The notes beneath the pieces are model-generated. The model was not told where the DNA came from. It ran no database searches and saw nothing but the letters and a program-made list of their open reading frames with translations. Shown here in pieces: positions 1 through 64,000 of a stretch of DNA of 64,000 nt. The stretch comes from an archaeon GW2011_AR5 (lineage in GTDB: Archaea; Aenigmatarchaeota; Aenigmatarchaeia; GW2011-AR5): contig JWKQ01000002.1 in assembly GCA_000806115.1 (NCBI GenBank), positions 178,497 through 242,496 on the forward strand. Reading direction: 5' to 3'. Position numbers and translations under genes: made by a program. Position 1 is the first letter of the stretch. The number at the start of each line of letters is the position of its first letter.

Positions 1-1068
1 CTGCGGGTGCTTCGCAGAAAGCTGCACAGACGGCTCCGTGAAAGGGTAATAGTCCGGCATAAATTTTATTTTCTCCGTCCCGGCGAACTCAATCGCGAAT
101 TCTTTCAGCAGCCCGAGAAGGGCGCGGAAATTAAGCGATTCGTCAATGACAATCCCTTCAGTCTGGTTGAATTCACTTCCATGAGTCGCGTCTATTACAT
201 CGGGCCTGTAGCAGCGCAGTATGGCAAAATACTTCCCCGGAATGTCGGGTTTGTTTGCCATTGTCCGGGCTGACACCGCGGTTCCATGTGCCCTTGGCAT
301 CAACTGGGCAGCTTTCCTGGGATCCCATTTATACTGCCAACCGGTGCTGCCGGTATTCCCGCCGTTTTCATGGGCAGCCTTGACGCGCTCAACTATCGAC
401 TTTTCGGGAAGTGACCCTTCTTTCGTGCTCTTCAGCGAGTATGTCTGCGTCCAGTCGCGGCTTGGATGGTTCTGCGGCTGAAACAGGGCGTCGAAATTCC
501 AGAACTCAGTTTCGATGGTGGGACCTGTCATTTCCTGGAAGCCCATTTCTACAAGCTTGCGCCTCGCTTCCTGCAGGAACCTGTTGTACGGCTGGCGCTT
601 GCCTATGTGCAGCGTCTTTCCGGCAGCCTCTACGTTATAAGGTTTAAGTCTTGTTTTCTTCCACACTCCGGTTTTTATTATGTCCGTGTTCAGGTTGATT
701 ATTTCCTTTCCCGCAAAGCGCTCGGCCCGTTCCACAATACCTTCGCCTTTTTTCTCCGCCAGTTTTCTCTGGATTAGGATTTGAAGTACGTCTTCCGGCA
801 GTTCCTTTCCAGCCGCAAGATCCTTCATAGATTCTGTCTGCTCATCTATTCCCCTGATTTTGTCCTCAATGAGAATAAGGTTGCCGTGGGACACCTCGAT
901 GCATTTGTACTTCTTGCACCATTGGAGCGCAATAGAGAACTCGTTTCCCAGGACACCGCTCGCGTCTTTCATGCTGATGCCGTTCCTCTCCTTTATGAGC
1001 TCTATAAGCCTCTTCTCCGGCAAGCCGTGTTTGAGATAACGCTTTCCCTCGCCTGTTAATTCGTACAT
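1..1068 (-). CDS. pheS: Phenylalanyl-tRNA synthetase alpha subunit (partial)
   Basis: Charges tRNA-Phe as the alpha part of the PheST complex. The minus strand is open from an ATG at 1068 to the window edge (356 codons, C-terminus missing). The first ~90 residues form the archaeal/eukaryotic helical N-terminal region. After residue ~200 comes the class II catalytic core, with the family motifs FWNFDALFQPQNHPSRD (motif 2 region), then HGSEFNQTEG and FTEPS. It runs away from the small gene pair at 1110-1738. The product is clear; only the 3' end is unseen. Confidence 0.95.
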   Translation of the reverse strand, partial: MYELTGEGKRYLKHGLPEKRLIELIKERNGISMKDASGVLGNEFSIALQWCKKYKCIEVSHGNLILIEDKIRGIDEQTESMKDLAAGKELPEDVLQILIQRKLAEKKGEGIVERAERFAGKEIINLNTDIIKTGVWKKTRLKPYNVEAAGKTLHIGKRQPYNRFLQEARRKLVEMGFQEMTGPTIETEFWNFDALFQPQNHPSRDWTQTYSLKSTKEGSLPEKSIVERVKAAHENGGNTGSTGWQYKWDPRKAAQLMPRAHGTAVSARTMANKPDIPGKYFAILRCYRPDVIDATHGSEFNQTEGIVIDESLNFRALLGLLKEFAIEFAGTEKIKFMPDYYPFTEPSVQLSAKHPQ

Positions 1069-1109
1069 GTTAATCACTTGGCTGGCAGCTTATTAATCCG
1101 TTTTTTATT

Positions 1110-1337
1110 TCACGAAAAGAACCATTTATCACTGCCGTAATTCCTCTTTTTCTCGCGTTTATACCAGACGCTCACGGCTCTGCCGTCTCCCGTCACATAT
1201 GTGCGGGCGGACCCGTGAAGCAGAAGCTCGCTTTTTGCCCTTTCAACATATTCCAGGAGGTCATTGGGACAGTCATGAATGCCGTATCTTGTAGTCGAGC
1301 CATTTTCCCTTATGCTAATCCTCAATCTCGAGTCCAT
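1110..1337 (-). CDS. Small protein of unknown function (75 aa)
   Basis: I do not recognise this family. The 75-residue product is mixed charged with several predicted strands (SRLRISIREN, ARTYVTGDG, AVSVWYK) and a basic, aromatic C-terminus. Its start overlaps the end of the upstream winged-helix gene by 16 bases, so the two are probably translationally coupled and may work together. It has no signal peptide or membrane segment. Confidence 0.6.
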   Translation of the reverse strand: MDSRLRISIRENGSTTRYGIHDCPNDLLEYVERAKSELLLHGSARTYVTGDGRAVSVWYKREKKRNYGSDKWFFS

Positions 1338-1738
1338 TCAAACCCCTCCAACAAAGTTCTAGCCAAATATGTAAGCCTAATATGTCCATTGCTCTCTACA
1401 AGTCCGCATCTTTTCAACACTCTTATGGAGTTCCATATGGCAGATTCTGAACAGTTCAGTTCGGAAGAAACTGAGCGGACCATGCCGGAGATATTTTCAA
1501 GCTTTGATAGAGAAAGCCGCCTGAGTATGTGTCTCTGTTTTTGTGTCAGTCTTTCCTGGGCGATTTTTCGTGCAAGAATCAGATAGCTATAGCGATAATC
1601 TCTATAGCCTGCTTGAATTGGTACGGCATCGCCATCACTTCCATTTGCTTGGATAAAGAGCTTTTTAAAACTATTCTGCAGGAAATGTTGGAGTTGAAAT
1701 TGTTTTTTATAGCTGACCAACTTAATATTCAAGATCAC
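1322..1738 (-). CDS. Winged-helix DNA-binding protein
   Basis: Residues ~60-130 form a helix-turn-helix unit (ISGMVRSVSSELNCSESAIW followed by VLKRCGLVESNGHIRLTYLA), a typical winged helix read-head. The N-terminal ~35 residues are encoded partly by the two-hairpin repeat at 1715-1802. No internal ATG or GTG in frame is available, so the start is uncertain: either the repeat supplies the start or translation begins at a TTG. It is divergent from glyS and coupled to the 75-aa gene, and probably acts as a local regulator. Confidence 0.65.
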   Translation of the reverse strand: MILNIKLVSYKKQFQLQHFLQNSFKKLFIQANGSDGDAVPIQAGYRDYRYSYLILARKIAQERLTQKQRHILRRLSLSKLENISGMVRSVSSELNCSESAIWNSIRVLKRCGLVESNGHIRLTYLARTLLEGFEWTRD

Positions 1739-1802
1739 AAGTTGGTCGCATATAGTGAATCAAGTTGTAATAATATCCGAATTCTTTACTTGTTTCACTA
1801 TA
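1715..1802 (-). repeat. Two-hairpin dispersed element, copy 1
   Basis: Read on the minus strand: a hairpin with arms TATAGTGAAACAAG and CTTGATTCACTATA (one mismatch), then a second hairpin GACCAACTT/AAGTTGGTC, then AGCTATAA. The second stem closely matches that of the copy at 48160-48256 (GACCAGCTT/AAGCTGGTC). It lies between the divergent winged-helix gene and glyS and overlaps the 5' end of the former. Confidence 0.75.
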
Positions 1803-1817
1803 AGTTGAAAGTTCAAG

Positions 1818-3326
1818 ATGGTTAATATGACTTCTAATTTTGAAAAAATAGAGGAAATAGCCCGGCGACGCGGTTTCTTTTGGATAGGGTCGGAAGTTTA
1901 CGGCGGATTGTCGGGTTTCTACGATTACGCGCATCTCGGCTCCCTTTTGAAAAGCAGATGGGAAAGCGAGTGGCGAAAATTTTTTCTGGGACTTGATGAC
2001 AACTTTTTCGAGATCCAGCCTGCAGAGATAATGCACGAAAGAGTTTGGCAGGCATCCGGACACGTCGAGTCTTTCGTGGACCCTGTTGTGAAATGCAGGA
2101 AATGCGGGAACGTAGAGAGGGCCGACAAGCTTCTGGAGGAACAGCTGAAGGAGAGCTTTGAGGGCATATCCATGGAAGAGCTTGCGAAGGTTATCAAGAA
2201 ACATAACATGAAATGTCCCAAATGCAAGGGGCAGCTTGAGGAGGTGGGCGTCCTCAACCTGATGTTCCCCATAACCATAGGAAATGATGTGCGTGCCTAC
2301 CTTCGCGGCGAGACCGCGCAGGCTGCCTATCTAAATTTCAGGCGCGAGTTCGAAACGCTTCGAAAGAGGCTTCCCCTCGGGCTTGCAATAATAGGCAAAG
2401 CTTTCAGGAACGAAATAAGCCCGCGCCAGCTTATTACCCGCATGCGCGAGTTCACGCAGGCGGAGCTCCAGATATTTTTCGACCCGGAAAAAATGGAAGA
2501 GCACCGGAAATTTGGCGAGGTTAAGGACTACAAAATTCTCGTGATGCCGGTAAAGAACAGGGAAAACAACCAAATAGACGAAGTTTCCTGCGAAGAGATG
2601 ACGAAGCATCTTCCGCGTTTCTACGTGTACCATATGGCAAAGGTTCAGCAGTTTTTCCTCGACGTACTTGGAATCCCAAGACATCTCTTTCGCTTCAAGG
2701 AACTTTCTGACGAGGAAAAGGCTTTCTACAACAAATACCACTGGGATATAGAGGTAAAACTTGAAAGCATAGGGGGATTTCTGGAGATAGGCGGCGTTCA
2801 CTATAGAACAGATCACGACCTTGGGGCGCACCAGAAAATTTCCAAGCAGGACATGTCTGTATTCGCTGATGGAAGAAAGTTCGTGCCTCACGTCCTCGAA
2901 CTAAGCTTCGGTGTTGACAGGAATATTTATGCCCAGCTGGAGTTGTGCTATAAGGAGGACAGAGAAAGGAGTTTTTTCAATTTTCCGCGCAGGCTGGCGC
3001 CGTTTGACTGCGGCTTGTTCCCTCTTGTAAATAAGGACGGGATTGACGGGAAAGCGGAAGAGCTGAAGGCTTTCATGAAGGACTGCGGATTCTCCGTCTT
3101 CTATGACGATTCAGGGAGCATAGGACGCCGCTACAGGCGTATGGACGAGATAGGGGTTCCCGCTTCCATTACCGTGGACCATAGGACGCTCGAAGACAGA
3201 ACAGTAACCATACGAGACAGGGATTCGATGAAGCAGATACGCATTCCCGTTGCAGACATGGCTGAAACCCTGAGGAAATTTATATCAGGGACGCCTATAG
3301 AAAGCCTTGGCACACCGGTAAAATAG
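1818..3326 (+). CDS. glyS: Glycyl-tRNA synthetase, archaeal dimeric type
   Basis: Class II enzyme that charges tRNA-Gly. The 502 aa product fits the archaeal/eukaryotic alpha2 family. Visible landmarks are GFFWIGSEVYGGLSGFYDYA near the N-terminus, a CRKCGN...CPKCKG zinc-ribbon insert at ~95-140, RGETAQ, FRNEISPR (motif 2), LELSFGVDRN (motif 3) and a C-terminal anticodon-binding domain with SIGRRYRRMDEIG. The start could be ATG 1818 or the ATG three codons later. The histone-fold gene follows after 43 bases on the same strand. Confidence 0.97.
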   Translation: MVNMTSNFEKIEEIARRRGFFWIGSEVYGGLSGFYDYAHLGSLLKSRWESEWRKFFLGLDDNFFEIQPAEIMHERVWQASGHVESFVDPVVKCRKCGNVERADKLLEEQLKESFEGISMEELAKVIKKHNMKCPKCKGQLEEVGVLNLMFPITIGNDVRAYLRGETAQAAYLNFRREFETLRKRLPLGLAIIGKAFRNEISPRQLITRMREFTQAELQIFFDPEKMEEHRKFGEVKDYKILVMPVKNRENNQIDEVSCEEMTKHLPRFYVYHMAKVQQFFLDVLGIPRHLFRFKELSDEEKAFYNKYHWDIEVKLESIGGFLEIGGVHYRTDHDLGAHQKISKQDMSVFADGRKFVPHVLELSFGVDRNIYAQLELCYKEDRERSFFNFPRRLAPFDCGLFPLVNKDGIDGKAEELKAFMKDCGFSVFYDDSGSIGRRYRRMDEIGVPASITVDHRTLEDRTVTIRDRDSMKQIRIPVADMAETLRKFISGTPIESLGTPVK

Positions 3327-3369
3327 ATTTAAACTGATATTTCGAATAAACTAATAGGAGGTAGAAAAA

Positions 3370-3552
3370 ATGGCAAAAGTCGAAATGCTTGTTGTTAAGA
3401 GCAAAGTTCGTGACTACGCGAAGAAAAAGAAGGTAAACCTTGGCGGAGATGCTGCAGAAGCCCTGAGCAAGGAAGTAATGCGCCTTGTTGACAGAGCAGT
3501 GGAGCGCGCAAAGGCGAACAGGCGCAGCACGGTGAAAGGAAGAGATATTTAA
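3370..3552 (+). CDS. Short histone-fold protein (DUF1931-like)
   Basis: The 60 aa basic protein with a strong AGGAGGT ribosome site has the pattern of the short archaeal histone-fold family: LVVKSKVRDYAKKK, a central long helix (AAEALSKEVMRLVDRAVERA), then KANRRSTVKGRDI ending exactly where that family usually ends. It is therefore not a truncated HMf-type histone. It is expected to bind DNA as a dimer. It converges with the CBS gene, 18 bases apart. Confidence 0.8.
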   Translation: MAKVEMLVVKSKVRDYAKKKKVNLGGDAAEALSKEVMRLVDRAVERAKANRRSTVKGRDI

Positions 3553-3570
3553 TTGGGATTTTTATTTTCT

Positions 3571-4701
3571 TTATCTTCCTTTTCTCATCATCCTTCTTCT
3601 TTTTGTGTCGGTTTTTACCTTGCTGGACTTGTGAACCACTTCTTTCTCCATGTCGCTGAAAACTTCCTGAAGGACGTCTATCGGTTTCCAGCCCCATGAA
3701 TGAGAGATAAAAAAACCTGTCGATGATTTGAAGCGCGCACGTATGGAATATTTTGCCTTCGGGCCCTGTTTGTGCATCTTGTCGACATGAACCGCAAGAT
3801 ATTCTATTCTAGGCGTTATCTTCGCCATCTTCTTTACGAAGTCCGTCACGGCTATGTCCATCCTCGCCTTGAATTCTATGCTTTCGTCCTGCATTCCGGT
3901 TATCTGCACATAGACACCTTTCTGCGGCGCCTGGACGAACAGTTCAAGTATGTCCTTGTGGGTGATTATCTTCACGCCGCCATCCTGCACAATAACCTCT
4001 TCGTTGGTTTTTAGCAGGTCAATTATGTCTCCTATCTTCTTGTTAGTCCCGGCAACCAGAGCCGGCCTCATTAGCGCAGTCACAGGCGTCTCTTCGAGCC
4101 CGACCTTTTCCCTTGCCGCCTTCTCCTGGGTACCGCCTCTTACTTCCATTGTTCCCCTACCCGTGAGGATCTTTATCATTTCGAGCGTACCGATTACGCC
4201 TTCAATCTTTTCGCCGTCGGTTATCGGGACGCGAGACACGTTCTTTTCAATGAACAGTTTTTTGACCTGTCCAAAATTGCCTCGCTTGTCGATGCACTCC
4301 GCGGCTCCGGCAATCTGGCTTGCAGAATTGTCAAGTCCTCTTATGAACTGCTTCGCCACCTTCATGATATCGGTTTCCGATATTATTCCAACGATTTTTC
4401 CCGCGTCAGTGACTGGCACTGCGCGCATGGCGCTCGTAAGCAGGAGCTGTGCCGCGCTTTCGACGTTTGCATTTACATCGATATTCGGGACGTTTGTGGC
4501 AAAATTTTCAACCTTGGCAGAGGAAGCGTCTATCCTTTGGGTGACTATTTTTCTCAGTTCGATTATGCCGTAAAGGTTCTCGCCGCTCATAACAGGAAGC
4601 TGATGTATCTTGTGACGTTCCATCTTTCCAAGTGCTTGGCTCACATGCTCGTCGGGCCTCACGGATATTATGTTTTTTGTCATGAGTTCTCTTACATTCA
4701 T
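3571..4701 (-). CDS. CBS-domain protein with basic C-terminal domain
   Basis: The 376 aa product starts with MNVRELMTKNIISVRPDEHV, the hallmark CBS start. Four CBS repeats fill residues ~1-270 (two Bateman modules, likely sensing adenylates). The last ~105 residues form a separate alpha/beta domain (IEYLAVHVDKMHKQGPKAKY) with a very basic tail (KTDTKRRRMMRKGR). The pattern weakly recalls the S30AE ribosome-hibernation fold, and CBS proteins that bind ribosomes are known in archaea. A ribosome-associated energy sensor is therefore possible, but this is inference. The stop lies next to endA's promoter side. Confidence 0.75.
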   Translation of the reverse strand: MNVRELMTKNIISVRPDEHVSQALGKMERHKIHQLPVMSGENLYGIIELRKIVTQRIDASSAKVENFATNVPNIDVNANVESAAQLLLTSAMRAVPVTDAGKIVGIISETDIMKVAKQFIRGLDNSASQIAGAAECIDKRGNFGQVKKLFIEKNVSRVPITDGEKIEGVIGTLEMIKILTGRGTMEVRGGTQEKAAREKVGLEETPVTALMRPALVAGTNKKIGDIIDLLKTNEEVIVQDGGVKIITHKDILELFVQAPQKGVYVQITGMQDESIEFKARMDIAVTDFVKKMAKITPRIEYLAVHVDKMHKQGPKAKYSIRARFKSSTGFFISHSWGWKPIDVLQEVFSDMEKEVVHKSSKVKTDTKRRRMMRKGR

Positions 4702-4709
4702 TCAATCAC

Positions 4710-5324
4710 CTACGGTTTGTGCCTTGTTATCTGATAAAATGTCACGTCGCTTTCATTGTCAACAACCGCCCATAGCATTCTTGCGCGTATATTGTGAGCA
4801 AGCCGCACGCTCCGCGAAAGTTCGGCAAAGGACATCGTGAAGTCCTCAGGAACCGAAAAAACTATCCATTTTGTGTGCTCCTTGGCGCTTTTTGGGCCTT
4901 TCTTAAGCTGTACCCCCCGTTCATATACGCGGAAATCGCACCCGAACTTGAAGCCTGTGCGCACGAGCAGCCCGCGCTCCCTCAAATCTTCATAAACGCG
5001 GTATTTATGCGGAAATCTTTTATCTATTGAACACGCATGGTCATAAAGTTCCTTAAATGTTAGGAGTTTTCCGAGCGAAGAGACCCTTATCCTCCCGCGC
5101 TTCAGAAGAAGTGTCGCTTCGACCATGGCAAGTTCAAGCCTTTCGCCGAGCTCCTTGCCGTAATATCCCGGCTCATAAACATGTTCGCGGTTTTCCGTTG
5201 CTATTACCTTGTCCTCGGCAAGGATAGTGTCAACCACTATCTTCACAGGTTCCGGCTCGATGTATTCGTTGCCGACATCTGCCTGTTCCATTGAATCTCC
5301 GGATTTTTTGTTCTTTTTTGACAT
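4710..5324 (-). CDS. endA: tRNA-splicing endonuclease, one-unit type, divergent active site
   Basis: Cuts BHB introns from pre-tRNA. Starting at the ATG at 5324 (MSKKNKK) the product has 204 aa: one N-terminal and one catalytic domain, as in homotetrameric or alpha/beta enzymes. Conserved parts are YRVYEDLRERGLLVRTG, KFGCDFRVYERG (catalytic Tyr present) and KEHTKWIVF (catalytic His present). At the third catalytic position the family has VRKK, but here the motif is IRARMLWAVVD, so the lysine appears to be Ala. It may be a structural subunit or a variant enzyme. The longer frame from 5384 is less likely. Confidence 0.9.
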   Translation of the reverse strand: MSKKNKKSGDSMEQADVGNEYIEPEPVKIVVDTILAEDKVIATENREHVYEPGYYGKELGERLELAMVEATLLLKRGRIRVSSLGKLLTFKELYDHACSIDKRFPHKYRVYEDLRERGLLVRTGFKFGCDFRVYERGVQLKKGPKSAKEHTKWIVFSVPEDFTMSFAELSRSVRLAHNIRARMLWAVVDNESDVTFYQITRHKP

Positions 5325-5432
5325 ATTATCGCCAGAAATAGACGTACCTAAAAGAAGGTAAGACGAATGCAGGATGCCCGGCATTCTTTGTCTACTCCGA
5401 AATTATAATCCTAGCGTATCTTTAAAAATCAG

Positions 5433-6005
5433 TCAGTAGTTTGATTCTCCGCTTGTGCAGTTTATTGTGTAATTGCCGTTGCATACTATGCTGCCGTTTG
5501 TGATGTTCCAGTTGCGTATTGCAGCCGATTGCACGTCTCCAAAACTGCAGCATATAGGTCTTACAGAGCTGCGCGCAAGCTGCTTGTACGATTGAATAGA
5601 GTTTTCATTTTCCGTTCTGCAGGAATTAAGCGACGCCGACAGGTTATTCCCTTCGTTCTCAAGCCTTACCCTCTCTTTATTGCAGTTATCCAGGGAGAGC
5701 CTGTTTGAAGCTAAGTTCGAGCCGCATGTGCTCAGACTGCTGTTCAATGAACCAAGGTTGCTTCTCATATTTTCCAGGACAGACTCGCATATATCTTTCT
5801 GCTCCTGCACTGCTGTTAGTTCAGCCTGAGTATTGTTCAGCTGCGTTTCAAGCGACTTGCTGTAAGTTGCATAGCCTGTCATTGTATTTCCGACAAAATA
5901 GAAAATTCCGGCGAAGAGAATTATGACAGCCGCTATCGCAAGATGCTTGCCTTTTTTACCGAATTGCAAGCCTTCGTTGCTCTGCGGGCTGTAATTGTAA
6001 CCCAT
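5433..6005 (-). CDS. Membrane-anchored coiled-coil protein
   Basis: The 190 aa product has a short cytoplasmic N-terminus, one transmembrane helix (LAIAAVIILFAGIFYFVGN, residues ~22-42), then ~80 residues of heptad-like coiled coil and a C-terminal part with three cysteines and several N-glycosylation sequons (NITNGS, NYTINCTS). The topology suggests an extracytoplasmic C-terminus. A TATA-like TTTATAAAA lies ~20 bases before the ATG. No family recognised. Confidence 0.7.
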   Translation of the reverse strand: MGYNYSPQSNEGLQFGKKGKHLAIAAVIILFAGIFYFVGNTMTGYATYSKSLETQLNNTQAELTAVQEQKDICESVLENMRSNLGSLNSSLSTCGSNLASNRLSLDNCNKERVRLENEGNNLSASLNSCRTENENSIQSYKQLARSSVRPICCSFGDVQSAAIRNWNITNGSIVCNGNYTINCTSGESNY

Positions 6006-6052
6006 AATAGCTATTTGCCTGTGTTTTATAAAAAGGTGCGTAATGCGGCGAA

Positions 6053-6259
6053 CTAAATGTACCAGAACCTCCGGTTTCCTATCTTTCGATGTTTTATTCT
6101 ACCTTCTTTTGAAAGTTGTTCGATATATTTTAAGCCAGTTTCATATCCCATCTTAAGCCTATCACAAATTTCAGAAGTCGACATAAAGGTGTATTCTTTC
6201 AAAATCTCTAGAATTTCTGTCTTATATTTTTCAGCATCAAAGCCTTTTTTTCTTGGCAT
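6053..6259 (-). CDS. Small winged-helix regulator (68 aa)
   Basis: The 68 aa basic protein consists of one winged helix: TFMSTSEICDRLKMGYETG (helix-turn-helix) followed by YIEQLSKEGRIKHRKIGNRR (recognition and wing). It is divergent from the broken homing endonuclease gene across a 53-base gap that holds a perfect inverted repeat around both TATA boxes, so it is a good candidate for an autoregulator of that module. Confidence 0.75.
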   Translation of the reverse strand: MPRKKGFDAEKYKTEILEILKEYTFMSTSEICDRLKMGYETGLKYIEQLSKEGRIKHRKIGNRRFWYI

Positions 6260-6280
6260 GTTATTTTATTGTATAACAAA

Positions 6281-6309
6281 TTTTATATAGTTTAAAACTC
6301 TATATAAAA
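6281..6309. promoter_or_regulatory. Inverted repeat covering divergent TATA boxes
   Basis: TTTTATATAG (6281-6290) and CTATATAAAA (6300-6309) form a perfect 10-bp inverted repeat with a 9-bp spacer. Each arm is TATA-like and sits ~20-25 bases from one of the two divergent start codons (6259 on minus, 6313 on plus), so it can be a two-way promoter and an operator. Confidence 0.6.
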
Positions 6310-6312
6310 GAT

Positions 6313-6937
6313 ATGAAATTAAACGAAAATATGGCAGAAATGGTTGGAATAATTATTGGAGATGGGTTTATTCATAGAGGCAAAAAGAGTTATTTTGGAT
6401 TCACCGGCAGCCCAAAAACAGATAAGGAGTACTATATTTTTTTGACAAATCTAATTTCTGATACATGTAATAAAACCATTAAGGTTAGAGAGACTTGGAG
6501 GACTTAGAATTGTTGTTTATTCTAGTGAGGCAACAAAATTTCTAACCGAGAATTTAGGGCTTGTACATGGGAAAAGTAAAACAGAAAATGTTGTTATTCC
6601 TGAAGTCATTGCATCGAATTGGAATTTAGTTAAATATACGATAAGGGGAATTATAGATACAGATGGCTCAGTTTTTCTTTCAGATAAGCCAGGAACCCCA
6701 AAATATCCTTCTATTGAAATAACTACATCTAGTCCGAAGTTAGCTAAACAAATAAGGAGTATTCTATTAACTAGAGGATTTAGGGTCGCAAAAATTTGGG
6801 GCTATAAATCAAAACTTAGTAAAAAGACTAGCTATAAAATACCTCTGAATGGAAAGAAAAACCTTGAAATGTGGGTAAAAGAAACAGGCTTTTCGAATCC
6901 TTACAAAATGAAAAGGGCTTTGTCTGCATTGAATTAA
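6313..6937 (+). pseudogene. LAGLIDADG homing endonuclease, frameshifted
   Basis: The first frame gives 64 residues with the first LAGLIDADG-type motif (MVGIIIGDGFIHR). At the GA-dinucleotide run near 6488-6493 the homology moves to another frame (RLGGLRIVVYSSEA...), which continues to a stop at 6935-6937 and carries the second motif (IRGIIDTDGSVFLSD). Loss of one GA unit explains the shift. The joined protein would be ~207 aa, a normal stand-alone two-motif enzyme. It ends one base before the tRNA-Phe gene, which holds four introns. Confidence 0.8.
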
Positions 6938-6938
6938 A

Positions 6939-7117
6939 TGGGAATGGTGGGAATTTCACCCACGGTCAATCTAAGACCGTCAGCTTTGAATTTGCGGGCT
7001 CACGAAGAACCTCCCACAACACTCCGTATTGAGAAAATCAATTTCCCAACTTCACGGTCTTCAGCCGTTTGAGCTACGTTTTTGCGTATGTGCTCTCCCA
7101 GATTGAGCTACATTCCC
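6939..7117 (-). tRNA. tRNA-Phe(GAA) with four introns
   Basis: Exons on the minus strand: 7117-7090, 7068-7052, 7021-7013, 6990-6985 and 6952-6939. Joined, they give a perfect 74-nt tRNA: acceptor GGGAATG/CATTCCC, D stem GCTC/GAGC, anticodon arm CACGG-CTGAAGA-CCGTG, variable loop ATGTT, T arm GTGGG-TTCAAAT-CCCAC, discriminator A. Introns are 21, 30, 22 and 32 nt, at about 27/28, 44/45, 53/54 and 59/60. Each has a 3-base bulge, 4-bp helix, 3-base bulge layout: GAGC/GCTC, CCGT/ACGG, TGTG/CGCA, TTCA/TGAA. None is at the usual 37/38 site. Confidence 0.9.
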
Positions 7118-7153
7118 TTTTTCTTAAAATCCTTTAATGAGGAAGTTTAAAAG

Positions 7154-7258
7154 CGCCCCGGCGCGGGCTCGAACCGCGGACCTCTTGGTTAACAGCCAAG
7201 CGCTCTACCTGTTCCTCTCTAACCCGACAATATCCGATTAGATCTGAGCTACCAGGGC
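7154..7258 (-). tRNA. tRNA-Asn(GTT) with D-loop intron
   Basis: Acceptor GCCCTGG/CCGGGGC, anticodon arm CTTGG-CTGTTAA-CCAAG (GTT at 7193-7191) and T arm CGCGG-TTCGAGC-CCGCG are canonical. Between the D-stem arms GCTC and GAGC the loop is ~30 nt too long. The extra part (about 7213-7243) contains a TCTAA/TTAGA hairpin, as expected for an intron. I could not fix the exact splice sites. No CCA is encoded. Confidence 0.9.
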
Positions 7259-7313
7259 ATTCTCAGATATACACTTTCACGGAATATTTAAAAGCTGTAA
7301 ATAACTTAATTCT

Positions 7314-7613
7314 ATGGTCTTATCCGGCTTGGATTTTGCCGTAATAATAGCATCGCTAACTTTTCTTTTTACTATACTTTCCAAAGTGATAGGATTTCCT
7401 GACCAAATAAGAAAAAACTTCAAAAAGAAATCTACTGAGGGACTCTCTACGATATTTATTGTAATTTCTGTAGTAAGCTATGCTCTATAGACAATTCATG
7501 GATTTATTCTTGGTGACTGGGTATTGATTTTTGGTCAGGGTCTTGGTATAATAGTCACAGGAATAATCTTATTCCAAATAATTTACTACAAAAATCGTAA
7601 AAAGAAAAGGTAA
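7314..7613 (+). pseudogene. SemiSWEET/PQ-loop-like membrane protein interrupted by TAG
   Basis: From ATG 7314 the frame encodes three transmembrane segments in SemiSWEET style: LDFAVIIASLTFLFTILSKV, the loop IGFPDQIRKNFKKKSTEGLS, then IFIVISVVSYAL. After a TAG at 7488-7490 it continues in frame (TIHGFILGDWVLIFGQGLGI...) to TAA at 7613, 99 codons in all. In the family this position is usually Trp (W..YG), so TAG looks like a one-base change from TGG. It is either a recent pseudogene, a readthrough gene or a sequencing error. Confidence 0.65.
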
Positions 7614-8693
7614 CTAATCCAAGAAATCTTTCTTCTTGAGCTTGTCCGGAAGGTATGTTTCCGACATAAACTTGAGTCCTTTATGGGACAGGGCCTCGAT
7701 TTCTGCCTTTATTCCCTTCTCTATCATCAGGTTTAGCTCCTTTTGCCATTTGGGATTCTTCTTGAACCACTCGTAGTTGAGCATCTCTTTGGCACGCTTA
7801 ATGTCTACGTCCTTTGCCTTGATCGTTGCTTTCTTCAGGTCATACTCATATACATCTGATATCGTAAGTCCTAGGAATTTCGCGCTCGGCGTAGAAATTC
7901 TATCTGACACATGTGCTAAGCTTATTGAGCCTGATTTTATTACAGAATAAATATATGCCCCATAGGCGTCAGCGTCGCAAAATACATAAACGGGCAGCTT
8001 GTGTTCCTGGTTCAGCCTCTGTATCAGCAGTCTCGTCCCTCTTGACGGTTGTCCCCCAGTACCTATCAGTATGCACTTGTGCTTCTGCCAGAACTTGTCC
8101 TCGTGCAGTCTTTCAAAACCTGCGTTTTTCTCTACGACAAGCACGAATTCCGCCTCCACCTTCTTGAATGTTATTTCATCCACCGTGCTTGGAATGGACC
8201 AGCCGCCGCTTCCGAGCTTCGACCAGTCTATGCTGTCGCCGCGGTCCTGGATGATGACGTTGCCGGCAACTATGCCTTTTCTGTCCGTGGTGAGGTGAAG
8301 CTGTTCGCGCAGCACGTCTATGGCAACTTCCAGATCGACTATTATCGGGTCGCTTTCAGATTGTTCGTCAAAAGTATTCTCATTGCTGTCGGGCAGCGTA
8401 CGCTTCAGGTTGTAGAACATGTCTCTGATGCTCGCGTGTATGTTCTGGTCTATCAGCTGCTTGGAGAATGACGCAACCATGGCGGTCTGCATAAATTTTT
8501 TTGCGTGGGCTACGTTGAAGTAATATCTTTTTGCAGTCTTGTCGCCAAGCGTCAGCTGCCCAAGTTTCTTGTCGAAGACGACGTTGGACAGTGCACGTAT
8601 AGGTATCTCTATGCTGGGATTTTCCTTCTTTTCTATATCCTGCAGTATCTTGTCCCCGAGTTTTTGCAGTTCTTTTTTAACGTCTTTTGCCAT
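7614..8693 (-). CDS. top6A: DNA topoisomerase VI subunit A
   Basis: Spo11-like DNA-cutting subunit of topoisomerase VI. The 359 aa start at the ATG at 8693 (MAKDVKKELQ), just after the top6B stop. It has a winged-helix part with the active-site Tyr in SIRDMFYNLKR, then a TOPRIM domain (CILIGTGGQPSRGTRLLIQR; VYVFCDADAYGAYIYS). It is co-transcribed with top6B and the KH gene. Confidence 0.96.
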   Translation of the reverse strand: MAKDVKKELQKLGDKILQDIEKKENPSIEIPIRALSNVVFDKKLGQLTLGDKTAKRYYFNVAHAKKFMQTAMVASFSKQLIDQNIHASIRDMFYNLKRTLPDSNENTFDEQSESDPIIVDLEVAIDVLREQLHLTTDRKGIVAGNVIIQDRGDSIDWSKLGSGGWSIPSTVDEITFKKVEAEFVLVVEKNAGFERLHEDKFWQKHKCILIGTGGQPSRGTRLLIQRLNQEHKLPVYVFCDADAYGAYIYSVIKSGSISLAHVSDRISTPSAKFLGLTISDVYEYDLKKATIKAKDVDIKRAKEMLNYEWFKKNPKWQKELNLMIEKGIKAEIEALSHKGLKFMSETYLPDKLKKKDFLD

Positions 8694-8703
8694 TCTATAC
8701 CAC

Positions 8704-10347
8704 TCATTTCTTTTCTTCTTTCTTAACATCTTTAGTATCCGTGGATTCATCCACAAACTCTTCCTTTATATGTACCCTGCTTTCCACAAGAGCTTTTAGC
8801 TTCTTTTCTATATCCTTGTCATTCTTGCCTGTAAGTATTGCTATGGCATCTGACACTTCGCCCGCGTATCTGTCGAACATCTGCATCCTGCGCTTCTGTT
8901 CGCCTGCCCTTCGCTTGCCGGACAGGTATGAGGAAAGCTTTCGACCGGCGTCCTGGATTGCAAGTTTAGTCTCCTTTATTATTTCGGGATATGCAGCGAC
9001 CGCTTCCTTGCTTTCGGACATGAACGGAACCCACACTGAGCATATATGTACCACAAGCTTCATTGGACCCGATGGGAGGTTGTTGCCCGATTGTGAAAGG
9101 TTGTAACGCCTCCAGTCAACGTCCTTGGCGGCCTCCGTCAGGGCGCATGCACTTTGCTGGTAGAGCAGCGGAACCCGGTTTGCAAATCTTATCAGCTCAA
9201 TTGTATCTTCCTTTTTTTCGTCGTCTTCTTTCTTCTTTTTTGTTCCGGATTCGTCTGATAAGCCGTAAACAATACCCACTTCAACTAGGAAAGGAAATCC
9301 CCTGTAAACTTCAGGATCTCTTGTTATAGAGGTGATGAACTCGGCATTTGGGTACTCTTTTTTCAAACTCTTTTCCAACTCTGCTGAGCCGATTGGTGAC
9401 AGGCAGTCTGTCGGCGGTCTCTGAACCTTTGCGGTTTGCATGCCTTTGATTAGCTTGTCTATTGCAGCGCGGTCAAGTTCCTGCGGCTTGGAGTCTTCAG
9501 GGAGTTTTGCAAGCTTGCATATTTCCTTTGCGCTTTGCTGCCCTACGGAGGAGAATTCATTGGTCAAAAATGACTGAAGCGTTCTCGAGCTTGTGTTCTG
9601 CAGAAGGCGTTGCAGGATTCCGAATTCCATGCCGTGCGGGTGGGGCTTCATCCTCTTTGGAGGTTTTGGCAGCTCATTTACTGAGCGCGGGAAAATCGTC
9701 TTGGTACCGTCTGGTGCAGTATATGCGATTTTTGCAAACGGATTCGAAACGGATGTCTGTTTAAGATAATCCTCAACAGTTTTTCTGTAGCGGCCGTGGA
9801 TTTCCATCTCCACCTTTACGCCGTGCTCGCCGACAACATCCTTTTCAATCTCATCTTCCTTGATGATGTCGGGCTCGTTCTTCGCCGTATTCAGGTGCAG
9901 TTCGCAATAATAAGTTTTTTTCTTGCTTTCAACCTTTGACCATACCTTTGTCGGCACGCCCGTTGTGAGCTGGGCATAAAGTGTTACGCTGCTTATTCCT
10001 ATGCCCTGCTGGCCGCGTCCCTGGAGTAATCTGTGGAACTTGCTTCCGTAAAGCAGCTTGCCGAATACGCGCGGCACGTTTTCTTTTACTATACCGGGCC
10101 CGTTATCAGCGACAGAAACTATGTAAGTGTTGTCGTCAACCTGCTTGATCTTGACTGTGATGTCCGGCAATATACCTGCTTCTTCAGACGCGTCCAGCGA
10201 GTTGTCGACAGCCTCCTTGACAGCCATCAAGAGGGACTTTGTCGGGTTATCAAAGCCCAGAAGATGCTTGTTTTTCTCGAAGAACTCGCTCACGCTTATC
10301 TCTTTCTGTTCCTTTGCAAAGTCCTCAGCTTTTTTCCTCTCGCTCAT
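8704..10347 (-). CDS. top6B: DNA topoisomerase VI subunit B
   Basis: GHKL ATPase subunit that drives strand passage. The 547 aa start at MSERKKAEDF (10347), overlapping the end of the KH gene by 23 bases. ATP-site motifs are AVKEAVDNSLDASEEAG and VADNGPGI, followed by GRGQQGIGISSVTLYAQ. A transducer domain with the conserved RFANRVPLLYQQSACA follows. An acidic/lysine-rich insert (SGTKKKKEDDEKKED) before that motif is unusual. The C-terminus is a charged tail. Confidence 0.97.
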   Translation of the reverse strand: MSERKKAEDFAKEQKEISVSEFFEKNKHLLGFDNPTKSLLMAVKEAVDNSLDASEEAGILPDITVKIKQVDDNTYIVSVADNGPGIVKENVPRVFGKLLYGSKFHRLLQGRGQQGIGISSVTLYAQLTTGVPTKVWSKVESKKKTYYCELHLNTAKNEPDIIKEDEIEKDVVGEHGVKVEMEIHGRYRKTVEDYLKQTSVSNPFAKIAYTAPDGTKTIFPRSVNELPKPPKRMKPHPHGMEFGILQRLLQNTSSRTLQSFLTNEFSSVGQQSAKEICKLAKLPEDSKPQELDRAAIDKLIKGMQTAKVQRPPTDCLSPIGSAELEKSLKKEYPNAEFITSITRDPEVYRGFPFLVEVGIVYGLSDESGTKKKKEDDEKKEDTIELIRFANRVPLLYQQSACALTEAAKDVDWRRYNLSQSGNNLPSGPMKLVVHICSVWVPFMSESKEAVAAYPEIIKETKLAIQDAGRKLSSYLSGKRRAGEQKRRMQMFDRYAGEVSDAIAILTGKNDKDIEKKLKALVESRVHIKEEFVDESTDTKDVKKEEKK

Positions 10348-10828
10348 CCTGTCTTGCCTCCAGAAATTCGTATACAAATCTGTGCGGTATACCTTTTATA
10401 ATCTTCTGTATAGCCTGTTCAGCCAGGCTGACATTGCCGTATTTGCCTATCAGGGAAACAGTTTTACCGTAAACAGAAATATATGTTCCTGTCAGGCGTT
10501 CTATGTTGCGCCGGGACTTACCTCTCGTACCTATTAGCCTTGACTTGAGCCTTTTTTGGGTCTTCTCGCCTTTTGGAAGCTCTATTATGACAAGCGTGTT
10601 CTCTTCGTCCATTAGAAGCTCAGCATGTACGGGTGAAAAGCCGCGGCCAATTGCTTTGATTACGCTTTCGGCGTCAAGCACCCCGATGGATTCACCGTCT
10701 ATTATTATTTCTTCCTCACCCGCTGTTATCTTCGTCTTCGTCTTGCGCTGGATGGAGCGCTTTGTAGCGCCATTCTTGCCTATCAGGACAGGCAGGCGTT
10801 CCTCCGGTATCTTGACATTCTTTATCAT
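10325..10828 (-). CDS. KH-domain rRNA-processing protein, Dim2/Pno1 type
   Basis: The 167 aa contain two KH-like units: VKIPEERLPVLIGKNGATK (GxxG loop GKNG) and SRLIGTRGKSRRNIERLTG. It ends with GIPHRFVYEFLEARQDE, matching archaeal Dim2p/Pno1 (size ~170-180), which binds the 3' end of 16S rRNA and partners of small-subunit maturation. It overlaps top6B, so the two are translationally coupled. Confidence 0.9.
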   Translation of the reverse strand: MIKNVKIPEERLPVLIGKNGATKRSIQRKTKTKITAGEEEIIIDGESIGVLDAESVIKAIGRGFSPVHAELLMDEENTLVIIELPKGEKTQKRLKSRLIGTRGKSRRNIERLTGTYISVYGKTVSLIGKYGNVSLAEQAIQKIIKGIPHRFVYEFLEARQDEREEKS

Positions 10829-10882
10829 AGTAAATTTTTTCGTTCCTTACGTATTAAAGCGAAAAATCTGTGCAGAATCAGT

Positions 10883-11182
10883 TCAATATTCCATTTTCAG
10901 TATGTTCTTCTTCTTCAGGACAGAAACCTGCGTCTGCGTGTATCTTATCACGATATCCCCGTTCGTGTCTTTTTGTATGTCCCATGGCTTTACCAGCACC
11001 ACGTCGTTCTCCTTTATCCACATGGACTTCCTAAGCCGTCCAGGTATCCTGCACAGACGCATCTTGTCGTCCTGGCACCTGACGCGGAGCTTGTTGGCGC
11101 CAAGCATGGCTTCTACTATGCCGAGCACCTCGCCCTGCCTTGGCATCTTCACTCTTACCGGTTCGCCTGGATGATGGTACAT
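10883..11182 (-). CDS. eif1A: Translation initiation factor aIF1A
   Basis: The 99 aa S1/OB-fold protein shows GEVLGIVEAMLGANKLRVRC, RIPGRLRKSMWIKENDVVLV and KPWDIQK..GDIVIRYT, diagnostic for aIF1A, which binds the 30S A site. I prefer the ATG at 11182 because GTGAT just before it can serve as the ribosome site; that GTG overlaps the stop of the upstream gene. The family's long basic N-terminus is short here. Confidence 0.95.
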   Translation of the reverse strand: MYHHPGEPVRVKMPRQGEVLGIVEAMLGANKLRVRCQDDKMRLCRIPGRLRKSMWIKENDVVLVKPWDIQKDTNGDIVIRYTQTQVSVLKKKNILKMEY

Positions 11183-11187
11183 AAAAA

Positions 11188-11532
11188 TCACTTGTATCTT
11201 CTTTTAATCTCCTTTAGCTTCTTCAGCAAAGGACTTCTCCAATCTTCTTCCAATTGAGACTTAATAAGCTTAATTAACTCTGCGTCTCCCTTTCTGATTT
11301 TTATTTTTTCTAGAGCCTTGCATATTGAAAGAATTTTAAAATCACGGTCTACGGATAACAAATATTTCTTTGAGTCAGCTTTTGTGACTTTGTGAGTGTG
11401 CTTGAGCACAGCTTTTCTATCCTTCAGAAGTTTCTGGTAGGTTTTATCTTTCTCAAGGATATACCTTAACTTGGTTCCAGAGTAGCCTTTCTGAATATAA
11501 AATTCGGCAATTTCATCTAGAGTCAGTTTCAT
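11188..11532 (-). CDS. Unknown helical basic protein (114 aa)
   Basis: Not recognised. It is rich in Lys and Leu and mostly helical; the N-terminal part (TLDEIAEFYIQKGYSGTKLR) looks like a small helix-turn-helix. It sits between NMD3 and aIF1A with one-base spacing or overlap at both ends, so it belongs to that operon and may have a translation- or ribosome-related role by context only. Confidence 0.6.
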   Translation of the reverse strand: MKLTLDEIAEFYIQKGYSGTKLRYILEKDKTYQKLLKDRKAVLKHTHKVTKADSKKYLLSVDRDFKILSICKALEKIKIRKGDAELIKLIKSQLEEDWRSPLLKKLKEIKRRYK

Positions 11533-12132
11533 TTACCGCACCGCGTAATAATTCCTGTAAACCATCTGGCCTTTCTTGCTGCCTCCGACCTTGTAGGAGT
11601 CTTTCACCGAAAATCTTTCGCGAAGCGCCTTCGCGGCGGCTGCGGCGTTGGGTTTTCTCATTATTTTCACGTCATATCCTTCCTTTATTTCCTCTATGCT
11701 GCTTATCGCCTTTTCCGGCACAACCTGCTTTACTTTTTTAAGAATGGACTCTTTTTGGGGGCCGCGTATCTGTATCATCGCCTCGTAGTAGCCGCCTGAA
11801 AGTCTCACGTGCATCTCGCACATTTTCTGGCGCAGCATCACGAGAGATTTGTGGGTTTCCGTTTTTTTCAAACCTTTTATCACACCTTCCGCCTCGATTG
11901 TTGCATATACCCTGTTGCCGAGAGTTCTGAGGGATATCTTTTCCCGTGTTATTTTGTGCGAGGTTTTTATTGAACGGCTTATCTTACCCCTGAGGTCTTT
12001 CTCGTCAATCCCGCACTGGTTGCAGTAGATGTATGAGAAATCCTTGATCTCAAACAGTTTCTGCGCTTCAAGGAAGTGCTCGCTGCAAAAATTGCCCACC
12101 GTGGCGGGACCCCCGCATTTTATGCAAAACAT
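11533..12132 (-). CDS. NMD3-family ribosome biogenesis protein
   Basis: The 199 aa begin with two treble-clef CxxC motifs (FCIKCGGPA and CSEHF, later YCNQCGIDEKD), followed by the NMD3 core (GNRVYATIEAEGVIKG; RQKMCEMHVRLSGGYYEAMIQIRG). Archaeal homologues act in 50S assembly. It leads the minus-strand block NMD3, unknown, aIF1A, KH, top6B, top6A. The C-terminal SH3-like part of eukaryotic NMD3 is absent, as usual in archaea. Confidence 0.9.
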   Translation of the reverse strand: MFCIKCGGPATVGNFCSEHFLEAQKLFEIKDFSYIYCNQCGIDEKDLRGKISRSIKTSHKITREKISLRTLGNRVYATIEAEGVIKGLKKTETHKSLVMLRQKMCEMHVRLSGGYYEAMIQIRGPQKESILKKVKQVVPEKAISSIEEIKEGYDVKIMRKPNAAAAAKALRERFSVKDSYKVGGSKKGQMVYRNYYAVR

Positions 12133-12163
12133 AGAAGTAGTAGAGATGTGAGAGAATTTAAGG

Positions 12164-13231
12164 TCAGAAAAATATGCGCCATATTGTAAGATCTACGATG
12201 TAAACATCCCCGTCAAAGACGAATATGCTCGACTTGAAGTTCACCGGCGCAGGAGTTTTCTCTATCATGTCCAGTTTTGACCTTTCGCCGCTTACCCACA
12301 TTATGCCCGCTTTTGTCAGGTTGTCTGTGTCCCTTGTCGGACCGCATGATGCGCATGTGTGGTCTACACGGTTGTAGTCATTCAGCCATATGGTTCTGCC
12401 GCGCCCGATCTGATTGGACCTGACGTATGACCTGCTGTCAGGCGTTTTTACAATGTCTTTTCCGTCTGCCTGGTAGCCGATTCCTGTTGAAACAAAAACG
12501 CTGAAAGGGTCTGTCTGTACGTTCGGAAGGTGCCTGGTGGATATGTTGGCGTAGTATCTCGCAATGAAGTGTGACGGCTTGTTGGAATTGAAAATCCCCC
12601 CGTCAACGTCTTCGAACCTGCCTTGTAGGTTGGATGTGCCGCCGCTCCACGTCAGTCCGAATGTGTTGCCTATCGGCGTGTTCCCGACATCCGTCGAGTC
12701 AAGGCTTGAAAGCAGAAAAACGCCCCCTCCTGTGTCAAGGAAATCGTTTATCTTTGTCTGGTGCACGGCTATCTTTGACTTGTCAAAGAAGAACAGTATG
12801 CCGGCGCCTTCCGGTACATCCTGTGTTGCGAGGTCAAGAGTCTGTATGTTTATGCTTGTGTTTTTCTTTTTGTAGGTAAAGTCCTTGTTTGCAATTATGG
12901 CGGAAAGGTCGTCCAAGTTGGTCTGGCTGCAGCCAATGCATGCTATGTTAATTGTCTTGCCCGGTATACCCCTGACTTCTATGGAGAAGTCCACGGTTTT
13001 CGGCAGCATCTCGGAAAAAAAGGCGTTCAGCTGCGTCGTGTTGTCGGTTTTTACAAATCTTGCCAGAGTGCCGTTCAGGTACGCGCTCTCAAGCGCGTCT
13101 TCTGCCATTATCTGGAGCGACGTGCTGTCCCACTCGGATTTCTGCACGTTTGGCGTGAAGAAGAATGTCAGTGAGGCAAGCAGTATGATTGACGCCACTA
13201 TCGCCTCGAATATCTTTGCAAAACCCTTCAT
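12164..13231 (-). CDS. Pilus-locus surface protein with pilin-like N-terminus
   Basis: The 355 aa have an N-terminal pilin-type segment: KIFEAIVASIILLASLTFFF following a basic start, with Glu at the +5-like position. The large extracellular part contains a flavodoxin- or GATase-like sheet pattern (GAGILFFFDKSKIAV...GGGVFLLSSLDS) and a C-terminal hydrophobic strand. It overlaps tightly (1 bp gap) with the next pilin-like gene. It is probably exported and assembled by the ATPase/TadC system of this locus. Confidence 0.7.
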   Translation of the reverse strand: MKGFAKIFEAIVASIILLASLTFFFTPNVQKSEWDSTSLQIMAEDALESAYLNGTLARFVKTDNTTQLNAFFSEMLPKTVDFSIEVRGIPGKTINIACIGCSQTNLDDLSAIIANKDFTYKKKNTSINIQTLDLATQDVPEGAGILFFFDKSKIAVHQTKINDFLDTGGGVFLLSSLDSTDVGNTPIGNTFGLTWSGGTSNLQGRFEDVDGGIFNSNKPSHFIARYYANISTRHLPNVQTDPFSVFVSTGIGYQADGKDIVKTPDSRSYVRSNQIGRGRTIWLNDYNRVDHTCASCGPTRDTDNLTKAGIMWVSGERSKLDMIEKTPAPVNFKSSIFVFDGDVYIVDLTIWRIFF

Positions 13232-13232
13232 T

Positions 13233-13766
13233 CTAATCCCCTGTGACAGTCACCTTGATTTTTATTACGTAAGTGTCGCCGCCCTGTATGGGCATGACGC
13301 CGAGTCTCGTTGTCTGGAACTGCTGCCTTACCTCTGTTGTCACAGAAGGCCCGCATATAACTTTTGGCAGCCCGTTCAGCGGCGTGTCGTCCAGATGCGA
13401 AACCTCTATTACGATATCCTCGCCTTCAAGTCCGAGTTTCTGTCTTGCGAGCTGGTAGTTTGAGCAGATAGAATTCAGTTTCGCGATTTTGTCCCTGTCA
13501 ACAAAATAGCGCATTCCTGAGGACAAGCCGATGCGCTTTATGTTCTGGGTGTCGCTTTCGTCCTCCCAGTTCATGGGGACGCCCTCGTCAAAGAGCAGCA
13601 GCTCCGAATACTGGTAGCTCTTGGATTTCAGGCTTTCTGAGGCTGACAAGCCGTGAAGTATCGGTATGTTGTTGATTATCAGGAAAGTCACGAAGGATAT
13701 GGTGGTTATGAAAACAAAAACCGATATAATGAATTCAAGTTCGGCAATCCCTTTCACATAAATCAC
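13233..13766 (-). CDS. Pilin-like protein
   Basis: The 177 aa show a short N-terminus with KGIAELEFIISVFVFITTISFVTFL: a class III signal-like cleavage region followed by a hydrophobic helix with Glu at +5, typical of archaeal type IV pilins. The rest is a beta-rich soluble domain. It sits in the pilus operon directly before the 355-aa surface protein. Confidence 0.75.
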   Translation of the reverse strand: MIYVKGIAELEFIISVFVFITTISFVTFLIINNIPILHGLSASESLKSKSYQYSELLLFDEGVPMNWEDESDTQNIKRIGLSSGMRYFVDRDKIAKLNSICSNYQLARQKLGLEGEDIVIEVSHLDDTPLNGLPKVICGPSVTTEVRQQFQTTRLGVMPIQGGDTYVIKIKVTVTGD

Positions 13767-13783
13767 TTCTGCGGCTGTCTAAT

Positions 13784-13901
13784 GTGAATCAAATAATCAA
13801 TCGTGATATAATCAAGAACTTTTGATTCTTGTATTATAAATTTGATTCACTTAAAGCGTTCCAAGTTATACTATCCCCGATTCTTTACTTGGAGCGCTTT
13901 A
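13784..13901 (+). repeat. Two-hairpin dispersed element, copy 2
   Basis: Stem 1 GTGAATCAAAT/ATTTGATTCAC encloses a loop with its own CAAGAA/TTCTTG hairpin. Stem 2 is AAAGCGTTCCAAGT/ACTTGGAGCGCTTT. The right end touches the stop codon of the TadC-type gene, so the element is the 3' flank of that gene and the 5' flank of the pilin gene. It shares TATTATAAATTTG and TTAAAGC with the copy at 23627-23695. Confidence 0.8.
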
Positions 13902-14858
13902 GATGATTCCCGTCTTTACCAGTAGTATGAACACTATGAAGCCGCTCAGTAGCATTATCAGGCTGTGCTTGACGCCGACGGCGATTGAGTCAGAGCCTAT
14001 CTGGCCGGCTATTAGGCCTGAAAAGAAGCCTTGTATGAGTATCATTGCAAGGAACAGCGATTTGTAATAAGAAGATGACTCTTTCGGGTCTCCGAGCTCG
14101 AACGCCTGCGTTATGGTGGCGAAAGTGTTGCACCCCACGCATGCAAGGTCCTGGTTGTTCACGCAGAGCGAGCAGGGGTTCGGATTGAAGCCCTGCACCC
14201 CGAACCCGCCGGTTTGCGACTGGGTTTGCAGCAGCGGTATCAGGAATTTGATTAGCGCTATTGTTATGCCGAGAAATATGAAGAATATGGCGTACATCAT
14301 CATGACCTGCTGGTTCAGCAGCACGGATTTTTCCTGCTGCGACTCCTTTATCGACTCTATATGATTTGCCAGGGACTCCATCGTGTCTTCTATGTTGCCG
14401 CCGGACTTGTTCGCCTGGTCTATTATCATCAGCGATCTCGTTATTATCTTGCTGTCGGCAACGCGTATTCCGAAATTCTTCAGCACCCTGTCAAGCGATA
14501 TGTTCCAGCTCAGCTGCGTGTTCATTTTTTTGATTTCCTTGGTAAGGGCCCCGTAGTCCGACTTCGAGGTGGTCTGTATAGCCTGTATCAGGGAAAGGCC
14601 GGCACGCAGACTCTCTGATATGTCGCGCAGAAAATTGGGGAAATCGTTTTCATAGGAGCGTATTTTCTTGAGCCTGAAGAACTTGAACAGGCTGTATGGC
14701 ACCACTAAAATGAGCATTCCAAGAAACAGCATGTTGGCAATGAGAGCTATGCTGCCCGTATAAATTGCAAAGGAAACGAGTCCGATGAAAGCGGCAACGC
14801 ATACTATCAGAATTTTGCGTTCTGTCCTGATTCCGCCACCTTCTTTGTATTTCTTCAT
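13899..14858 (-). CDS. Type IV pilus/secretion membrane protein (TadC/FlaJ family)
   Basis: Polytopic assembly-platform protein. The start is best placed at 14858 (MKKYKEGGG, 319 aa), because the longer frame reads into the repeat at 14884-14973. It has two N-terminal membrane helices, the T2SSF domain (FLRDISESLRAGLSLIQAIQ; a GGNIEDTMESLANHIE repeat signature), then membrane helices including MMYAIFFIFLGITIALIKFL and a C-terminal pair. A small loop with CSLCVNNQDLACVGC holds four cysteines. It pairs with the homologue at 15034-15891. Confidence 0.88.
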   Translation of the reverse strand: MKKYKEGGGIRTERKILIVCVAAFIGLVSFAIYTGSIALIANMLFLGMLILVVPYSLFKFFRLKKIRSYENDFPNFLRDISESLRAGLSLIQAIQTTSKSDYGALTKEIKKMNTQLSWNISLDRVLKNFGIRVADSKIITRSLMIIDQANKSGGNIEDTMESLANHIESIKESQQEKSVLLNQQVMMMYAIFFIFLGITIALIKFLIPLLQTQSQTGGFGVQGFNPNPCSLCVNNQDLACVGCNTFATITQAFELGDPKESSSYYKSLFLAMILIQGFFSGLIAGQIGSDSIAVGVKHSLIMLLSGFIVFILLVKTGII

Positions 14859-14883
14859 GTCTCTCTGCGCCCCGGCTATGATT

Positions 14884-14973
14884 ATAGTGCTACAAGAGAA
14901 CAATCTGGATGTGATTTTCTTGTGCACTATATGTGAACCCAGAAAACATGTAGGGATTCTTTTCTGGGTTAAC
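14884..14973 (-). repeat. Two-hairpin dispersed element, copy 3
   Basis: Minus strand: TTAACCCAGAA.../TTCTGGGTTCAC (stem 1), then TATAGTGCACAAGA.../TCTTGTAGCACTATAA (stem 2 with a single bulged A on the 3' arm). It ends ~25 bases before the preferred ATG of the TadC gene, so it forms its 5' leader. The loop GTAGGGATTCTTTT (plus strand) is also found in the copy at 22504-22599. Confidence 0.8.
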
Positions 14974-15033
14974 TATATAATTAACATTTGGGGTTAAAAA
15001 TACACGGACGAATCAGTAATTTCCCTGTGATGC

Positions 15034-15891
15034 CTACCCTGTCGGAGACGTAGCCCTGATAAGTATGATGAATGCTATTGAGAGCGCCGGGAGCAGCAGG
15101 AATACGACCATTGTCTGGACCAGTATAGTGCCAAGTCCTGCCGAAATTGTAGATATGATTGAGGACAGCACTATGAAGAATATTGAGCCGGTTATTATGA
15201 GGGTGAGATACATCTCCACGTAAAGCGACAGGTCCTGGGAGTACTTGCGTATACGCCTGCGGTAGTCGCCCATCAGCTCGTTGCTTCTGTCCTTCAGGTA
15301 GGAGCCCAGATTGCCGCCGCTTGTTATCATGGTGTTTATCCCGTATAGCAGATCCCTGAATTCCTTCGATGGTGTGATTTTTGCCTGTTTTTTTATAGCA
15401 GCAGCCGTTGTCATGCCGAATAGTTCGACATCTCTCACTATGTTCTCCGCCTCTTTGCTCAGCTCCCCGTACTCCTTGAATTCGCTGAGCGTCTTGAATA
15501 TGATTATAGGGGGCACATTCGACCTGGCTATCGTTGCCATGTAGCTTACAGAAAAGGGCAGTATTTTCTTTATCTTGTTTCCCCTGCTTTTTGATGCCGT
15601 TTTGGGGTATGAATAGAAAAGGAAGAACAATATGCCCGATATGGTCATCGAAAGGGTAAATGCCAGTATAACGGCAATTATGGGCGTCACAAGAAGGCCG
15701 AATATGAACGAGAGCATAGTAGCTTCGATTATGAAAGTCACAACCGTGGTGAACAGGGCTATGGAAAGATACTCCTCAAGCGTATAGCTGATGTTCGCCT
15801 GGCGCAGCTCCTCCTTGATGTCAAGGAAGTACGGCTTCGCATACCTCACAAGATTGCCGAAAAGTCTGTAGGATACGCCTGCATAACTCAT
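15034..15891 (-). CDS. Type IV pilus/secretion membrane protein (TadC/FlaJ family), second copy
   Basis: The 285 aa begin with a cytoplasmic helical region, two membrane helices (residues ~45-95), the T2SSF domain (YMATIARSNVPPIIIFKTLS; NTMITSGGNLGSYLKDRSNE) and two C-terminal membrane helices. It is paralogous to the 13899-14858 product. Archaeal T4P platforms often use two such proteins side by side. Confidence 0.88.
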   Translation of the reverse strand: MSYAGVSYRLFGNLVRYAKPYFLDIKEELRQANISYTLEEYLSIALFTTVVTFIIEATMLSFIFGLLVTPIIAVILAFTLSMTISGILFFLFYSYPKTASKSRGNKIKKILPFSVSYMATIARSNVPPIIIFKTLSEFKEYGELSKEAENIVRDVELFGMTTAAAIKKQAKITPSKEFRDLLYGINTMITSGGNLGSYLKDRSNELMGDYRRRIRKYSQDLSLYVEMYLTLIITGSIFFIVLSSIISTISAGLGTILVQTMVVFLLLPALSIAFIILIRATSPTG

Positions 15892-15963
15892 TTTATAGCA
15901 CCAATAATGATTTGCACGCGGGGGAATATTAAGGTTTTAAAAGATTTCTGACATCTGTGGGAT

Positions 15964-16206
15964 ATGGGTTACGGAACATTTGCTGGAGAGGTTCTAAGAG
16001 ACCGGGATTTGACAAGGTTAGGAAACCTTGAACAGACTGAAAGAACTTTGAGAGGGTATTTTCAAGTTGTAAATGGCGAAAGATTGAACCATTCCGATAT
16101 GCCATTGGTGAAAGATGCGTTCTGGTTTGCGTATGAGAGAGGATGGTCAGATGGAATGGGAAATGCCATGAATATTGTTGCTGATACCAGGAAAATCCCT
16201 GTTTAA
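15964..16206 (+). CDS. Small unknown protein antisense to pilus operon
   Basis: The 80 aa are acidic and soluble (TRLGNLEQTERTLRGYFQVV; FWFAYERGWSDGMGNAMNI). A TATA-like TTTTAAAAG lies ~25 bases before the ATG. It sits alone on the plus strand between two minus-strand pilus genes and has lower GC and different codon use than they do. Not recognised; it could be an inserted gene. Confidence 0.5.
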   Translation: MGYGTFAGEVLRDRDLTRLGNLEQTERTLRGYFQVVNGERLNHSDMPLVKDAFWFAYERGWSDGMGNAMNIVADTRKIPV

Positions 16207-16218
16207 ATCAGACGTTTT

Positions 16219-17940
16219 CTATACGTCTCCCTCAATACGTCCCATGAGAAAGTCCGGAGAAAGGTAAAACATGCCGATGACCGACGCTATTTTTCTATAG
16301 TCTGTTATGTCCTTCTTCACGAGCCATTTAATCACCTTGGCTCTCTGTTCAAGCTCCTTCGCTATCTGGGCGTCATCGAGCCCCGTAATTCCGGAGACTT
16401 TCTTGAGAAGCGCGCTCGTGTTCATGGTCTTGAAGTCGTCGCTCTTTGCTTCCCAGTTGAAAACTTCGTTGGTGATGGGAACTTTCGCTTCGTTGTCGAA
16501 GCCTGCAACTTCAATGGCTGAAAAAATTCGTCTGTTGTATTTTCTTCCCTGCTTGACGCGTTTCATGAACAGTATGAGATCGAGGTTTTCCATGAGGTTG
16601 ATGGGAAGGCTGATTGGCGGCGATGTCATCCTGTCAACCAGTTTTGAGAAATTCTCGGCGTGTATCGTAGACAGCCCGGGGTGCCCGACAGCCATCTGCT
16701 GGAAGAGAACATACGCCTCCTTTCCTCGCACTTCCCCGACGATGATATAATCAGGGCGCTGCCTCAGCGATTCGCGCAGCAGCTCGAACATGTCCACTTT
16801 TCCTTCCTCAGATATTGGAGTGCGCGCCACTTCGGGAACCCAGTGGGTGTGCGGCAGCCTTATTTCAGATGTGTCCTCAATGCTTATGATTTTCATCTGC
16901 GGTTTTATGAAAAGCGAGAGGACGTTGAGCAGCGAGGTTTTGCCCGATGCGGTGCCGCCTGATATAAGCACCGATGAGCCGTGCTCTATGAGCATCCAGA
17001 AGTACGCCATCATCTTCAGGTCGCATGTCCCCGATTTTATCAGGTCAACGGGGGTCATTGGCTTGTCAGAAAACATTCTTATTGTGAAGTTGCTGCCGTT
17101 CCTGGCTATGTCGCTGCCCAGCGTGGCCTGAAGACGGGAGCCGTTCGGAAGCGTGCCGTCAAGCAGCGGCTTCGCAACGGATATCGCGCGCCCGCACCTT
17201 TCCGACAGTTTGTTGACGAACGAGTCAAGCTCGTCCCTGTTTGTGAATGTTATCGAGGTCCTGACCGAGCCGAATTGCGGGAGTCTGTGGTAGACGAATA
17301 TCGGTATGTTGGCGCCGTCGCAAGATATGTCTTCTATGTATTTGTCCTGCATGAGAGGTTCTATTTTCTCCATGCCTATGAAGTCGCGAACCACGTAGTA
17401 TCTGAGAACTTCAGCGGATTCCTTGTCAAGCTTGACATTGAAGTATGAAAGGGCTTTTGAGAACACGACATTCAGGTAGTTTACGGCGTCTCCTTTCCTT
17501 ATCTGGCTGAAATTGATGTCAAGCTTCTCCTCTATGTACTCTTTTATCGAATTCAGGAGCTGCTGGTCCGGCACGGGCGGCTCAACCACGTTATAAACCA
17601 GCTCTCCGGCACGCCTGTCGAAATAGATATGCGCATAGGCGAACACCCTCTCGCCTTTTGCGGGATTCGAGGGTATAAGCGGATATTTCATGTCAGTCCT
17701 CTGTATTTCCTCAAGGTCCGGTATTAGCTGCTTCTCCGTCTTTATGTCGGGAACCGCCACTCCGTCTATGGAATAAGTGCGCTGCCGTGCCGGAAGAATC
17801 TGCATCTGAAGCGGCGCGCCCGCTTGCCATGCAGGTGCCTGTGCAGATTCAATCATTCCGGTCTTCATGCTTTCCTCCTTCCTCGGGTTCACCGCGAACC
17901 CGCGGCCCCCCTTAACACTGAAAAAAAGTTTCTTCTCCAT
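16219..17940 (-). CDS. Type II/IV secretion ATPase (TadA/PilB-like)
   Basis: Hexameric ATPase powering pilus assembly. In 573 aa: an N-terminal domain, then Walker A ISGGTASGKTSLLNVLS, Asp box SIEDTSEIRLPHTHW, Walker B PDYIIVGEVRGKE and His box GLSTIHAEN. It lies between the TadC genes and two pilin-like genes on the same strand. The N-terminal ~50 residues are proline/glutamine-rich and may vary. Confidence 0.95.
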   Translation of the reverse strand: MEKKLFFSVKGGRGFAVNPRKEESMKTGMIESAQAPAWQAGAPLQMQILPARQRTYSIDGVAVPDIKTEKQLIPDLEEIQRTDMKYPLIPSNPAKGERVFAYAHIYFDRRAGELVYNVVEPPVPDQQLLNSIKEYIEEKLDINFSQIRKGDAVNYLNVVFSKALSYFNVKLDKESAEVLRYYVVRDFIGMEKIEPLMQDKYIEDISCDGANIPIFVYHRLPQFGSVRTSITFTNRDELDSFVNKLSERCGRAISVAKPLLDGTLPNGSRLQATLGSDIARNGSNFTIRMFSDKPMTPVDLIKSGTCDLKMMAYFWMLIEHGSSVLISGGTASGKTSLLNVLSLFIKPQMKIISIEDTSEIRLPHTHWVPEVARTPISEEGKVDMFELLRESLRQRPDYIIVGEVRGKEAYVLFQQMAVGHPGLSTIHAENFSKLVDRMTSPPISLPINLMENLDLILFMKRVKQGRKYNRRIFSAIEVAGFDNEAKVPITNEVFNWEAKSDDFKTMNTSALLKKVSGITGLDDAQIAKELEQRAKVIKWLVKKDITDYRKIASVIGMFYLSPDFLMGRIEGDV

Positions 17941-17941
17941 G

Positions 17942-18397
17942 TTACCGCCTTAGAATCGTTATTTTCTCGTTCTTCACTATTTCAATGAACTGAGCGCTGC
18001 TAACTACTTCGCTGTTGTTGATGACGTTGTTGCTAGTAATTGTATTGTCATGGTTTATATTAAAGAGTTTTTTCCTGACAGACTCTGTCCCGTCAAGTTT
18101 GGTTATTATTAGCTCCCCATCCCCCTCAGCGCCTTCCCTGAGAGCAATCATGTAGATGCTGTCGGAAATCTTGTCCGGTATCACCAGCCTCACTGATGCA
18201 TTGTTCTCGTGTGCGACTTTTATCACTGCAGTTGCGACAACGTCGGCAACACTGTTCATCTGGTCCTCGAACGTTATTTTCATTGTAGAGTCCTGAAGGC
18301 TGTTGAAATTGACTATCACGTAGCCTGTAATCAGGATGCCCACGGAAAATAGAATAATCTCGCTTATTATCCTGTATTGTCCTTTGCTATGTCTCAT
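17942..18397 (-). CDS. Pilin-like protein
   Basis: The 151 aa start MRHSKGQYRIISEIILFSVGILITGYVIV: a short basic leader ending in KGQ/Y, then a hydrophobic helix with Glu at +5, as in class III signal peptides. A soluble beta-rich domain follows. The leader matches that of the 18562-19209 product (MRFSKGQQEALS), so both are likely processed by the same prepilin peptidase. Confidence 0.78.
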   Translation of the reverse strand: MRHSKGQYRIISEIILFSVGILITGYVIVNFNSLQDSTMKITFEDQMNSVADVVATAVIKVAHENNASVRLVIPDKISDSIYMIALREGAEGDGELIITKLDGTESVRKKLFNINHDNTITSNNVINNSEVVSSAQFIEIVKNEKITILRR

Positions 18398-18477
18398 GTT
18401 AAGATGTTCTGCCGAGGTAGATATTAAGATTTTTAGTCTGAAAAGTGAGGCGTCAACGGGTGTCTTTATCGCAATGG

Positions 18478-18531
18478 ATGCTATGCAAGGAAACTCGCAA
18501 CTTCGGGTTAGACGTGGATATTAGGAGCATA
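18478..18531. repeat. Degenerate hairpin element between pilin genes
   Basis: GGATGCTATGC...TATTAGGAGCAT here resembles the second hairpin of the element at 41080-41187 (GGATGCTATGCTCC...ATTAGGAGCAT), but the inner stem is decayed. It fills part of the 164-base gap between the two pilin-like genes. Confidence 0.4.
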
Positions 18532-18561
18532 TCATTGCAGTTTTTTTCAGAAAAAAAAGAT

Positions 18562-19209
18562 TTAGATGATGGAAATTTCCACGTTGCTGGTAACCAGCGT
18601 CCTTCCAAGAACAGGCGTCGTGACATCGCCCCTGTTCTCCATTATTATGGTTTTGTCCTGGCCGCCGGCTGCGCCCGAGCCTGTAAGGCCGATTTTGAAG
18701 TCCCTCAGGGAATTGTCGTTCTTCAGCTGGATATATGTTAGCGTGTACTCATTCCTGTAGTTATTTTCTCTAAGCTTGACGCTTTTCACGTTGAACAGGA
18801 CTGGGTCGTCAATTCCCCAAGTCCCGTAGAACTCTCCGCCGCTCTGTTCCAGTGTGCTGAGCGTGTTCCTCCCCAGGGGTATCTCGGCATCGGTCGCGTA
18901 AATTGTACCTTCCGTTTCAATGGTAAGTTTTATTTCCATCTGCGGGTCAAGCTCTGTGCCGACGTTCTCGAAGCTCACGATTCCCGGCACGGGTATAATA
19001 ATCTGGTCCCTGCCCCCGTTGTTCGCGACAGATCTTATCTTCTCGTCCAGCTGGCGCATGAAAGCCTCAGAAGTTTCCAGCAGGGAGATGTCCTTGTTCT
19101 TCTGGATGAGCGGTACTCCCCAAAAATAGACAGAACCCACGACGCCGATAAGTATGCCGGAGATGAGCACTGCCGAAAGCGCCTCCTGCTGCCCCTTGCT
19201 AAACCTCAT
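18562..19209 (-). CDS. Pilin-like protein
   Basis: The start is placed at 19209 (MRFSKGQQEALSAVLISGIL), giving 215 aa. The longer frame begins inside a repeat. The prepilin-like leader and hydrophobic helix with Glu are followed by a soluble domain with repeated short beta strands (GREQIIIPVPGIVSF-like, IYATDAEIPLGRNTL). It heads the pilus operon after the coiled-coil gene. Confidence 0.78.
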   Translation of the reverse strand: MRFSKGQQEALSAVLISGILIGVVGSVYFWGVPLIQKNKDISLLETSEAFMRQLDEKIRSVANNGGRDQIIIPVPGIVSFENVGTELDPQMEIKLTIETEGTIYATDAEIPLGRNTLSTLEQSGGEFYGTWGIDDPVLFNVKSVKLRENNYRNEYTLTYIQLKNDNSLRDFKIGLTGSGAAGGQDKTIIMENRGDVTTPVLGRTLVTSNVEISII

Positions 19210-19235
19210 AGAAACTATTTGGTGAAAGGGTAATT

Positions 19236-19318
19236 TATAGTTCTCCAAGGAAAAATCCTGCATATTTCCTTGGGGACTGTGTGAACTCGCAATGCATGTC
19301 CGAACCCTTGCGGGTTCG
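19236..19318 (-). repeat. Two-hairpin dispersed element, copy 4
   Basis: Minus strand: GCGAACCCGCAA.../TTGCGAGTTCAC, then CCCAAGGAAA.../TTTCCTTGGAGAACTATAA. The second hairpin is almost the same as in the copies at 23733 and 31659. It ends 26 bases before the ATG of the pilin gene at 19209, as a 5' leader. Confidence 0.82.
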
Positions 19319-19352
19319 CTACAAATGTGCAAAAACCCTCAGAAAATGGCGC

Positions 19353-19781
19353 TTAGACAGGCAGAGGTCTTCTCTGTAAAGGCATCGGCGCGCGTATCTG
19401 CTTTGCCTTCATCGTGGAAAGCAGCAGGGAGTTTATCCGCTTCTCAAGCTTCTCTATCCTATGGTCGACTTCAGGACTCCTCTGTTCCGGCGCAATAGCG
19501 GCGGCAGGCTCGCTTTCACTAACCTCGACGCGCTCAAGGAAGTCGCCCATCCTTTCCGTAAGCTCGCTCACTTTTGCGTTCAGGTCGGAAACCTTGTTTA
19601 TCATCTCGCTGTTTATCTTTACCACTTCGTCGATTATCTTCTGGTTTGTGCGCACGACGTCTATGAGCTCCTTCACCATCTCGTTGTTGGTGCCGCCCTT
19701 CTCTATCTTCTCCATCCGCTTCTCTATGCGTCGCAACGGTCCGACCGGGACCAATTCATATTCTTCCTCTTCAATAGGCAT
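19353..19781 (-). CDS. Coiled-coil protein of the pilus locus
   Basis: The 142 aa are mostly one long coiled coil (RIEKRMEKIEKGG...KINSEMINKVSDLNAKVSEL) with an acidic N-terminus and proline-rich C-terminus (RAPMPLQRRPLPV). The shape recalls accessory FlaC/D/E-type proteins of archaeal motility loci, though no sequence identity is claimed. It is first in the minus-strand pilus block. Confidence 0.65.
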   Translation of the reverse strand: MPIEEEEYELVPVGPLRRIEKRMEKIEKGGTNNEMVKELIDVVRTNQKIIDEVVKINSEMINKVSDLNAKVSELTERMGDFLERVEVSESEPAAAIAPEQRSPEVDHRIEKLEKRINSLLLSTMKAKQIRAPMPLQRRPLPV

Positions 19782-19828
19782 ACTTACCTTATGTCGGAGG
19801 GGGTATAAAAAGTTTAGAACAAACGCAT

Positions 19829-19903
19829 AGGTAATAGGAGCAGTAAAGCTTCGCTTTCTACAGATAAGGATAGTAATGCATTAGAAAGGAGTACCCTTTC
19901 TCG
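19829..19903 (-). repeat. 3'-flanking palindrome cluster, copy A
   Basis: Immediately after the NUDIX stop (minus strand): GCCGAGAAAGGGTACTCC followed by TTTCTAA (hairpin GAAAGG/CCTTTC), then AAAGCGAAGCTTT, then TGCTCCTATTA. The same order with ~90% identity in the first 25 bases follows the thermosome stop. Confidence 0.7.
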
Positions 19904-19904
19904 G

Positions 19905-20306
19905 CTAGTCAATCAGGTTTTTCGTCTTCAAATCAGCCAGAATCAGCCGGTCGACAGGCGAACTCCTTTCAGAATCTGCATCGCCTGAGGTTATCCACAC
20001 AATCCTTTCCACTTCAGCAGAAGGCTTCATCTCCCCTTCGAATTCCGCAGTGTAGCATGTCATTTTTACTATGACGCCTTCGGCTTTTCCGTGTGCCTGT
20101 GCCATGAAAGTCCCGTAAAGTTTGATTGTGGGTGGTATAATATCAACAGAAAGCTCTTCCTTTATCTCACGGATTAGAGCCTGTCCGTCTGTTTCGCCTT
20201 TTTCGCGCTTCCCTCCGGGTATGTAGTAGGTGTCCTTTCCCTTGGATATTGTCGAGAGAACTTTCCTGTCCTTTATCAGTATCCAGGCCAGCTTGTCTAT
20301 TTCCAT
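19905..20306 (-). CDS. NUDIX hydrolase
   Basis: The 133 aa have the NUDIX box from GGKREKGETDGQALIREIKE through EL (residues ~31-53). It starts MEIDKLAWILIKDRKVLSTI and has the short MutT/ADPRase-like size. The substrate cannot be read from the sequence. It lies downstream of the thermosome gene on the same strand, separated by the 3' palindrome cluster. Confidence 0.9.
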   Translation of the reverse strand: MEIDKLAWILIKDRKVLSTISKGKDTYYIPGGKREKGETDGQALIREIKEELSVDIIPPTIKLYGTFMAQAHGKAEGVIVKMTCYTAEFEGEMKPSAEVERIVWITSGDADSERSSPVDRLILADLKTKNLID

Positions 20307-20324
20307 GAGTAATTGTGAATAGAA

Positions 20325-20398
20325 AAATTTAATAGGAGCAAGCGTAGCTTGCGACTTAAGGAAAGTAAAGCCTTAGAAAGGAATACCCTTTCTCGGCA
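20325..20398 (-). repeat. 3'-flanking palindrome cluster, copy B
   Basis: Directly after the thermosome stop (minus): GCCGAGAAAGGGTATTCC then TTTCTAAGG, TAAGG.../CCTTA, GCAAGCTACGCTTGC, then TGCTCCTATTA. Its arrangement matches copy A at 19829-19903, suggesting a repeated 3' UTR or processing element rather than a U-tract terminator. Confidence 0.7.
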
Positions 20399-22033
20399 TT
20401 ACTCGCCGTAGTCTTCCATGCCGCCCATTCCGCCCGGCATCCCCGGAGGCGGGCCTGATGGGGCTCTGGACTTGATTACATCGTCTATGCGAAGTATCAT
20501 CTCTGCCGCCTCGCTTGCCGATTTTATTGCCTGGGTCTTGATTTTCAGCGGCTCGATTACTCCAAGAGCCTTCATGTCTGCAAGCTCCCCGTTCATGACG
20601 TCAATGCCGAAGGTTGTCTTGCCCTTTTCATGCAACGTGCGGAGGTTAACCAAAAGGTCTATCGCGTCCTTGCCGGTGCTCTCTGCCAGCGTGCGCGGGA
20701 TTATTTCTATCGCTTCCGCAAAGCAGTTTATCGCCAGCTGCTCACGCCCGCCTACAGTCTCCGCGTACTCACGCAGTTTGCGTGCAATCTCTATCTCAAC
20801 CGCGCCGCCGCCGGCAACGAACTTGCCCATCTCGACAGCGCTTATGATGCCAAGAACCGCGTCGTCCATCGCCCTCTGAGCCTCGTCTACGACGTGCTCG
20901 GTTCCGCCCCTCACCAATATCGAGACGGCTTTCGGGTCCTTGCAGTCGCGGACGAATATCATCTCTTCACCCGCGATTTTCAGCTCTTCCACGAGCCCGG
21001 CATTGCCTATGTCCTCTTTTGTAAGCTCGTCTATGCTTGAAACTATGTTTGCGCCCGTTGCCTTTGCCAGCTTTTCTATGTCGGATTTTTTGACCCTTCT
21101 TGCAGCTGCGATGCCCGCTTTTGCCAGGTAGTGCTGCGCCAGGTCATCAATCCCCTTCTGGCAGAAGACTACGTTGCATCCGCTGTCAACGACCTTCTTG
21201 ACCATGTCCTTGAGCATTCTTGATTCCTGTTCTATGAATGCCTGTAGCTGATGGGGGTCTGTTATCCGAATCTCCGCTGACGTTTCCGTCTCCTTTACCT
21301 CCAGAGCGGCATCAAGAAGCGCGATTTTGGCGTTCTTTATGTGCTTTGGCATGTTTGAGTGGACGATTTCCTTGTCTATTACTATTCCCTTTATGAGTTC
21401 CGTGTCGTCTATAGAGCCGCCCTGCTTCTTCTCTATCTTGACGTCGCTCTTGTCTATAACAGGCTTGCCGTTGCGAACCTCTGTCACTGCCTTGACAGCC
21501 TGCACTGCAAGCTTCGCGAGCGGCTCGCGGGCTGCTTCGCTGCTTTTGCCCGTCATTGCTGTCATGGCTATTTTCTCCAGCATTTCCGTGTCGTCTATGT
21601 TGATGTCATCGCTGATTTTCATTACGACTTCAAGAGCCTTGGCTTTTGCAAGACGGTATCCGCGAACTATCATCGTGGGATGTATGTCCTGGTCAAGGAG
21701 CAGCTCTGACTTTTTCAGAAGCTCCCCTGTGAGCACCACAGCCGTTGTTGTGCCGTCTCCCACCTCGTCTTCCTGGGTTTTGGCGACTTCAACTATCATC
21801 TTTGCAGCAGGGTGTTCGATTTCCATCTCCTTGAGAATGGTTGCGCCGTCATTGGTGATGGTAACGTCGCCTATAGAATCGACAAGCATTTTGTCCATGC
21901 CTTTCGGGCCCAGAGTCGTGCGAACCTGGTCTGCAACAGCCTTTGCAGCTGCTATGTTCTGGGACTGTGCGTCCCTGCCGGTTGTCCTGAGAGTACCCTC
22001 AGGCAGTATGAATATTGGTTGTGCTCCGTTCAT
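20399..22033 (-). CDS. thsA: Thermosome subunit (group II chaperonin)
   Basis: ATP-driven folding chamber subunit. The ATG at 22033 is preferred (544 aa): AAGGAG lies 8 bases upstream, while an earlier GTG would overlap it. Motifs: [41 protein letters not shown] and GGGAVEIE; the tail ends [16 protein letters not shown] single subunit is seen in the window. Confidence 0.97.
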
Positions 22034-22038
22034 CTTAA

Positions 22039-22176
22039 TCACTCCTTTTTGATCGAATTTCTAATATCAGAATATCCTTGTTCGTATGACCTGTGAAGGG
22101 CGCAAAGTTCTTCCGGCGTAACGTATTTCGCTATCCGTGAATCGTGCAATCCAGGATCCGGCTTGGCGGCTTCCAT
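22039..22176 (-). CDS. Possible 45-aa leader ORF of the thermosome gene
   Basis: An ATG at 22176 opens 45 codons ([20 protein letters not shown]...[16 protein letters not shown]) that stop within the thermosome ribosome site, a layout that allows coupling. A competing frame at 22067-22270 (67 codons) also exists and overlaps it. Only one can be real; neither is recognised. No ribosome site was clear for either. Confidence 0.3.
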
Positions 22177-22315
22177 CAAAACGCCCTCTGAACCTGTAGA
22201 GGCGGTGCACGCCTTCCGGCTGAACTATTCCCTGAATTTCCATAAGCTCACAGTATACTTTCATGCACATTATGACAGAAAGCTTCTTAAGCGTTCTTTT
22301 TGAGGAGAAAAATAA

Positions 22316-22451
22316 TGGGCCGAATGAGATTTGAACTCATGACCTTCTGCTGGCTTAGACGTTTTCAGGCTATGCCAAGATGCTTTGATTTTGTTTGTTA
22401 TCAAAGCACGTCATATAAGACAGATGCTCTACCAAGCTAAGCTACCGGCCC
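22316..22451 (-). tRNA. tRNA-Ile(TAT) with canonical-site intron
   Basis: Exons 22451-22414 and 22351-22316. Mature form: acceptor GGGCCGG/TCGGCCC, D arm GCTT-AGCTTGGTA-GAGC, anticodon arm TCTGT-CTTATAA-GCAGA, T arm ATGAG-TTCAAAT-CTCAT. The 62-nt intron is between 37 and 38 with a strict BHB: exon CTTA pairs with intron TAAG, bulges TAT and CCA, intron helix GACG/CGTC. Anticodon UAU (for AUA) is rare in archaea, which usually use modified CAU. Confidence 0.85.
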
Positions 22452-22503
22452 GTTTCTTCAACTAGAGTTGATTACAGTTTTTATAAACTTTCTCTTTGGC
22501 GTA

Positions 22504-22599
22504 TATAGTGAACCTCAATTCATGTAGGGATTCTTTTGCGGGTTCACTTATAGTGTCCAAGTAAGTATAATATCTTAAAGTTTACTTGGAGCACTATAA
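22504..22599 (+). repeat. Two-hairpin dispersed element, copy 5
   Basis: GTGAACC.../GGTTCAC, then ATAGTGTCCAAGTAA.../TTTACTTGGAGCACTATAA with one bulged G. It ends two bases before the ATG of the regulator at 22602, so the element is that gene's whole 5' leader. Confidence 0.82.
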
Positions 22600-22601
22600 C
22601 T

Positions 22602-23480
22602 ATGCTAATCCGGGAAATCGAGGGGATGCTGGCTGACAAAGGTTTTGGATACTGCGAGTACGGCGGCTGCTTTGACATAGCGGCAAGAAAAAGCGAATCA
22701 ATGATGCTGATCAAGGTTCTTACCAACATCGATTCCCTCCAGGAGGAGCAGGCGCAGAACCTGAAGATACTCTCCCGCGAGCTCGACGCCAAGCCTGTGG
22801 TTGTCGGGCTTCACACCAGGAGGGAGAAGCTTTCCAACAATATTATTTACGAAAGGTTCGAAATTCCGGCTCTTACGCCGAGAACCCTTGAGAACATAAT
22901 TGGCGGGCTCTTCCCGGAGATATACAGGTTCCGGGGCGGCATGTTCGTGGAGATAAATCCCCAAACCCTGAAGGACGCGCGAGAAAATGCGGATTTAAGC
23001 CAGTCGGAACTCGCAAGGAAAGTAGGCGTTACGAAGAAAAGCATATACGAGCACGAGTCAAGGAAACTGAAAATCGTCTACAAGAACGCCGTCAGGATAG
23101 AGAAAGTTCTGAAAACCAAGATAATTCTGCCGCTTGAGATGAAAGTGTCTTACGAAACCGAGACCGCCCCCAGAAGCGAATTCGAAACCAAGATTTCCGG
23201 AAATTTCAAGCGAATCGGTTTTGACACAGGTTTCGTTTACCAGTCTCCGTTCAACATGATAGCCAAGGAAAAGAATTTCACGCTGCTTTCGGACGTCGAG
23301 GAATCCGGGAAGCAGATCCGGAAAAACGTGCCTCACATCTCGGAATTCTCAAAACTTGCCGGAAAGTCGGCTGTGATAATAACCAGGGAAGAATTCAATT
23401 TTGACATACCCACAATCCGCGAGGAAGAGCTGTCGTCCATGAAGTGCAACGACATCAAGCGCCTTGTAAAGAACTGGTAA
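22602..23480 (+). CDS. Archaeal HTH (XRE-type) transcriptional regulator
   Basis: The 292 aa have an N-terminal nuclease-fold-like domain (CEYGGCFDIAARKSESMMLI; RELDAKPVVVGLHT), a central XRE helix-turn-helix at ~120-175 (LKDARENADLSQSELARKVG; VTKKSIYEHESRKLK) and a C-terminal domain. This is the architecture of the widespread archaeal regulator family typified by MJ0558-like proteins. Its ATG follows the repeat copy 5 directly. Confidence 0.85.
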   Translation: MLIREIEGMLADKGFGYCEYGGCFDIAARKSESMMLIKVLTNIDSLQEEQAQNLKILSRELDAKPVVVGLHTRREKLSNNIIYERFEIPALTPRTLENIIGGLFPEIYRFRGGMFVEINPQTLKDARENADLSQSELARKVGVTKKSIYEHESRKLKIVYKNAVRIEKVLKTKIILPLEMKVSYETETAPRSEFETKISGNFKRIGFDTGFVYQSPFNMIAKEKNFTLLSDVEESGKQIRKNVPHISEFSKLAGKSAVIITREEFNFDIPTIREEELSSMKCNDIKRLVKNW

Positions 23481-23489
23481 TTTTTGATT

Positions 23490-23511
23490 AAACTTTTTCC
23501 TAAAAAGTTTA
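23490..23511 (+). terminator. Hairpin after the HTH gene
   Basis: AAACTTTTT CCT AAAAAGTTT is a 9-bp hairpin located ten bases beyond the stop codon and is A/T-rich. A transcription end is plausible but unproven. Confidence 0.4.
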
Positions 23512-23579
23512 TGAGAATAAAAAAAAGAACTAGAAAGCGTCCTTGCAAAAATCTAAATTAGACTGAAATCAAACCCGAA

Positions 23580-23609
23580 TTATTTCTTCTTTTTCTTTTT
23601 TGCTGCCAT
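23580..23609 (-). CDS. Nine-residue lysine-rich mini-ORF
   Basis: ATG GCA GCA followed by six Lys codons and TAA, with GGTGAT six bases before the ATG (a good archaeal ribosome site). It may be a gene remnant or a leader peptide; nothing coherent follows it on that strand. Confidence 0.2.
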   Translation of the reverse strand: MAAKKKKKK

Positions 23610-23626
23610 TTATATCACCATTCAAT

Positions 23627-23695
23627 GCGAAGCAAATGAATAATAATTGCGTATTATAAATTTGCTTCGCTTAAAGCATTTTTTGAAATGCTTTA
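23627..23695 (+). repeat. Two-hairpin dispersed element, copy 6
   Basis: GCGAAGCAAAT/ATTTGCTTCGC with TATTATA at the loop end, then AAAGCATTT/AAATGCTTT. It shares TATTATAAATTTG and TTAAAGC with copy 2, while the stem bases differ on both arms. Confidence 0.7.
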
Positions 23696-23732
23696 TGTAA
23701 AATAATGTTCTGATTTCATATATATAGTTATA

Positions 23733-23896
23733 GTGAACCCAGAAAATAAACAGGACATGAATTCTGGGTTCACAGATAGTTCCCAAGGAATTAATATCAG
23801 TAATGTTTCCTTGGAGAACTATAACCCAGAAAAAAACTTAGAACATTTTTGGGTTATAGTGAACCCGCAAAAGAATCCGGACGTGTTTGTGGGCCC
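23733..23896 (+). repeat. Two-hairpin dispersed element, copy 7, with extra hairpins
   Basis: GTGAACCCAGAA.../TTCTGGGTTCAC, then ATAGTTCCCAAGGAA.../TTTCCTTGGAGAACTATAA. Two more hairpins follow: ATAACCCAGAAA.../TTTTTGGGTTAT and GAACCCGCAAA/TTTGTGGG. The first 93 bases are nearly identical to the copy inside the fibrillarin gene, pointing to recent spread. With copy 6 it fills most of the 23481-23933 gap. Confidence 0.85.
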
Positions 23897-23933
23897 TGAA
23901 AAATAAAATTCGCCGGAAAATAGGGAGTTTCCC

Positions 23934-24401
23934 TTATCCGTTGTAAGTCGGACGTTCGTTTTTGAATCTCAGATTTCCCCAGCTGCTGGAAAGCTTCTTG
24001 CATGTCTTGGAGAGTTCAGCTTCAATCTCGCTGTTCCAGATTTCCCACGTTTTTTTCACCCATGCAGCGGCCTTCTTCTCGTCGGGGTGCAGCATCAGTA
24101 GGTTGTTTTCCCATTTCAGGACCTGGATTTTCTTGTATATGTCGAAAAGCTTCTGGCGCTCCTCGTCTGTGAGCATTTCCTGCTCGAAAATGCACGAATA
24201 AGATTCGCTTCCGGCGATGACGGGCTCGATTATCTTCTCGGTGAACGTGAAAATCCTTTCAGAAATCTCGTTCCGTATCTGGTCAAAGATTTTGTCGTTT
24301 TCTTCCAGCTCGAATTTGAATGTTTCCTTGAGTTCGTTAAGCTGCGGAAGTTTGAATTTGTCCTGCATTTTTCGGTATTGGCTGTGAAAATTCGAACTCA
24401 T
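23934..24401 (-). CDS. Unknown helical protein
   Basis: The 155 aa from MSSNFHSQYR (start chosen at 24401; a longer frame begins at 24464) are predominantly helical and acidic (LELEENDKIFDQIRNEISERIF-like segments, LTDEERQKLFDIYKKIQVL). The C-terminus has several Trp. No signal or membrane segment occurs if the short start is right. It is divergent from pyrH. Confidence 0.6.
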   Translation of the reverse strand: MSSNFHSQYRKMQDKFKLPQLNELKETFKFELEENDKIFDQIRNEISERIFTFTEKIIEPVIAGSESYSCIFEQEMLTDEERQKLFDIYKKIQVLKWENNLLMLHPDEKKAAAWVKKTWEIWNSEIEAELSKTCKKLSSSWGNLRFKNERPTYNG

Positions 24402-24506
24402 TAATAATAGAGATGCGATAAAAACTATTAAAGCGTTCCTCGACCATTTTTCCTTAGAAGGCAATGAAAAAATTTCTCATGCGCAATAAAAATCCGGTGC
24501 AAGAAC

Positions 24507-25157
24507 ATGAAAATAGTGGTTAAAATCGGCGGGTCGGTTTCAATCGGCGAAACCGGGCCGAAATTTGCCTATTTTTCACGCCTCATGCCTGTCCTGAAAG
24601 AGCTGGGGAAGAAAAACCAGCTGATTGTGGTTATAGGCGGCGGAGGACTCACAAGGAGTTATGGAAAATCAATAGAGAAATTCCCCCTGAAAAACAGGGA
24701 AAAGGAAGGAATCTTCATCCAGCTCCTGAAGGCGAACGTGCTGTTCGTGTCTTCGCTGCTCGGAATGAAGCCTATTTTCTCCCTCGAAGAAGTCATGCCA
24801 AATACAAGCGGCGTCATAGGCGGTATTGCGCCGGGAAGGAGCACGGACGCCAACGGCGCAATAGCTGCGAAGCGGATTCATGCCGACTTGTACATCAAGC
24901 TCACCAATGTGGACGGCGTATATGACAGGGACCCGAAGAAATTTCACGGCGCAAGGAGGCTTGACAGGCTGAAATATGAAGACATGAAGAAACTGGCGGT
25001 AAAAGGCAAGCCAAACAGCTACGGCGTGCTGGACAGGATGGCTGTGGAAACGCTTGCCTCGTCAGGCATCAGGACTGTTATAATAAATGGCAAAACACCC
25101 CGCGACGTGCTAAAGGTAATCAGGGGCGGGAAAATCGGCACGATAATAGAGAACTAG
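24507..25157 (+). CDS. pyrH: Uridylate kinase, archaeal type
   Basis: Phosphorylates UMP to UDP. The 216 aa amino-acid-kinase fold shows MKIVVKIGGSVS, VVIGGGGLTRSYG, GGIAPGRSTDANGAIAA and KLTNVDGVYDRDPKK, the order and size of archaeal UMP kinase. Isopentenyl phosphate kinase was considered because of the mevalonate genes downstream, but its longer sequence and His motif are absent. Confidence 0.88.
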   Translation: MKIVVKIGGSVSIGETGPKFAYFSRLMPVLKELGKKNQLIVVIGGGGLTRSYGKSIEKFPLKNREKEGIFIQLLKANVLFVSSLLGMKPIFSLEEVMPNTSGVIGGIAPGRSTDANGAIAAKRIHADLYIKLTNVDGVYDRDPKKFHGARRLDRLKYEDMKKLAVKGKPNSYGVLDRMAVETLASSGIRTVIINGKTPRDVLKVIRGGKIGTIIEN

Positions 25158-25166
25158 AATAGAGAA

Positions 25167-25265
25167 CTAGAACTGGAATGCGAAGATGCCAAGCCAGATC
25201 ATCGCCGCGGCGAAGCCGACGACGATTATGGAGGCAGCAAACTTCTCCTCTTTCGTAAGATTCAT
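25167..25265 (-). CDS. 32-aa single-span membrane protein
   Basis: ATG at 25265 encodes MNLTKEEKF then a hydrophobic helix (AASIIVVGFAAAMIWLGIFA) and a short end. The charge pattern predicts one membrane span with an inside N-terminus. It lies between pyrH and tRNA-Val. Its frame composition looks coding; no family known. Confidence 0.45.
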   Translation of the reverse strand: MNLTKEEKFAASIIVVGFAAAMIWLGIFAFQF

Positions 25266-25317
25266 GGTAATAAATCGATTTCTTGTATCTTAAAGTTTTC
25301 TGATTAAGCAAAATTAT

Positions 25318-25554
25318 GGGCTTGTAGTCTAGTACAGATCCCTTTTCGCGAAAAGGTCTCTGTATGCCCCAAAAGGCATATAGTGCTTGCGCAGATATTA
25401 AGGAATCTGTGGAAACTGGTATCTGCAAAGATCGGAGATCTTTGAGGTCCCGGTCTGCTAACGCAGACACGAGATGACGTTACCTTCACACGGTAAAGGC
25501 CGGCGGTTCGAAAGCTGTATTCTCTGGAAGCAGCCGATTGTCCGCCCGAGCCCA
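25318..25554 (+). tRNA. tRNA-Val(CAC) with giant D-loop insertion and T-loop intron
   Basis: Acceptor GGGCTTG/CGAGCCC, anticodon arm TTACC-TTCACAC-GGTAA (CAC at 25487-25489), variable loop AGGCC, T stem GGCGG/CCGCC. A 28-nt intron at 25513-25540 splits the T loop at 59/60; removal restores TTCGAAT. Between the D-stem arms (GTC at 25327, GAC ending at 25478) lie ~135 extra bases with at least four hairpins, among them CCTTTTCGCGAAAAGG, GCAGATA/TATCTGC, AAAGATC/GATCTTT and GTCTGC/GCAGAC. This is probably more than one intron. Confidence 0.85.
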
Positions 25555-25555
25555 T

Positions 25556-25978
25556 TTATTTTTTCTCAATAACGTGCTCTGTGAACTTGTCGCCGTTCCA
25601 GAGATGCTTGGCGGTGTGGTAGCTCCAACCCTTTCCAAGCAGGAACTCCACTTTGAATCTCATGAACGTAGCGTCAAGTTTTTCCGCGTCAACCTGCCCC
25701 TTGAGGTTGGGAAAGGGGTCCGTAAGGAACCTGTAGACTATCTTGGAGTCGGTAGCTTCAAGCTCGACTTTCAGTCCCACTGCCTCATCCCGCGCCTGCA
25801 CGGCGCGCGCAAAGCTGTGTGCATCCCCTTTTTTGAATCCCGAGAACGTGTAGGACTTGCCAAGGGTGCGTTCCATCACGCGCTGCATCATTTCCAGCGC
25901 AAAGCGTTCTCCTTTCTCTTCTTTCAGAACCAGAAAATATACTTCATGCAGTCCAAAAAACGGCGCATTGTACTCCAT
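25556..25978 (-). CDS. Unknown protein (140 aa)
   Basis: A soluble alpha/beta protein: MEYNAPFFGLHEVYFLVLKE, then a helix-rich region and FRFKVEFLLGKGWSYHTAKH-like C-terminal part with two His. The general form recalls small-molecule-binding V4R-like domains but I cannot support that. It is divergent from the mevalonate operon and starts 50 bases away, so it shares the promoter region. Confidence 0.65.
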   Translation of the reverse strand: MEYNAPFFGLHEVYFLVLKEEKGERFALEMMQRVMERTLGKSYTFSGFKKGDAHSFARAVQARDEAVGLKVELEATDSKIVYRFLTDPFPNLKGQVDAEKLDATFMRFKVEFLLGKGWSYHTAKHLWNGDKFTEHVIEKK

Positions 25979-26028
25979 GCTCCAACTATTTGTAAAATCC
26001 TTAAAAAGACTCGATATAGTTTAAACCT

Positions 26029-27015
26029 ATGAAAGCCACGGCAACCGCCAATGCAAACATAGCTCTCGTAAAGTACTGGGGAAAGCGTAGCAGCGACCGG
26101 ATACTTCCGCAGAACGGCAGCATTTCCATGACGTGCGATGGAATGGCAACGAAAACCACCGTCGAGTTCTCGGAGCAGCCCGAACATACGGTGATGATAA
26201 ATGACGAGGAGTTCAAGAAGGACGAGAAAGACATTCACGGGCACATCGACAGGATATGCAGGATGGCCGGCATCCGAAAACATGCAAAGGTTGTTTCTGA
26301 GTCCAATTTCCCGGTGGCGGCCGGACTGGCGAGCAGCGCCAGCGGATTTGCCGCGCTGACTGTTGCCACATGCGCGGCGGCAGGGCTGAAGCTTTCTCCG
26401 AGGGAACTTTCAATTCTTACGCGCCAGGGCTCGGGCTCGGCCTGCCGCTCGATCTTCGGAGGATTTGTCGAATGGCATCGCGGGCAGCGGGACGATGGAA
26501 GCGACAGCTATGCCGAGGAGATAAAGGACAAGAACCACTGGCCTGAGTTCAGGATGATCGCCACTATAGTAGAATCAAAAAAGAAACCGGTGAGCAGCCG
26601 CGGCGGCATGGCTCAGACAGTCGCAACCTGCCCCTATTACAAGGACTGGCTTGCCACAGTGGACGAGGACCTGAAAAATATGAAAGAAGCTATTGAAGAG
26701 CGCGATTTTGAGAAAGTTGGCGGCATAGCCGAATTCAACGCGCTGAAGATGCACGCCACGATGATAACCACGAAACCGTCAATAATATACTGGATTCCTG
26801 CGACAATGGAAATCATACATGCGGTCCGCCAGATGAGAGAGGAAGAAATACAAGCTTACTTCACGATGGACGCGGGGCCGAACGTGAAGGTGCTCTGCCA
26901 AGAGCGGGATGTTAAGGAAATAAGCATGCAGCTGGCGGAGCTGGAAGGCGTCGCGAACACGATACTGTGCAAGCCGGGCGATGGCGCTAAAATAGTTAGC
27001 GAGCACTTATTCTAA
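26029..27015 (+). CDS. mvaD: Diphosphomevalonate decarboxylase
   Basis: Makes isopentenyl diphosphate from mevalonate diphosphate. The 328 aa GHMP enzyme has ANANIALVKYWGKR, PQNGSISMTC, FPVAAGLASSASGFAALTV (ATP loop), GSGSACRSIFGGFVEW and the catalytic Asp region FTMDAGPNVKVL. It is first in a tight five-gene isoprenoid operon. Most archaea lack this enzyme. Confidence 0.95.
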   Translation: MKATATANANIALVKYWGKRSSDRILPQNGSISMTCDGMATKTTVEFSEQPEHTVMINDEEFKKDEKDIHGHIDRICRMAGIRKHAKVVSESNFPVAAGLASSASGFAALTVATCAAAGLKLSPRELSILTRQGSGSACRSIFGGFVEWHRGQRDDGSDSYAEEIKDKNHWPEFRMIATIVESKKKPVSSRGGMAQTVATCPYYKDWLATVDEDLKNMKEAIEERDFEKVGGIAEFNALKMHATMITTKPSIIYWIPATMEIIHAVRQMREEEIQAYFTMDAGPNVKVLCQERDVKEISMQLAELEGVANTILCKPGDGAKIVSEHLF

Positions 27016-27017
27016 GC

Positions 27018-27653
27018 ATGATATATGCCTCCGATTTCGCCGGGGTTATTGCAGACAGCGGATATGGAAGAAAGCTTGGGATAATAATTATGGACAAGAA
27101 AAATGTAAAGCTTCTTCTGTCAAAGAGCGTTGAGTATTTCGAGGTAATAGACAAATCAAACAAGGTTATAGGAAAAGCTCCGAGAGACGAGTGCCACAGG
27201 AAAGGGCTGCTGCACCGTGCTGTCCATATAATGATACTGAACAGGAAGGGCGAATTTCTCCTGCAGAAGCGAAGCAAAAAGAAGGATCTCTATTCGGGAT
27301 GGTGGACGTCTTCGGCGAGCGGACACGTGGCCAGCGGAGATGACTATGACGAAACGGCGGCAAGGGAACTGGAAGAGGAGCTCGGGGTAAAAGCAAAACT
27401 CAAGCCCATGTTCGTAGTTGTAAAGAACTACAAGGGAGAAGGCAAACACGACCGCGAGCGCATCAAGTTCTACATAGGCAGCCATGACGGGCCGTTCGGG
27501 ATTAACAGGGAAGAAGTGGACAAGGTAAGATTTTTCACGCCAAAAAAGATAAATGAGATGATGAAAAAGGAGAAGTTCACGCCGGGGACGGTTTCTGTGC
27601 TGAAAGAGCTCCGGAAGCATCCTGAACTCTTAAAAAGACTGAGTCTATCCTAA
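27018..27653 (+). CDS. NUDIX hydrolase of the isoprenoid operon
   Basis: The first ATG gives 211 aa, while the conserved part starts near the ATG at 27090 (MDKKNVKLLL). NUDIX box region: TSSASGHVASGDDYDETAAR then ELEEELG. CHRKGLLHRAVHIMILN matches YfcD-like and IDI-like NUDIX proteins. The active-site Cys and CxHP signature of type I isomerase are not present, so a hydrolase for a phosphorylated intermediate is more likely. It sits 2 bases after mvaD. Confidence 0.8.
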   Translation: MIYASDFAGVIADSGYGRKLGIIIMDKKNVKLLLSKSVEYFEVIDKSNKVIGKAPRDECHRKGLLHRAVHIMILNRKGEFLLQKRSKKKDLYSGWWTSSASGHVASGDDYDETAARELEEELGVKAKLKPMFVVVKNYKGEGKHDRERIKFYIGSHDGPFGINREEVDKVRFFTPKKINEMMKKEKFTPGTVSVLKELRKHPELLKRLSLS

Positions 27654-27657
27654 TTAC

Positions 27658-28680
27658 ATGGCCATTGCATCGGCGCCGGGAAAAGTGCATTTGATAGGCG
27701 AGCACGCAGTGGTTTATGGAGAACCGGCGATAATTGCGTCTATAGGACTAAGAACAAAAGCAAAGGCAGAAAAATCGGGCAAAATTCGTTACAAGGATGA
27801 CAGATGGAATCATAATGATTCTTTTTCTATCGATGACGTGAAGTCCACTTCCATTGAAGTTCTGAATTTGTGGAAAAAATGTGCAGAGAACAAAAACTTC
27901 TTGCCTCTTTTCGAGAACATCAAGGCGAATAATTATGAAAATTACAAGAAAGCTGTGGCCGGTATTGCCGTTGAAAATCTTGGAATAGAAGGCGGAATAT
28001 CCATAGAAATGGAGTCGGACGTTCCTTCCGGTGCAGGCGTTGGATCGTCGTCTTCCCTCGAGGCGGCGGTGATACAGGCAATGGCGGCAGAATACGGGAA
28101 AAAAATCTCTATCGAAGAGATTAATTCAATAACGTTCCGGATGGAGGAGATCATCCATGGCACGCCGAGCGGCGGAGATAATTCCGCATGCTGCTTCGGG
28201 CGCGTTATCTGGTTCCAGAAGGGCACTCCAAATATAATCAAGCCTCTTTCATTGCCGCATAAGCTGGAGAATTTTGTCCTTGTTTACACGAAGCCTCCTG
28301 AGAAGAACACGGGAGAACTGGTTCAACTGGTAAGAAATCTTGGCGAGTCATTCAGGGGCCCGCGTGTTCAGGAACTTGGGAAGATGACGCATCAGATGCT
28401 TGAAGCGCTAAAAAAGAAGGACATCAAGACAATCCAGAATCTGATAAACAAAACCCAGAAGAATTTGAAGGAGCTGGGTGTTTCCGTCCCTGAAATAGAC
28501 GAGATTGCCTCAGCCGTCGTCGATATCGGAGGCGCGGCGAAGCTCTGCGGGGCGGGTGGCGGCGGAATGATGCTTTGTCACCACAGTGACAAGGAAAAGC
28601 TGGTTGATACGATTAAATCTCTTGGATACGAACCGATAGAAACAGAGCTTGCTGTTGAAGGTGTCAAAATTGAAAAATAG
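27658..28680 (+). CDS. mvk: Mevalonate kinase
   Basis: ATP-dependent phosphorylation of mevalonate. The 340 aa GHMP kinase has APGKVHLIGEHAVVYGEPAI, DVPSGAGVGSSSSLEAAVI, the catalytic-base region GTPSGGDNSACCFG and the C-terminal GGAAKLCGAGGGGMML. It overlaps the start of the phosphomevalonate kinase gene by 11 bases. Confidence 0.95.
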   Translation: MAIASAPGKVHLIGEHAVVYGEPAIIASIGLRTKAKAEKSGKIRYKDDRWNHNDSFSIDDVKSTSIEVLNLWKKCAENKNFLPLFENIKANNYENYKKAVAGIAVENLGIEGGISIEMESDVPSGAGVGSSSSLEAAVIQAMAAEYGKKISIEEINSITFRMEEIIHGTPSGGDNSACCFGRVIWFQKGTPNIIKPLSLPHKLENFVLVYTKPPEKNTGELVQLVRNLGESFRGPRVQELGKMTHQMLEALKKKDIKTIQNLINKTQKNLKELGVSVPEIDEIASAVVDIGGAAKLCGAGGGGMMLCHHSDKEKLVDTIKSLGYEPIETELAVEGVKIEK

Positions 28681-29782
28681 TTATAGCGCCCCGGGAAAAC
28701 TCTTCATAAGCGGCGAATGGGCAATTCTTGAAGTCGGTAATTTCGGCTTGGTTGCGGCGGTGAACAATCGTGTCCGCGTTTCTATTGAGCCTGCAGGGCA
28801 TACAAGCGTGACTGCCGCGGAATTTGGCATACAGGACGCCAAAGCCCATTATGAAAGCGGCAAAATTTCCTTCCCGGACATCGATGACAGGCAGAAAGAC
28901 ACTCTGAAGCTCCTGGGCGAGGCGCTTTCTGTTTCACTGAGATATCTTGAAGAGAACGGAACAGCTGCAAAACATTTTCACTTGTCAACAAGCAGCAAGG
29001 ACACGCAGTTCGAGGTTAACGGGGAGCTGAAGAAGGTCGGATTCGGCTCTTCCGCAGCCGTGGTTGTGGCTACTGTCGCCGCGGTCCTTGATTTTCACGG
29101 ATATGCCGCAACAAAAGACGAGATTTACAAGCTCTCCACCATCGCACATTATTATGCGCAAGGCAAGGTAGGCTCTGCATTTGATGTTGCCGCGTCCACT
29201 TACGGAGGTTTGTTTGTCTACAGCCGTTTTGACCCGCAATGGCTGACAAAAAATGTCGAGGCTGGCGGATCTTTGAAAAACATCGTGAATCAGGAATGGC
29301 CGAGTCTTGTAATCGAGGAGATGGACGTGCCCAATAATTTTGAGCTGCTTGTAGGCTGGACAGGCGAGTCTGCATCCACCAGCGCCGCGATAAAGCAGAT
29401 GAACGAGTTCAAAGCAAGGAACAGTGAAGAATATTTCAGGCTTTACAATAACATCGCTTCCGTAGCAGGGCGCGCGATTGAAAAATTCAAATCCGGGAAC
29501 AATGACGATTTTCTTGAATGCCTGAAGGAAAATGAAAAAGCCTTGAGAGAACTCGGCGAAGCCAGCGGCGTGAATATTGAAACGCCCGAACTTTGGAAGC
29601 TTTCTGAAATCGCTGCTGACTACGGCGCCGCGGGAAAGTTGAGCGGCGCGGGCGGCGGAGATTGTGGAATTGCCGTTTGTTTCGACGATGTCACCGCAAA
29701 TAACATAATGGCGGCATGGCAGGACGAAGGACTGGTGCCGCTGGACGTTACAATAGACAGGCATGGCGTAAGGAAGGATTAA
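28670..29782 (+). CDS. Phosphomevalonate kinase (ERG8/MvaK2 type)
   Basis: Converts mevalonate 5-phosphate to the diphosphate. The likely start is TTG 28670 (KNSYSAPGKLF), with GGTG eight bases upstream; no ATG exists in this frame. GHMP motifs: SAPGKLFISGEWAILE, KKVGFGSSAAVVVATVAA, GSAFDVAASTYGGLFVY and AAGKLSGAGGGDCGIAV. With MVK, mvaD and IDI this completes the classical lower pathway, unusual for archaea. Confidence 0.92.
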   Translation: MKNSYSAPGKLFISGEWAILEVGNFGLVAAVNNRVRVSIEPAGHTSVTAAEFGIQDAKAHYESGKISFPDIDDRQKDTLKLLGEALSVSLRYLEENGTAAKHFHLSTSSKDTQFEVNGELKKVGFGSSAAVVVATVAAVLDFHGYAATKDEIYKLSTIAHYYAQGKVGSAFDVAASTYGGLFVYSRFDPQWLTKNVEAGGSLKNIVNQEWPSLVIEEMDVPNNFELLVGWTGESASTSAAIKQMNEFKARNSEEYFRLYNNIASVAGRAIEKFKSGNNDDFLECLKENEKALRELGEASGVNIETPELWKLSEIAADYGAAGKLSGAGGGDCGIAVCFDDVTANNIMAAWQDEGLVPLDVTIDRHGVRKD

Positions 29783-29806
29783 ATTCATTTCTTTCTAAGT
29801 TCTGGC

Positions 29807-30325
29807 ATGGAAGAAGTTATTCTTGTAGACAGCGAAGACAACGAGCTCGGCTTGAAGGAAAAGATGGAAACGCACCGCAACCCCGTGCCGCTTCATCGCG
29901 CGTTCTCTGTTTTTATACTGAATGACAAGGACCAGCTTCTTATCACCAAACGCAACGGCAGCAAAAAAACATGGCCCGGGTTCTGGTCCAACTCGTGCTG
30001 CAGCCACCCAAGGAACGGGGAGCCGGCGGAACTCGCCGGACAGCGCCGCCTGGAAGAAGAGCTTGGGTTTACCTGCGAACTAACTTTCCTTTTCAAGTTT
30101 GAATATTCCGCGGTTTTTGACAGGGACTGGGGGGAGAACGAGCTCGATCACGTGCTTGTCGGGTATTACAGCGGCGACGTCAAGCCAAATGAGGAAGAAG
30201 TTGAAGAAATCAAGTGGATAGACCTCGACGAGCTAAGAAATGACATGGAGAAGAATCCTGGCAAATACACACCTTGGTTCAAATTATGTTTCCGCCGGTT
30301 TTTATATCATATAGGCAAAACATAG
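29807..30325 (+). CDS. idi: Isopentenyl-diphosphate isomerase, type I
   Basis: Interconverts IPP and DMAPP. The 172 aa NUDIX-fold enzyme has LHRAFSVFILNDKDQLLITK, GFWSNSCCSHPRNGE (active-site Cys and metal His), QRRLEEELGF and the Glu/Tyr region DHVLVGYYSG. Archaea more often have the unrelated type II enzyme. It is last in the operon. Confidence 0.94.
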   Translation: MEEVILVDSEDNELGLKEKMETHRNPVPLHRAFSVFILNDKDQLLITKRNGSKKTWPGFWSNSCCSHPRNGEPAELAGQRRLEEELGFTCELTFLFKFEYSAVFDRDWGENELDHVLVGYYSGDVKPNEEEVEEIKWIDLDELRNDMEKNPGKYTPWFKLCFRRFLYHIGKT

Positions 30326-30332
30326 AATAAAA

Positions 30333-30521
30333 TTAATTTGGTCTTTTCATTACGCGCGTCAGGTAGCCTACAACCCTGTTTCTCATTCTCTTATTCTGAA
30401 TGAGGCCAAGCTCTTTTACAGCATCCTTATTCTTTTCGAAATCCGCCGAAAACTTGTCCTTGTAAGCCTCTTTAAGCTGGAAAGACGCTTTTTTGATGTC
30501 CTTTGTTCTGACATTTCCCAT
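30333..30521 (-). CDS. rps17e: Ribosomal protein S17e
   Basis: The 62 aa match the archaeal S17e pattern: MGNVRTKDIKKASFQL, FSADFEKNKDAV and NRVVGYLTRVMKR. It has a GAGTGATTAC ribosome site just before the ATG. It converges with the isoprenoid operon and is divergent from nop5. Confidence 0.93.
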   Translation of the reverse strand: MGNVRTKDIKKASFQLKEAYKDKFSADFEKNKDAVKELGLIQNKRMRNRVVGYLTRVMKRPN

Positions 30522-30598
30522 TTGTAATCACTCTCAAAATATGACTAAGGTTTCTTTCTTGGCAACCCTTTAATACGTTCTTGTAGCCACTTTAATCT

Positions 30599-31564
30599 AT
30601 GAAAGCGCTTGTAGCAAGAAGCCCGGCGGGGTTTTTTGCCTTTTCCGAGAACGGAGAGCTTCTTTACTATAAGCTATGGAACCAGAAAACAGCCCTCGAG
30701 AAGTTCGCTTCCAGGGAATTGGACAGGGATTTCATTGCGGGGCTGTCAGGCTACACGCTGGAAGAGTCGCCCAAGGCATATGGTTTTCTGCGAAAAAACT
30801 TCCGCGAATATGCAAAGACGCTCGGTTTTGCCAAGGACGACGGCGAGCTGAACGAATTTCTCTCGGGTTTCTCCATTGGACTGTCAAAGAGGAATCTCAT
30901 GGGCACCATAGGCAGGGACCGCCTTGTCGTTCAGTCTGTACGTTCGCTGGACGACATCAGCCGCGCGGTTAACGTATTTCTTGAGAGACTCTACGAGTGG
31001 TTTTCGCTGCATTATCCCGAGATGAAAAATGCAAGCGTCAAGGACATAGTGCTCAAGCATGGCAGGAGGGACAACATTCCGGGCTTCAAGTCCAGCACAG
31101 GCGTGGACCTCGGCGAGGAGGACGAGAAAGCGGTGGCGGAGTTTGCCAAAGCCATAGACGGACTGGAAAAGGAGAAGAAGCTCCTTGAGAAATACGTATC
31201 TTCCGCAATGAAGGAAATCGCGCCCAACTTTGCCGCGCTCGTCGACCCGCTTCTAGGGGCGCGGATTGTCGCGGCGGCGGGCTCGCTTGAAAAACTGGCA
31301 AGGATGCCTGCTTCAACAATACAGCTTCTCGGCGCAGAAAAAGCCCTGTTTCGTCATCTTCATCAGAAGGGAAAAAGCCCAAAGTACGGCATAATTTACA
31401 ACTCGCCGCTGGTGCAGAACGCGGGCGAGCACAAGGGAAAAGTAGCAAGGATTTTATCTTCGAAGCTTATGCTGGCAGCGCGCATAGATTATTATTCCGG
31501 CAGGGACGAATCTGAAAAACTGAAACGCGAACTTGATGAGGAGATAAGGAAGGTAAAAATATGA
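30599..31564 (+). CDS. nop5: Nop5 (Nop56/58-like) C/D box sRNP protein
   Basis: Scaffold of the 2'-O-methylation complex. The 321 aa have an N-terminal fibrillarin-binding domain, a coiled coil (residues ~100-215) and the C-terminal NOP domain (GARIVAAAGSLEKLARMPAS; LLGAEKALFRHL; KYGIIYNSPLV). The stop overlaps the fibrillarin start by 4 bases, as is usual for this pair. Confidence 0.95.
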   Translation: MKALVARSPAGFFAFSENGELLYYKLWNQKTALEKFASRELDRDFIAGLSGYTLEESPKAYGFLRKNFREYAKTLGFAKDDGELNEFLSGFSIGLSKRNLMGTIGRDRLVVQSVRSLDDISRAVNVFLERLYEWFSLHYPEMKNASVKDIVLKHGRRDNIPGFKSSTGVDLGEEDEKAVAEFAKAIDGLEKEKKLLEKYVSSAMKEIAPNFAALVDPLLGARIVAAAGSLEKLARMPASTIQLLGAEKALFRHLHQKGKSPKYGIIYNSPLVQNAGEHKGKVARILSSKLMLAARIDYYSGRDESEKLKRELDEEIRKVKI

Positions 31565-32388
31565 AAGAAATATTTTCCGGCGTATTCAGGGACGGAAACA
31601 GGGTTTACACGGCTAATCTTAACCCCGGGAAGAGCGTCTACGGAGAAAAACTGCTGGATATAGTGAACCCAGAAAAGAAACACGACATGAATTCTGGGTT
31701 CACAGATAGTTCCCAAGGAAATAATACAAGAAAGAACGAAGTTCTTTCTGTACAGCAAGAATCGAAGATTCTTGCTCGTATCCATAATGTTTCCTTGGAG
31801 AACTATAAACAGGCAGACGCAAAACAAACAGACGCCGAAGGCGTCATGCAGCTCAGAGAATGGGATCCGAGAAGAAGCAAACTCGGCGCCGCTATAACAA
31901 ACGGCTTGAAGGAATTGCCTGTCAAGCCGGGAAGCGTAGTTCTTTACCTTGGAGCTTCGACAGGCACCACAATTTCTCACGTCAGCGATATTGTAGGAAA
32001 AGACGGTTTTGTTTATGGCATTGAGTTTGCAGAGAGAGTTCTGAGGAATCTTCTGGACCTGGCGAACCGAAGAAAGAACATAGCGTCGATGCTCGGCGAC
32101 GCAAGAAAGACGGAACAATACAGGTGGGTTGAGGAATGCGATGTTGTGTTCTGCGACATAGCAGATCCCCAGGAAACGGAGATAGCAATCCGCAACTGCG
32201 AGTTCCTGAAGAAGGGCGGATACCTGATGATAGCGATAAAATCCCAGAGCATAGACGTCACGAAGAAACCGAAAGACGTGTACGAACAGGAGAAAAACAA
32301 GCTGGAGAAGGCAGGCTTCAGGATTATACAGATGATTGACCTTGAGCCGCACGAAGAGAAGCATGCCATGATTGTTGCAAAGAAGTGA
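31561..32388 (+). CDS. flpA: Fibrillarin with in-frame repeat insertion
   Basis: S-adenosylmethionine 2'-O-methyltransferase of the C/D sRNP. The 275 aa compare with the usual ~225. The core is normal: YLGASTGTTISHVSDIVG (SAM site), VYGIEFAERVLRNLL, DVVFCDIADP and GYLMIAIKSQSID. Between VYGEKLLD and REWDPRRSKLGAA, normally nearly adjacent, lie ~65 extra residues encoded by the two-hairpin element (31659-31808) and the palindrome (31810-31855), all in frame. The N-terminal partner-binding part precedes the insertion. Confidence 0.95.
   Translation: MKEIFSGVFRDGNRVYTANLNPGKSVYGEKLLDIVNPEKKHDMNSGFTDSSQGNNTRKNEVLSVQQESKILARIHNVSLENYKQADAKQTDAEGVMQLREWDPRRSKLGAAITNGLKELPVKPGSVVLYLGASTGTTISHVSDIVGKDGFVYGIEFAERVLRNLLDLANRRKNIASMLGDARKTEQYRWVEECDVVFCDIADPQETEIAIRNCEFLKKGGYLMIAIKSQSIDVTKKPKDVYEQEKNKLEKAGFRIIQMIDLEPHEEKHAMIVAKK
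31659..31808 (+). repeat. Two-hairpin dispersed element, copy 8, inside fibrillarin
   Basis: Same element as 23733-23825: GTGAACCCAGAA/TTCTGGGTTCAC and CCCAAGGAAA/TTTCCTTGGAGAACTATAA. It carries a ~70-base addition in the second loop made of two hairpins, AGAAAGAACGAAGTTCTTTC and CAAGAATCGAAGATTCTTG. It contributes ~50 codons to fibrillarin without a stop. Confidence 0.88.
31810..31855 (+). repeat. Coding palindrome, copy in fibrillarin
   Basis: Core GACGCCGAAGGCGTC flanked by CAAAACAAACA and ATGCAGCTC; translated QTDAEGVMQL. The same core and reading frame occur in ileS (35521-35565) and the AMP phosphorylase gene (51631-51678). Confidence 0.8.
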
Positions 32389-32392
32389 TTTC

Positions 32393-32998
32393 GTGGGAAA
32401 AATAAAAGTGATATTCTTTGATATTGGCGGGGTTTATTGCAGGGAGTCAGGAGCCTGCGCCGTAATGAAGGCTTCGAATTTGACAAATAGAAGCTTTGAG
32501 GACGTATTGAAAATATTTCACGAGATATGGAAAGACTTCGGAGTTGGAAATGTGTCTCCGGAGGAATATTACAGTTTTCTGTCGTCGGAACTCGGAATCG
32601 ACACCGGCACTCTGGCAGAGATATGGACCGATGACGAGCTCTTTGTCATAAACCCCGACGTGGAGTCCTTGATAGTTGAGTTGAAAAAGAGGAATTATAC
32701 GGTTGCATCAATAACAGATGTAGATCCTATCCACACAAAAATCAGGACGGAGAGGGGCATATACAATGCATTTGAATTTGTTATTGACTCCATTTCTGTG
32801 AGGGCGCAGAAAAAGTTCGGAAAGGTGATATATGAAAAGGCGCTGGAAATGGCTAAAACAGAACCCGAAGAATGCATCATGATTGACGACACTCCGGAAA
32901 AGCTTGTTCCAGCAAAAGAGCTCGGAATGCACACGATTCTTTTCATGGATGCAGGACAACTGAAAAAGGAGCTTATGGAATTTGGCGTGGAAATCTAG
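32393..32998 (+). CDS. HAD-superfamily hydrolase
   Basis: The likely start is GTG 32393 (GKIKVIFFDIGGVYC, ~201 aa), five bases after fibrillarin. Motifs: FFDIGGV (motif I, DxGGV as in the IA subfamily), VASITDVD (motif II region), the Lys in AQKKFGKVIY and IMIDDTPEKL (motif IV). The substrate is not predictable. It probably rides on the nop5-flpA transcript. Confidence 0.85.
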   Translation: MGKIKVIFFDIGGVYCRESGACAVMKASNLTNRSFEDVLKIFHEIWKDFGVGNVSPEEYYSFLSSELGIDTGTLAEIWTDDELFVINPDVESLIVELKKRNYTVASITDVDPIHTKIRTERGIYNAFEFVIDSISVRAQKKFGKVIYEKALEMAKTEPEECIMIDDTPEKLVPAKELGMHTILFMDAGQLKKELMEFGVEI

Positions 32999-34044
32999 TT
33001 TTTGTTGACCAATTTTATCAGTTCTTCCCTGAATTTTTCCCAGTTCTCAGCTGACACCGTTGCGCCCGCCGCAGCCTCATGCCCGCCGCCGGAGCCCCCG
33101 ACAGAGTTGGCAGCCTTTTGCATGACACGCCCCGCATTGATGTTCTTTGCCTGGTTCCGCGCCGACGCTTTGATGCGGTTCCCGCTGCGCTCGTATATTA
33201 CCACAAGGTTTTTCTGGTAGCCTTCGCTTATTTTTGTGGACAGTGACGACCCGAGATTGAATTTTGACTTTATGTTGTAGAATACAATCCTGCCTATCTT
33301 CTCAGAGTGCTCCTCCGCGTCCTGCAGGAGCGAAGCCATTTCCTTCTCTATTGTATCGCGGGCTTCAATCATCTTGTCGGCGTTCTTGGTTTCCTCGAAA
33401 TTCTCAAGGGATGCTTTTTCGAACACGTCAACCATCTGTTCGCAGGACAGGGCATTGACAGCCCGCGTCGATGAAATCATGTCGGCTATTCTCCCCAGCT
33501 TCGTTCCATAGAGCGGTTCGCTGAGTTTGTACTTTTCCTTCAATGATTTCACGAGATCCTTCGAATCGTTAAGGTTGTAGTCGGACACCATTCCGACTCC
33601 CGCTATCCAGAGGTCTTCTGACATATCAGACAGCTTTGAGCATATTTTGTAAACGCAGTAAGAAGTTGACATGTAAACATCGTGCTGCTCCATCCTGGGA
33701 TTGTAATGTACAATGTTTTTGCTGTTCATATTTTTGAATATCTGGTGGTGGTCCACAATCATGATATCGCAGATGCCGCCCAGCTTCTTCAGAACGTTCT
33801 GCTGCTGGTCCGCCGCTATGTCAAGAAATATTATCTTGTGGGGAACCGTGGTTTGTATCCTTTGTATGATGTTCTTGTCCATCGGCATCGGCTGGTTTAT
33901 TATGTAAGGCTTCTTCCTGCCAGTTTTTGCCAGGAACTTGTTCAGGAGAACGCATGAGCAGATGCCGTCTCCGTCGTTGTTGAACACCACGACTATGTCA
34001 TCCTTCTCAGATATATTATTCAGGAAATCAACGGCTTTTTTCAT
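32995..34044 (-). CDS. DHH/DHHA1 phosphoesterase (RecJ-like)
   Basis: From MKKAVDFLNN (34044; 349 aa). DHH motifs: VVVFNNDGDGICSCVLLNKF (metal site), IIFLDIAADQQ, IMIVDHHQIF and VGMVSDYNLN. The DHHA1 signature is GSGGGHEAAAGATV. Archaeal relatives are RecJ-like exonucleases or nanoRNases. It converges with the HAD gene with a 4-base overlap. Confidence 0.9.
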   Translation of the reverse strand: MKKAVDFLNNISEKDDIVVVFNNDGDGICSCVLLNKFLAKTGRKKPYIINQPMPMDKNIIQRIQTTVPHKIIFLDIAADQQQNVLKKLGGICDIMIVDHHQIFKNMNSKNIVHYNPRMEQHDVYMSTSYCVYKICSKLSDMSEDLWIAGVGMVSDYNLNDSKDLVKSLKEKYKLSEPLYGTKLGRIADMISSTRAVNALSCEQMVDVFEKASLENFEETKNADKMIEARDTIEKEMASLLQDAEEHSEKIGRIVFYNIKSKFNLGSSLSTKISEGYQKNLVVIYERSGNRIKASARNQAKNINAGRVMQKAANSVGGSGGGHEAAAGATVSAENWEKFREELIKLVNKN

Positions 34045-34108
34045 GCGAATCAACTGGTAGAAAATCATTGGATAAAGCGTATTAAAAATGATGAAAAGAA
34101 TGTCATGA

Positions 34109-37006
34109 CTATTCGTATATTTTTTGCAGCGTCTCTATTTTGAAAGAGACTTTTTCGTCCTCCAGCTGCACCTGTCCCGTAGGCTTCTCTATGGGGCCGA
34201 ATATTATGTTCTTGGCGCCGACCTTGTCTCGTATCTCTCTTTCAAACTCCTGCATGGAGTCGTTGTCAAGGTAAAGGACAATCTTGTCTTCGACAATGAG
34301 TTTCTGCAGTTTCCTGTGGCTCTGGATTTCCCTAAGAAGTTCGCGCATCAGAGCCTCCGCCTTGAGCACGTTCTTGCTCACATATACTGTGCCCTTGGAG
34401 AAAGCTTTCGAGTAGCCTTCAGATTTTCCATGCGAAATATATTTTGAATTTGTCATGTTCTTCAGGACCTTTTCAAACGTTATGAGGCAGCCCTTCACGG
34501 TTTCATCGTCGCTTTCGATGTAAACGTTCTCCACGGGCCATCTTATCTTTACGTTGTTCTCCTTTCTTACTGCGTTGGCAGTCTCGATTATTTCCTGGAC
34601 TATTTCCATCTCTTTCTCAATCTGCGGGTTTGCGTATTTCTTGTAAGGCTTCGGCCATTTGCACATGTGGACGCTCTCTTCCTTTCCGAGCTCCCCGATC
34701 TGATAAACGTGTTCCGCGAAGAACGGGCATGCGGGCGCAAGAAGTTTCGAGCACTCTTTTGCAACCTCGAAGAGCGCGAACATTGCCGATTGCTTGTCGC
34801 TTCCGGAGTATGTCGGCCATACGCGATCCCTTACCATCTTGATGTATACCCGCGAGAAGTCATTCAGCATGAAGTTGGTTATGGCGTTAACCGCCTTGTG
34901 TATGTTGTAGGTTCTGTAATGTTTCGTAACTTCCTCTATCAGGTTGTTGAGGCGCGAGAGTATCCATGCGTCCTCAGGCTCCAGGTCTTTCACTTTTTTC
35001 GCTTTCGGGGCGTAGCTCTTGACATAATTGTAGGTGTTCTCGAGAACCATGAATGATTTCGCTATGGCGTCTACATCAGTCCACTTGAAATAGAAATCCT
35101 CCCACGGAGCCGACGAGAGCAGGTAGAGGCGAAGCACGTCGCGACCGTACTTGTCTATGACTTCCTCGGGCGATATTATGTTGCCCTTGCTCTTGGACAT
35201 CTTGCTGCCGTGCGCATCGAGAGTGAATCCGTGAAAAAGTATGTTCTTGAACGGCGCCTTGTTGAATGTTATGACGCCGGTTATGAGCTGCGAGTTCCAC
35301 CAGCCCCTTATCTGGTCGGGACCTTCTATGTTCAGGTCAGCTGGCCACATATTCTCGAAAAGCTCCTTCCTGTTCGGATAGCCGAGCGATGCCCAGCTTG
35401 CAAGTCCCGAGTCAAACCATACGTCCAGTACGTCATGAATGCGGCTCATTTCTTTCCCGCATTTGCAGGGAAGCCTGATATCGTCTATGTAAGGCCTGTG
35501 CAAATCCTTCAAAGTGTAAGACGCAGATTGCATGACGCCTTTGGCGTCTTTCTGTTGTGCGTCAGTCAGTTTCGGAAGCTCGTTTGATGAGCCGATTATT
35601 TTTACCTCTCCACAGCTGCATGTCCATATCGGCAGCGGTATTCCCCAGTAGCGCTGCCTGGATATCGGCCAGTCGCCCAGGCTGTTCAGCCAGTTCTCGA
35701 AGCGCTGTCCGGCCCATTCAGGATACCATTTTACTTTTTTGTTCTCCTTGAGCAGTTCCTTCCTGATTTGCGTAACCTTGAAAAACCATTGTGTGACTGC
35801 CATCTCAAGGAGCGGCGAGCTGCACCGCCAGCAGAGCGGGTAGTCGTGAGTCACTTTTTCCTCGTGCAGAAGAAGGTTTCGTTCTTTTAGTATGTCAATT
35901 ATCTTTCTGTCTGCAGTCTTGGCAAAAATCCCCGCAAACTGCCCGCATGTTTCGTTGAATGTTCCGTCAAGTTTGAGCGGCGAGATTATTGACAGTCCGT
36001 TCTCCACGCCCACTTTATAGTCTTCCTGGCCGAAACCCGGTGCAGTGTGAACCAGCCCCGTGCCCGATTCCAGCTCAACATACTGTTCTGAAAGCACAAC
36101 GCGGTGTTTTACAGGTTCCTGAAACTTGAATATGTCGATGAGTGGGTGCTCGTACTCGAGCCCGTCAAGCTTCTTGCCTTTCATCGTTCCGATTATCTTA
36201 TAGCTAGTCACGCCGGCACGCTTCATCACGTCGTCCATCAGGACTTTCGCCATTATCAGTGTTTCTTTGCCAACTTTCACCTTCACGTAGTCTGCAGAGG
36301 GCTTCGCCATTATCCCCGTGTTGGACGGCAGCGTCCACGGCGTGGTTGTCCATATTAGCAGAAAGCCATCCTTTGTAGGGAATTTTACATAGACCGACGG
36401 GTCTGACACCTTTGTATACTCGATTTCATTGTATGCTACGGCAGTCTCGCAGTGCGGGCAGACATGCACGGGATAAAGTCCCTGGTAAAGCAGACCTTTC
36501 TCGAATGCTATCTTGAACGTGTGCCACGCCCCTTCTATGTATTCGTTGTCGAGGGTAAGGTACGGGTTCTTCCAGTCCATCCACACGCCCAAGTTCGCGA
36601 ACTGCTGGTTCATGATGTCTATGTATTTCGTGGCAAATTTCCTGCATTCGTGCACGAATTTCTCTATGCCGAGCTTCTCTATGTCGCTCTTCGATTTTAT
36701 CTGAAAATCTTTCTCAACTTTGTTCTCTATCGGCAGGCCGTGCGTATCGTAGCCGGGCTGGTCCCACACGTCGAATCCGCTCATCCTCCAGAATCGGATG
36801 TATGTGTCCTTGAGAATCTTGTTCCACGCAGTTCCCATGTGTATGGAGCCTGTTGCATAAGGAGGACCGTCAAGAAAATAGAACTTTTTCCGGGAACTGC
36901 CTGACGCTCCGCGCCCTTTTGACGACTCTTTCAGCTTTTCGTATATACTCCTGGCTTCCCAAAAGCGTTTTATTTCTTCCTCATGCGACTTGTTCATGTT
37001 TAACAC
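34109..37006 (-). CDS. ileS: Isoleucyl-tRNA synthetase
   Basis: Class I enzyme, 965 aa (or three fewer from the second Met). Signature PYATGSIHMGTAWNK (HIGH), editing domain with LLIWTTTPWTLPSNTG, tryptophan/zinc part, KMSKSKGN at ~620 and an anticodon-binding helical domain. About 15-20 extra residues near residue 490 (LTDAQQKDAKGVMQSASYTL), between VKIIGSSNEL and DLHRPYID, come from the coding palindrome at 35521-35565. Confidence 0.96.
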   Translation of the reverse strand: MLNMNKSHEEEIKRFWEARSIYEKLKESSKGRGASGSSRKKFYFLDGPPYATGSIHMGTAWNKILKDTYIRFWRMSGFDVWDQPGYDTHGLPIENKVEKDFQIKSKSDIEKLGIEKFVHECRKFATKYIDIMNQQFANLGVWMDWKNPYLTLDNEYIEGAWHTFKIAFEKGLLYQGLYPVHVCPHCETAVAYNEIEYTKVSDPSVYVKFPTKDGFLLIWTTTPWTLPSNTGIMAKPSADYVKVKVGKETLIMAKVLMDDVMKRAGVTSYKIIGTMKGKKLDGLEYEHPLIDIFKFQEPVKHRVVLSEQYVELESGTGLVHTAPGFGQEDYKVGVENGLSIISPLKLDGTFNETCGQFAGIFAKTADRKIIDILKERNLLLHEEKVTHDYPLCWRCSSPLLEMAVTQWFFKVTQIRKELLKENKKVKWYPEWAGQRFENWLNSLGDWPISRQRYWGIPLPIWTCSCGEVKIIGSSNELPKLTDAQQKDAKGVMQSASYTLKDLHRPYIDDIRLPCKCGKEMSRIHDVLDVWFDSGLASWASLGYPNRKELFENMWPADLNIEGPDQIRGWWNSQLITGVITFNKAPFKNILFHGFTLDAHGSKMSKSKGNIISPEEVIDKYGRDVLRLYLLSSAPWEDFYFKWTDVDAIAKSFMVLENTYNYVKSYAPKAKKVKDLEPEDAWILSRLNNLIEEVTKHYRTYNIHKAVNAITNFMLNDFSRVYIKMVRDRVWPTYSGSDKQSAMFALFEVAKECSKLLAPACPFFAEHVYQIGELGKEESVHMCKWPKPYKKYANPQIEKEMEIVQEIIETANAVRKENNVKIRWPVENVYIESDDETVKGCLITFEKVLKNMTNSKYISHGKSEGYSKAFSKGTVYVSKNVLKAEALMRELLREIQSHRKLQKLIVEDKIVLYLDNDSMQEFEREIRDKVGAKNIIFGPIEKPTGQVQLEDEKVSFKIETLQKIYE
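35521..35565 (-). repeat. Coding palindrome, copy in ileS
   Basis: Minus strand: GACGCACAACAGAAA, core GACGCCAAAGGCGTC, ATGCAATCTGCGTC. It is translated AQQKDAKGVMQS. The outer GACGCA.../...TGCGTC arms extend the palindrome to about 44 bases. Confidence 0.82.
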
Positions 37007-37031
37007 TTTCTAAATAAATGATTAAAAGGGG

Positions 37032-37325
37032 CTAGGATTCAGACCTAGCTAGTTTTGCTGCGTCTGTCGCATCCACAAGAAAATATTTGCCTTTTTGAGG
37101 ACCAATTTCGCCGCGACGGACTGGAACAGTCTGATCTTTCCATGTCAGGAGATATTCTCCCTTATGAGAATGGACTGGATAGATACCTAATCTTTTCCCG
37201 TCTGGATCGTAAACTTTTACATTGCTTTTTCTAGGTCTTTCATTTCTTACAAAATCTTGGTCGTTTCCTACCATTTCTCTACACCTCGTTTGACACTCGT
37301 ACATCCCCGCTGAATTTGGAATCAA
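37032..37325 (-). CDS. Unknown small beta-rich protein
   Basis: At most 97 aa; a later Met (MVGNDQDFVRN) may be the start. The body has repeated strand patterns (SNVKVYDPDGKRLGIYPV; GEYLLTWKDQTVPVRRGEIG). No cysteines remain if the short start is used. Not recognised. It lies between ileS and repeat copy 9. Confidence 0.55.
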   Translation of the reverse strand: MIPNSAGMYECQTRCREMVGNDQDFVRNERPRKSNVKVYDPDGKRLGIYPVHSHKGEYLLTWKDQTVPVRRGEIGPQKGKYFLVDATDAAKLARSES

Positions 37326-37358
37326 AAAGAAGCAGGGAAAATTATCGGTTTTATTACT

Positions 37359-37447
37359 GTGAAATCAGAAAAGATTTTTCAATAATTCTGATTTCACATA
37401 TAGTTCGCAAGGAAATAATAGATTTCTTTATCCTTGCAGAACTATAA
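37359..37447 (+). repeat. Two-hairpin dispersed element, copy 9
   Basis: GTGAAATCAGAA/TTCTGATTTCAC and ATAGTTCGCAAGGA/TCCTTGCAGAACTATAA with one bulged A. Compared with copies 7 and 8, bases in both stems differ but remain paired (for example ACCC/GGGT becomes AATC/GATT, and CCAAGG/CCTTGG becomes GCAAGG/CCTTGC). Confidence 0.85.
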
Positions 37448-37548
37448 CCAATAATCAGGCTAAGCAAGTTGTTCAGGATTATGCTTAGCTTCTGCATGGC
37501 TTCTCTTTTGGCACCAGAACTTATAAGCTTTTCAGACAGCAGAGAAAT

Positions 37549-37902
37549 ATGGAGTGCGAGCTATGCGGCAGGCAGAATGCAAATGCAAGGGTAGAGGTGG
37601 AAGGCACCTCTCTGACAGTATGCGAAACCTGCTCGCGTCTTGGAAGGCGCCTTGACCCGATGGTTGTTGAAATGAAGGGCAAAAAACCGGCAGAAATCGG
37701 GACGTCTTCGATTAACCCGAAATTTGCGACTATTGTCATGAATGTGCGCAAGAAGCTCGGTATGAGCATCGAGGAACTAGGGAAGCGCATCAATGAAAAA
37801 GCTTCGGTGCTCGAACGCGTGGAGAAGGGCATGCGGCCAACCGACGCCTTGGCAAGGAAGCTGGAAAAGGCGCTGAAGATTAAGCTGCTCGATTTCGAGT
37901 AG
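37549..37902 (+). CDS. Multiprotein bridging factor 1 (archaeal MBF1)
   Basis: The 117 aa have an N-terminal zinc ribbon (CELCGRQ...CETCSRLG), a linker and a C-terminal XRE helix-turn-helix (FATIVMNVRKKLGMSIEELG; RINEKASVLERVEKGMRP). This is the diagnostic aMBF1 order. Archaeal MBF1 binds the 30S ribosome and affects translation and transcription. It is ~100 bases downstream of repeat copy 9. Confidence 0.93.
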   Translation: MECELCGRQNANARVEVEGTSLTVCETCSRLGRRLDPMVVEMKGKKPAEIGTSSINPKFATIVMNVRKKLGMSIEELGKRINEKASVLERVEKGMRPTDALARKLEKALKIKLLDFE

Positions 37903-37955
37903 CCCACGTTTCTTTATTAAATATGTTTTCTGAATACTGAATATATGTTACAAAT

Positions 37956-38030
37956 GGCAGCTATGGTGTAGCTTGGTAGCATATGGGCCTGTGGAGCCTC
38001 TAGGGCGGGTTCAAATCCCGCTAGCTGCCC
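37956..38030 (+). tRNA. tRNA-His(GTG)
   Basis: Uninterrupted. Acceptor GGCAGCT/AGCTGCC, D loop TAGCTTGGTA, anticodon loop CTGTGGA (GTG), T arm GCGGG-TTCAAAT-CCCGC, C at the discriminator as needed for tRNA-His. The extra G at -1 is not encoded (T there). It is the only intron-free tRNA gene of the ten. Confidence 0.95.
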
Positions 38031-38033
38031 TCT

Positions 38034-38540
38034 TTACAGCGTCTTTTCCAGGTACCACAGGACCTTCCCGTTCTTGAATTCGTCTTCCCTGTCTTTATTT
38101 TCTATATGGACGAACTTGTTCCTGAGGTAGAATTCGATTCCTTTTTTGTTGTGCCTGTTGCAGAATGTATGGTATTTCCTGCAAGCCTTGTCGCGCAGAA
38201 AATTCTCGCAGTGAACTAAAAGCTGCCTGCCAATTCCCTGTCCAATATAATCCAGATCAAGATACAGCCTCAGAAGTTCCGCCTCACCTTTCTGGTTTTC
38301 TTCCGTGACATGGCAGAATCCTATTATCTTCCCGTTCAGTTCGGCTATTGCAAAGAAGTCGATTCCGCTCTCTGCCCTGTTCAGTGAAAGAGTTAGGCTT
38401 TCGTCGGAGTAATATTCATCTACAATACTTTTCAGAGAGTCTTTTGGCAGATAGTTGTATGCGAAGAGCCAGCCTTTCAGGGCGATTTCATGAACTCTTT
38501 TGAAATCCCTTCTTTCCAGTTGCCTTATTGAGAAATTCAT
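38034..38540 (-). CDS. GNAT-family acetyltransferase
   Basis: The 168 aa GNAT fold shows strand/loop LLRLYLDLDYIGQGIGRQLL (acetyl-CoA binding Q/GxGxG/A) and a C-terminal FYLRNKFVHIENK typical of the family. Substrate unknown. It converges with tRNA-His, ending 4 bases from it. Confidence 0.88.
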   Translation of the reverse strand: MNFSIRQLERRDFKRVHEIALKGWLFAYNYLPKDSLKSIVDEYYSDESLTLSLNRAESGIDFFAIAELNGKIIGFCHVTEENQKGEAELLRLYLDLDYIGQGIGRQLLVHCENFLRDKACRKYHTFCNRHNKKGIEFYLRNKFVHIENKDREDEFKNGKVLWYLEKTL

Positions 38541-38604
38541 TATCTAAGAATGTGTTTTTCTTTTAAAATTCATTCTGTATGCCGCGTTCCATATAAGGAA
38601 CACA

Positions 38605-38880
38605 TTATCCTAACCGCTTGATGATATGCCAGCCGAACTCCGTTTTGACTGGTTGTGACGTCTGCCCCTTCTCGAGAGCGAATGCAGCCGTTTCGAAAGG
38701 TTTTACCATCTGTCCGCGGCCGAAAGTTCCGAGGTCGCCGCCCTTCTTGCGCGAAGGGCACATGGATTTCTGCTGTGCCAAGGCTGAAAAGCTTGCCCCG
38801 TCCGCCAGTTCCTCGAATATTTCCTTCGCTTCCTGCTCAGTCTTCACCAAAATGTGCGCGCAGTGGACCTGATTTGACAT
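38605..38880 (-). CDS. Parvulin-type peptidyl-prolyl isomerase
   Basis: The 91 aa single parvulin domain is complete: VHCAHILVKTEQEAKEIFEE, SRKKGGDLGTFGRGQMVKPF, TAAFALEKGQTSQPVKTEFG and WHIIKRL. It is cytoplasmic, with no signal peptide. It is a stand-alone minimal parvulin like those of other archaea. Confidence 0.95.
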   Translation of the reverse strand: MSNQVHCAHILVKTEQEAKEIFEELADGASFSALAQQKSMCPSRKKGGDLGTFGRGQMVKPFETAAFALEKGQTSQPVKTEFGWHIIKRLG

Positions 38881-39045
38881 GTGGTAAAATGTCCCACCTA
38901 AACTTTAAATAAGTCCGTACTGCAAGAGAGGTTGTGATAGACATGGAGTGTAAAACTGGTGGATTAGTTCACATCTGTCAAAAGGAAAAAGGTTGCGCTT
39001 AGTGACAGCTCCATATCGGCATCGAAAAGCAAATCTTTTCGCAGC

Positions 39046-39201
39046 GTGTTCTTTTCTGTTTCTGTAGACGCGAAAGGCAGAATTATTCTTCCTTCTGGAA
39101 TACGCAAGACGCTGGGTTTCAACACAGGAGATAAGCTTGAGCTGGCCCTGTCTGTTTCTGAAGGTAAAATCATAATCAGGAGGGATAAGTATGGAATTTA
39201 G
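39046..39201 (+). CDS. AbrB/SpoVT-like DNA-binding protein (51 aa)
   Basis: GTG 39046 opens a 51 aa swapped-hairpin protein: VDAKGRIILPSGIRKTLGF then TGDKLELALSVSEGKIIIRR, the AbrB consensus. Such proteins are often antitoxins. Its 3' end overlaps the next small gene by 11 bases, and that gene's AGGAGGG site lies within it, so the two are translationally linked. Confidence 0.75.
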   Translation: MFFSVSVDAKGRIILPSGIRKTLGFNTGDKLELALSVSEGKIIIRRDKYGI

Positions 39202-39358
39202 CGAATATCTAGAAAAGCTCGACGTTTTGGAGAAATTAAAAAATGCATCAATTCGCCTGCCCGAGGAGTATAGAACATGTGCGATGGAAATCCTAGACAG
39301 ATTGGAGAATATCTATGACATGGCTCTTATCGAGTCCGGCAGGTATCCAACTTTTTGA
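39191..39358 (+). CDS. Small helical protein (55 aa) of AbrB cassette
   Basis: ATG with AGGAGGG seven bases upstream. It is acidic and helical (MEFSEYLEKLDVLEKLKNAS; CAMEILDRLENIYDMALIES). Unknown function. It is coupled to the AbrB-like gene and followed within 10 bases by another small gene. It could be a partner or toxin; this is inference from layout only. Confidence 0.6.
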   Translation: MEFSEYLEKLDVLEKLKNASIRLPEEYRTCAMEILDRLENIYDMALIESGRYPTF

Positions 39359-39367
39359 GATGGTTAT

Positions 39368-39541
39368 ATGAAATGGTTCTATGAGATGACAACTGACGAG
39401 AGAAAGAACGCGAGGCCACAGGATATAATTATAGGATTTGACAGACTTGACAAAGTTCCCATAACTCTTGACAAGTTGTACATAGTTTGGGCTGAAGAAA
39501 TTTCCACCGATTTAAATCGGAAGGAACAAAGATATAAGTGA
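39368..39541 (+). CDS. Small protein (57 aa) of AbrB cassette
   Basis: ATG 39368 to TGA 39541: MKWFYEMTTDERKNARPQDI, then a beta-like stretch with KVPITLDKLYIVWAEEIS and a basic end. Not recognised. Its stop lies just before the preferred hisS start, so the AbrB cassette and hisS are probably one transcript. Confidence 0.55.
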   Translation: MKWFYEMTTDERKNARPQDIIIGFDRLDKVPITLDKLYIVWAEEISTDLNRKEQRYK

Positions 39542-39546
39542 TTCAT

Positions 39547-40806
39547 ATGACGCAATTTCAGCCGCCCAGGGGCACGCGAGATTTCCTGCCGGAAGACATG
39601 ATAAAGCGACAGTTCATACTTGACAAGGCGCGGGAAACTTTTGAGCAGTGGGGCTTCGACCCGCTTGACACGCCGGCGTTCGAGGATTTTGCGCTGCTTA
39701 CGGCAAAGAGCGGGGAAGCCGTCAAGGACGAGATATACTACTTCAAGGACAAATCAGACCGGGAGCTGGGCTTGCGTTTTGACTTCACTGTTCCCATGTG
39801 CCGCGTCGTCGCGAACAATCCAAATCTTCCGAAGCCTTTCCGGCGCTACCAGCTCGGGACTGTGTGGCGCTACGACCGTCCCGGAGCGGGAAGATATCGC
39901 GAGTTTTGCCAGGCGGATATCGATATAGTCGGCGCGCCCGGGCCTGAAGCTGACACGGAAGTGGTTGCCTGCGCATGCGAGGTGCTGCGGAAAATCGGGC
40001 TCTCGAACTTCTACGTCCGCATCAATAACAGGAAGATAATAAGCTCGTTTCTGGAAGGGTTGGGTGTTGACGCCGTCAGCGTGATGAGGACGGTTGACAA
40101 GCTGAACAAAATCGGCGAAGATGAAGTTGAGAAGGAGCTTGAAGGAAAAGGCATCAAAAAAGACGACATAAAATCCATAATGAAATTCGCGAAAATAAGG
40201 GAAATAGACAGGGCGGTTCCGTTGATAAAGGACGACAGGGGCAGGGAAGGGATAGACGAATTGTACGTCCTTCTAAAGGGGCTTGAAAAATTCAGTTGTG
40301 CTGTAGAGGTTGACATGAGCATGGTGCGCGGACTCGAATATTACACAGGAAACATATTCGAGATAATGCAGAGAGGCAGCGAGTTAACCGTCACGGCCGG
40401 CGGGCGGTACGACAGGATGATCGAGGCGTTCGGCGGGAAGCCGACGCCTGCCACGGGCATCTCGCTCGGCGTTGACCGCCTTGTGAATTTCATCCAGGTC
40501 GAGCTCGGAAAAACGGGTGTGGAGGTTTACCTGGCCAATGTCGACGAAAAGAGCAGGGAAAAATGCATGGAACTCGCAAAGCAGCTGAGAGAAATTGGAG
40601 TAAATGTTGAATACGACGTTATGCAGCGTCCCCTTGTCAAGCAGCTTGATTACGTGAACAGCAGGGGCATAAAATATGCTATTGTTGTCGGCGAGAAGGA
40701 AACAAAGAGCGGCGTGGTCAAGCTGCGCAACATGCAAAGCGGGAGCGAGAAGGAAATCGAGGTAAGGAATCTGAAACGGGTAAAGGACGTCGTTGATTCC
40801 GAATAA
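39547..40806 (+). CDS. hisS: Histidyl-tRNA synthetase
   Basis: Class II enzyme, 419 aa from ATG 39547 (MTQFQPPRGTRDFLPEDM). Landmarks: RYQLGTVWRYDRPGAGRYRE (motif 2), FCQADIDIVG, MVRGLEYYTGNIFEI, TAGGRYDRMIEAFGGKPTPA (motif 3 ends at TGISLGVDRL) and a C-terminal anticodon-binding domain. It is archaeal-type in length. Confidence 0.96.
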   Translation: MTQFQPPRGTRDFLPEDMIKRQFILDKARETFEQWGFDPLDTPAFEDFALLTAKSGEAVKDEIYYFKDKSDRELGLRFDFTVPMCRVVANNPNLPKPFRRYQLGTVWRYDRPGAGRYREFCQADIDIVGAPGPEADTEVVACACEVLRKIGLSNFYVRINNRKIISSFLEGLGVDAVSVMRTVDKLNKIGEDEVEKELEGKGIKKDDIKSIMKFAKIREIDRAVPLIKDDRGREGIDELYVLLKGLEKFSCAVEVDMSMVRGLEYYTGNIFEIMQRGSELTVTAGGRYDRMIEAFGGKPTPATGISLGVDRLVNFIQVELGKTGVEVYLANVDEKSREKCMELAKQLREIGVNVEYDVMQRPLVKQLDYVNSRGIKYAIVVGEKETKSGVVKLRNMQSGSEKEIEVRNLKRVKDVVDSE

Positions 40807-40815
40807 CTGGATTTT

Positions 40816-40867
40816 AGTGACTCGCATTAAAAGCATTTCTACTTTTCAAAAAATACGTTACGAGTCA
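40816..40867 (+). repeat. Hairpin resembling stem 1 of the dispersed element
   Basis: GTGACTCG.../CGAGTCA with a long A/T-rich loop; it begins TTTTAGTGA, like the TATAGTGAA start of the two-hairpin family. No second stem follows. It sits between hisS and the zinc-ribbon mini-gene. Confidence 0.4.
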
Positions 40868-40918
40868 GAAAAAGCCTTTATAGACGGCGGCAATTTCTCT
40901 TCGTGAGGTGTGGCAAAT

Positions 40919-41026
40919 ATGAAATGCATGGAATGCGGCTCGGACAGGATTGCGTACGATCCGACCCACGACAGCAAGTATTGCAGAGAATGCGGTATTG
41001 TAATAGAGGAGTTCGCTTTCGCTTGA
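40919..41026 (+). CDS. 35-aa TFIIB-like zinc-ribbon protein
   Basis: ATG 40919 with GAGGTGTGG upstream and CTTTATAG before that. It encodes CMECGSDRIAYDPTHDSKYC and CRECGIVIEEFAFA: a complete CxxC...CxxC ribbon with the TFB N-terminal style (CGIVIEE). The rest of TFB is absent, so it is either a free-standing ribbon or a relic. Intact reading frame and signals favour a real mini-protein. Confidence 0.65.
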   Translation: MKCMECGSDRIAYDPTHDSKYCRECGIVIEEFAFA

Positions 41027-41079
41027 GCAAAAATAAAAACTAAGCGTTGCGCGCCGGTTTTGTTTACATGTTCTTATCC

Positions 41080-41187
41080 AAGAATGCATTGAAAACTGCC
41101 GCATTCATGCGACAGATGAAACTCAATGCATTCTGGATGCTATGCTCCAATGAAACCCGCACCTTTAGGTGCGGGTTATTAGGAGCA
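41080..41187 (+). repeat. Two-hairpin dispersed element, divergent copy 10
   Basis: AGAATGCATTGA/TCAATGCATTCT, then TGCTCCAAT-GA-AACCCGCACC-TTTA-GGTGCGGGTT-ATTAGGAGCA. The second stem again has one extra base on the 3' arm next to GGAG. Its inner hairpin AACCCGCACC/GGTGCGGGTT has a TTTA loop, as at 57353. Confidence 0.65.
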
Positions 41188-41292
41188 TTTCATGCGCTTT
41201 TGACGCCTTTTTAAGGATTACAGTTTCAGATATGATTACTCTTACTTCTTCAGGAAGCCTTTCTTAGGAAGAAAGCTTAACAAAAGGATAGA

Positions 41293-41362
41293 GGACTTTG
41301 AATATATGTCTTTTGTACAAAGTCCTTATTGTGAACTTTGACAAGCAAAGTTCTCAATATAA
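41293..41362 (+). repeat. Two-hairpin element, divergent copy 11
   Basis: GGACTTTG/CAAAGTCC followed directly by TTATTGTGAACTTTG/CAAAGTTCTCAATATAA (one T-T mismatch). The layout equals the family: short stem, spacer of almost zero, longer stem ending in ATATAA. Together with copy 10 this is what the 41027-41479 gap contains. Confidence 0.55.
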
Positions 41363-41479
41363 TGTTCTTTTTGGCTAGATTTTTTCCAAGAAAAAGTTCA
41401 AATGAATGATGTTAGAAAATCAGGACAGCTGTAACGATTTTGTTACAAAAACGGTTGTCCGGTAAAAAGGTGAATACAA

Positions 41480-43273
41480 ATGACAAAAGAAAAAATAGTA
41501 CCAGACACGAGCGTGCTTATATCGGGCATACTCACGGATCTGATAGAAAAAAAGGAAATCGGCGAAGCTGAGATAATAATCCCGGAGTTTGCGGTTGAGG
41601 AACTCCGCGCCCAGGCTTCGAAAGGGCGCGAGATAGGGTTCAAGGGCCTTGAGGAGATGAAGAAACTGAGGACTCTTTACGCAAACATAACCATGACAAA
41701 GTCGGGGCGCCGCCAGACATTCGAGGAAATCCAGCTTGCAAAGAGCGGGCGAATTGATGCCCTTATTATCGACGTGGCGCGCGAGCATGACGCCACGATA
41801 TACACGTCCGATTATGTTCAATACATGTTCGCCGAGGCTGAAGGGGTCAAGTCCCGCTATTTCAAGCCGTACGAGAAGAAAAGCAGCACGACGCTGAGCG
41901 ATATGATGACGCCGGATACGATGTCCCTCCATCTGAAGGAAGGCACCGTACCGGTTGCGAAGCGCGGAATGCCTGGAAAATTCGAGCTTGTCAGGCTTTC
42001 CGAAGAAAGAATGACAGCAGAACAACTTGAAACCATCATAAAAGAAATCATGGACGCCGCGCGTTACGAGGACGACTCGTTTGTGGAAGTTGGCGGATAT
42101 ACAGCTAGCGTCGTGCAACTGGGGAACATGAGAATCGCGATAGCCCGCCCTCCGTTCTCCGACGGCGTTGAGGTTACGGTTGTAAGGCCGATTGCAAAAC
42201 TGACTCTGGACGAGTACAAGCTTTCGGACAAGCTGAAACAGCGTTTGTCCAAGCGAGTGGACGGGATACTCGTGGCAGGACCCCCCGGCAGCGGAAAATC
42301 CACTTTCGCCGCGTCAATTGCAGAATTTTTTGAATCGCAGGGAAAGATAGTCAAGACCATGGAATCTCCGCGCGACCTGCAGGTTAAGCCGGAAATCACG
42401 CAGTATGCAAAACTGAAAGGCACGTTCGAGAACACGGCCGACATGCTGCTTCTCGTGAGACCCGACTACACGGTTTATGACGAGGTTCGCAAGACGAGCG
42501 ATTTCGAGATATTCGCCGACATGAGGCTTGCAGGAATAGGCATGCTTGGCGTTGTGCACGCCACGGAACCGATTGATGCAATACAGCGTTTCATCGGACG
42601 CGTGGAACTCGGCATGATACCGCACATAATAGACACGATAATCTACATCAAGGAAGGGCGCGTCGAGAAGGTGTATGTTCTATCCCTTGTTGTCCGCACG
42701 CCGACAGGAATGACAGAAGCAGACCTCGCTCGTCCTGTGGTGGAGGTGAAGAGCTTCGAGACCAACGCACTGGAGTATGAAATATACACGTATGGAGAGG
42801 AAAATGTGATTATTCCGGTCACGGCAGGCAAGGGCGAATCTGCACTTTCAAAACTCGCAAAGAAGCAGATATTGGCCGAGGTACGCCGCTTTGATCACAG
42901 CGCAGTCGTGGAGATTGCCGGCGAGAACAAGGCAATCGTGCGCGTGGAAAATGACGTGATTCCAAGGATAATAGGAAAGGGCGGCGAGAACATCAAAGCC
43001 CTGGAGGAGCGTCTTGGAATAAGCATAGAGATTTCCCCGAAAGTGGCCACGCTCGGCAAGGCGGTTGATTTTCACAACGAGGAGACAGGCGCGTATATAG
43101 TATTCACCGTTGAGGCGAAGCCCGGAAAAATCGTCAACTTTTACGTTGATGACGAATACCTGTTCTCGGCAACGCTTGGAAAGAACAGCCAGATAAAGGT
43201 TGCAAAAGACAGCGAGATGGGCAAGGAAGTGCTCCGCGCCGTGATAGGCGACAGGCTCAAGGTGTTCGTCTAG
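41480..43273 (+). CDS. PIN-domain ATPase with KH domain
   Basis: The 597 aa have an N-terminal PIN nuclease domain (KIVPDTSVLISGIL, acidic residues through TIYTSDYVQYMFA), a central VirB11/PilT-like ATPase (ILVAGPPGSGKSTFAASIAE Walker A; DEVRKTSDFEIFADMRLAG; MLGVVHATEP) and a C-terminal KH domain (VIPRIIGKGGENIKALEERL). This is a known conserved archaeal fusion, presumably RNA-acting. A preceding region rich in hairpins may be its leader. Confidence 0.92.
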   Translation: MTKEKIVPDTSVLISGILTDLIEKKEIGEAEIIIPEFAVEELRAQASKGREIGFKGLEEMKKLRTLYANITMTKSGRRQTFEEIQLAKSGRIDALIIDVAREHDATIYTSDYVQYMFAEAEGVKSRYFKPYEKKSSTTLSDMMTPDTMSLHLKEGTVPVAKRGMPGKFELVRLSEERMTAEQLETIIKEIMDAARYEDDSFVEVGGYTASVVQLGNMRIAIARPPFSDGVEVTVVRPIAKLTLDEYKLSDKLKQRLSKRVDGILVAGPPGSGKSTFAASIAEFFESQGKIVKTMESPRDLQVKPEITQYAKLKGTFENTADMLLLVRPDYTVYDEVRKTSDFEIFADMRLAGIGMLGVVHATEPIDAIQRFIGRVELGMIPHIIDTIIYIKEGRVEKVYVLSLVVRTPTGMTEADLARPVVEVKSFETNALEYEIYTYGEENVIIPVTAGKGESALSKLAKKQILAEVRRFDHSAVVEIAGENKAIVRVENDVIPRIIGKGGENIKALEERLGISIEISPKVATLGKAVDFHNEETGAYIVFTVEAKPGKIVNFYVDDEYLFSATLGKNSQIKVAKDSEMGKEVLRAVIGDRLKVFV

Positions 43274-43521
43274 CGCTTCTTTTTATGGCGTTGCCTCAGC
43301 GTCAAATCCAGCTCAATCAGCGTCATCGAGAGTATCGCTCCGTTGAGGAAAAGAAGCGGAAGATCCTTGATCTGGTAAGTGTAATATGTAAGAAAAGAAA
43401 GCCCGACAACGTATGCCAGTATGAATTTGATGTCTGGCACCTTCCCTTTCTTCCAGCCTTGGTAAGCCTCATATATCCAGGCGCCGAGGATGATAAAGCC
43501 GCCGATGAATCCGATTTCCAT
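43270..43521 (-). CDS. SemiSWEET-like membrane protein (83 aa)
   Basis: Three membrane helices in 83 aa: IGFIGGFIILGAWIYEAYQG, FILAYVVGLSFLTYYTYQ and LLFLNGAILSMTLIELDL, with WKKGKVPDIKF after the first, like the SemiSWEET/MtN3 half-transporter. The family's Pro-Gln pair is changed to YE. It is related in plan to the interrupted gene at 7314. It overlaps the end of the PIN-ATPase gene by 4 bases. Confidence 0.65.
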   Translation of the reverse strand: MEIGFIGGFIILGAWIYEAYQGWKKGKVPDIKFILAYVVGLSFLTYYTYQIKDLPLLFLNGAILSMTLIELDLTLRQRHKKKR

Positions 43522-43591
43522 AGGTAATGTATGTTATTAAGTTGTTTTTAACGATTTCCATTACAATTATGATACGTCCCTGACAACGACT

Positions 43592-43633
43592 GGCGCGAAT
43601 GTCTGACACCTATGGCGTCTATTTGTTCGCGCC
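43592..43633. repeat. Intergenic palindrome related to the coding palindrome
   Basis: GGCGCGAAT...TGACACCTATGGCGTC...TTCGCGCC: a long palindrome whose centre is one base away from the TGACGCC-N3-GGCGTC core found inside three genes. It lies 13 bases before tRNA-Arg. Confidence 0.5.
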
Positions 43634-43645
43634 TTTCGGTAACGA

Positions 43646-43854
43646 GTCCTCGTAAAGCTGCACGATATCCTGTATCTGTAGCCTTGAGGGAAGCTCAGCT
43701 TGGATAGAGCACCTGCCTCCTACAGGTATGGAGGTGAACAGAGTACTTTCGGCGGATTGTACGATGATGACATCATACCTGTGAGAAAGACTGACATGCA
43801 CAGCATGTCGTCCGGGTTAGCAGGGGGTCGCGCGTTCGAATCGCGCCGGGGACG
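43646..43854 (+). tRNA. tRNA-Arg(CCT) with two introns
   Basis: Exons 43646-43653, 43692-43722, 43819-43854. Mature: acceptor GTCCTCG/CGGGGAC, D arm GCTC-AGCTTGGATA-GAGC, anticodon arm CCTGC-CTCCTAA-GCAGG (CCT), T arm GCGCG-TTCGAAT-CGCGC. Intron 1 (38 nt) separates T8 from A9; its BHB pairs exon CCTC with intron GAGG, with bulges GTA and GAA. Intron 2 (96 nt) is at the canonical 37/38 site. Confidence 0.92.
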
Positions 43855-43871
43855 CTTTAAGAGCTTTTTCT

Positions 43872-44294
43872 TTGCCTAGAATTAGAAAGGTGTACAGAAT
43901 GTTGACATATGATGGGCATAGAGTAGTTGAAAAAGAAGTGGCAATGACGCCGCCGGAACAGGAACCTCCGATTCATATGTCTGTGAATGGCGTCAATGTT
44001 ACTGGGAGGGTTTATGCTACTGTTCTCGACCCTCCGGATGAAGTAATCTTGTACATGTCTCATAACGGCGCCAAAGATACCCGTACGCTTACCGGGACAC
44101 AAATACAGCGAAGCCGGGCATGCAGGGAACTGGGTATATTCTATAGGCCTGATGAATGCGGTTACGCAAAGATTGAGCCCAATAATGCTGAAACGGGAAG
44201 GCGCAGCAGGCATGTATTGGACGTTTTCAGCCATATGTCATATCTGCGGGACAAGTTCAGAGCCCGGCAAAAATCCAAAGAAGCCGCCGCTTGA
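43872..44294 (+). CDS. Unknown soluble protein (140 aa)
   Basis: Not recognised. The N-terminal half is beta-rich (KVYRMLTYDGHRVVEKEVAM; VNVTGRVYATVLDPPDEVIL), the C-terminal part basic and helical (RSRHVLDVFSHMSYLRDKFR). It overlaps the unused upstream part of the next frame by 4 bases and precedes the surface-protein operon. Confidence 0.55.
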   Translation: MPRIRKVYRMLTYDGHRVVEKEVAMTPPEQEPPIHMSVNGVNVTGRVYATVLDPPDEVILYMSHNGAKDTRTLTGTQIQRSRACRELGIFYRPDECGYAKIEPNNAETGRRSRHVLDVFSHMSYLRDKFRARQKSKEAAA

Positions 44295-44335
44295 TGAACA
44301 ATCTTTATATTCCGTCATGCCATAAGGATATCTTA

Positions 44336-45643
44336 ATGAGAGCACTCATAGCTGTTTTTGCGCTTGTACTTTTGGCCGGACCCGTCTTCGCAGTTGGCAA
44401 CGTGACAGTGACAGGCGCGGGACTGATGCCAAACAGTAATTTTACCAATTCCAACACTTCTGCCGTTTTTTTGAACCTGACATTCTCTGTCACGACGGAG
44501 ACAGGGAGCAGAATAGTCAATATTACCCAGCTGAATATAAGCCTCGGGAACGGCAGCACGACCGGCAACGTATCTGCGGTCGAACTTTACCTTTATAACG
44601 ACAGCACGGTAATCGGCAGCGCAATCATGAACCTTAACTCTACCGCTTTTAACGTCTCTATCCCGAATACCCTGGTTGTCAATTCTTCATCCAATGCAAG
44701 CATCATAGTCAGGTTCAACATTACATTCAACGCCACCACACGGCAGCTGATATCCGCAATCCTTGGCTCCGCTGCCGACGTACTGGTAAATGACGCCAGC
44801 AACGTCACTGTGGCGTCTGCAATATTGTCAAATGCCACCCAGTTGCAGAATATCCACGCAAACGTGACTGTCGAACCCAAGTTCGTTGACACCAATGCGA
44901 TAAATCAGACTATCGTCTATTTCATAACGCCCACGGGCAAAGACGGCTTAAACAGGACTGTGGTATGGATACCCTCGGGATACAACCTTACCAACATATC
45001 TACCGTCGAGGTGGACGGGTCCAACTCCACGGGCGGTGTAACTATCACCACGGCTTCCAATTATATCAATGTCACGATGACGTCGGCGACTGCGCAGAAG
45101 ATAAAGATATCCTTCAACGTGAACACGAGCGCGACTCGCGTGAGCAGCGCGGCATTTTCGGCATATATAGACGGCGGCAATCTTACAAACATTTCTTCTG
45201 AGCCGATACCTGCCGGCTCCGCCAACGTGACAACCCAGCAGCTGATTAACGTCTCCAATGTCGCTCTCGCCAAGGGGGCGGCCATAGTAAACGGAACGGA
45301 CTACTGGGAGTTCAATTTCACCGTCAATTTCACTGCCAATGTCACGGGAACCATACAGTTCAAGCTTACGAACTGGACGGACGCCTCCAGCCCCCCGGAC
45401 ACGATAAACCTCAACACCACGGGCGGTGTTTATTACGCAAGCCTTAGGAATAACTCGGCAAACTTTTCCGACCCAAACGCGAAATTCAACGTCACCAACG
45501 TTTACGGGGATATAGGGATAAACAGAACCGTGACTGACGGCTCTTCTGCAACGTTCATACTGCGCATGATAATACCGGCGGGTTCGGCGGTGTCCAGTAC
45601 TTGGGCTGCCACTTACAACTGGCTGTTCAGGACGCTTTATTAG
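44336..45643 (+). CDS. Secreted Asn/Thr-rich surface protein
   Basis: The start at 44336 gives a clear Sec signal (MRALIAVFALVLLAGPVFAV, cleavage near A19). The remaining ~415 aa are beta-rich and full of N-glycosylation sequons (for example NFTNSNTS, NITQLNIS, NVTVEP). No C-terminal membrane anchor is visible. It is probably a cell-surface or S-layer-associated glycoprotein. The window also holds two glycosyltransferases far downstream. Confidence 0.75.
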   Translation: MRALIAVFALVLLAGPVFAVGNVTVTGAGLMPNSNFTNSNTSAVFLNLTFSVTTETGSRIVNITQLNISLGNGSTTGNVSAVELYLYNDSTVIGSAIMNLNSTAFNVSIPNTLVVNSSSNASIIVRFNITFNATTRQLISAILGSAADVLVNDASNVTVASAILSNATQLQNIHANVTVEPKFVDTNAINQTIVYFITPTGKDGLNRTVVWIPSGYNLTNISTVEVDGSNSTGGVTITTASNYINVTMTSATAQKIKISFNVNTSATRVSSAAFSAYIDGGNLTNISSEPIPAGSANVTTQQLINVSNVALAKGAAIVNGTDYWEFNFTVNFTANVTGTIQFKLTNWTDASSPPDTINLNTTGGVYYASLRNNSANFSDPNAKFNVTNVYGDIGINRTVTDGSSATFILRMIIPAGSAVSSTWAATYNWLFRTLY

Positions 45644-45700
45644 TGATATTATGAAAACAAGGCTACTTACCGCGACTGGCCTGATGAAGGGTGATTAGCA

Positions 45701-46909
45701 ATGGCTAATCGTCTAGTTATCGGACTTATTTTCCTGCTCATTTCCTTCCCCGCATTTGCTGAGACAACCGGCGTAATAAATTTCAGTTTTGTGAATGTCT
45801 CTGTCCTGACCGGACTTGCCGGGTACACTGTCAATCTGTGCAACACAACCTCAGGCTGCCTTGGACATACGTGCTTTCTGGATTATGATAATTTCAGCAG
45901 CGGATTCAGCTATGGATGGTGCAATTCCAGCGTCATAACCAGCTGCTTCCACAACAACAGCGAATATTCCACAGGAACGAACATATGCGTCACTAACCTG
46001 ACGACAAGATCCTGCAGCTCAGGAACATGGCAGGGAATTGCGAACTGCAGCTCCGGCCAGACGTGCCCGTCGACAGCCGGCTTCCCTGGCAACTGCACCA
46101 CCAGCAGCTCAAGCAGCAGTTCCAGCAGCAGCGGCTCGAGCTCCAGCACGAACACGTCCAGCAAGGCGTCGTCGATTATCTTCACTTCATACCCGCTGAG
46201 TTTCGAGATTGTTCAGGGAGAATCGACAACCAGGGTTGTGATTGTCCAGAACAACGGCAATACAACATTATATAATATTACACTCTCCTCGTCCTCCACC
46301 TGGTTGTCTGTCCGGCCCGTCAAGTGGAATCAGAGTGTAAAAAACAATGAAACCGCGTTCACGCTGAACATCTCCATACCGGCTGATGCCGCCGTCAAGG
46401 CGCATACTGTTACGCTTGAGGTTACGACTCACAACGCATCGCTCAAAGCCGGCAAATCTTTTGACATAACAGTCAAGCCGAGCAACAAAACCGTGCAGGA
46501 ACAAATTTTTCCAGACTATGACAGGTACCTTGAGATACTGGCAGAGCTTGAGACAACCGTAAGTTCGCTCGGTGCATCAGGTGCAAACGTCGAAGAAGTG
46601 CAGGCATTACTGCTGAATGCAAGGAGCAAGCTGTCACAGGCCAACCAGTCTCTTGAGTCGAAAGATTATTTTACAGCCCAGCAGCTTCTTGGCGACGCAA
46701 AAGGACTGCTTGACGCCGCGTCGACGCAGGCTGCGTCAATATCAATACCGGGCTCCGTCCCCGTTGTTCCGGCGGACTTCACTTTGATGATAATAATAGC
46801 GGTAATCGCGGGAGTCATAGTGTTCGTAGTTTACCTCCTGCTGCCGCCCGGAAAATCCAAGCCCGCTTCAAGCTTTTTTGAAAAGTCGGGCGAAAAGAAA
46901 AAGAAATGA
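45701..46909 (+). CDS. Membrane-anchored surface protein
   Basis: The 402 aa have a signal peptide (RLVIGLIFLLISFPAFAET), a cysteine-rich module with many NxS/T sites (residues ~25-130), a poly-Ser stretch, an Ig/CARDB-like beta domain (~155-265), a helical hairpin (RYLEILAELETTVSSLGASG) and a C-terminal membrane helix (FTLMIIIAVIAGVIVFVVYL) with a basic tail. The stop overlaps the next start (ATGA). It is probably part of an envelope complex. Confidence 0.75.
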   Translation: MANRLVIGLIFLLISFPAFAETTGVINFSFVNVSVLTGLAGYTVNLCNTTSGCLGHTCFLDYDNFSSGFSYGWCNSSVITSCFHNNSEYSTGTNICVTNLTTRSCSSGTWQGIANCSSGQTCPSTAGFPGNCTTSSSSSSSSSSGSSSSTNTSSKASSIIFTSYPLSFEIVQGESTTRVVIVQNNGNTTLYNITLSSSSTWLSVRPVKWNQSVKNNETAFTLNISIPADAAVKAHTVTLEVTTHNASLKAGKSFDITVKPSNKTVQEQIFPDYDRYLEILAELETTVSSLGASGANVEEVQALLLNARSKLSQANQSLESKDYFTAQQLLGDAKGLLDAASTQAASISIPGSVPVVPADFTLMIIIAVIAGVIVFVVYLLLPPGKSKPASSFFEKSGEKKKK

Positions 46910-47709
46910 GATATATGGCATTGAATAATAATGAGAAAAAAGCCGTTCTGCTGGCGTCGGCTTCTTTCATTGCATCGCTTCTTTTCCTGAAATTCAGCGG
47001 CTTTTCTGTCTCGTCAATCGTGAATTTCTACAACCATATAATCAAGTCGGTCATCTTTTCAGCGTCGACGGATACGATATCAGCAGTGGGGCTTCTCCTT
47101 AACCCCTTTGTTCTTGTTTTTGCATCGCTTGTATTTCTTGCGCTTGCAATTTCAGTGCTGGCGTCTTTCGGCACTCAAAAATCCGGGAATATCTCGGGAA
47201 TTATAGGGGGAATTGCCGCAGTTGTCATGTTCTCTTCAATAGCAGGCATATTTCTGGCAGTAGCCGTTTTTTTCTGCTCCTTCGCGCCGCGTTTCTCTTC
47301 CATGTACTCAAGGGAAATGAAGAAATGGGTGAAGTTTAGGACAGGCTCCAATACTGCAGGAAAAGTCCTGCTGGTTTTCAACATTCTCATTGCATTAGGG
47401 ATATTTTCTTCAGTCCTCGCTTATCAGGCAGATTACGAAGCGTCCTTCAAAAATGAAATGAGGGATTCTGTAAAAGCGCTGGCCCTCTCCCTGCCGGGCG
47501 CGTCAGGAATGTCGTCCGAGATGTTGAATGAACGGGTGGAATATACAACGAATTCCCTGACGAACTCGGAGTTTTTCGGGGCATACATAACATGGCTGCC
47601 CGTGTCGGCAGCTTTTACTGCATGGGTCATACTTGAATTCCTGAGGAATCTTGTGCTCACGAATATTGCCGGACTGTTTGCTCGCTTGATGATGAGGGGG
47701 CGGGTTTAA
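46906..47709 (+). CDS. Polytopic membrane protein
   Basis: The 267 aa have about six membrane segments, including KAVLLASASFIASLLFLKF, LLLNPFVLVFASLVFLALAI, IIGGIAAVVMFSSIAGIFLA and KVLLVFNILIALGIFSSVLA. Family not recognised. It overlaps the surface-protein stop, so the two are coupled. Confidence 0.7.
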   Translation: MRYMALNNNEKKAVLLASASFIASLLFLKFSGFSVSSIVNFYNHIIKSVIFSASTDTISAVGLLLNPFVLVFASLVFLALAISVLASFGTQKSGNISGIIGGIAAVVMFSSIAGIFLAVAVFFCSFAPRFSSMYSREMKKWVKFRTGSNTAGKVLLVFNILIALGIFSSVLAYQADYEASFKNEMRDSVKALALSLPGASGMSSEMLNERVEYTTNSLTNSEFFGAYITWLPVSAAFTAWVILEFLRNLVLTNIAGLFARLMMRGRV

Positions 47710-47713
47710 AAAT

Positions 47714-48157
47714 ATGTCCGATAAGTTAAGCCAGATGAAAGAGAAGTTCAGCCCTGACATGATTATGAAGTACGCATGGGCGGCGCTGATAGTTGTTGTT
47801 ATAATTGTACTTGTAGTGGTGATAATCCTGCCCGGTACGGAATCAAAGTCGACGTGTTCCGGTTTCCAGTATTTCGTATTCCTTAACCAGAAGATGACGG
47901 AAGACGGCTATTCTATAGAACTGCTCAACGGGGTTGGCGACATAAGGATCCGAAGCGCAACCGTTGACGGGCTGAATATAGGCATTTCAACTATTGATGT
48001 ACCATCGGGCGAGAAGTTCATTTTGACGTCAGCGCATGATCCTACAGTCAGGCGGGCTGACGAAACATTCAGCTCGAGAGTTTCAGTGCTTTATGACGTC
48101 GTGAACGGGATAGATAACAACAGGGATTCTGCCGCGTGCACAGGCAGGGTGCAGTGA
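47714..48157 (+). CDS. Membrane-anchored extracytoplasmic protein
   Basis: The 147 aa have a basic cytoplasmic N-terminus, one membrane helix (YAWAALIVVVIIVLVVVIIL, ~17-38) and a ~105-aa beta-rich outer domain with two cysteines. It is last of four genes (44336-48157) on the same strand. Not recognised. Confidence 0.65.
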   Translation: MSDKLSQMKEKFSPDMIMKYAWAALIVVVIIVLVVVIILPGTESKSTCSGFQYFVFLNQKMTEDGYSIELLNGVGDIRIRSATVDGLNIGISTIDVPSGEKFILTSAHDPTVRRADETFSSRVSVLYDVVNGIDNNRDSAACTGRVQ

Positions 48158-48159
48158 TT

Positions 48160-48256
48160 TATAGTTAACCAAGCAAGTAAACAGAATATTATAGCTTGGT
48201 TCACCATATGTGACCAGCTTATGTAATACCGAAATATTAAGCTGGTCGGCTTTAAA
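48160..48256 (+). repeat. Two-hairpin dispersed element, copy 12
   Basis: TATAGTTAACCAAGC.../GCTTGGTTCAC and GACCAGCTT/AAGCTGGTC then GGCTTTA. Its nearest relative is copy 1 (minus orientation). It lies between the surface operon and the HTH gene at 48338. Confidence 0.78.
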
Positions 48257-48337
48257 GCCTGTGATGAAATCACAGTTGATTAAAATCTTGAAAAACCCTG
48301 GGTTTTCGGGACGCCGATCAACAGAGTTGAATTGAGC

Positions 48338-48697
48338 ATGAAAACTGTTTGTGAAGTCGTTGTTCAGGACATTCTTCCTACGCTGCGCGCGGCAATAGCC
48401 AAGGAACTGATTGCGGGATACAACCTGAACCAGGGCGAAGTTGCAAAGCTTCTGGACGTGAGCCAGCCAGCCGTGTCCCAGTACCTTCGCCAGCTTCGCG
48501 GAAAGAGCGATTTTCTCGAGGACAAAACCGTGAAGAACGAAATAAAAGAGCTTGCAGGCAGGCTGCATGAAAAACAGATAAGCCAGGCTGAGCTTTCCAC
48601 CAAGATGTGCCACATATCGAAACTGATAATCGATAACAAGCTGATAAAAACCGAGAAATTCCACAATGTTGAAGGCTGCATAGTGTGCAAGCCTTAG
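48338..48697 (+). CDS. HTH regulator with C-terminal cysteines
   Basis: The 119 aa (start MKTVCEVVVQ) have a helix-turn-helix at ~25-50 (YNLNQGEVAKLLDVSQPAVSQ) followed by a helical domain and the end VEGCIVCKP. This is a common archaeal small-regulator architecture, in which the Cys may bind metal or sense redox. It overlaps the convergent GNAT gene by 4 bases. Confidence 0.8.
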   Translation: MKTVCEVVVQDILPTLRAAIAKELIAGYNLNQGEVAKLLDVSQPAVSQYLRQLRGKSDFLEDKTVKNEIKELAGRLHEKQISQAELSTKMCHISKLIIDNKLIKTEKFHNVEGCIVCKP

Positions 48698-49179
48698 ACA
48701 GTTTTTTCCATAAAAATTGATGCAGTTCCATGGGACTTGCCTTCACGGGCTCTCTCGAAACCGTTTTTCTCATAGTAATCTGCCAGGAATCCATTGGCTT
48801 TCACCACTTCAAGGCGGAGATATTTTATCCCGTTTTTCCCTGCTTCTGTTTCAGCGGCATGTAGAATCTTTGTTCCGATATCTTTCCCGCTAAACCGCCT
48901 GGGTACAGCCAGCCTGCATACGTACCATGCATTGTCATCATTCCAGAGGTCAGGCGGATAATAATCAGGTTTGTTTCTGAGCAAAGTAACTGTCCCGACA
49001 ATGTAGTTGCCCATGCTGAAGAAATAGACTTCGCCTTTTTCTATTTCTAATCTGAACCTGTAAGAAGGATAGGGAGGATCCCACTGGTCAATGCCCTTGG
49101 ATTTCAGCCATTCAGAACACTCAGCTATAATTCCATATAATTTATCAAATTCTTTTTCAGTCGCCTGCTGCATTTTCAT
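48694..49179 (-). CDS. GNAT-family acetyltransferase
   Basis: The 161 aa start MKMQQATEKEFDKLYGIIAE. VCRLAVPRRFSGKDIGTKIL is the acetyl-CoA loop (a weaker RxxGxG), then RLEVVKANGFLADYYEKNGF. Substrate unknown. It is the second GNAT in the window, not closely similar to 38034-38540. Confidence 0.85.
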   Translation of the reverse strand: MKMQQATEKEFDKLYGIIAECSEWLKSKGIDQWDPPYPSYRFRLEIEKGEVYFFSMGNYIVGTVTLLRNKPDYYPPDLWNDDNAWYVCRLAVPRRFSGKDIGTKILHAAETEAGKNGIKYLRLEVVKANGFLADYYEKNGFERAREGKSHGTASIFMEKTV

Positions 49180-49185
49180 TATAAT

Positions 49186-49776
49186 TCAGATTTTCGAGAT
49201 CTCAATTTTTCCAAGGGTTTTCTTGACACTTGCCATTTCATGTTCTTCCAGTATTTTTGCCCATTCCTCGATCTGGACTTCATGAACGCCAAGCTTTCTC
49301 GCGGCATCGTCCGCACGAATCTTGCCCGTCTTGCTGATCATCTCGAAAAGGCTGTCTATTGTCTTGCCGTGACTCCTGCTCGAAACGTCTATAATTGTAT
49401 CTTTCAATTCGTCGATAGGGTTTTTCTTGGCGGGTTTTTCTTTTTGCTCTTTCAGCTCGACAAACCCTTCTTTCGCCAGCAGCTGTACAAAATCTACATT
49501 TTCCTTTATCTTGCCCGAGGCGGGCTTGACCAGCTTCTCATTGATTTCGAACGCAAGATCCGGCACCGGCACTCTCTTCAGCATCTTCTTGTGCCTCTCT
49601 ACGAGAAAATCCCTCTCGCTCCTGAGCTGAACGTTTTCCCTCTGGAGTCTTAGTATTATATCATTCAGGGATTTTACGGTTTCGTTCATCCTCTGGAGAT
49701 TTTGCTCCACCTTCCTCTCCATTTCGCGGATGTCTTTTTCCAGCCTGCCAACCTTGTCATCCTTGCTGTCAAACAT
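49186..49776 (-). CDS. Coiled-coil protein with C-terminal winged helix
   Basis: The 196 aa have residues ~5-65 as coiled coil (VGRLEKDIREMERKVEQNLQ), a middle linker and a C-terminal helix-turn-helix (GKIRADDAARKLGVHEVQIE; WAKILEEHEMASVKKTLGK). It is divergent from the isomerase gene. It resembles archaeal coiled-coil/HTH proteins of unknown role. Confidence 0.7.
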   Translation of the reverse strand: MFDSKDDKVGRLEKDIREMERKVEQNLQRMNETVKSLNDIILRLQRENVQLRSERDFLVERHKKMLKRVPVPDLAFEINEKLVKPASGKIKENVDFVQLLAKEGFVELKEQKEKPAKKNPIDELKDTIIDVSSRSHGKTIDSLFEMISKTGKIRADDAARKLGVHEVQIEEWAKILEEHEMASVKKTLGKIEISKI

Positions 49777-49830
49777 GTGCTAAATGATGGCTCAAACGTT
49801 TTTATAGTGAATCAGGAGCATAGTAAATGC

Positions 49831-50610
49831 ATGGATTTCGTATCACGCCTCAGGAATTTGCGGGTTCAAAGCGCCACTACGATTGCTGTGGAATCGATGA
49901 AGTACCTGTCTTCTTTCTCTGCAAGGAACGGATTCGAAAAGAAGTTTGACGCCGAATCCAGGAAGCTGCTGGCCGCCCGCCCGACTGCAGTCGTCCTTCA
50001 TAACGCGATGGAAAGGCTGAAAAAAAACAGGACGAGTGAAGGACTAAGAGAGATTATATCAGATCTCGAGTCCGCGAAAAGCCTTGCAGCTGCAAAATCC
50101 TCGCGCATATTCAGGCGCTCTGTTGTTCTCACGCACTGCCACTCAACATTCGTCATTGCCGCGCTTGTGAAGAACAAGGCGAATATAAAAGAAGTGATTG
50201 TTACAGAAACCAGGCCAAAGGACCAGGGTATAATGACTGCAAAGGAGCTGATCCGGAATAAGATAAAGGTGTCTTACATAATCGATTCCGCAATCAGCGA
50301 TTTCATCGGGAAAGCCGATATAGTTGTGGTGGGTGCGGACGCCATGAGAAAAGAAGGCCTGGTGAACAAGGTTGGCACGCACCCGCTGGCGCTGGTTGCA
50401 AAAGAAAACAGGAAGCCTTTCTACGTAATCACATCATCCTTCACCATAGACAAGAGGAAAAAGATAGTAATGGAACAGCGTCCGGCCTCAGAGGTAATGC
50501 ATGGGCATCTTAGGGGCGCAAAAATCTTCAACCCGGCTTTCGACGTCACTCCGTGGAAATATATCACGGCTGTTGTGACTGAGAAAGGGATATCCGGGCG
50601 GGGTAGATAA
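49831..50610 (+). CDS. eIF2B-like sugar-phosphate isomerase (ribose-1,5-bisphosphate isomerase type)
   Basis: Starts ATG 49831 (259 aa). The family motifs include VVLTHCHSTFV (catalytic Cys), VTETRPKDQG, VVVGADAMRKEGLVNKVGTH (catalytic Asp) and the C-terminal FDVTPWKYITAVVTEKG. It is shorter than the ~320-aa Thermococcus enzyme at the N-terminus. The next gene, 1 bp on, is AMP phosphorylase, its functional partner, which makes the isomerase call strong. Confidence 0.85.
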   Translation: MDFVSRLRNLRVQSATTIAVESMKYLSSFSARNGFEKKFDAESRKLLAARPTAVVLHNAMERLKKNRTSEGLREIISDLESAKSLAAAKSSRIFRRSVVLTHCHSTFVIAALVKNKANIKEVIVTETRPKDQGIMTAKELIRNKIKVSYIIDSAISDFIGKADIVVVGADAMRKEGLVNKVGTHPLALVAKENRKPFYVITSSFTIDKRKKIVMEQRPASEVMHGHLRGAKIFNPAFDVTPWKYITAVVTEKGISGRGR

Positions 50611-50611
50611 G

Positions 50612-52132
50612 ATGAAGATGAAAGCAAAGGTTCTCCCGTTGAACGCCGGCGGGAAGATGATAGGAATAATCAACGAGAAAGACGCCCTTGAGCTTGGCGT
50701 TCATCCGCTTGACAAGATAGTTATGACAAGGGGGCCGAAGAAAGCAACGCTCACTGTCGACACAACCAAGAATTTTGTAAAGCGCGGCACGATCTTGCTC
50801 TACGACGATGTGAAAGAAGTCATGCATATCAGGAGCGGCGATGCAGTGCATGTCGAGCCGAGAATGCCGCTCGTGAGCAAGGCTTACATAAGGAAAAAAA
50901 CTGACGGCAGAGAGCTAAGTTATCTGGAATTGAGGGCGATAGTAGACGACGTCATAGCGCGCAATTTAAACGATCTGGAGCTTGCGTCCTTCATCACCGC
51001 GCTTCACATACACGGCTTAACACTTAACGAGAGCATTGATTTCTCCAAGGCTATGATAGAAACCGGAAAGAGCCTTAAGTTTCCGGGCACGGTAGTCGAC
51101 AAGCATTCCATAGGCGGTGTGCCGGGGGACAAAACCTCGATGCTGGTGGTGCCGATAATTGCCGCTTCCGGACTTACAATACCGAAAACATCCTCGCGTT
51201 CCATAACATCGCCTTCCGGCACCGCTGACAGGATGGAAATACTTGCGCCTGTCGATCTGCATATTGACGACATAAAGAGGGTTGTGAAGAGAACGAAAGG
51301 ATGTCTGGTATGGGGAGGATCTGTCGACATCGCCCCGGCAGATGATCTTTTCATACGCATAGAGCACCCGCTCGGCCTTGACCCGCTGCTCCTGCCGTCG
51401 GTGATGAGCAAGAAAAAATCCGTCGGGTGCAAGTATCTTGTGATAGACATACCGACAGGTGATACAAAAATCCATACCAAAGAGGATGCGGAAAAACTGG
51501 CCCGTGATTTCATAGCAATGGGGAGGAGCCTAGGAATAAAGGTTGACTGCGCAATCACGCGCGGAGACCAGCCTGTAGGCTACGCCGTCGGTCCGGCTTT
51601 GGAGGCAAGGGAGGCGCTGGAGGTTATCATGAACGTGCAACAGACTGACGCCAAAGGCGTCGTGCAACGCAGCGACGTCTTCGACAAAGCGGCCTCGGTA
51701 GCAGGCGTACTGCTCAGAATGGCAGGCAAAGGTAACAAGAAAATAGCGGAGCTTATGATAAAAAGCGGAAAAGCTGAAAAGAAGCTGCGGGAAATAATAG
51801 ATGCGCAGGGCGGGAATCCTGGCGTGAAACCTGGGGATATAGAAGTCGGCGCCTTCAGCTTCAGGGTACGTTCGAAAACCGGCGGAACTGTTTCAACCAT
51901 CAGCAACGCAGCGCTTGTCGAAATCTGCCGCACTTCCGGCACGCCGAAAGACCGCGGCGCAGGCGTTCTTCTGAACAAGAAGATCGGTGATCCGGTGCGC
52001 AGGGGAGAAGTTCTCTTCACAATTTTTGCTGAGAAGCGCCGGAAGCTGAACTCTGCGGTAAAAACTTCAAAATCCTGCGAGGTGTACGGAATTCTGACGG
52101 GAAAAAGAAGCATGCTTGTTGAGACTGTGTGA
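50612..52132 (+). CDS. deoA: AMP phosphorylase with palindrome insertion
   Basis: Splits nucleoside monophosphates with phosphate to give ribose 1,5-bisphosphate. The 506 aa have an N-terminal ~80-aa archaeal domain, then VDKHSIGGVPGDKTSMLVVP, TSSRSITSPSGTADRMEIL, GCLVWGGSVDIAPADD and CAITRGDQPVGYAVGPALEA. About 12 extra residues (VQQTDAKGVVQRSD) follow EALEVIMN, encoded by the palindrome at 51631-51678. No RuBisCO gene lies in the window. Confidence 0.95.
   Translation: MKMKAKVLPLNAGGKMIGIINEKDALELGVHPLDKIVMTRGPKKATLTVDTTKNFVKRGTILLYDDVKEVMHIRSGDAVHVEPRMPLVSKAYIRKKTDGRELSYLELRAIVDDVIARNLNDLELASFITALHIHGLTLNESIDFSKAMIETGKSLKFPGTVVDKHSIGGVPGDKTSMLVVPIIAASGLTIPKTSSRSITSPSGTADRMEILAPVDLHIDDIKRVVKRTKGCLVWGGSVDIAPADDLFIRIEHPLGLDPLLLPSVMSKKKSVGCKYLVIDIPTGDTKIHTKEDAEKLARDFIAMGRSLGIKVDCAITRGDQPVGYAVGPALEAREALEVIMNVQQTDAKGVVQRSDVFDKAASVAGVLLRMAGKGNKKIAELMIKSGKAEKKLREIIDAQGGNPGVKPGDIEVGAFSFRVRSKTGGTVSTISNAALVEICRTSGTPKDRGAGVLLNKKIGDPVRRGEVLFTIFAEKRRKLNSAVKTSKSCEVYGILTGKRSMLVETV
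51631..51678 (+). repeat. Coding palindrome, copy in AMP phosphorylase
   Basis: AACGTGCAACAGACT, core GACGCCAAAGGCGTC, GTGCAACGCAGCGACGTC; translated VQQTDAKGVVQRS. It keeps the same frame as the copies in fibrillarin and ileS. Confidence 0.82.
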
Positions 52133-52137
52133 TTATA

Positions 52138-53298
52138 ATGAAAAAATTTCTCCTGATTATAATTGACGGCGGCGCAGAGGACTGCCTGACACGCCGCTCT
52201 GCCGGGAGCGCATTCGCGAAAGCCAAAAAGCCGAATCTGGATTTGCTTGCTTCGAACAGCGCATGCGGCTTGTGGACAGGTCCTCATGCGCCGCACTACA
52301 ATCCAAGAAGCCTGTCGAGCGTCGCGACGCTGGAAATACTTGGCTACAGCTGGCGCGACGAACCGGGTCGCGGGTATCTGGAAGCTCTTGGCATAGGGAT
52401 TAAGCTGAGGAAAGGCGACGTTTGCATCCGTGGGAATTTTGCGACCGTGTCGGACAAAATAAGGGACAGACGTGCGGGGCGCGATGAGAAGGGACTTGAC
52501 AGGATGGTAAAAGACCTCAACAAAAAGATAAAGTCCATAGACGGCGTAAAGACAATGTTATACAGGGCGGTAAGCCACAGGTTGGTGCTTGTTTTGTCGG
52601 GAAAAGGAATTAGCCCACAGGTAAGCGACAGTGATGTCGGCAGTTCTCCGCAGAAAATAAAACCGCTGAACGGAAAAGGCAAAAAAACATCCGGCGTGCT
52701 TAACAAATACGTTGAAATGTCGCGCGAACTGCTTTTGAGTCATCCTGCAAACAGAAAACGAAGAATGCCTGCAAATTACATACTGTTCCGTTCAGCCGGC
52801 GCCGCCAGAAAAGTCGGGAGCTTTGCGTCAAAATACAGGATGAAGGCGTGTTCAATAAGCGGGGTGAATATAATAAGAGGGACGTCAAAATATCTTGGCA
52901 TAGATATCCTGCCTGCACCTCTCAGCCAGCTTGAAAACGACCTGCAGCTGCGGGCAAAAAAGGCGGTAGATGCACTGGAACGCTATGATTTTGTGATGCT
53001 TCATATAAACGGCGCCGACACGAAAGCTCATGACAAAGATTTTCATGGAAAGGTGAAATACATAGAGAAAATCGACAGCGACGTGTTTTCTCAGGTTGTC
53101 AAGCTGCGCCACATAAACATAGCAGTTATAAGCGACCATATAACAGATTCAAGGACGGGCAACCACGTTTTCGGCCCTGTCCCGTTCCTGATTTACGCTT
53201 CAGAGGAGGATTCAGACGGCGGGAAATTTGACGAGAAATCTTGCAGCAACAGCTTTGTTGCTGATAATCCGATGAAAAAGATTCTTAGCGTTGCGTAG
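52138..53298 (+). CDS. apgM: Phosphoglycerate mutase, archaeal cofactor-independent type
   Basis: Start ATG 52138 with GTGAT upstream, 386 aa. The alkaline-phosphatase fold shows FLLIIIDGGAED, AFAKAKKPNLDLLA, SLSSVATLEILGYSWRDEPG (Ser nucleophile region), GRGYLEALG, VMLHINGADTKAHDKDFHGK (metal residues) and ISDHITDSRTGNH. It acts in the 3-phosphoglycerate branch that AMP degradation would feed. Confidence 0.93.
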   Translation: MKKFLLIIIDGGAEDCLTRRSAGSAFAKAKKPNLDLLASNSACGLWTGPHAPHYNPRSLSSVATLEILGYSWRDEPGRGYLEALGIGIKLRKGDVCIRGNFATVSDKIRDRRAGRDEKGLDRMVKDLNKKIKSIDGVKTMLYRAVSHRLVLVLSGKGISPQVSDSDVGSSPQKIKPLNGKGKKTSGVLNKYVEMSRELLLSHPANRKRRMPANYILFRSAGAARKVGSFASKYRMKACSISGVNIIRGTSKYLGIDILPAPLSQLENDLQLRAKKAVDALERYDFVMLHINGADTKAHDKDFHGKVKYIEKIDSDVFSQVVKLRHINIAVISDHITDSRTGNHVFGPVPFLIYASEEDSDGGKFDEKSCSNSFVADNPMKKILSVA

Positions 53299-53306
53299 GT
53301 GGATTC

Positions 53307-54095
53307 ATGTATGTAATAAAAGCCGGCGGAAAAAAGGAAGAATTTAGCGAGGAAAAAATAGTAAGGACTTGCATGAGATCCGGCGTCGCTCCTGACGATG
53401 CCAAAGCAATAGCCAAGAAAATATCATCCTCCATCCAGAATGGAGCTACTACCCACAAAATATACACGATGATTCTTGACGAGCTGGACAAGTCGCACGC
53501 AGGCAGCTCCTTGTTCATGCTGCGCGAAGCCATAGCGAATCTTGACCCAATTAGCTTCGAGGTTTACGTGAAGAAGGTGCTGGAAGCCCATGGCTATCGC
53601 TGCACCTGGAACAAGCTGATAAAAGGCATGAATGTGGAACACCAGGTTGACGTGATAGCCGCAAAAGAAAAAACCTTTCTTGTAGAGTGCAAGCGGCACT
53701 TCAATCCTCACAGGTTCACCGGGCTGAATATATGTCTGCAGGTCGAGGCGCGCCTTAACGACATAATGCTCGGAAGCAGGAACGGGAAGAACAATTATAA
53801 ATTTGATGCGGCATGGGTGGTCACGAATACCAAGTTCTCGGACCATGCAAAGATGTATGCGAAAGGGGTTGGCATACGCCTCACCGGGTGGGGATACGAC
53901 CAGGATTTTGCCCTGGAGAAGCTGGTCCAGGAAAAGAAGGTGCTGCCGGTGACTGTCCTGAAAACCGACGTCTCAGTCCAGCGCGGGCTGCTCAACAAGA
54001 AAATCATAACGCTCCAGGACCTGATTAGCGAGAAACCCAAGATAGGTTCAAGAGATTTGATATCGCAGGCAAAATCCATTCTGAGCAAGCTTTAG
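53307..54095 (+). CDS. ATP-cone protein with Mrr-like nuclease domain
   Basis: The 262 aa have an ATP-cone at residues 1-80 (MYVIKAGGKKEEFSEEKIVR; GATTHKIYTMILDEL), then a restriction-endonuclease-fold domain (NVEHQVDVIAAKEKTFLVEC, containing the D...ExK-like VDVI...VECK site). The C-terminus may bind DNA by a helix-hairpin-helix-like end (LISEKPKIGSRDLISQA). This fusion is known in archaea, with role unclear (nucleotide-gated DNA cleavage is inference). Confidence 0.85.
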   Translation: MYVIKAGGKKEEFSEEKIVRTCMRSGVAPDDAKAIAKKISSSIQNGATTHKIYTMILDELDKSHAGSSLFMLREAIANLDPISFEVYVKKVLEAHGYRCTWNKLIKGMNVEHQVDVIAAKEKTFLVECKRHFNPHRFTGLNICLQVEARLNDIMLGSRNGKNNYKFDAAWVVTNTKFSDHAKMYAKGVGIRLTGWGYDQDFALEKLVQEKKVLPVTVLKTDVSVQRGLLNKKIITLQDLISEKPKIGSRDLISQAKSILSKL

Positions 54096-54136
54096 CACTG
54101 CCGTAGAAACATATATTAGGCGCTTTTTCAGATTAA

Positions 54137-54310
54137 CTTTAAATACAGCTCTCAGTGAATAGATAATCTGTTATGAAGATCAGAGCTTCATCCATTCTGT
54201 GTGATTAGTGTTTTCATTGGATTAGTTTGAGCTCTGGCTGTGGAGAATCTCAGGCTTAAGACCACGTCTTAAGTTGGTGTCCTTTGTGATACCTTAATGA
54301 GCTCTGAATC
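54137..54310 (+). ncRNA. Candidate structured non-coding RNA
   Basis: A good TATA box (CTTTAAATA, 54137-54145) is followed by ~150 bases without an ORF but with several hairpins: ATGAAG/CTTCAT, CTTAAGAC-CAC-GTCTTAAG, GGTGTC/GATACC, and repeated GAGCTC(TG) arms. It lies between two convergent genes. No match to tRNA, box C/D or H/ACA features could be made. Confidence 0.35.
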
Positions 54311-54319
54311 GGCCGGAGT

Positions 54320-55222
54320 TTAAGTTTTTATTTTCTCAAGAAGCTCGCAAGCCTTGCAAATTTCATGCGCAGCAGGCTCGCCGCACCTGGTGCATTTTAC
54401 CGGGACGCTTTCCGTGCCGATAGTCGGGAGTTTTCTGTAGAAGCTTATTATGTTGCTTTTTGTGCCGGGATATTTCTGCTCCATTTCATTGAGCATGCCT
54501 TGCACGTCCCGCCGCGCGTTGTTGAATGAATTGGGACATTCCCCGTCAAAGTATGGTATGTTGTTTAGTATGGCATAAGCTACGATTTCCTTTTCCGGGA
54601 TATTTTTCATCGGCTTTATGCGGCGGACGAAATGTTCCGACGTTTTTGCGAGGCGCGCCATCCGGGTGACGTCGCCGCGCATCACGTTCATTAGCACGCT
54701 CTGAGCCTCGTCGTCAAGATTGTGCCCGACGGCAAGCTTTGTGGCGCTGACCTCCCGCGCTGCCTTGTTAAGGAGGGTTCTTCGGAAAACGCCGCAGTAG
54801 GTGCATGACTTGATTGAAGGGTCGTTTTTGACAAGATTGTCTATAGTAACGTCAAATTCATTTTCAAATGAAAATATACGGTGTTCTATGTCCATGGCTT
54901 TTACAAACTCATTTACCTTCGCCATGCTCCTGTCCCTGTAGCCGTCAATGCCTTCGTCGATGGTCACTGCAACCAGTTTTATTGGCAGCTTCTCGGAAAG
55001 TTTCTTCATTAGATGAAGCAGCACCATCGAGTCCTTCCCGCCGCTCACCCCTACAGCCACCGTGTCGTTCTTCTCGAGCATTTTCCCCTTGGACACTGTT
55101 TTCTCGAATTGCCTTTCTGTTTGTCTGCTTAAGCATGCAGGACAGTAATGCACCCCTTCCTGCACACGGAAGTAAACAGCCTCGCGTCCGCATTTGCAAG
55201 AAGCGCTTTGAGTATTTTCCAT
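54320..55222 (-). CDS. ncsA: tRNA 2-thiolation protein (NcsA/TtuA family)
   Basis: Adenylates and thiolates a tRNA uridine. The 300 aa have an N-terminal zinc finger (CKCGREA...CPACLSRQ), PP-loop VAVGVSGGKDSMVLLHLMKK, KSCTYCGVFRRTLLN (catalytic Cys), KLAVGHNLDDEAQSVLMN and a C-terminal zinc finger (CTRCGEPAAHEICKACELL). It is directly downstream of the ubiquitin-like sulfur carrier gene, its expected partner. Confidence 0.92.
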   Translation of the reverse strand: MENTQSASCKCGREAVYFRVQEGVHYCPACLSRQTERQFEKTVSKGKMLEKNDTVAVGVSGGKDSMVLLHLMKKLSEKLPIKLVAVTIDEGIDGYRDRSMAKVNEFVKAMDIEHRIFSFENEFDVTIDNLVKNDPSIKSCTYCGVFRRTLLNKAAREVSATKLAVGHNLDDEAQSVLMNVMRGDVTRMARLAKTSEHFVRRIKPMKNIPEKEIVAYAILNNIPYFDGECPNSFNNARRDVQGMLNEMEQKYPGTKSNIISFYRKLPTIGTESVPVKCTRCGEPAAHEICKACELLEKIKT

Positions 55223-55225
55223 AAT

Positions 55226-55414
55226 TTAGCCGCCTGAAATGACTGTAATAGTCTCTATGGAATCCCCGTCGCCCAGCTTCATATCATGGGGAATAAGCCT
55301 GCTTTCCCTTTTCACAAGAACCGTTTCGGAGTTGATTTTTGCCGCGCCAAGGACATCAAAAACTGTTGAGTTGTCTTCCACTTCATAATTCTTGCCGTTG
55401 AGGATTATTTTCAT
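55226..55414 (-). CDS. Ubiquitin-like sulfur carrier (SAMP/ThiS-like)
   Basis: The 62 aa beta-grasp protein ends in SGG, the Gly-Gly tail needed for thiocarboxylation. Core: MKIILNGKNYEVEDNSTVFD, GDSIETITVISGG. It is three bases upstream of ncsA, so it most likely supplies sulfur for tRNA thiolation and perhaps protein tagging. Confidence 0.9.
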   Translation of the reverse strand: MKIILNGKNYEVEDNSTVFDVLGAAKINSETVLVKRESRLIPHDMKLGDGDSIETITVISGG

Positions 55415-55448
55415 TTTAAAGGTTACTGCTGTAACACATTAAAAGGAA

Positions 55449-55559
55449 GCCGACGTCGCATAGCTTGGTATTGCACCAGAGTATTAGTTACGGCTAATAA
55501 GGTGATTCTCGAAAACTGGCGTCCGAAAGGACTTGCAGGTTCAAATCCTGCCGTCGGCG
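55449..55559 (+). tRNA. tRNA-Ser(CGA) with anticodon-stem intron
   Basis: Exons 55449-55479 and 55507-55559. Acceptor GCCGACG/CGTCGGC, anticodon arm CCAGT-CTCGAAA-ACTGG (CGA), long variable arm (GTCCGAAAGGAC), T arm GCAGG-TTCAAAT-CCTGC. The 27-nt intron lies between 30 and 31; BHB: exon CACC with intron GGTG, bulges AGA and ATT, hairpin TATTAG/CTAATA. Confidence 0.92.
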
Positions 55560-55600
55560 CTTCTTCTTTATTTTAAGAATTCATCAAAACAACTATTTTC

Positions 55601-55966
55601 ATGGTAAATTGGAAAGCAGTTTTGGTAGGAGCCGTTGCTTTCATCGTCCTTACCATAGTGCTCTCGTTGGCGCATCCGGTTCTCGGATTCGTCGGCGGAA
55701 TACTTGGCGGACTGATAGCTGCATGGGTTGCCAAATCGAAGAGCGTAACAGACGGACTTGTTGTCGGTCTTCTGGCAGGTCTCATCGGAGGGCTCGTTGA
55801 GGGAATAATACTCGGCGTGCTTTTCGCAGCAGTCGGCGGGGCACTTGGACTTGGCGGATTCGGCACAGCGCTTGGCGTTGTAGCCGTGGTTGCTGCGGCA
55901 ATCGCAGGCCTGGTTCTTGGGCTCATCGGCGGTGTCATCGGCTCATTTCTCGTGAAGAAAAAATAG
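55601..55966 (+). CDS. Glycine-rich four-helix membrane protein (DUF5518-like)
   Basis: The 121 aa have about four tightly spaced membrane helices rich in Gly/Ala (VGAVAFIVLTIVLSLA, FVGGILGGLIAAWVAK, LVVGLLAGLIGGLVEGIILG, AAAIAGLVLGLIGGVIGSFL), a pattern typical of archaeal DUF5518 proteins. Unknown role. It is flanked by tRNA-Ser genes. Confidence 0.75.
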   Translation: MVNWKAVLVGAVAFIVLTIVLSLAHPVLGFVGGILGGLIAAWVAKSKSVTDGLVVGLLAGLIGGLVEGIILGVLFAAVGGALGLGGFGTALGVVAVVAAAIAGLVLGLIGGVIGSFLVKKK

Positions 55967-56067
55967 GGTGCATTAATTGCGCCTTCTTTTTGATTTTTCT
56001 TTTTCGTTTTCATCTTTTCTAGAAGAATTTCTATTTTAATTCTTTGGAAGAATAGGAATCATAAGAT

Positions 56068-56184
56068 GCCGGCGTGGCAGAGCTTGGTAAATGCGCTAGC
56101 CTTGAGAGCTAGAGTGCCTTTGGCACATGCAGGTAATTGATTAGTCTCGGCTAATCGATCTGAATTCAAATCCTGCCGCCGGCG
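56068..56184 (+). tRNA. tRNA-Ser(TGA) with T-loop intron
   Basis: Acceptor GCCGGCG/CGCCGGC, anticodon arm CTAGC-CTTGAGA-GCTAG (TGA), variable arm AGTGCCTTTGGCACAT, T stem GCAGG/CCTGC. A 31-nt insertion (about 56135-56165) with the hairpin TTGATTAG/CTAATCGA splits the T loop near 54/55; its removal gives TTCAAAT. The loop of the intron hairpin (TCTCGG) is similar to that of tRNA-Ser(CGA) (TTACGG). Confidence 0.92.
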
Positions 56185-56414
56185 CTTATACTTATGAAAA
56201 TTGAAGTATGGTTGGCACGGAAGCCTGACAGGAAAGCGTTTGTTAACCTTGGAAATTTTCTTCTTCAAGAGCCTGAAAAAGTGATTTCTTCGTAGTTTTG
56301 TGCTAACAAAATCTTTATTAACGGGGTTCAGCCATTTATACAAAGGAGAATTACGCGGAAATTACGCCATACACTAAAAATTTCCGTGAATTCCATATAT
56401 GGAGGAATAAAAAA

Positions 56415-57044
56415 ATGGTGTTAGTCGACATCTTAGGCGAACTAACAACGAACACAGTGTCGTTCCTTCCGAACCTTGTGGCTGCGGTAATACTACTTGT
56501 AATCGGACTCGTAGTCGGCAAGGTTGTCGGCAGGGTTGTCAAGGAAGTCCTCGAAAGAGTGAAGCTGGACTACTACATAACAGAGACGCACAAACCGGCG
56601 ATAAGCGTTTCTAACCTGTTCTCTGTTATAGCAAAGTGGTGGATATACCTCGCATTCATAACCGCCGCGTTGTCCAGGGAAGTACTTGGCGTAACGGCGC
56701 TGTCCTTGTGGATCGCCGACATCAACGCCTTCATACCAAGAATAATCGGAGCCGCAGTCATCATGGTTGTCGGCTACGTGCTGGCAGAATACATCAAGAG
56801 CCATCTTAGGAAGACAAACAGCCTGTACGCGATACTGGTCGGCAAGACATTGTTCTTCTTTGTCTTGTACGTCTCGATTGCGCTCGCGCTGCCTATCCTG
56901 GGGATATCAGCAAGCCTCGTGAACAACATCTTGCTGGTAATCATAGCATCAGTGGGCCTTGGTTTCGCGCTGGCATTCGGTCTTGGTGCGAAAGAAGCGT
57001 TTGCTGACGTATCGAAGAGATGGGTCAGAAAGCTCAAAATTTAG
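56415..57044 (+). CDS. MscS-like/conserved TM-helix membrane protein
   Basis: The 209 aa have an N-terminal helix FLPNLVAAVILLVIGLVVGK then VVGRVVKEVLERV, typical of the conserved TM-helix repeat found beside small-conductance mechanosensitive channels. It has about five membrane spans; the end LGLGAKEAFADVSKRWVRKL-like recalls the MscS TM3 region. The MscS beta domain is missing. GGAGG ribosome site 9 bases before the ATG; an AAATTTCCG hairpin just upstream. Confidence 0.8.
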   Translation: MVLVDILGELTTNTVSFLPNLVAAVILLVIGLVVGKVVGRVVKEVLERVKLDYYITETHKPAISVSNLFSVIAKWWIYLAFITAALSREVLGVTALSLWIADINAFIPRIIGAAVIMVVGYVLAEYIKSHLRKTNSLYAILVGKTLFFFVLYVSIALALPILGISASLVNNILLVIIASVGLGFALAFGLGAKEAFADVSKRWVRKLKI

Positions 57045-57095
57045 AGATTTTTTCTTTTAACTCTAATTTTTATTTTTCTTAGTTGAACTAGTTCT

Positions 57096-57341
57096 ATGAA
57101 TGTCTATACAGTCAGGGCTCCTGGATACGGAGTCGGTAAAAAGCCCGATGCGAAAAAGATAGGCACAAAGATAGACACAGTTATCAAGAGGCATTTTTCA
57201 GGAAGGCGCGTGGCAATCCGCTGTCTCGGCTCCCAAGAACATAGGGGAAAGACCGCCGACGATTTGGTTGAAACTTCGCATTCCACTGCTTTCAAGCAGT
57301 GGTTCAAAAGCAGTGAATGCGAATTGCTCAAGGATTCATAA
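57096..57341 (+). CDS. Unknown small protein (81 aa)
   Basis: MNVYTVRAPGYGVGKKPDAK, then an alpha/beta stretch (KIDTVIKRHFSGRRVAIRCL) and a helical end. Not recognised. It is followed by the CCACCGTC hairpin and another unknown gene. Confidence 0.5.
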   Translation: MNVYTVRAPGYGVGKKPDAKKIGTKIDTVIKRHFSGRRVAIRCLGSQEHRGKTADDLVETSHSTAFKQWFKSSECELLKDS

Positions 57342-57352
57342 ATTTCAGCAAG

Positions 57353-57374
57353 CCACCGTCTTTAGACGGTGGTC
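57353..57374 (+). other. Hairpin overlapping a start codon
   Basis: CCACCGTC-TTTA-GACGGTGG: eight perfect pairs with a TTTA loop. The GTG start of the next gene lies in its 3' arm, so it may act as a translation block or as a terminator for the preceding gene. The inner hairpin at 41153-41176 has the same TTTA loop. Confidence 0.55.
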
Positions 57375-57716
57375 CTTGACATAATAAGGAAGCTCGGAAC
57401 CGACAGGTACAGCCCTAAAAGAGAGGACGAAAAATACGGGAACGCGGAGGGCAGGCATATTGATATCTTCGCGCTTGACTTCAGGATTGGTCCCAAAGGA
57501 AGATATATGGAGAATTTCATAGAGCCTTTTTACACGTATCCGAAACAGGAAGGCAGGAAACCGGTAAGGATAGACGTTATAATAATCTATGACTTGTCAA
57601 AGCTGAAGCGCGTGCCGCATCGTTACGAAGGAAGGGAAGACATAAAGAGGGACGGGTTTGTATTCAGGTGTCCCGATAAGAAAGACGCGCTGCTCGGAAT
57701 AATCAAGGTGCTTTAA
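57369..57716 (+). CDS. Unknown protein (115 aa)
   Basis: GTG start; alpha/beta, basic (MVLDIIRKLGTDRYSPKRED; RKPVRIDVIIIYDLSKLKRV). Acidic residues in HIDIFALDF and RIDVIIIYD could be metal ligands, but no known nuclease motif is complete. The start within a hairpin is odd; downstream ATGs exist only far inside. Confidence 0.55.
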   Translation: MVLDIIRKLGTDRYSPKREDEKYGNAEGRHIDIFALDFRIGPKGRYMENFIEPFYTYPKQEGRKPVRIDVIIIYDLSKLKRVPHRYEGREDIKRDGFVFRCPDKKDALLGIIKVL

Positions 57717-57743
57717 TATGTTTTCTAATAATTTTAACAAAAC

Positions 57744-57845
57744 GCGATGGTAGTCTAGCCGGTAGGACACGACCTTGCCAAGGTTGAGATTTGCGCTGTA
57801 TTGCAGCGCATCCGACATACCCGGGTTCGAATCCCGGCCGTCGCA
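57744..57845 (+). tRNA. tRNA-Gly(GCC) with variable-loop intron
   Basis: Exons 57744-57788 and 57819-57845. Acceptor GCGATGG/CCGTCGC, anticodon arm CGACC-TTGCCAA-GGTTG (GCC), T arm CCGGG-TTCGAAT-CCCGG. The 30-nt intron interrupts the variable loop (mature AGAC). BHB: exon GTTG with intron CGAC, bulges AGA and ATA, hairpin TGCGCTG/CAGCGCA. Confidence 0.93.
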
Positions 57846-57884
57846 TTCTATTTAAATCGCGGGCGATAAGTAAAATTGGTTGCT

Positions 57885-58337
57885 ATGTTTTTCTCAAAGG
57901 ACAGGAAGGAGCTCCGGGACATAAAGGAGATTATGGACCAGGACGAGGAGATGCCGGTTCCCGTTGCGCCCCAGATGCCGCCTTCTGTGCAACTAAGGGA
58001 AAAGGAGAGCGCGGCGCCGCTTTTCGTAAAAGTGGACAAGTACCGCGACATTATTTCCAGCATTCACGAGATGAAGCTTTACGTTTCCAGCACCAAGCAG
58101 GTTTTCTCCGTTTTGCAGGAGATAGAATCCCTCCGCAGCGAAACCCTGAACGTGCTCCGCACCACCATGCAGCGCCTTGAGAGGAGCGTCATAGAAATGG
58201 ACGCCGAGCTGCTGCGCCCGCAGGGCGTCACGATGACCGAGGAGAAAAGCTCGGAGGTAACGCATATCGAGTCGTCCCTGACGGATCTCCAGAAGCAGCT
58301 CCTTGATTTGAAACGCGAACTGCAGGGCATGAAATAA
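57885..58337 (+). CDS. Coiled-coil protein
   Basis: The 150 aa from MFFSKDRKEL (start 57885). An acidic N-terminus, proline-rich linker (EEMPVPVAPQMPPSV), then helices (RDIISSIHEMKLYVSSTKQV; ETLNVLRTTMQRLERSVIEM; SSLTDLQKQLLDLKRELQGM). Similar in style to the pilus-locus coiled coil at 19353. Role unknown. Confidence 0.65.
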   Translation: MFFSKDRKELRDIKEIMDQDEEMPVPVAPQMPPSVQLREKESAAPLFVKVDKYRDIISSIHEMKLYVSSTKQVFSVLQEIESLRSETLNVLRTTMQRLERSVIEMDAELLRPQGVTMTEEKSSEVTHIESSLTDLQKQLLDLKRELQGMK

Positions 58338-58388
58338 GCCCACGATTTTACATATTATTAATATCTTGTTTCTCAACTAGTTACTCAC

Positions 58389-58588
58389 GCGAGGGTAGCC
58401 AAGTCTGGTCAAACCCTTTTACTCAAGGGGTCACGGAAAAAGGCGCAAGGTCGCTTGAGTTATGAAGAGCATAGCTCAATGATTACGAAACTCAAGTATA
58501 ACCAACGAAAATTATCCTTTGGTCTTTAGAGACTATTGAGATATCTTGTCGGTTAGTCCGTTCGGCGGTTCGAATCCGCCCTCTCGCA
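58389..58588 (+). tRNA. tRNA-Leu(CAA) with several introns
   Basis: Acceptor GCGAGGG/CTCTCGC and T arm GGCGG-TTCGAAT-CCGCC frame a 200-nt gene. The best anticodon arm is GTTAT-CTCAAGT-ATAAC (CAA) with ~27 intervening bases at 31/32. A BHB-like intron of 30 nt fits the D loop (exon TCTG with intron CGGA). Further extra bases occur before the anticodon stem and in the long variable arm. Three or four introns are likely; only the D-loop one is well placed. Confidence 0.8.
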
Positions 58589-58685
58589 TCGATGGAATTC
58601 GAACCTCGGTTCGCGTTCGATTGAGCGCAGCTCATCGACGGCTTGGTTTCGGTTTCCGAAACCACAGCAATCCGCCCTCTCGCAT
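58573..58685 (+). repeat. Duplicated tRNA-Leu 3' end enclosing small palindromes
   Basis: AATCCGCCCTCTCGCAT occurs at 58573-58589 (the tRNA 3' end) and again at 58669-58685. Between them are hairpins CGAACCTCGGTTCG, GAGCGCAGCTC and GGTTTCGGTTTCCGAAACC. Either copy could serve as the mature 3' end; in the second case the 96 bases between would be a T-loop intron. Confidence 0.75.
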
Positions 58686-58832
58686 ATTCTGCCCGCCGCA
58701 AGGCGGAGCCTTTTTAAGCCTTTCTATTATACTAACTTAGAAGTAGTAACATCACATCTTCCTTACGAGAGCATTACCAGGAAGATGGGATCCCGAATGC
58801 GCAAACGCATTCAAGATCATGGACGTGGTACG

Positions 58833-59903
58833 ATGGCGAATGACTTTGTATATTTCCTTGTAGGCGGGCTTGTTATCATAGGGCTTATGCTGGCTCTTTT
58901 CGGCTTTGATTTCGCTTATGCGCCTACGGGCTCAACGCTTCTTGGCGTAGGAAGCCCGATTTTTGTGGGTGAGAACATCTACGATGATGTGGAAACACTC
59001 CGCGCCAGCTTCTCTGCCGACAATTACCTGCAGACCAGCGTATACGACGTGGGTTCGCGGCGCATCAGCAGCGGGCTGCTCTTTGGAAGCGACGCGATCC
59101 AGGTGGACGTCGGACAGGCTGAAATAGTATCGGTCAGCTTTGACGTCACCAAGACGAACGGCTACGGGACGCTTATTGTAAGGCTTGACGGAAACGTGGT
59201 TTTCGAGCAGCTATTGGCAGAAGGGCACTATGATTATAATTTCGGCCCTGCAAGCAAGGTGCAGATAGAAGCAAGAAGCAGCGAGTGGCGCATATGGGCT
59301 CCGGCTATTTACGACCTGGACAACGTGAAGGTATCCGCCAACGCTTATCCGAGGGAAATCAGCACATACACATTCAGACTTAATGATGTTGAAAAGGTCG
59401 AAGAGGCGAGGATAGACATGTCGCTTTATGACAACGCAGGCATCCTGATAGTGAAGCTGAACGGCGACATTGTTTACAACGGCGCCGTAAGCCCGAGACA
59501 GACGATTTATCTTGACAAATCTGTTCTTGACGAACTGAACATAATCACATTCGACGCCGCGCCTGACTCGAAATTCAGCGGACTCGCCACTCTTGCATTC
59601 ACCAAGCGCACTTTGCAGGAGAAACAGCTCTCCGCCACAATCAACCTTTCATCCGCGGAATACGCGAGGTTCGGAAAGGGCACGCTCGCGTTCGATGTTG
59701 TTGATATCTTCAGGCCGGGCGGCTACACGATAAAGATAACGAATGGACAGCGCACGCTTCTCAGCGAGTACGTCAAGCTGGAGAAAGGCTATTTCGAGTT
59801 CGTGCTTAAGAAAGAGCACCTCCAGCCGGGTCTCAACGTGATCACGATAACCAGCATAGACAACGCCGCATTCCATGTCCAGGGGCTCACTACGCGGCTC
59901 TAG
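58833..59903 (+). CDS. Membrane-anchored beta-rich surface protein
   Basis: Start ATG 58833 (MANDFVYFLVGGLVIIGLML), 356 aa: one N-terminal membrane helix, then a long extracytoplasmic region of repeated beta units (VSFDVTKTNGYGTLIVRLDG; EARIDMSLYDNAGILIVKLN; GGYTIKITNGQRTLLSEYVK) like tandem sandwich domains. No family recognised. The short coiled-coil gene at 59937 follows. Confidence 0.7.
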   Translation: MANDFVYFLVGGLVIIGLMLALFGFDFAYAPTGSTLLGVGSPIFVGENIYDDVETLRASFSADNYLQTSVYDVGSRRISSGLLFGSDAIQVDVGQAEIVSVSFDVTKTNGYGTLIVRLDGNVVFEQLLAEGHYDYNFGPASKVQIEARSSEWRIWAPAIYDLDNVKVSANAYPREISTYTFRLNDVEKVEEARIDMSLYDNAGILIVKLNGDIVYNGAVSPRQTIYLDKSVLDELNIITFDAAPDSKFSGLATLAFTKRTLQEKQLSATINLSSAEYARFGKGTLAFDVVDIFRPGGYTIKITNGQRTLLSEYVKLEKGYFEFVLKKEHLQPGLNVITITSIDNAAFHVQGLTTRL

Positions 59904-59936
59904 AGCCTTTTTATCATATCGGCGCAAATAGTCATC

Positions 59937-60143
59937 ATGCGGACGGTTTATTCTAACATAAGGAAGCTTGAAAGGGACATAGAAAGGGTAAAGATGCTCC
60001 ATTCGCTGAAGCGCGTGACGCACGACGCGGCTAAGCAGGAAGTCAGGCGTCTGGAAGAGCAGCTAATGGGCCACGTGGCGCTGCTGTCGGCGCACGAGCA
60101 GCACATCTATTTGCTCCGCAAGGAATTTGGCAAAGAGTTCTGA
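59937..60143 (+). CDS. Small coiled-coil protein (68 aa)
   Basis: Entirely helical with heptads (IRKLERDIERVKMLHSLKRV; EVRRLEEQLMGHVALLSAHE). It is soluble and basic. 33 bases downstream of the surface protein, same strand. Not recognised. Confidence 0.55.
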   Translation: MRTVYSNIRKLERDIERVKMLHSLKRVTHDAAKQEVRRLEEQLMGHVALLSAHEQHIYLLRKEFGKEF

Positions 60144-60244
60144 AGCAACAGGCATTATATTGCAGCGCATGTATATCTGCTACTCTAAAGTGGTAAAAAG
60201 CTTTAAGAAGTTATCGTTATATAGTTACTGAAGAGTGATTACAA

Positions 60245-61366
60245 ATGTCGGTAACTGGACGTGACAGACAAAAACTTGGGACGCTAATTAGAGGTTCAGC
60301 AGACCTAGGACGGGATTATAAAATGACAGAGGAAGACAGAAGGCTCCCTGAATGGCAAAAGCGGTATTTTGCAGATGGTGTTAAGGGACTTATTGGTTAT
60401 TGGGGCGAGAATGCCTCGGCTGCGTGGAAGTCTTACCGTGCCGGTCAAACTGGTTCCGGAGAAACACAAAAGCCTGAGCCGAAACCTGCCAGGAAAAGAC
60501 TGGCAAGAAGGCTTTCGAATAATGTTAGCAAGCGCCTCATCGAAGGCAGGAATAGCAGATATCTTGCAGCTAAGGCGGATTTGGCATACCGGCTCGACCC
60601 GTCTCCTGAAACTTCAGGAATGGCATCTGGTGCTCATTTGAGTGTTTACAACAGAACGCAAAGAGAAAGAGATTTGCAGAAACATCTTGTTTATGCTTCT
60701 AAGCCAGAAAGGATGACAACTTTCAGGGAAGAGATAGGAAGAGATGTTTTCACAGCAGAACCTTCTCAGGCAATGCTAGCAAGAGTTTCCAGACTTGCAG
60801 CAGTTGAAAATGGAAGTCCATTCGGACATATGTACCTTGCTGTTGCAAAAGTAAGAAAATTCAATGATGACCCGAGATTTGAAAACGATCCTAAAGAATT
60901 GGAAGGTGAAAGATTTTCTCTGTTATCGGGAGCTTGTGATGATATTGACAGGGCAGCTGAAATGGCAACCGAGGCAGAAATTCCTCAGGTTGAGTATCAT
61001 GCAGCTAATGTTAGACGGCTCTTCGGCGACTACAAGGAGCATCTTAGAGCAAAACATTTGGCTAGAGACCGAGACTATGTTATGTCCAGAGTTTTTACTG
61101 AACCCGTAGTTGATGTCTTGCAGGATGCACAGCACCTTGCAGGAAGAGACATTTTGCAGCCCGGAATATCAAACACATGCGCGGCAGTGGCAAATATACG
61201 AAAATATGTAGAAACAAGGGAAGGGGATGCGCTTAACCTTGCAAGTGAATATTTGAGAATTGCCTATGAAACCGGGAAGCCTGAAGAGATGCCATTCGTA
61301 GAAGCTCATGGGGCAAACATCAGGAGAATAATTGAAGAGGCTGAAAAATCTGGAGAACAGGTGTAA
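60245..61366 (+). CDS. Unknown helical protein (373 aa)
   Basis: Soluble and mostly helical; TTATATAG TATA-like box ~25 bases before the ATG and GAGTGATTAC ribosome site. The N-terminus is basic (KPARKRLARRLSNNVSKRLI); two similar helical blocks follow (VEYHAANVRRLFGDYKEHLR and PFVEAHGANIRRIIEEAEKS), suggesting an internal repeat. Not recognised; codon use is more A/T-rich than the housekeeping genes. Confidence 0.6.
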   Translation: MSVTGRDRQKLGTLIRGSADLGRDYKMTEEDRRLPEWQKRYFADGVKGLIGYWGENASAAWKSYRAGQTGSGETQKPEPKPARKRLARRLSNNVSKRLIEGRNSRYLAAKADLAYRLDPSPETSGMASGAHLSVYNRTQRERDLQKHLVYASKPERMTTFREEIGRDVFTAEPSQAMLARVSRLAAVENGSPFGHMYLAVAKVRKFNDDPRFENDPKELEGERFSLLSGACDDIDRAAEMATEAEIPQVEYHAANVRRLFGDYKEHLRAKHLARDRDYVMSRVFTEPVVDVLQDAQHLAGRDILQPGISNTCAAVANIRKYVETREGDALNLASEYLRIAYETGKPEEMPFVEAHGANIRRIIEEAEKSGEQV

Positions 61367-61371
61367 TTTGA

Positions 61372-61719
61372 ATGGCAAACATGAAAAGGGCAAGAAAGGC
61401 ATTGGAAGCAGAGCCTTATGTTACTAGATGGACCACTGACAGTGCCGGTAATCCGGTGCGTCATGTTTATTTCCGAGGATACACTCATGATAATGCAGCC
61501 GACAGCAATACACTTGACAGGGAATATGTCGGCAAGCTCGTATGTCCCGGAACAGTCAGGGTGCTGGGAATGCATTTCTGCTTCGGACCTACTCACGCAT
61601 ATTTGGTTGGACGCGGAAACCCGAATAACCTGACAGCCCAGGGTCCAAGGGGTCAGAGATACGCCCAGATACTGACGCCAATACTTGGCAGAGTACATGA
61701 TGAAAACACGCCGGTTTAA
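61372..61719 (+). CDS. Unknown protein (115 aa)
   Basis: It starts five bases after the 373-aa gene. Beta-rich with conserved-looking GLY/HIS turns (NPVRHVYFRGYTHDNAADSN; VRVLGMHFCFGPTHAYLVGR). Not recognised. Pairing with the upstream gene suggests a shared role. Confidence 0.5.
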   Translation: MANMKRARKALEAEPYVTRWTTDSAGNPVRHVYFRGYTHDNAADSNTLDREYVGKLVCPGTVRVLGMHFCFGPTHAYLVGRGNPNNLTAQGPRGQRYAQILTPILGRVHDENTPV

Positions 61720-61727
61720 TTTTTGTC

Positions 61728-62453
61728 TTACGCACTGATTTTCGGGGCTACGACCCTGTCGTACTCGTCTTTCCATATCCTGAAGTAATTGCAAAGATTT
61801 TGCTTAGGGCATACGAAGCATGAAGGCCTTTGATGTCCTGTGTTTATTCTGTGAGAGCGATAGTAGTACAGGAACTGCGGAACTCTTTTGCACTTGAAAT
61901 TTTTTGCTATTTGCATGAACAAGTCCCCGTCTTCGCACCACGGTATATGTTCATTAAATCCGAATTTCATGGCAACAGGTTTCTTATAGATAGTAAAATG
62001 GCGAAAACCCAGCCAAGGCAGTCGGTCCTTGTCAAAGTCAGAGCCGACATCCTCCCTTATGAAATTTTTATTTTCATCAACCATTATGTAGTCAGAATAT
62101 ACAAGAGCAAGGTCCGGTTCGCCGATGAATTCATTCATTATGCTCTCAATTGCATCTTCCCTGAGAAAGTCGTCGTCATCAAGATGTCCGATGAATTCAC
62201 CTTTCGCCAATTTCAGTAGTTTATTGCGTGATTTTGGTATGCTGTTGAACGGCGAGTCGGTTTTGAAATATTTTATTCTGTTGTCGAATTCTGATATCAG
62301 CTTGACCAAATCTTCTGTATTGTCGCCGGAGCAGTCATCCAGTATTATTAATTCCCAGTCGTTGTATGTCTGATTAATTAAGCTGTATATGGCGTCCAGA
62401 ATAAGATGACCTCTGTTCTTTGTCGGCATCATTATAGTAACTAAGGGCAACAT
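61728..62453 (-). CDS. Glycosyltransferase family 2
   Basis: The 241 aa GT-A enzyme shows LVTIMMPTKNRGHLILDAIY, WELIILDDCSGDNTEDLV, GEFIGHLDDDDFLREDAIES (DxD motif) and a C-terminal acceptor region with CFVCPKQNLCNYF, a Cys cluster. It probably glycosylates surface proteins or lipids. Divergent from the second glycosyltransferase gene. Confidence 0.9.
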   Translation of the reverse strand: MLPLVTIMMPTKNRGHLILDAIYSLINQTYNDWELIILDDCSGDNTEDLVKLISEFDNRIKYFKTDSPFNSIPKSRNKLLKLAKGEFIGHLDDDDFLREDAIESIMNEFIGEPDLALVYSDYIMVDENKNFIREDVGSDFDKDRLPWLGFRHFTIYKKPVAMKFGFNEHIPWCEDGDLFMQIAKNFKCKRVPQFLYYYRSHRINTGHQRPSCFVCPKQNLCNYFRIWKDEYDRVVAPKISA

Positions 62454-62505
62454 AGTAAATGATTTTATTGCGCGCTCCTATAATAAATTACGCAAGTGCA
62501 GGCAT

Positions 62506-63777
62506 ATGGCAAAAAATATCGCATATCTATATTCTCATGGAGGAGAAGTTTTCGACGGCAGTCAGCCTGAAGGCTTTACTATTAGGGGAAGGAATATTTT
62601 TTTCTCGATTAAATCGGCAATAGCTTCCGGAGCTGACAGGGTATTTGTAAGCGAAGCTGTTTACCCTGACAAAACCGGGCAGATAAGAGCTCTTATGGCA
62701 TCCGGCAAATTCGGGGGACTTGAGAAGCACATAGATGTGTCTGAATACCATGTAGGCAAAGGTGTTCCATTCCCAAAAAATTATCTTTTCAACAGGGGCG
62801 CCCAGCGAGCCAGGGATTTTTTTGGTTTGGTATTTTCTGACAGCGACGTTTTGTACAAGCCGGGGTTCCCCAGCCGTGCGTTAAGCGTTCTGAAGAGCTA
62901 CGAATTTGCCCAGCCGGATGCAGTGCTTTTTCTCGACCCGACATGCTCCCGTGAGCAATATAGGGCAAACTTTACCATGAAATCAGCCAATACAGACCCC
63001 AGGGGATATAAAAGCGCAATTTTGTGGCTGCCTGGTGAGATGCCCGGAATGGTGAACATCGTAAGACGCGACAAATTCCTGGAAATCGGCGGATTCTCAC
63101 AGGCAATTTCGGGCGTCAACTGGGAAGATATGGAATATCAGTACAGGTTGAAGATGCTCGGAAAACAGGTCGGATTTATACCCGATGAGCACGTCTTGCA
63201 TATGTTTCACCCGAGGGACGTGAAATTTGCAAAGAAAGAAGGCACAGGAAGCATGTACCTTGTCAACCTGAATTTCATGTGTTGGTGGGTTTCGCATCTT
63301 AGGATAGCCGGAAATTCGTTCGATCACAGAAAGTTTGAAGAGTATATGAAAATAATAAAGGCTTCCTTGGACGCCAACAGCAGTGTCGGAGCCTATGTAA
63401 ATCTTACGGGTAGCATAATTCCGCAGTTCAATCCTGATATGAGATATAGGAATTACATGTTCGGCCAGCCTGAGCCTTATACGGACTGGAACCAGCCGAA
63501 AGAAATGCAGTGCGAGGCAATATTGTGGGCGGCGGAGTTTTGGCGCGTCTCACCTGAAGAGATTCTAAGGCTTAGCAAATCGTATAACAGGGCATTTACT
63601 GTTAGTCTTGGAGATGTTCTGGAACATCAAAAGAAGCGTAGCGGCCATTCGGAAGGCGAACTGGACGACTTGTTTAATCAAGTGCTTAGTGAAGATGAAG
63701 CTGACAGGATTTTCGAGGAAGCCTTGGAAGGCGATGATAATCTCGACAAGGAATTCGAAAGAGCCATAAGAAATTAG
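62506..63777 (+). CDS. Glycosyltransferase-like protein (GT-A fold)
   Basis: The 423 aa have a GT2/GT27-like core: FSDSDVLYKPGFPSRAL (DxD), the central GGFSQAISGVNWEDMEYQYR with the ED pair used as base, and VLHMFHPRDVK. An extended C-terminal region (~residues 290-423) is acidic at the end. Role probably in envelope glycan synthesis. Confidence 0.8.
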   Translation: MAKNIAYLYSHGGEVFDGSQPEGFTIRGRNIFFSIKSAIASGADRVFVSEAVYPDKTGQIRALMASGKFGGLEKHIDVSEYHVGKGVPFPKNYLFNRGAQRARDFFGLVFSDSDVLYKPGFPSRALSVLKSYEFAQPDAVLFLDPTCSREQYRANFTMKSANTDPRGYKSAILWLPGEMPGMVNIVRRDKFLEIGGFSQAISGVNWEDMEYQYRLKMLGKQVGFIPDEHVLHMFHPRDVKFAKKEGTGSMYLVNLNFMCWWVSHLRIAGNSFDHRKFEEYMKIIKASLDANSSVGAYVNLTGSIIPQFNPDMRYRNYMFGQPEPYTDWNQPKEMQCEAILWAAEFWRVSPEEILRLSKSYNRAFTVSLGDVLEHQKKRSGHSEGELDDLFNQVLSEDEADRIFEEALEGDDNLDKEFERAIRN

Positions 63778-63865
63778 CTTTTTCTAAAATCTATTTATGG
63801 CGCAATTACGATAAGATTACCAGAGAACCAGGCACATTTAGATATTGTAATCTTGGGATGTTAAG

Positions 63866-64000
63866 ATGGTTGATAAAGCTAGATTTATTGATGTCACAAA
63901 CAGGCTAAAAACAGAGGTCGCTGATTTTGAAAAGGCGGAAGAAGCTGTAGAATACGCCAAATCGGAGTTCGTAAAGATAGGCGTATCAGAGAAGAAATCT
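63866..64000 (+). CDS. Unknown protein, partial (N-terminal 45 aa)
   Basis: The ATG at 63866 (MVDKARFIDVTNRLKTEVAD) is open to the window edge. Helical and acidic, coiled-coil-like. A hairpin AAGATTAC/GTAATCTT precedes it (63811-63853 region). Nothing more can be said. Confidence 0.5.
   Translation, partial: MVDKARFIDVTNRLKTEVADFEKAEEAVEYAKSEFVKIGVSEKKS

Follow-up and report, generated by a model that had tools for sequence, protein, structure and literature searches.

The window, the whole 64,000-nt stretch of DNA analysed here, comes from an uncultivated member of Candidatus Aenigmatarchaeota (DPANN). Its minus strand carries, from 7117 down to 6939, a tRNA-Phe gene divided into five exons (28, 17, 9, 6 and 14 nt) by four introns (21, 30, 22 and 32 nt), which reproduces to the base the structure proposed in an earlier, sequence-only reading of the locus. 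Joining the five exons gives the predicted spliced tRNA-Phe, GGGAATGTAGCTCAATCTGGGAGAGCACACGGCTGAAGACCGTGATGTTGTGGGTTCAAATCCCACCATTCCCA, and the 74-nt product forms, as that reading had claimed, a perfect cloverleaf that is called tRNA-Phe(gaa) by ARAGORN. The canonical intron site at 37/38 was likewise correctly described as uninterrupted; the introns sit at 27/28, 44/45, 53/54 and 59/60 (Sprinzl numbering). Site 53/54 is the junction of T stem and T loop, site 59/60 lies within the T loop, and the two are indeed separated by only six bases. On the unspliced precursor ARAGORN makes no call and the Rfam tRNA model gives 13 bits at the locus; general tRNA searches can therefore miss such genes.

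The bulge-helix-bulge (BHB) pairing that had been worked out by hand also stood, with a 4-bp central helix, 3-nt bulges and a flanking helix at all four junctions (Table 1). Intron 4 has a full BHB with central, inner and outer helices, whilst introns 1 to 3 have relaxed motifs with central and inner helices only. For intron 4 the T stem itself (GTGGG:CCCAC) serves as outer helix, and the full BHB would form only after intron 3 has been removed. A split or permuted tRNA gene is ruled out, the five exons lying in linear order inside 179 nt. The end of intron 4 carries GTGGGTGAAAYTCCCAC, spanning the 3′ junction, both in the window and in the related genome G011. This element copies the 5′ strand of the T stem and is able to pair with the exon CCCAC; it is possible that it acts as a decoy or folding aid.

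Table 1 Features of the tRNA-Phe locus and its neighbours, in window coordinates
Feature	Position	Strand	Length	Description
endA	4710..5384	-	224 aa	tRNA-splicing endonuclease; 1.5 kb from tRNA-Phe
exon 5	6939..6952	-	14 nt	positions 60-73
intron 4	6953..6984	-	32 nt	59/60; central TTCA:TGAA, inner ACGGTC:GACCGT
exon 4	6985..6990	-	6 nt	TTCAAA; T-loop positions 54-59
intron 3	6991..7012	-	22 nt	53/54; central TGTG:CGCA, inner GGTTC:GAGCC; relaxed BHB
exon 3	7013..7021	-	9 nt	positions 45-53
intron 2	7022..7051	-	30 nt	44/45; central CCGT:ACGG, inner helix 9 bp; relaxed BHB
exon 2	7052..7068	-	17 nt	positions 28-44; anticodon GAA
intron 1	7069..7089	-	21 nt	27/28; central GAGC:GCTC, inner TACG:CGTA; relaxed BHB
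exon 1	7090..7117	-	28 nt	positions 1-27, comprising the 5′ acceptor strand, the D arm and bases 26 and 27
tRNA-Asn(GTT)	7154..7258	-		upstream of tRNA-Phe; D-loop intron of ~30-32 nt

In the 858-kb assembly, which is 87.6% complete, we detected no second tRNA-Phe; the next-best score elsewhere with the tRNA-Phe template is 58.7 and belongs to other isotypes. The intact tRNA-Phe(GAA) at another site, against which the sequence-only reading had asked its claim to be checked, was thus not detected in this incomplete assembly. The anticodon GAA, the synteny with orthologues and the single copy detected at this level of completeness are all those of tRNA-Phe(GAA). Automated parses, made without a full hand check, suggest 0–3 introns in each of the other tRNAs of the genome. 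At blastn sensitivity no near-identical copies of the introns were found elsewhere in the assembly, and intron transposition inside the genome is unsupported. The neighbourhood of tRNA-Asn, tRNA-Phe and endA (window 1–16000) is conserved across many genomes of the order; pheS, glyS, top6A and top6B are also near tRNA-Phe in the window.

PheS, the RtcB ligase and EndA are all encoded in the same genome. The window EndA scores 106.6 bits against TIGR00324 (cut-off 59.6), and searches with PF01974, TIGR00324 and PF02778 revealed no second subunit in the 87.6%-complete assembly; the architecture in this incomplete genome is one single-unit gene. The catalytic triad of M. jannaschii EndA is Tyr115, His125 and Lys156, and a count of residues along the 1a79 sequence is consistent with this. 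In the window enzyme the catalytic Lys is replaced by Ala, and a loop, KKGPKS, is inserted. A contig scan with this EndA as query gave 38 loci. The EndA loci parsed, all from Aenigmatarchaeota, number 37. Every parsed locus carries the insertion (consensus KKGPKS) a short distance N-terminal to the catalytic His, retains the Tyr and His of the triad and lacks the equivalent of Lys156, the position being Ala in 35 and Thr in 2. The KKGPKS loop aligns with KKGKRS of the N. equitans α subunit; M. jannaschii has no such loop. The N. equitans (αβ)2 enzyme (PDB 3iey) and the ARMAN-2 ε2 enzyme (PDB 4fz2), both of broad specificity, share the insertion with the window EndA, but they differ from it in that only a single endA gene was found here and in the Ala or Thr that replaces Lys at all 37 parsed loci. 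In the ARMAN enzyme a Tyr and a Lys of the loop contact RNA and the loop is required for cleavage (PMC12397907). The Tyr-His-Lys triad is conserved in the four types of EndA, and a Lys of the loop might be catalytic (PMC6379350). We infer that the window EndA is active because it is conserved and because many tRNA genes of the genome would otherwise be unusable. In genome G022 (G022:C50, L140/L142) a second, ε2-like EndA of 418 aa with the catalytic Lys motif HSVRKTF is found beside a Lys-less EndA.

Because the EndA found here has no catalytic Lys, it could be that the multi-intron gene is real but that its splicing is helped by an undetected second endonuclease subunit, making the enzyme heteromeric. 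The replacement of Lys156 by Ala or Thr throughout the parsed loci would fit such an arrangement, as would the Lys-containing second enzyme of G022 and the fact that the known broad-specificity EndA enzymes are (αβ)2 or ε2 (PMC6379350). Against it, the three profiles found one endA only, although a divergent β subunit could escape them and the assembly is incomplete. We consider a second subunit unlikely. It would compete with our explanation only as regards EndA and would leave the gene structure as it stands.

The four-intron tRNA-Phe gene is further defined by comparison with relatives. The congener G001 has, beside the same tRNA-Asn, an intronless tRNA-Phe that is identical to the predicted spliced product at 70 of 74 positions, and the acceptor pair C5-G68 is replaced in a compensatory manner by A5-T68. 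The tRNA-Asn/tRNA-Phe linkage is kept in congeners. Among relatives all four intron sites of the window gene are found again, and the exon:intron helices covary. Site 27/28 is also occupied in G003, G012, G013, G067 and G075, the central helices at this site being GAGC:GCTC, GAAC:GTTC and GAGC:GCTT; site 44/45 in G002, G006, G013, G015, G016, G049, G067 and G077 (CCGT:ACGG and CCGT:GCGG). Site 53/54 is shared with G011 (CGTG:CACG) and G075 (CGCT:GGCG), in place of the TGTG:CGCA of the window, and site 59/60 with G002, G006, G011, G020, G021 and others (TTCA:TGAA and TCCA:TGGA). G011 has the same adjacent pair, 53/54 and 59/60, as the window gene. We abandoned the idea that the introns cooperate strictly in pairs, 27/28 with 44/45 and 53/54 with 59/60, because 44/45 and 59/60 occur alone too and the fold probabilities are mixed.

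We enumerated all sets of up to four introns in the tRNA-Phe precursor that obey the BHB rule (a 4-bp helix between exon positions -6 to -3 and intron positions -6 to -3, plus a flanking helix). The four-intron parse is the unique best of the 962 sets, with a score of 73 against 65 for the runners-up, which have long variable arms and do not have a TTCRANY T loop. An intron-tolerant template alignment scores 91.2 at the locus; the highest score among 200 dinucleotide shuffles is 30.7. Randomised introns placed at the same four sites pass the BHB criteria at frequencies of <2e-5, 0.002, 0.005 and 0.03. It could still be argued that the gene has no more than three introns, in that introns 3 and 4 form one larger intron or are cut elsewhere, and that the tRNA then has either a long variable arm or the non-consensus T loop TGAAATT. 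The second-best parses are of this three-intron or long-variable-arm kind, and the GTGGG copy in intron 4 could pair with the 3′ strand of the T stem. The three-intron products, however, have no T54-T55-C56, whereas confidently parsed tRNA-Phe genes of Aenigmatarchaeota, including that of the intronless congener, have a loop of the T[TC]CAAAY type; moreover, G011 is interrupted by introns at the same two sites, 53/54 and 59/60, and the helices there covary. On the enumeration score and T-loop conservation the three-intron and long-variable-arm parses were rejected, and we regard them as very improbable. A further rival reading, in which the locus is a pseudogene in decay or an error of assembly and the true tRNA-Phe sits in the part of the genome missing from the 87.6%-complete assembly, is hardly credible given that none of the 74 mature positions is damaged, that the acceptor change relative to G001 is compensatory, that the synteny of tRNA-Asn, tRNA-Phe and endA extends to many genomes and that the same intron sites occur in independent assemblies.

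A census of 63 tRNA-Phe genes of Aenigmatarchaeota was compiled via similarity to tRNA-Phe exon 1 and linkage to endA, and is thus a biased sample; one duplicate was removed, the window gene and that of G003, with its irregular 5′ acceptor strand, were added by hand, and parsing failed at several distant loci. No intron was found in 23 genes, one in 19, two in 10, three in 8, four in 2 (the window gene and its congener G002) and five in 1. The G002 gene (DUFR01000006.1) is interrupted at 30/31, 37/38, 44/45 and 59/60. The five-intron gene belongs to G020 (L156, JACRMW010000006.1:4434-4654, plus strand), a genome of the same order as that of the window, and has introns at 14/15, 30/31, 37/38, 42/43 and 59/60. 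Its exons include pieces of 5 and 7 nt, and the central helices at 14/15 and 37/38 have one mismatch each. The tRNA-Phe of G025, a congener of G020, is intronless. Since a relative has five introns and close cousins have none, tRNA introns appear to be gained and lost very fast in this group. In the genus of the window the counts are 0, 3, 4 and 4, with overlapping but different sets of sites, and it therefore appears that introns were acquired or retained piecemeal. In G003 (L143, about 2979–3183) the 5′ acceptor strand CGCAAGG is incompletely paired with the 3′ strand, and the gene abuts or overlaps the end of tRNA-Asn; either an error or an atypical arrangement of the 5′ end may be the cause.

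We hold with high confidence, on the strength of the sequence comparisons, that the window locus is a functional and probably the sole tRNA-Phe(GAA) gene, that it would be spliced by EndA and RtcB, and that its introns were gained or retained piecemeal. In the standard archaeal route EndA cuts each BHB and RtcB then joins the ends. Here the local EndA would make eight cuts in one transcript, and its tolerance of relaxed BHB motifs may come from its lysine-rich loop; RtcB would join the five exons and would probably circularise the introns. For the naked precursor folded at 37 °C, the minimum energy is approached to within 0.2 kcal/mol by BHBs 1 and 2 and to within 1.2 kcal/mol by BHB 3; BHB 4 lies 2.2–2.7 kcal/mol above the minimum. 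A structure in which all four coexist has -55.7 kcal/mol, compared to -61.3 kcal/mol for the minimum. Helix 3 has a probability of 0.58 in the full precursor but of 0.01 when intron 3 is the sole intron left, BHB 3 then being outcompeted by the T stem. In most contexts helix 2 is likelier with intron 1 still in place. Excision may thus follow a constrained order, with introns 2 and 3 leaving first, then 1 and 4. Intron 3 would precede intron 4 because the T stem, which serves intron 4 as outer helix, has its 5′ strand upstream of intron 3. Folding suggests that intron 1 leaves after introns 2 and 3 because it keeps the anticodon stem open.

The published maximum for archaeal tRNA genes is three introns (PMC8450103, PMC4033280), and the statement in the sequence-only reading that three is the usual figure for heavily interrupted genes matches PMC4033280. 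Its view that four would be exceptional holds, but the gene is not unique, as a congener also has four and a genome of the same order has five. The mechanism class is already known and it is the multiplicity, four in the window tRNA-Phe and five in G020, that exceeds the published limit of at most three. The sites 53/54, 59/60 and 30/31 are among those already described (PMC4090602). Full-text literature searches gave nothing relevant on four introns in an archaeal tRNA, and the literature searched contained no description of multi-intron tRNA genes of Aenigmatarchaeota. Multi-intron tRNA genes of Thermoproteales such as Pyrobaculum calidifontis and P. islandicum similarly have several short BHB or relaxed-BHB introns each, both canonical and non-canonical sites being used, and lie in genomes rich in introns; tRNA-Pro(UGG) of P. 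islandicum, for example, has introns at 25/26, 37/38 and 56/57. They belong to a different phylum and no more than three per gene are published (PMC8450103, PMC4033280), as against four here and five in the relative. In the Asgard Atabeyarchaeia and Freyarchaeia, again a different phylum, more than half of the tRNA genes have multiple, often non-canonical introns, similar to what is seen here, according to the main text of PMC11291895, which gives no per-gene maximum; genes with four introns may occur there too.

The stated ceiling of three introns is broken, and by a DPANN phylum whose genomes are close to 1 Mb in size; additional processing is unexpected there. The congeners with 0, 3 and 4 introns, together with the 0-versus-5 pair in the other genus, form a natural series for the study of intron gain, loss and excision order. 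We put forward tentatively, and with more doubt than assent, the wider proposal that tRNA genes of Aenigmatarchaeota are the most interrupted known, that a single-gene EndA has lost its catalytic Lys clade-wide and replaced it by a Lys of the inserted loop, that introns are gained and lost within genera, and that excision follows a constrained order because introns share exon segments. The RtcB gene (G000:C1:388035-390800, minus strand) is a 971-aa open frame with a 479-aa intein after ~50 profile residues (Pfam Intein_splicing, E 1.4e-15). A parse of the tRNA-Phe of G147 (L226) suggests a 31-nt intron at 3/4, in the acceptor stem, and another in the anticodon stem.

Follow-up and report, generated by a model that had tools for sequence, protein, structure and literature searches.

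The fibrillarin gene and its insert

The window analysed here, a 64,000-nt stretch from the genome of the archaeon GW2011_AR5, contains flpA, which encodes a fibrillarin-like rRNA/tRNA 2'-O-methyltransferase, as well as copies of short hairpin elements in and between genes (Table 1). The flpA product scored 262.4 bits against Pfam family PF01269 (Fibrillarin), and a sequence search identified 1g8a as the nearest solved structure (E = 1.7e-59). The alignment to 1g8a is interrupted at query residues 33 to 97, where 1g8a has four residues. This break consists of three parts: a twin-hairpin element (E1), a second element nested within it (E3), and a separate small element 20 nt downstream of E1 (E2). 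Relatives of flpA among named records belong to the Nanoarchaeia/Woesearchaeota. No further full flpA match was found in this genome, but a second intact copy is possible, because the assembly is only 87.6% complete.

A sequence-only reading had placed an insert of about 50 stop-free codons at 31659-31808, between the residues VYGEKLLD and REWDPRR. The insert is real and lies in flpA, but it ends at 31807, the last position adding one flanking A, and the gap between the two motifs also holds E2. E1 with E3 keeps the reading frame, contains zero stops, and adds 147 nt (49 codons) rather than 149, since one of its TA dinucleotides is the duplicated target. The predicted peptides encoded within it include NEVLSVQQESK and HDMNSGFTDSSQGNNTR, and its fold is well beyond chance (z = -9.9 as RNA and -11.2 as DNA); perfect hairpins across the window are in small excess (12, compared with 6-8 in five shuffles).

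Both E1 and E3 are absent from flpA in all three same-genus genomes examined, whose empty sites are IYGEKILGDKREWDP (G001), VYGEKLLGDKREWDP (G002), and VYGEKLIDEKQGAKQLREWDPRR (G003), and the proposal that the insert is young is borne out by this comparison. When the insert and one TA are taken out of flpA, the result, EKLLDKQADAKQ, has the same length as EKLIDEKQGAKQ of G003; taking out E1/E3 and one TA leaves VYGEKLLDKQADAKQTDAEGVMQLREWDPRR, which matches G003 in length except for the eight E2 codons.

Table 1. Genes and hairpin elements in the window, with positions counted from its first nucleotide
Feature	Position	Strand	Details
flpA	31561..32388	+	275 aa including insert; ORF, PF01269, 1g8a
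E1 with nested E3	31659..31807	+	149 nt; TATAG...CTATA, outer TA duplicated, net 147 nt
E1 hairpin P1	31663..31703	+	GTGAACCCAGAA / TTCTGGGTTCAC; covariation in 80 aligned copies, fold predictions
E1 hairpin P2	31706..31806	+	ATAGTTCCCAAGGAA / TTCCTTGGAGAACTAT; loop split by E3; covariation, fold predictions
Nested E3	31725..31780	+	TACA-hairpin-GTAC-hairpin-CGTA; net gain 54 nt with TA duplicated; also found elsewhere, solo or nested
E2 in flpA	~31828..31851	+	core GACGCCGAAGGCGTC at 31831-31845; codons TDAEGVMQ; +24 nt vs G003
E2 core in ileS	35534..35548	-	region +54 nt vs G003 ileS
E2 core in AMP phosphorylase-like gene	51647..51661	+	+27 nt vs G003
E1 copy, intergenic	23729..23823	+	90/95 identical to flpA E1 minus E3
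E1 copy	14883..14977	-	
E1 copy, diverged	37355..37446	+	
E1 copy, diverged	22504..22598	+	

E1 and the nested element E3

E1 is a 95-nt twin-hairpin unit, and 81 of the 106 copies collected are 95-97 nt long. A covariance model built on 17 copies gave 46 matches in this genome and a per-genome maximum of 85 (G007) across 40 genomes, with G020 and G030 also rich in E1. Matches were present in 21 of these genomes: 17 of 19 in the same family, 4 of 12 in other families of the order, and 0 of 9 in other orders of the class. The base 5' of the element is T in 83 of the 106 copies and the base 3' is A in 95. A near-identical intergenic copy had been recognised from sequence alone and indeed matches flpA E1 once E3 is removed (Table 1); the entire 149 nt of the insert is 140/149 identical to C1:223508-223656, with eight of the nine differences lying outside the stems and one costing an E3 hairpin its outermost pair.

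Among 80 aligned copies from several genomes (78 distinct), both sides had changed in 18 of the 26 stem pairs, and 95.3% of stem cells were paired, compared with 81.3% after shuffling and 30-44% when the alignment was slid. Because one-sided changes of the G-U type are rare beside 235 double-changed cells, this pattern points to a constraint that acts on DNA hairpins. As a coding element, E1 was rejected: 27 of the 78 distinct copies keep the flpA frame open, compared with 6 when shuffled, and a minus frame is open in 29, so that we do not claim a conserved E1 peptide. A match to Rfam TD-1 on the minus strand was below threshold (E = 0.12; 24.3 bits, with 64.5 required) and was likewise discarded.

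E1 is depleted in coding sequence. After its removal a spanning ORF was found at 25 of 100 sites, compared with 647 of 1040 TA sites drawn at random from those loci. Three of the 25 have a recognisable protein on both sides, namely flpA, RidA, and Doc. For RidA the call came from Pfam, and for Doc from Pfam on one flank and visual reading of the other. The rest were judged by eye alone to be leaders or chance ORFs. The Fic/Doc gene of G007 is split by E1 (net 95 nt, frame broken), and once E1 and one TA are excised the reading frame closes up again as QMEF-ILSKIRSS. Pfam assigns the downstream piece to PF02661 and gives no match for the upstream piece. RidA of G007 is also split out of frame, its pieces matching positions 10-68 and 72-120 of the 121 in PF01042. 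This insertion may be a compound event, since the TA logic there needs ~15 extra flanking bases. The corresponding site in G003 lacks the intergenic E1 present at C2:332952, and the alignment there is interrupted at the TA, consistent with target duplication. Separately, two groups of G007 copies (L124, L125, and L126; L114, L127, and L128) score identically within each group, which suggests very recent spread there.

The two hairpins that had been noted within the second loop of the insert are present, and they are part of E3, a separate recurrent element. The general E3 unit reads TACA-hairpin-GTAC-hairpin-TGTA; its stems are perfect and its loops short, mostly three bases long. In flpA the hairpins are AGAAAGAAC-gaa-GTTCTTTCT and AGCAAGAATC-gaa-GATTCTTGCT. 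Several E1 copies carry E3 at their central GATA junction with the TA duplicated, and in the flpA and C1:223508 copies it lies in the P2 loop. A scan found 10 E3 units in 257 kb of this genome, made up of stretches chosen for E1/E2 and giving no density estimate, and 7 in 263 kb of relatives.

E2, a small element inside genes

The E2 core, GACGCCRAAGGCGTC, has 12 exact copies in this genome and 37 in 12 others (30 genomes searched, own included), and a reversed-pattern control gave zero matches in the 30 genomes. Conservation around the core runs from about -11 to +3 in these 49 copies. Comparison with empty sites in FlpA, L2, AMP phosphorylase, and IleS gave differences of 24, 27, 27, and 54 nt, all four being multiples of three; in ribosomal protein L2 the additional 27 nt relative to the G003 orthologue are in frame. 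The AMP phosphorylase copy is bracketed by a 7-nt direct repeat, GTGCAAC (51635-51641 and 51662-51668), the one clear target duplication for E2, and none is visible in flpA or L2.

We ran a Pfam scan on 40 of 59 candidate E2 ORFs and scanned FlpA separately. In twelve ORFs E2 lies inside the matched domain, and in ten of these it is read in the sense frame that gives DA[K/E]GV: AMP phosphorylase, IleS, a CoA-binding protein, and FlpA in this genome; EF-2 (G003), Elp3 (G016), and CysRS (G006) in relatives; and a metallo-beta-lactamase fold protein, cytidylate kinase, and riboflavin kinase in G005. PheRS-beta and HisRS, both of G005, use other frames. With L2, which was placed by its orthologues, the DA[K/E]GV frame accounts for 11 of 13. 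Since none of the core's six frames contains a stop, this bias suggests either selection for a hydrophilic peptide or directed insertion. The remaining copies are between genes or near gene ends, and genes disrupted by E2 are under-counted because detection requires an open frame.

Some further E2 contexts were observed. A 110-aa gene with no Pfam match (OB-fold-like by eye; L181, L200, and L011:4126-4140) has an E2 or E2-like segment at one common place in G003, G002, and this genome (with one mismatch here), and because of this common position the segment looks old and shared. In EF-2 of G003 (L183), E2 lies within the G domain directly before INLIDTPGHVDF, near a functional loop. The E2 core is also part of a longer intergenic repeat, AAGGCGCAT-E2 core-RGTCTGTCCGGTG..., in G016 and G011 (L203, L205, and L201). 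In addition, the ileS open frame is 1516 aa in G002 (C50, L081) and 1528 aa in G006 (C2, L082) compared with ~965 aa elsewhere, perhaps owing to an intein or a fusion.

Probable consequences for the protein and alternative explanations

The sequence-only reading had proposed modelling the insert on fibrillarin structures. In an AlphaFold2 model of FlpA (mean pLDDT 79.9), residues 43-88 fall below 50 and most of the core lies at 80-98; the alignment was 11 sequences deep, and low pLDDT is not proof of disorder. Predicted strands at residues 31-35 and 95-101 border the insert, and the leading Foldseek matches of the model are fibrillarins, with 1g8a first (TM by target 0.86). Together, these two predictions indicate that the insert extends the turn of an N-terminal beta-hairpin and leaves the methyltransferase fold alone. 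The insert is best explained as being translated into a floppy loop at the beta-hairpin tip of the fibrillarin N-terminal domain.

The insert belongs to a multicopy family with empty sites and TA duplication, and it leaves an open frame and an intact conserved core. We consider it very probable that it is a recent, non-autonomous, TA-targeting twin-hairpin element, E1 with nested E3, that is translated and tolerated. E1 carrying E3 would have entered the N-terminal beta-hairpin turn, beside the separate 24-nt palindromic E2, mobilised by a DNA-hairpin-recognising enzyme supplied in trans. The segment would then remain in the mRNA and be translated as 49 extra residues, probably unstructured, and the enzyme would continue to function. 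Tolerance would follow from the exposed turn at which it lies, a net length divisible by three, and the open frame; translation is the simplest account, since the segment is in frame and stop-free at a permissive turn of an essential gene.

Removal of the segment from the mRNA, either as an archaeal intron of the bulge-helix-bulge type or by other RNA processing, would leave a normal protein. Archaeal mRNA introns exist, and strong hairpins bracket the segment, but we inspected the predicted fold and found that P1 and P2 each fold on themselves and that no bulge-helix-bulge is present at the junctions. The net length is open and a multiple of three. Nor would removal need the four E2 length differences to be multiples of three. 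In RidA and Doc, E1 breaks the frame, as expected if nothing removes the element, whereas in the essential gene it preserves it. We regard such processing as improbable. Of the possibilities that had been raised from the sequence, translation, splicing, or a tolerated surface loop, it is translation as a tolerated loop, predicted to lie at the surface, that is best supported.

Ribosomes might also skip the segment by translational bypass. The byp elements are likewise small, hairpin-bearing inserts in genes, and matched take-off and landing codons are a criterion for them; in flpA the codon before the insert is GAT and its last codon is TAT, which do not match. The insert is moreover in frame and without a stop, and most E1 copies are intergenic, making bypass very unlikely. 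It is just as hard to credit a misjoined repeat arising in assembly or binning. The assembly is a draft and E1 is a short repeat, but the TA duplication is precise, the net length is in frame and open, the insert differs at nine positions from its nearest full copy, with eight lying off the stems, and the same architecture recurs in other genomes along with empty sites. The original view of a recurrent, young, in-frame insertion holds, and it had missed the nesting of E3, the TA duplication, the family-wide spread, and E2.

Relation to known elements and possible mode of movement

The best-known palindromic elements within genes are those of Rickettsia and its relatives. The Rickettsia palindromic elements (RPEs) are described as lying in frame within genes (PMC10969869, PMC3733652), and the accounts in these sources resemble what we see here, namely short palindromic mobile elements that lie in frame in genes unrelated to each other and presumably functional, and that are read as additional peptide. 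In-frame insertions with empty orthologues (in G003 and others) were found for flpA, L2, ileS, and AMP phosphorylase, and the E1/E2 system may be an archaeal analogue of RPEs. The comparison is of published descriptions, and there are differences: the host is an archaeon, E1 is mostly intergenic with a TA duplication and nested E3, and E2 is far smaller, at 24-27 nt net per insertion compared with ~150 bp. E2 is also the size of the GTAG- and CGTC-tagged REPs, which are reported as 20-40 bp palindromes that are in some cases intragenic, but no unpaired terminal tag is evident beyond the stem of E2, and this genome has no match to the Y1 transposase family (PF01797).

E1 resembles the archaeal MITEs of Sulfolobus and Haloquadratum in being transposase-free, multicopy, ~100 nt long, and associated with target duplication: the 95-nt unit is too short for a transposase, TA stands at both ends, and removal with one TA restores both flpA and the Doc gene of G007. 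It differs in that its terminal inverted repeat is only TATAGT/ACTATA, it has two internal covarying hairpins, and we identified no parent transposon. The two transposase families searched were PF13358 (DDE_3, IS630-type) and PF01797; PF13358 was positive in 3 of 20 genomes, with none in this genome, G001-G003, or G007. The E1 model found no flanking ends around the transposase genes recovered, giving two weak matches in one locus (best E = 0.025).

An alternative to MITEs mobilised by a TA-duplicating DDE transposase is that E1 and E3 are ends-only derivatives of IS200/IS605-type elements moved by Y1, similar to PATEs, although we find this somewhat doubtful. Such a route of movement would not conflict with translation in flpA. 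Recognition of single-stranded DNA would fit two covarying hairpins with few G-U pairs, and genes for Y1 are present in 11 of the 40 genomes. The PATEs of Haloquadratum are likewise described with hairpins near both ends, as in E1, and with small repeats inside their palindromes, as E3 is in E1 (PMC3119063). The same source reports PATEs as lacking target duplication and some as IS605-derived (PMC3119063). E1, unlike these, has a symmetric T-TA-A target with TA at both ends, although a target ending in TA joined to an element ending in TA would look identical. Y1 matches are absent from G007, with its 85 E1 copies, as they are from this genome, and the Y1 genes of relatives have no E1 ends on both sides (E1 model, 20 of 21 Y1 matches); the flanks of four of 11 Y1 loci, read directly, showed no E1 ends. 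One E1 copy in G003 (C30) lies ~120 nt from a Y1 gene, but no copy stands on the other side, and we treated this as coincidence.

Implications

Two sorts of hairpin element are present in one essential gene of a DPANN-type archaeon, and sister species provide clean empty sites. In literature searches on palindromic and miniature inverted-repeat elements, no description of palindromic elements within genes of DPANN archaea came up. We give even odds to a broader proposal, that this archaeal family has an active set of DNA hairpins (E1, E3, and E2) whose 24-27 nt member, E2, has spread in frame, mostly as DA[K/E]GV, through core informational genes (L2, EF-2, IleS, CysRS, Elp3, and fibrillarin). 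If true, it would give archaea their first in-gene palindromic system, perhaps also the smallest mobile source of protein loops yet known, and the hairpin elements of the family would be moved by a hairpin-recognising enzyme. The two elements in flpA, with their empty sites, allow tests of how peptide segments are supplied to conserved proteins by mobile DNA, and of which enzyme moves elements as short as ~27 nt. They are also a warning for phylogenetics, where the core proteins of these lineages serve as markers: insertions in them can be mobile DNA. In this tiny-genome archaeon, the gene of an essential RNA-modifying enzyme has been entered without its reading frame being broken.
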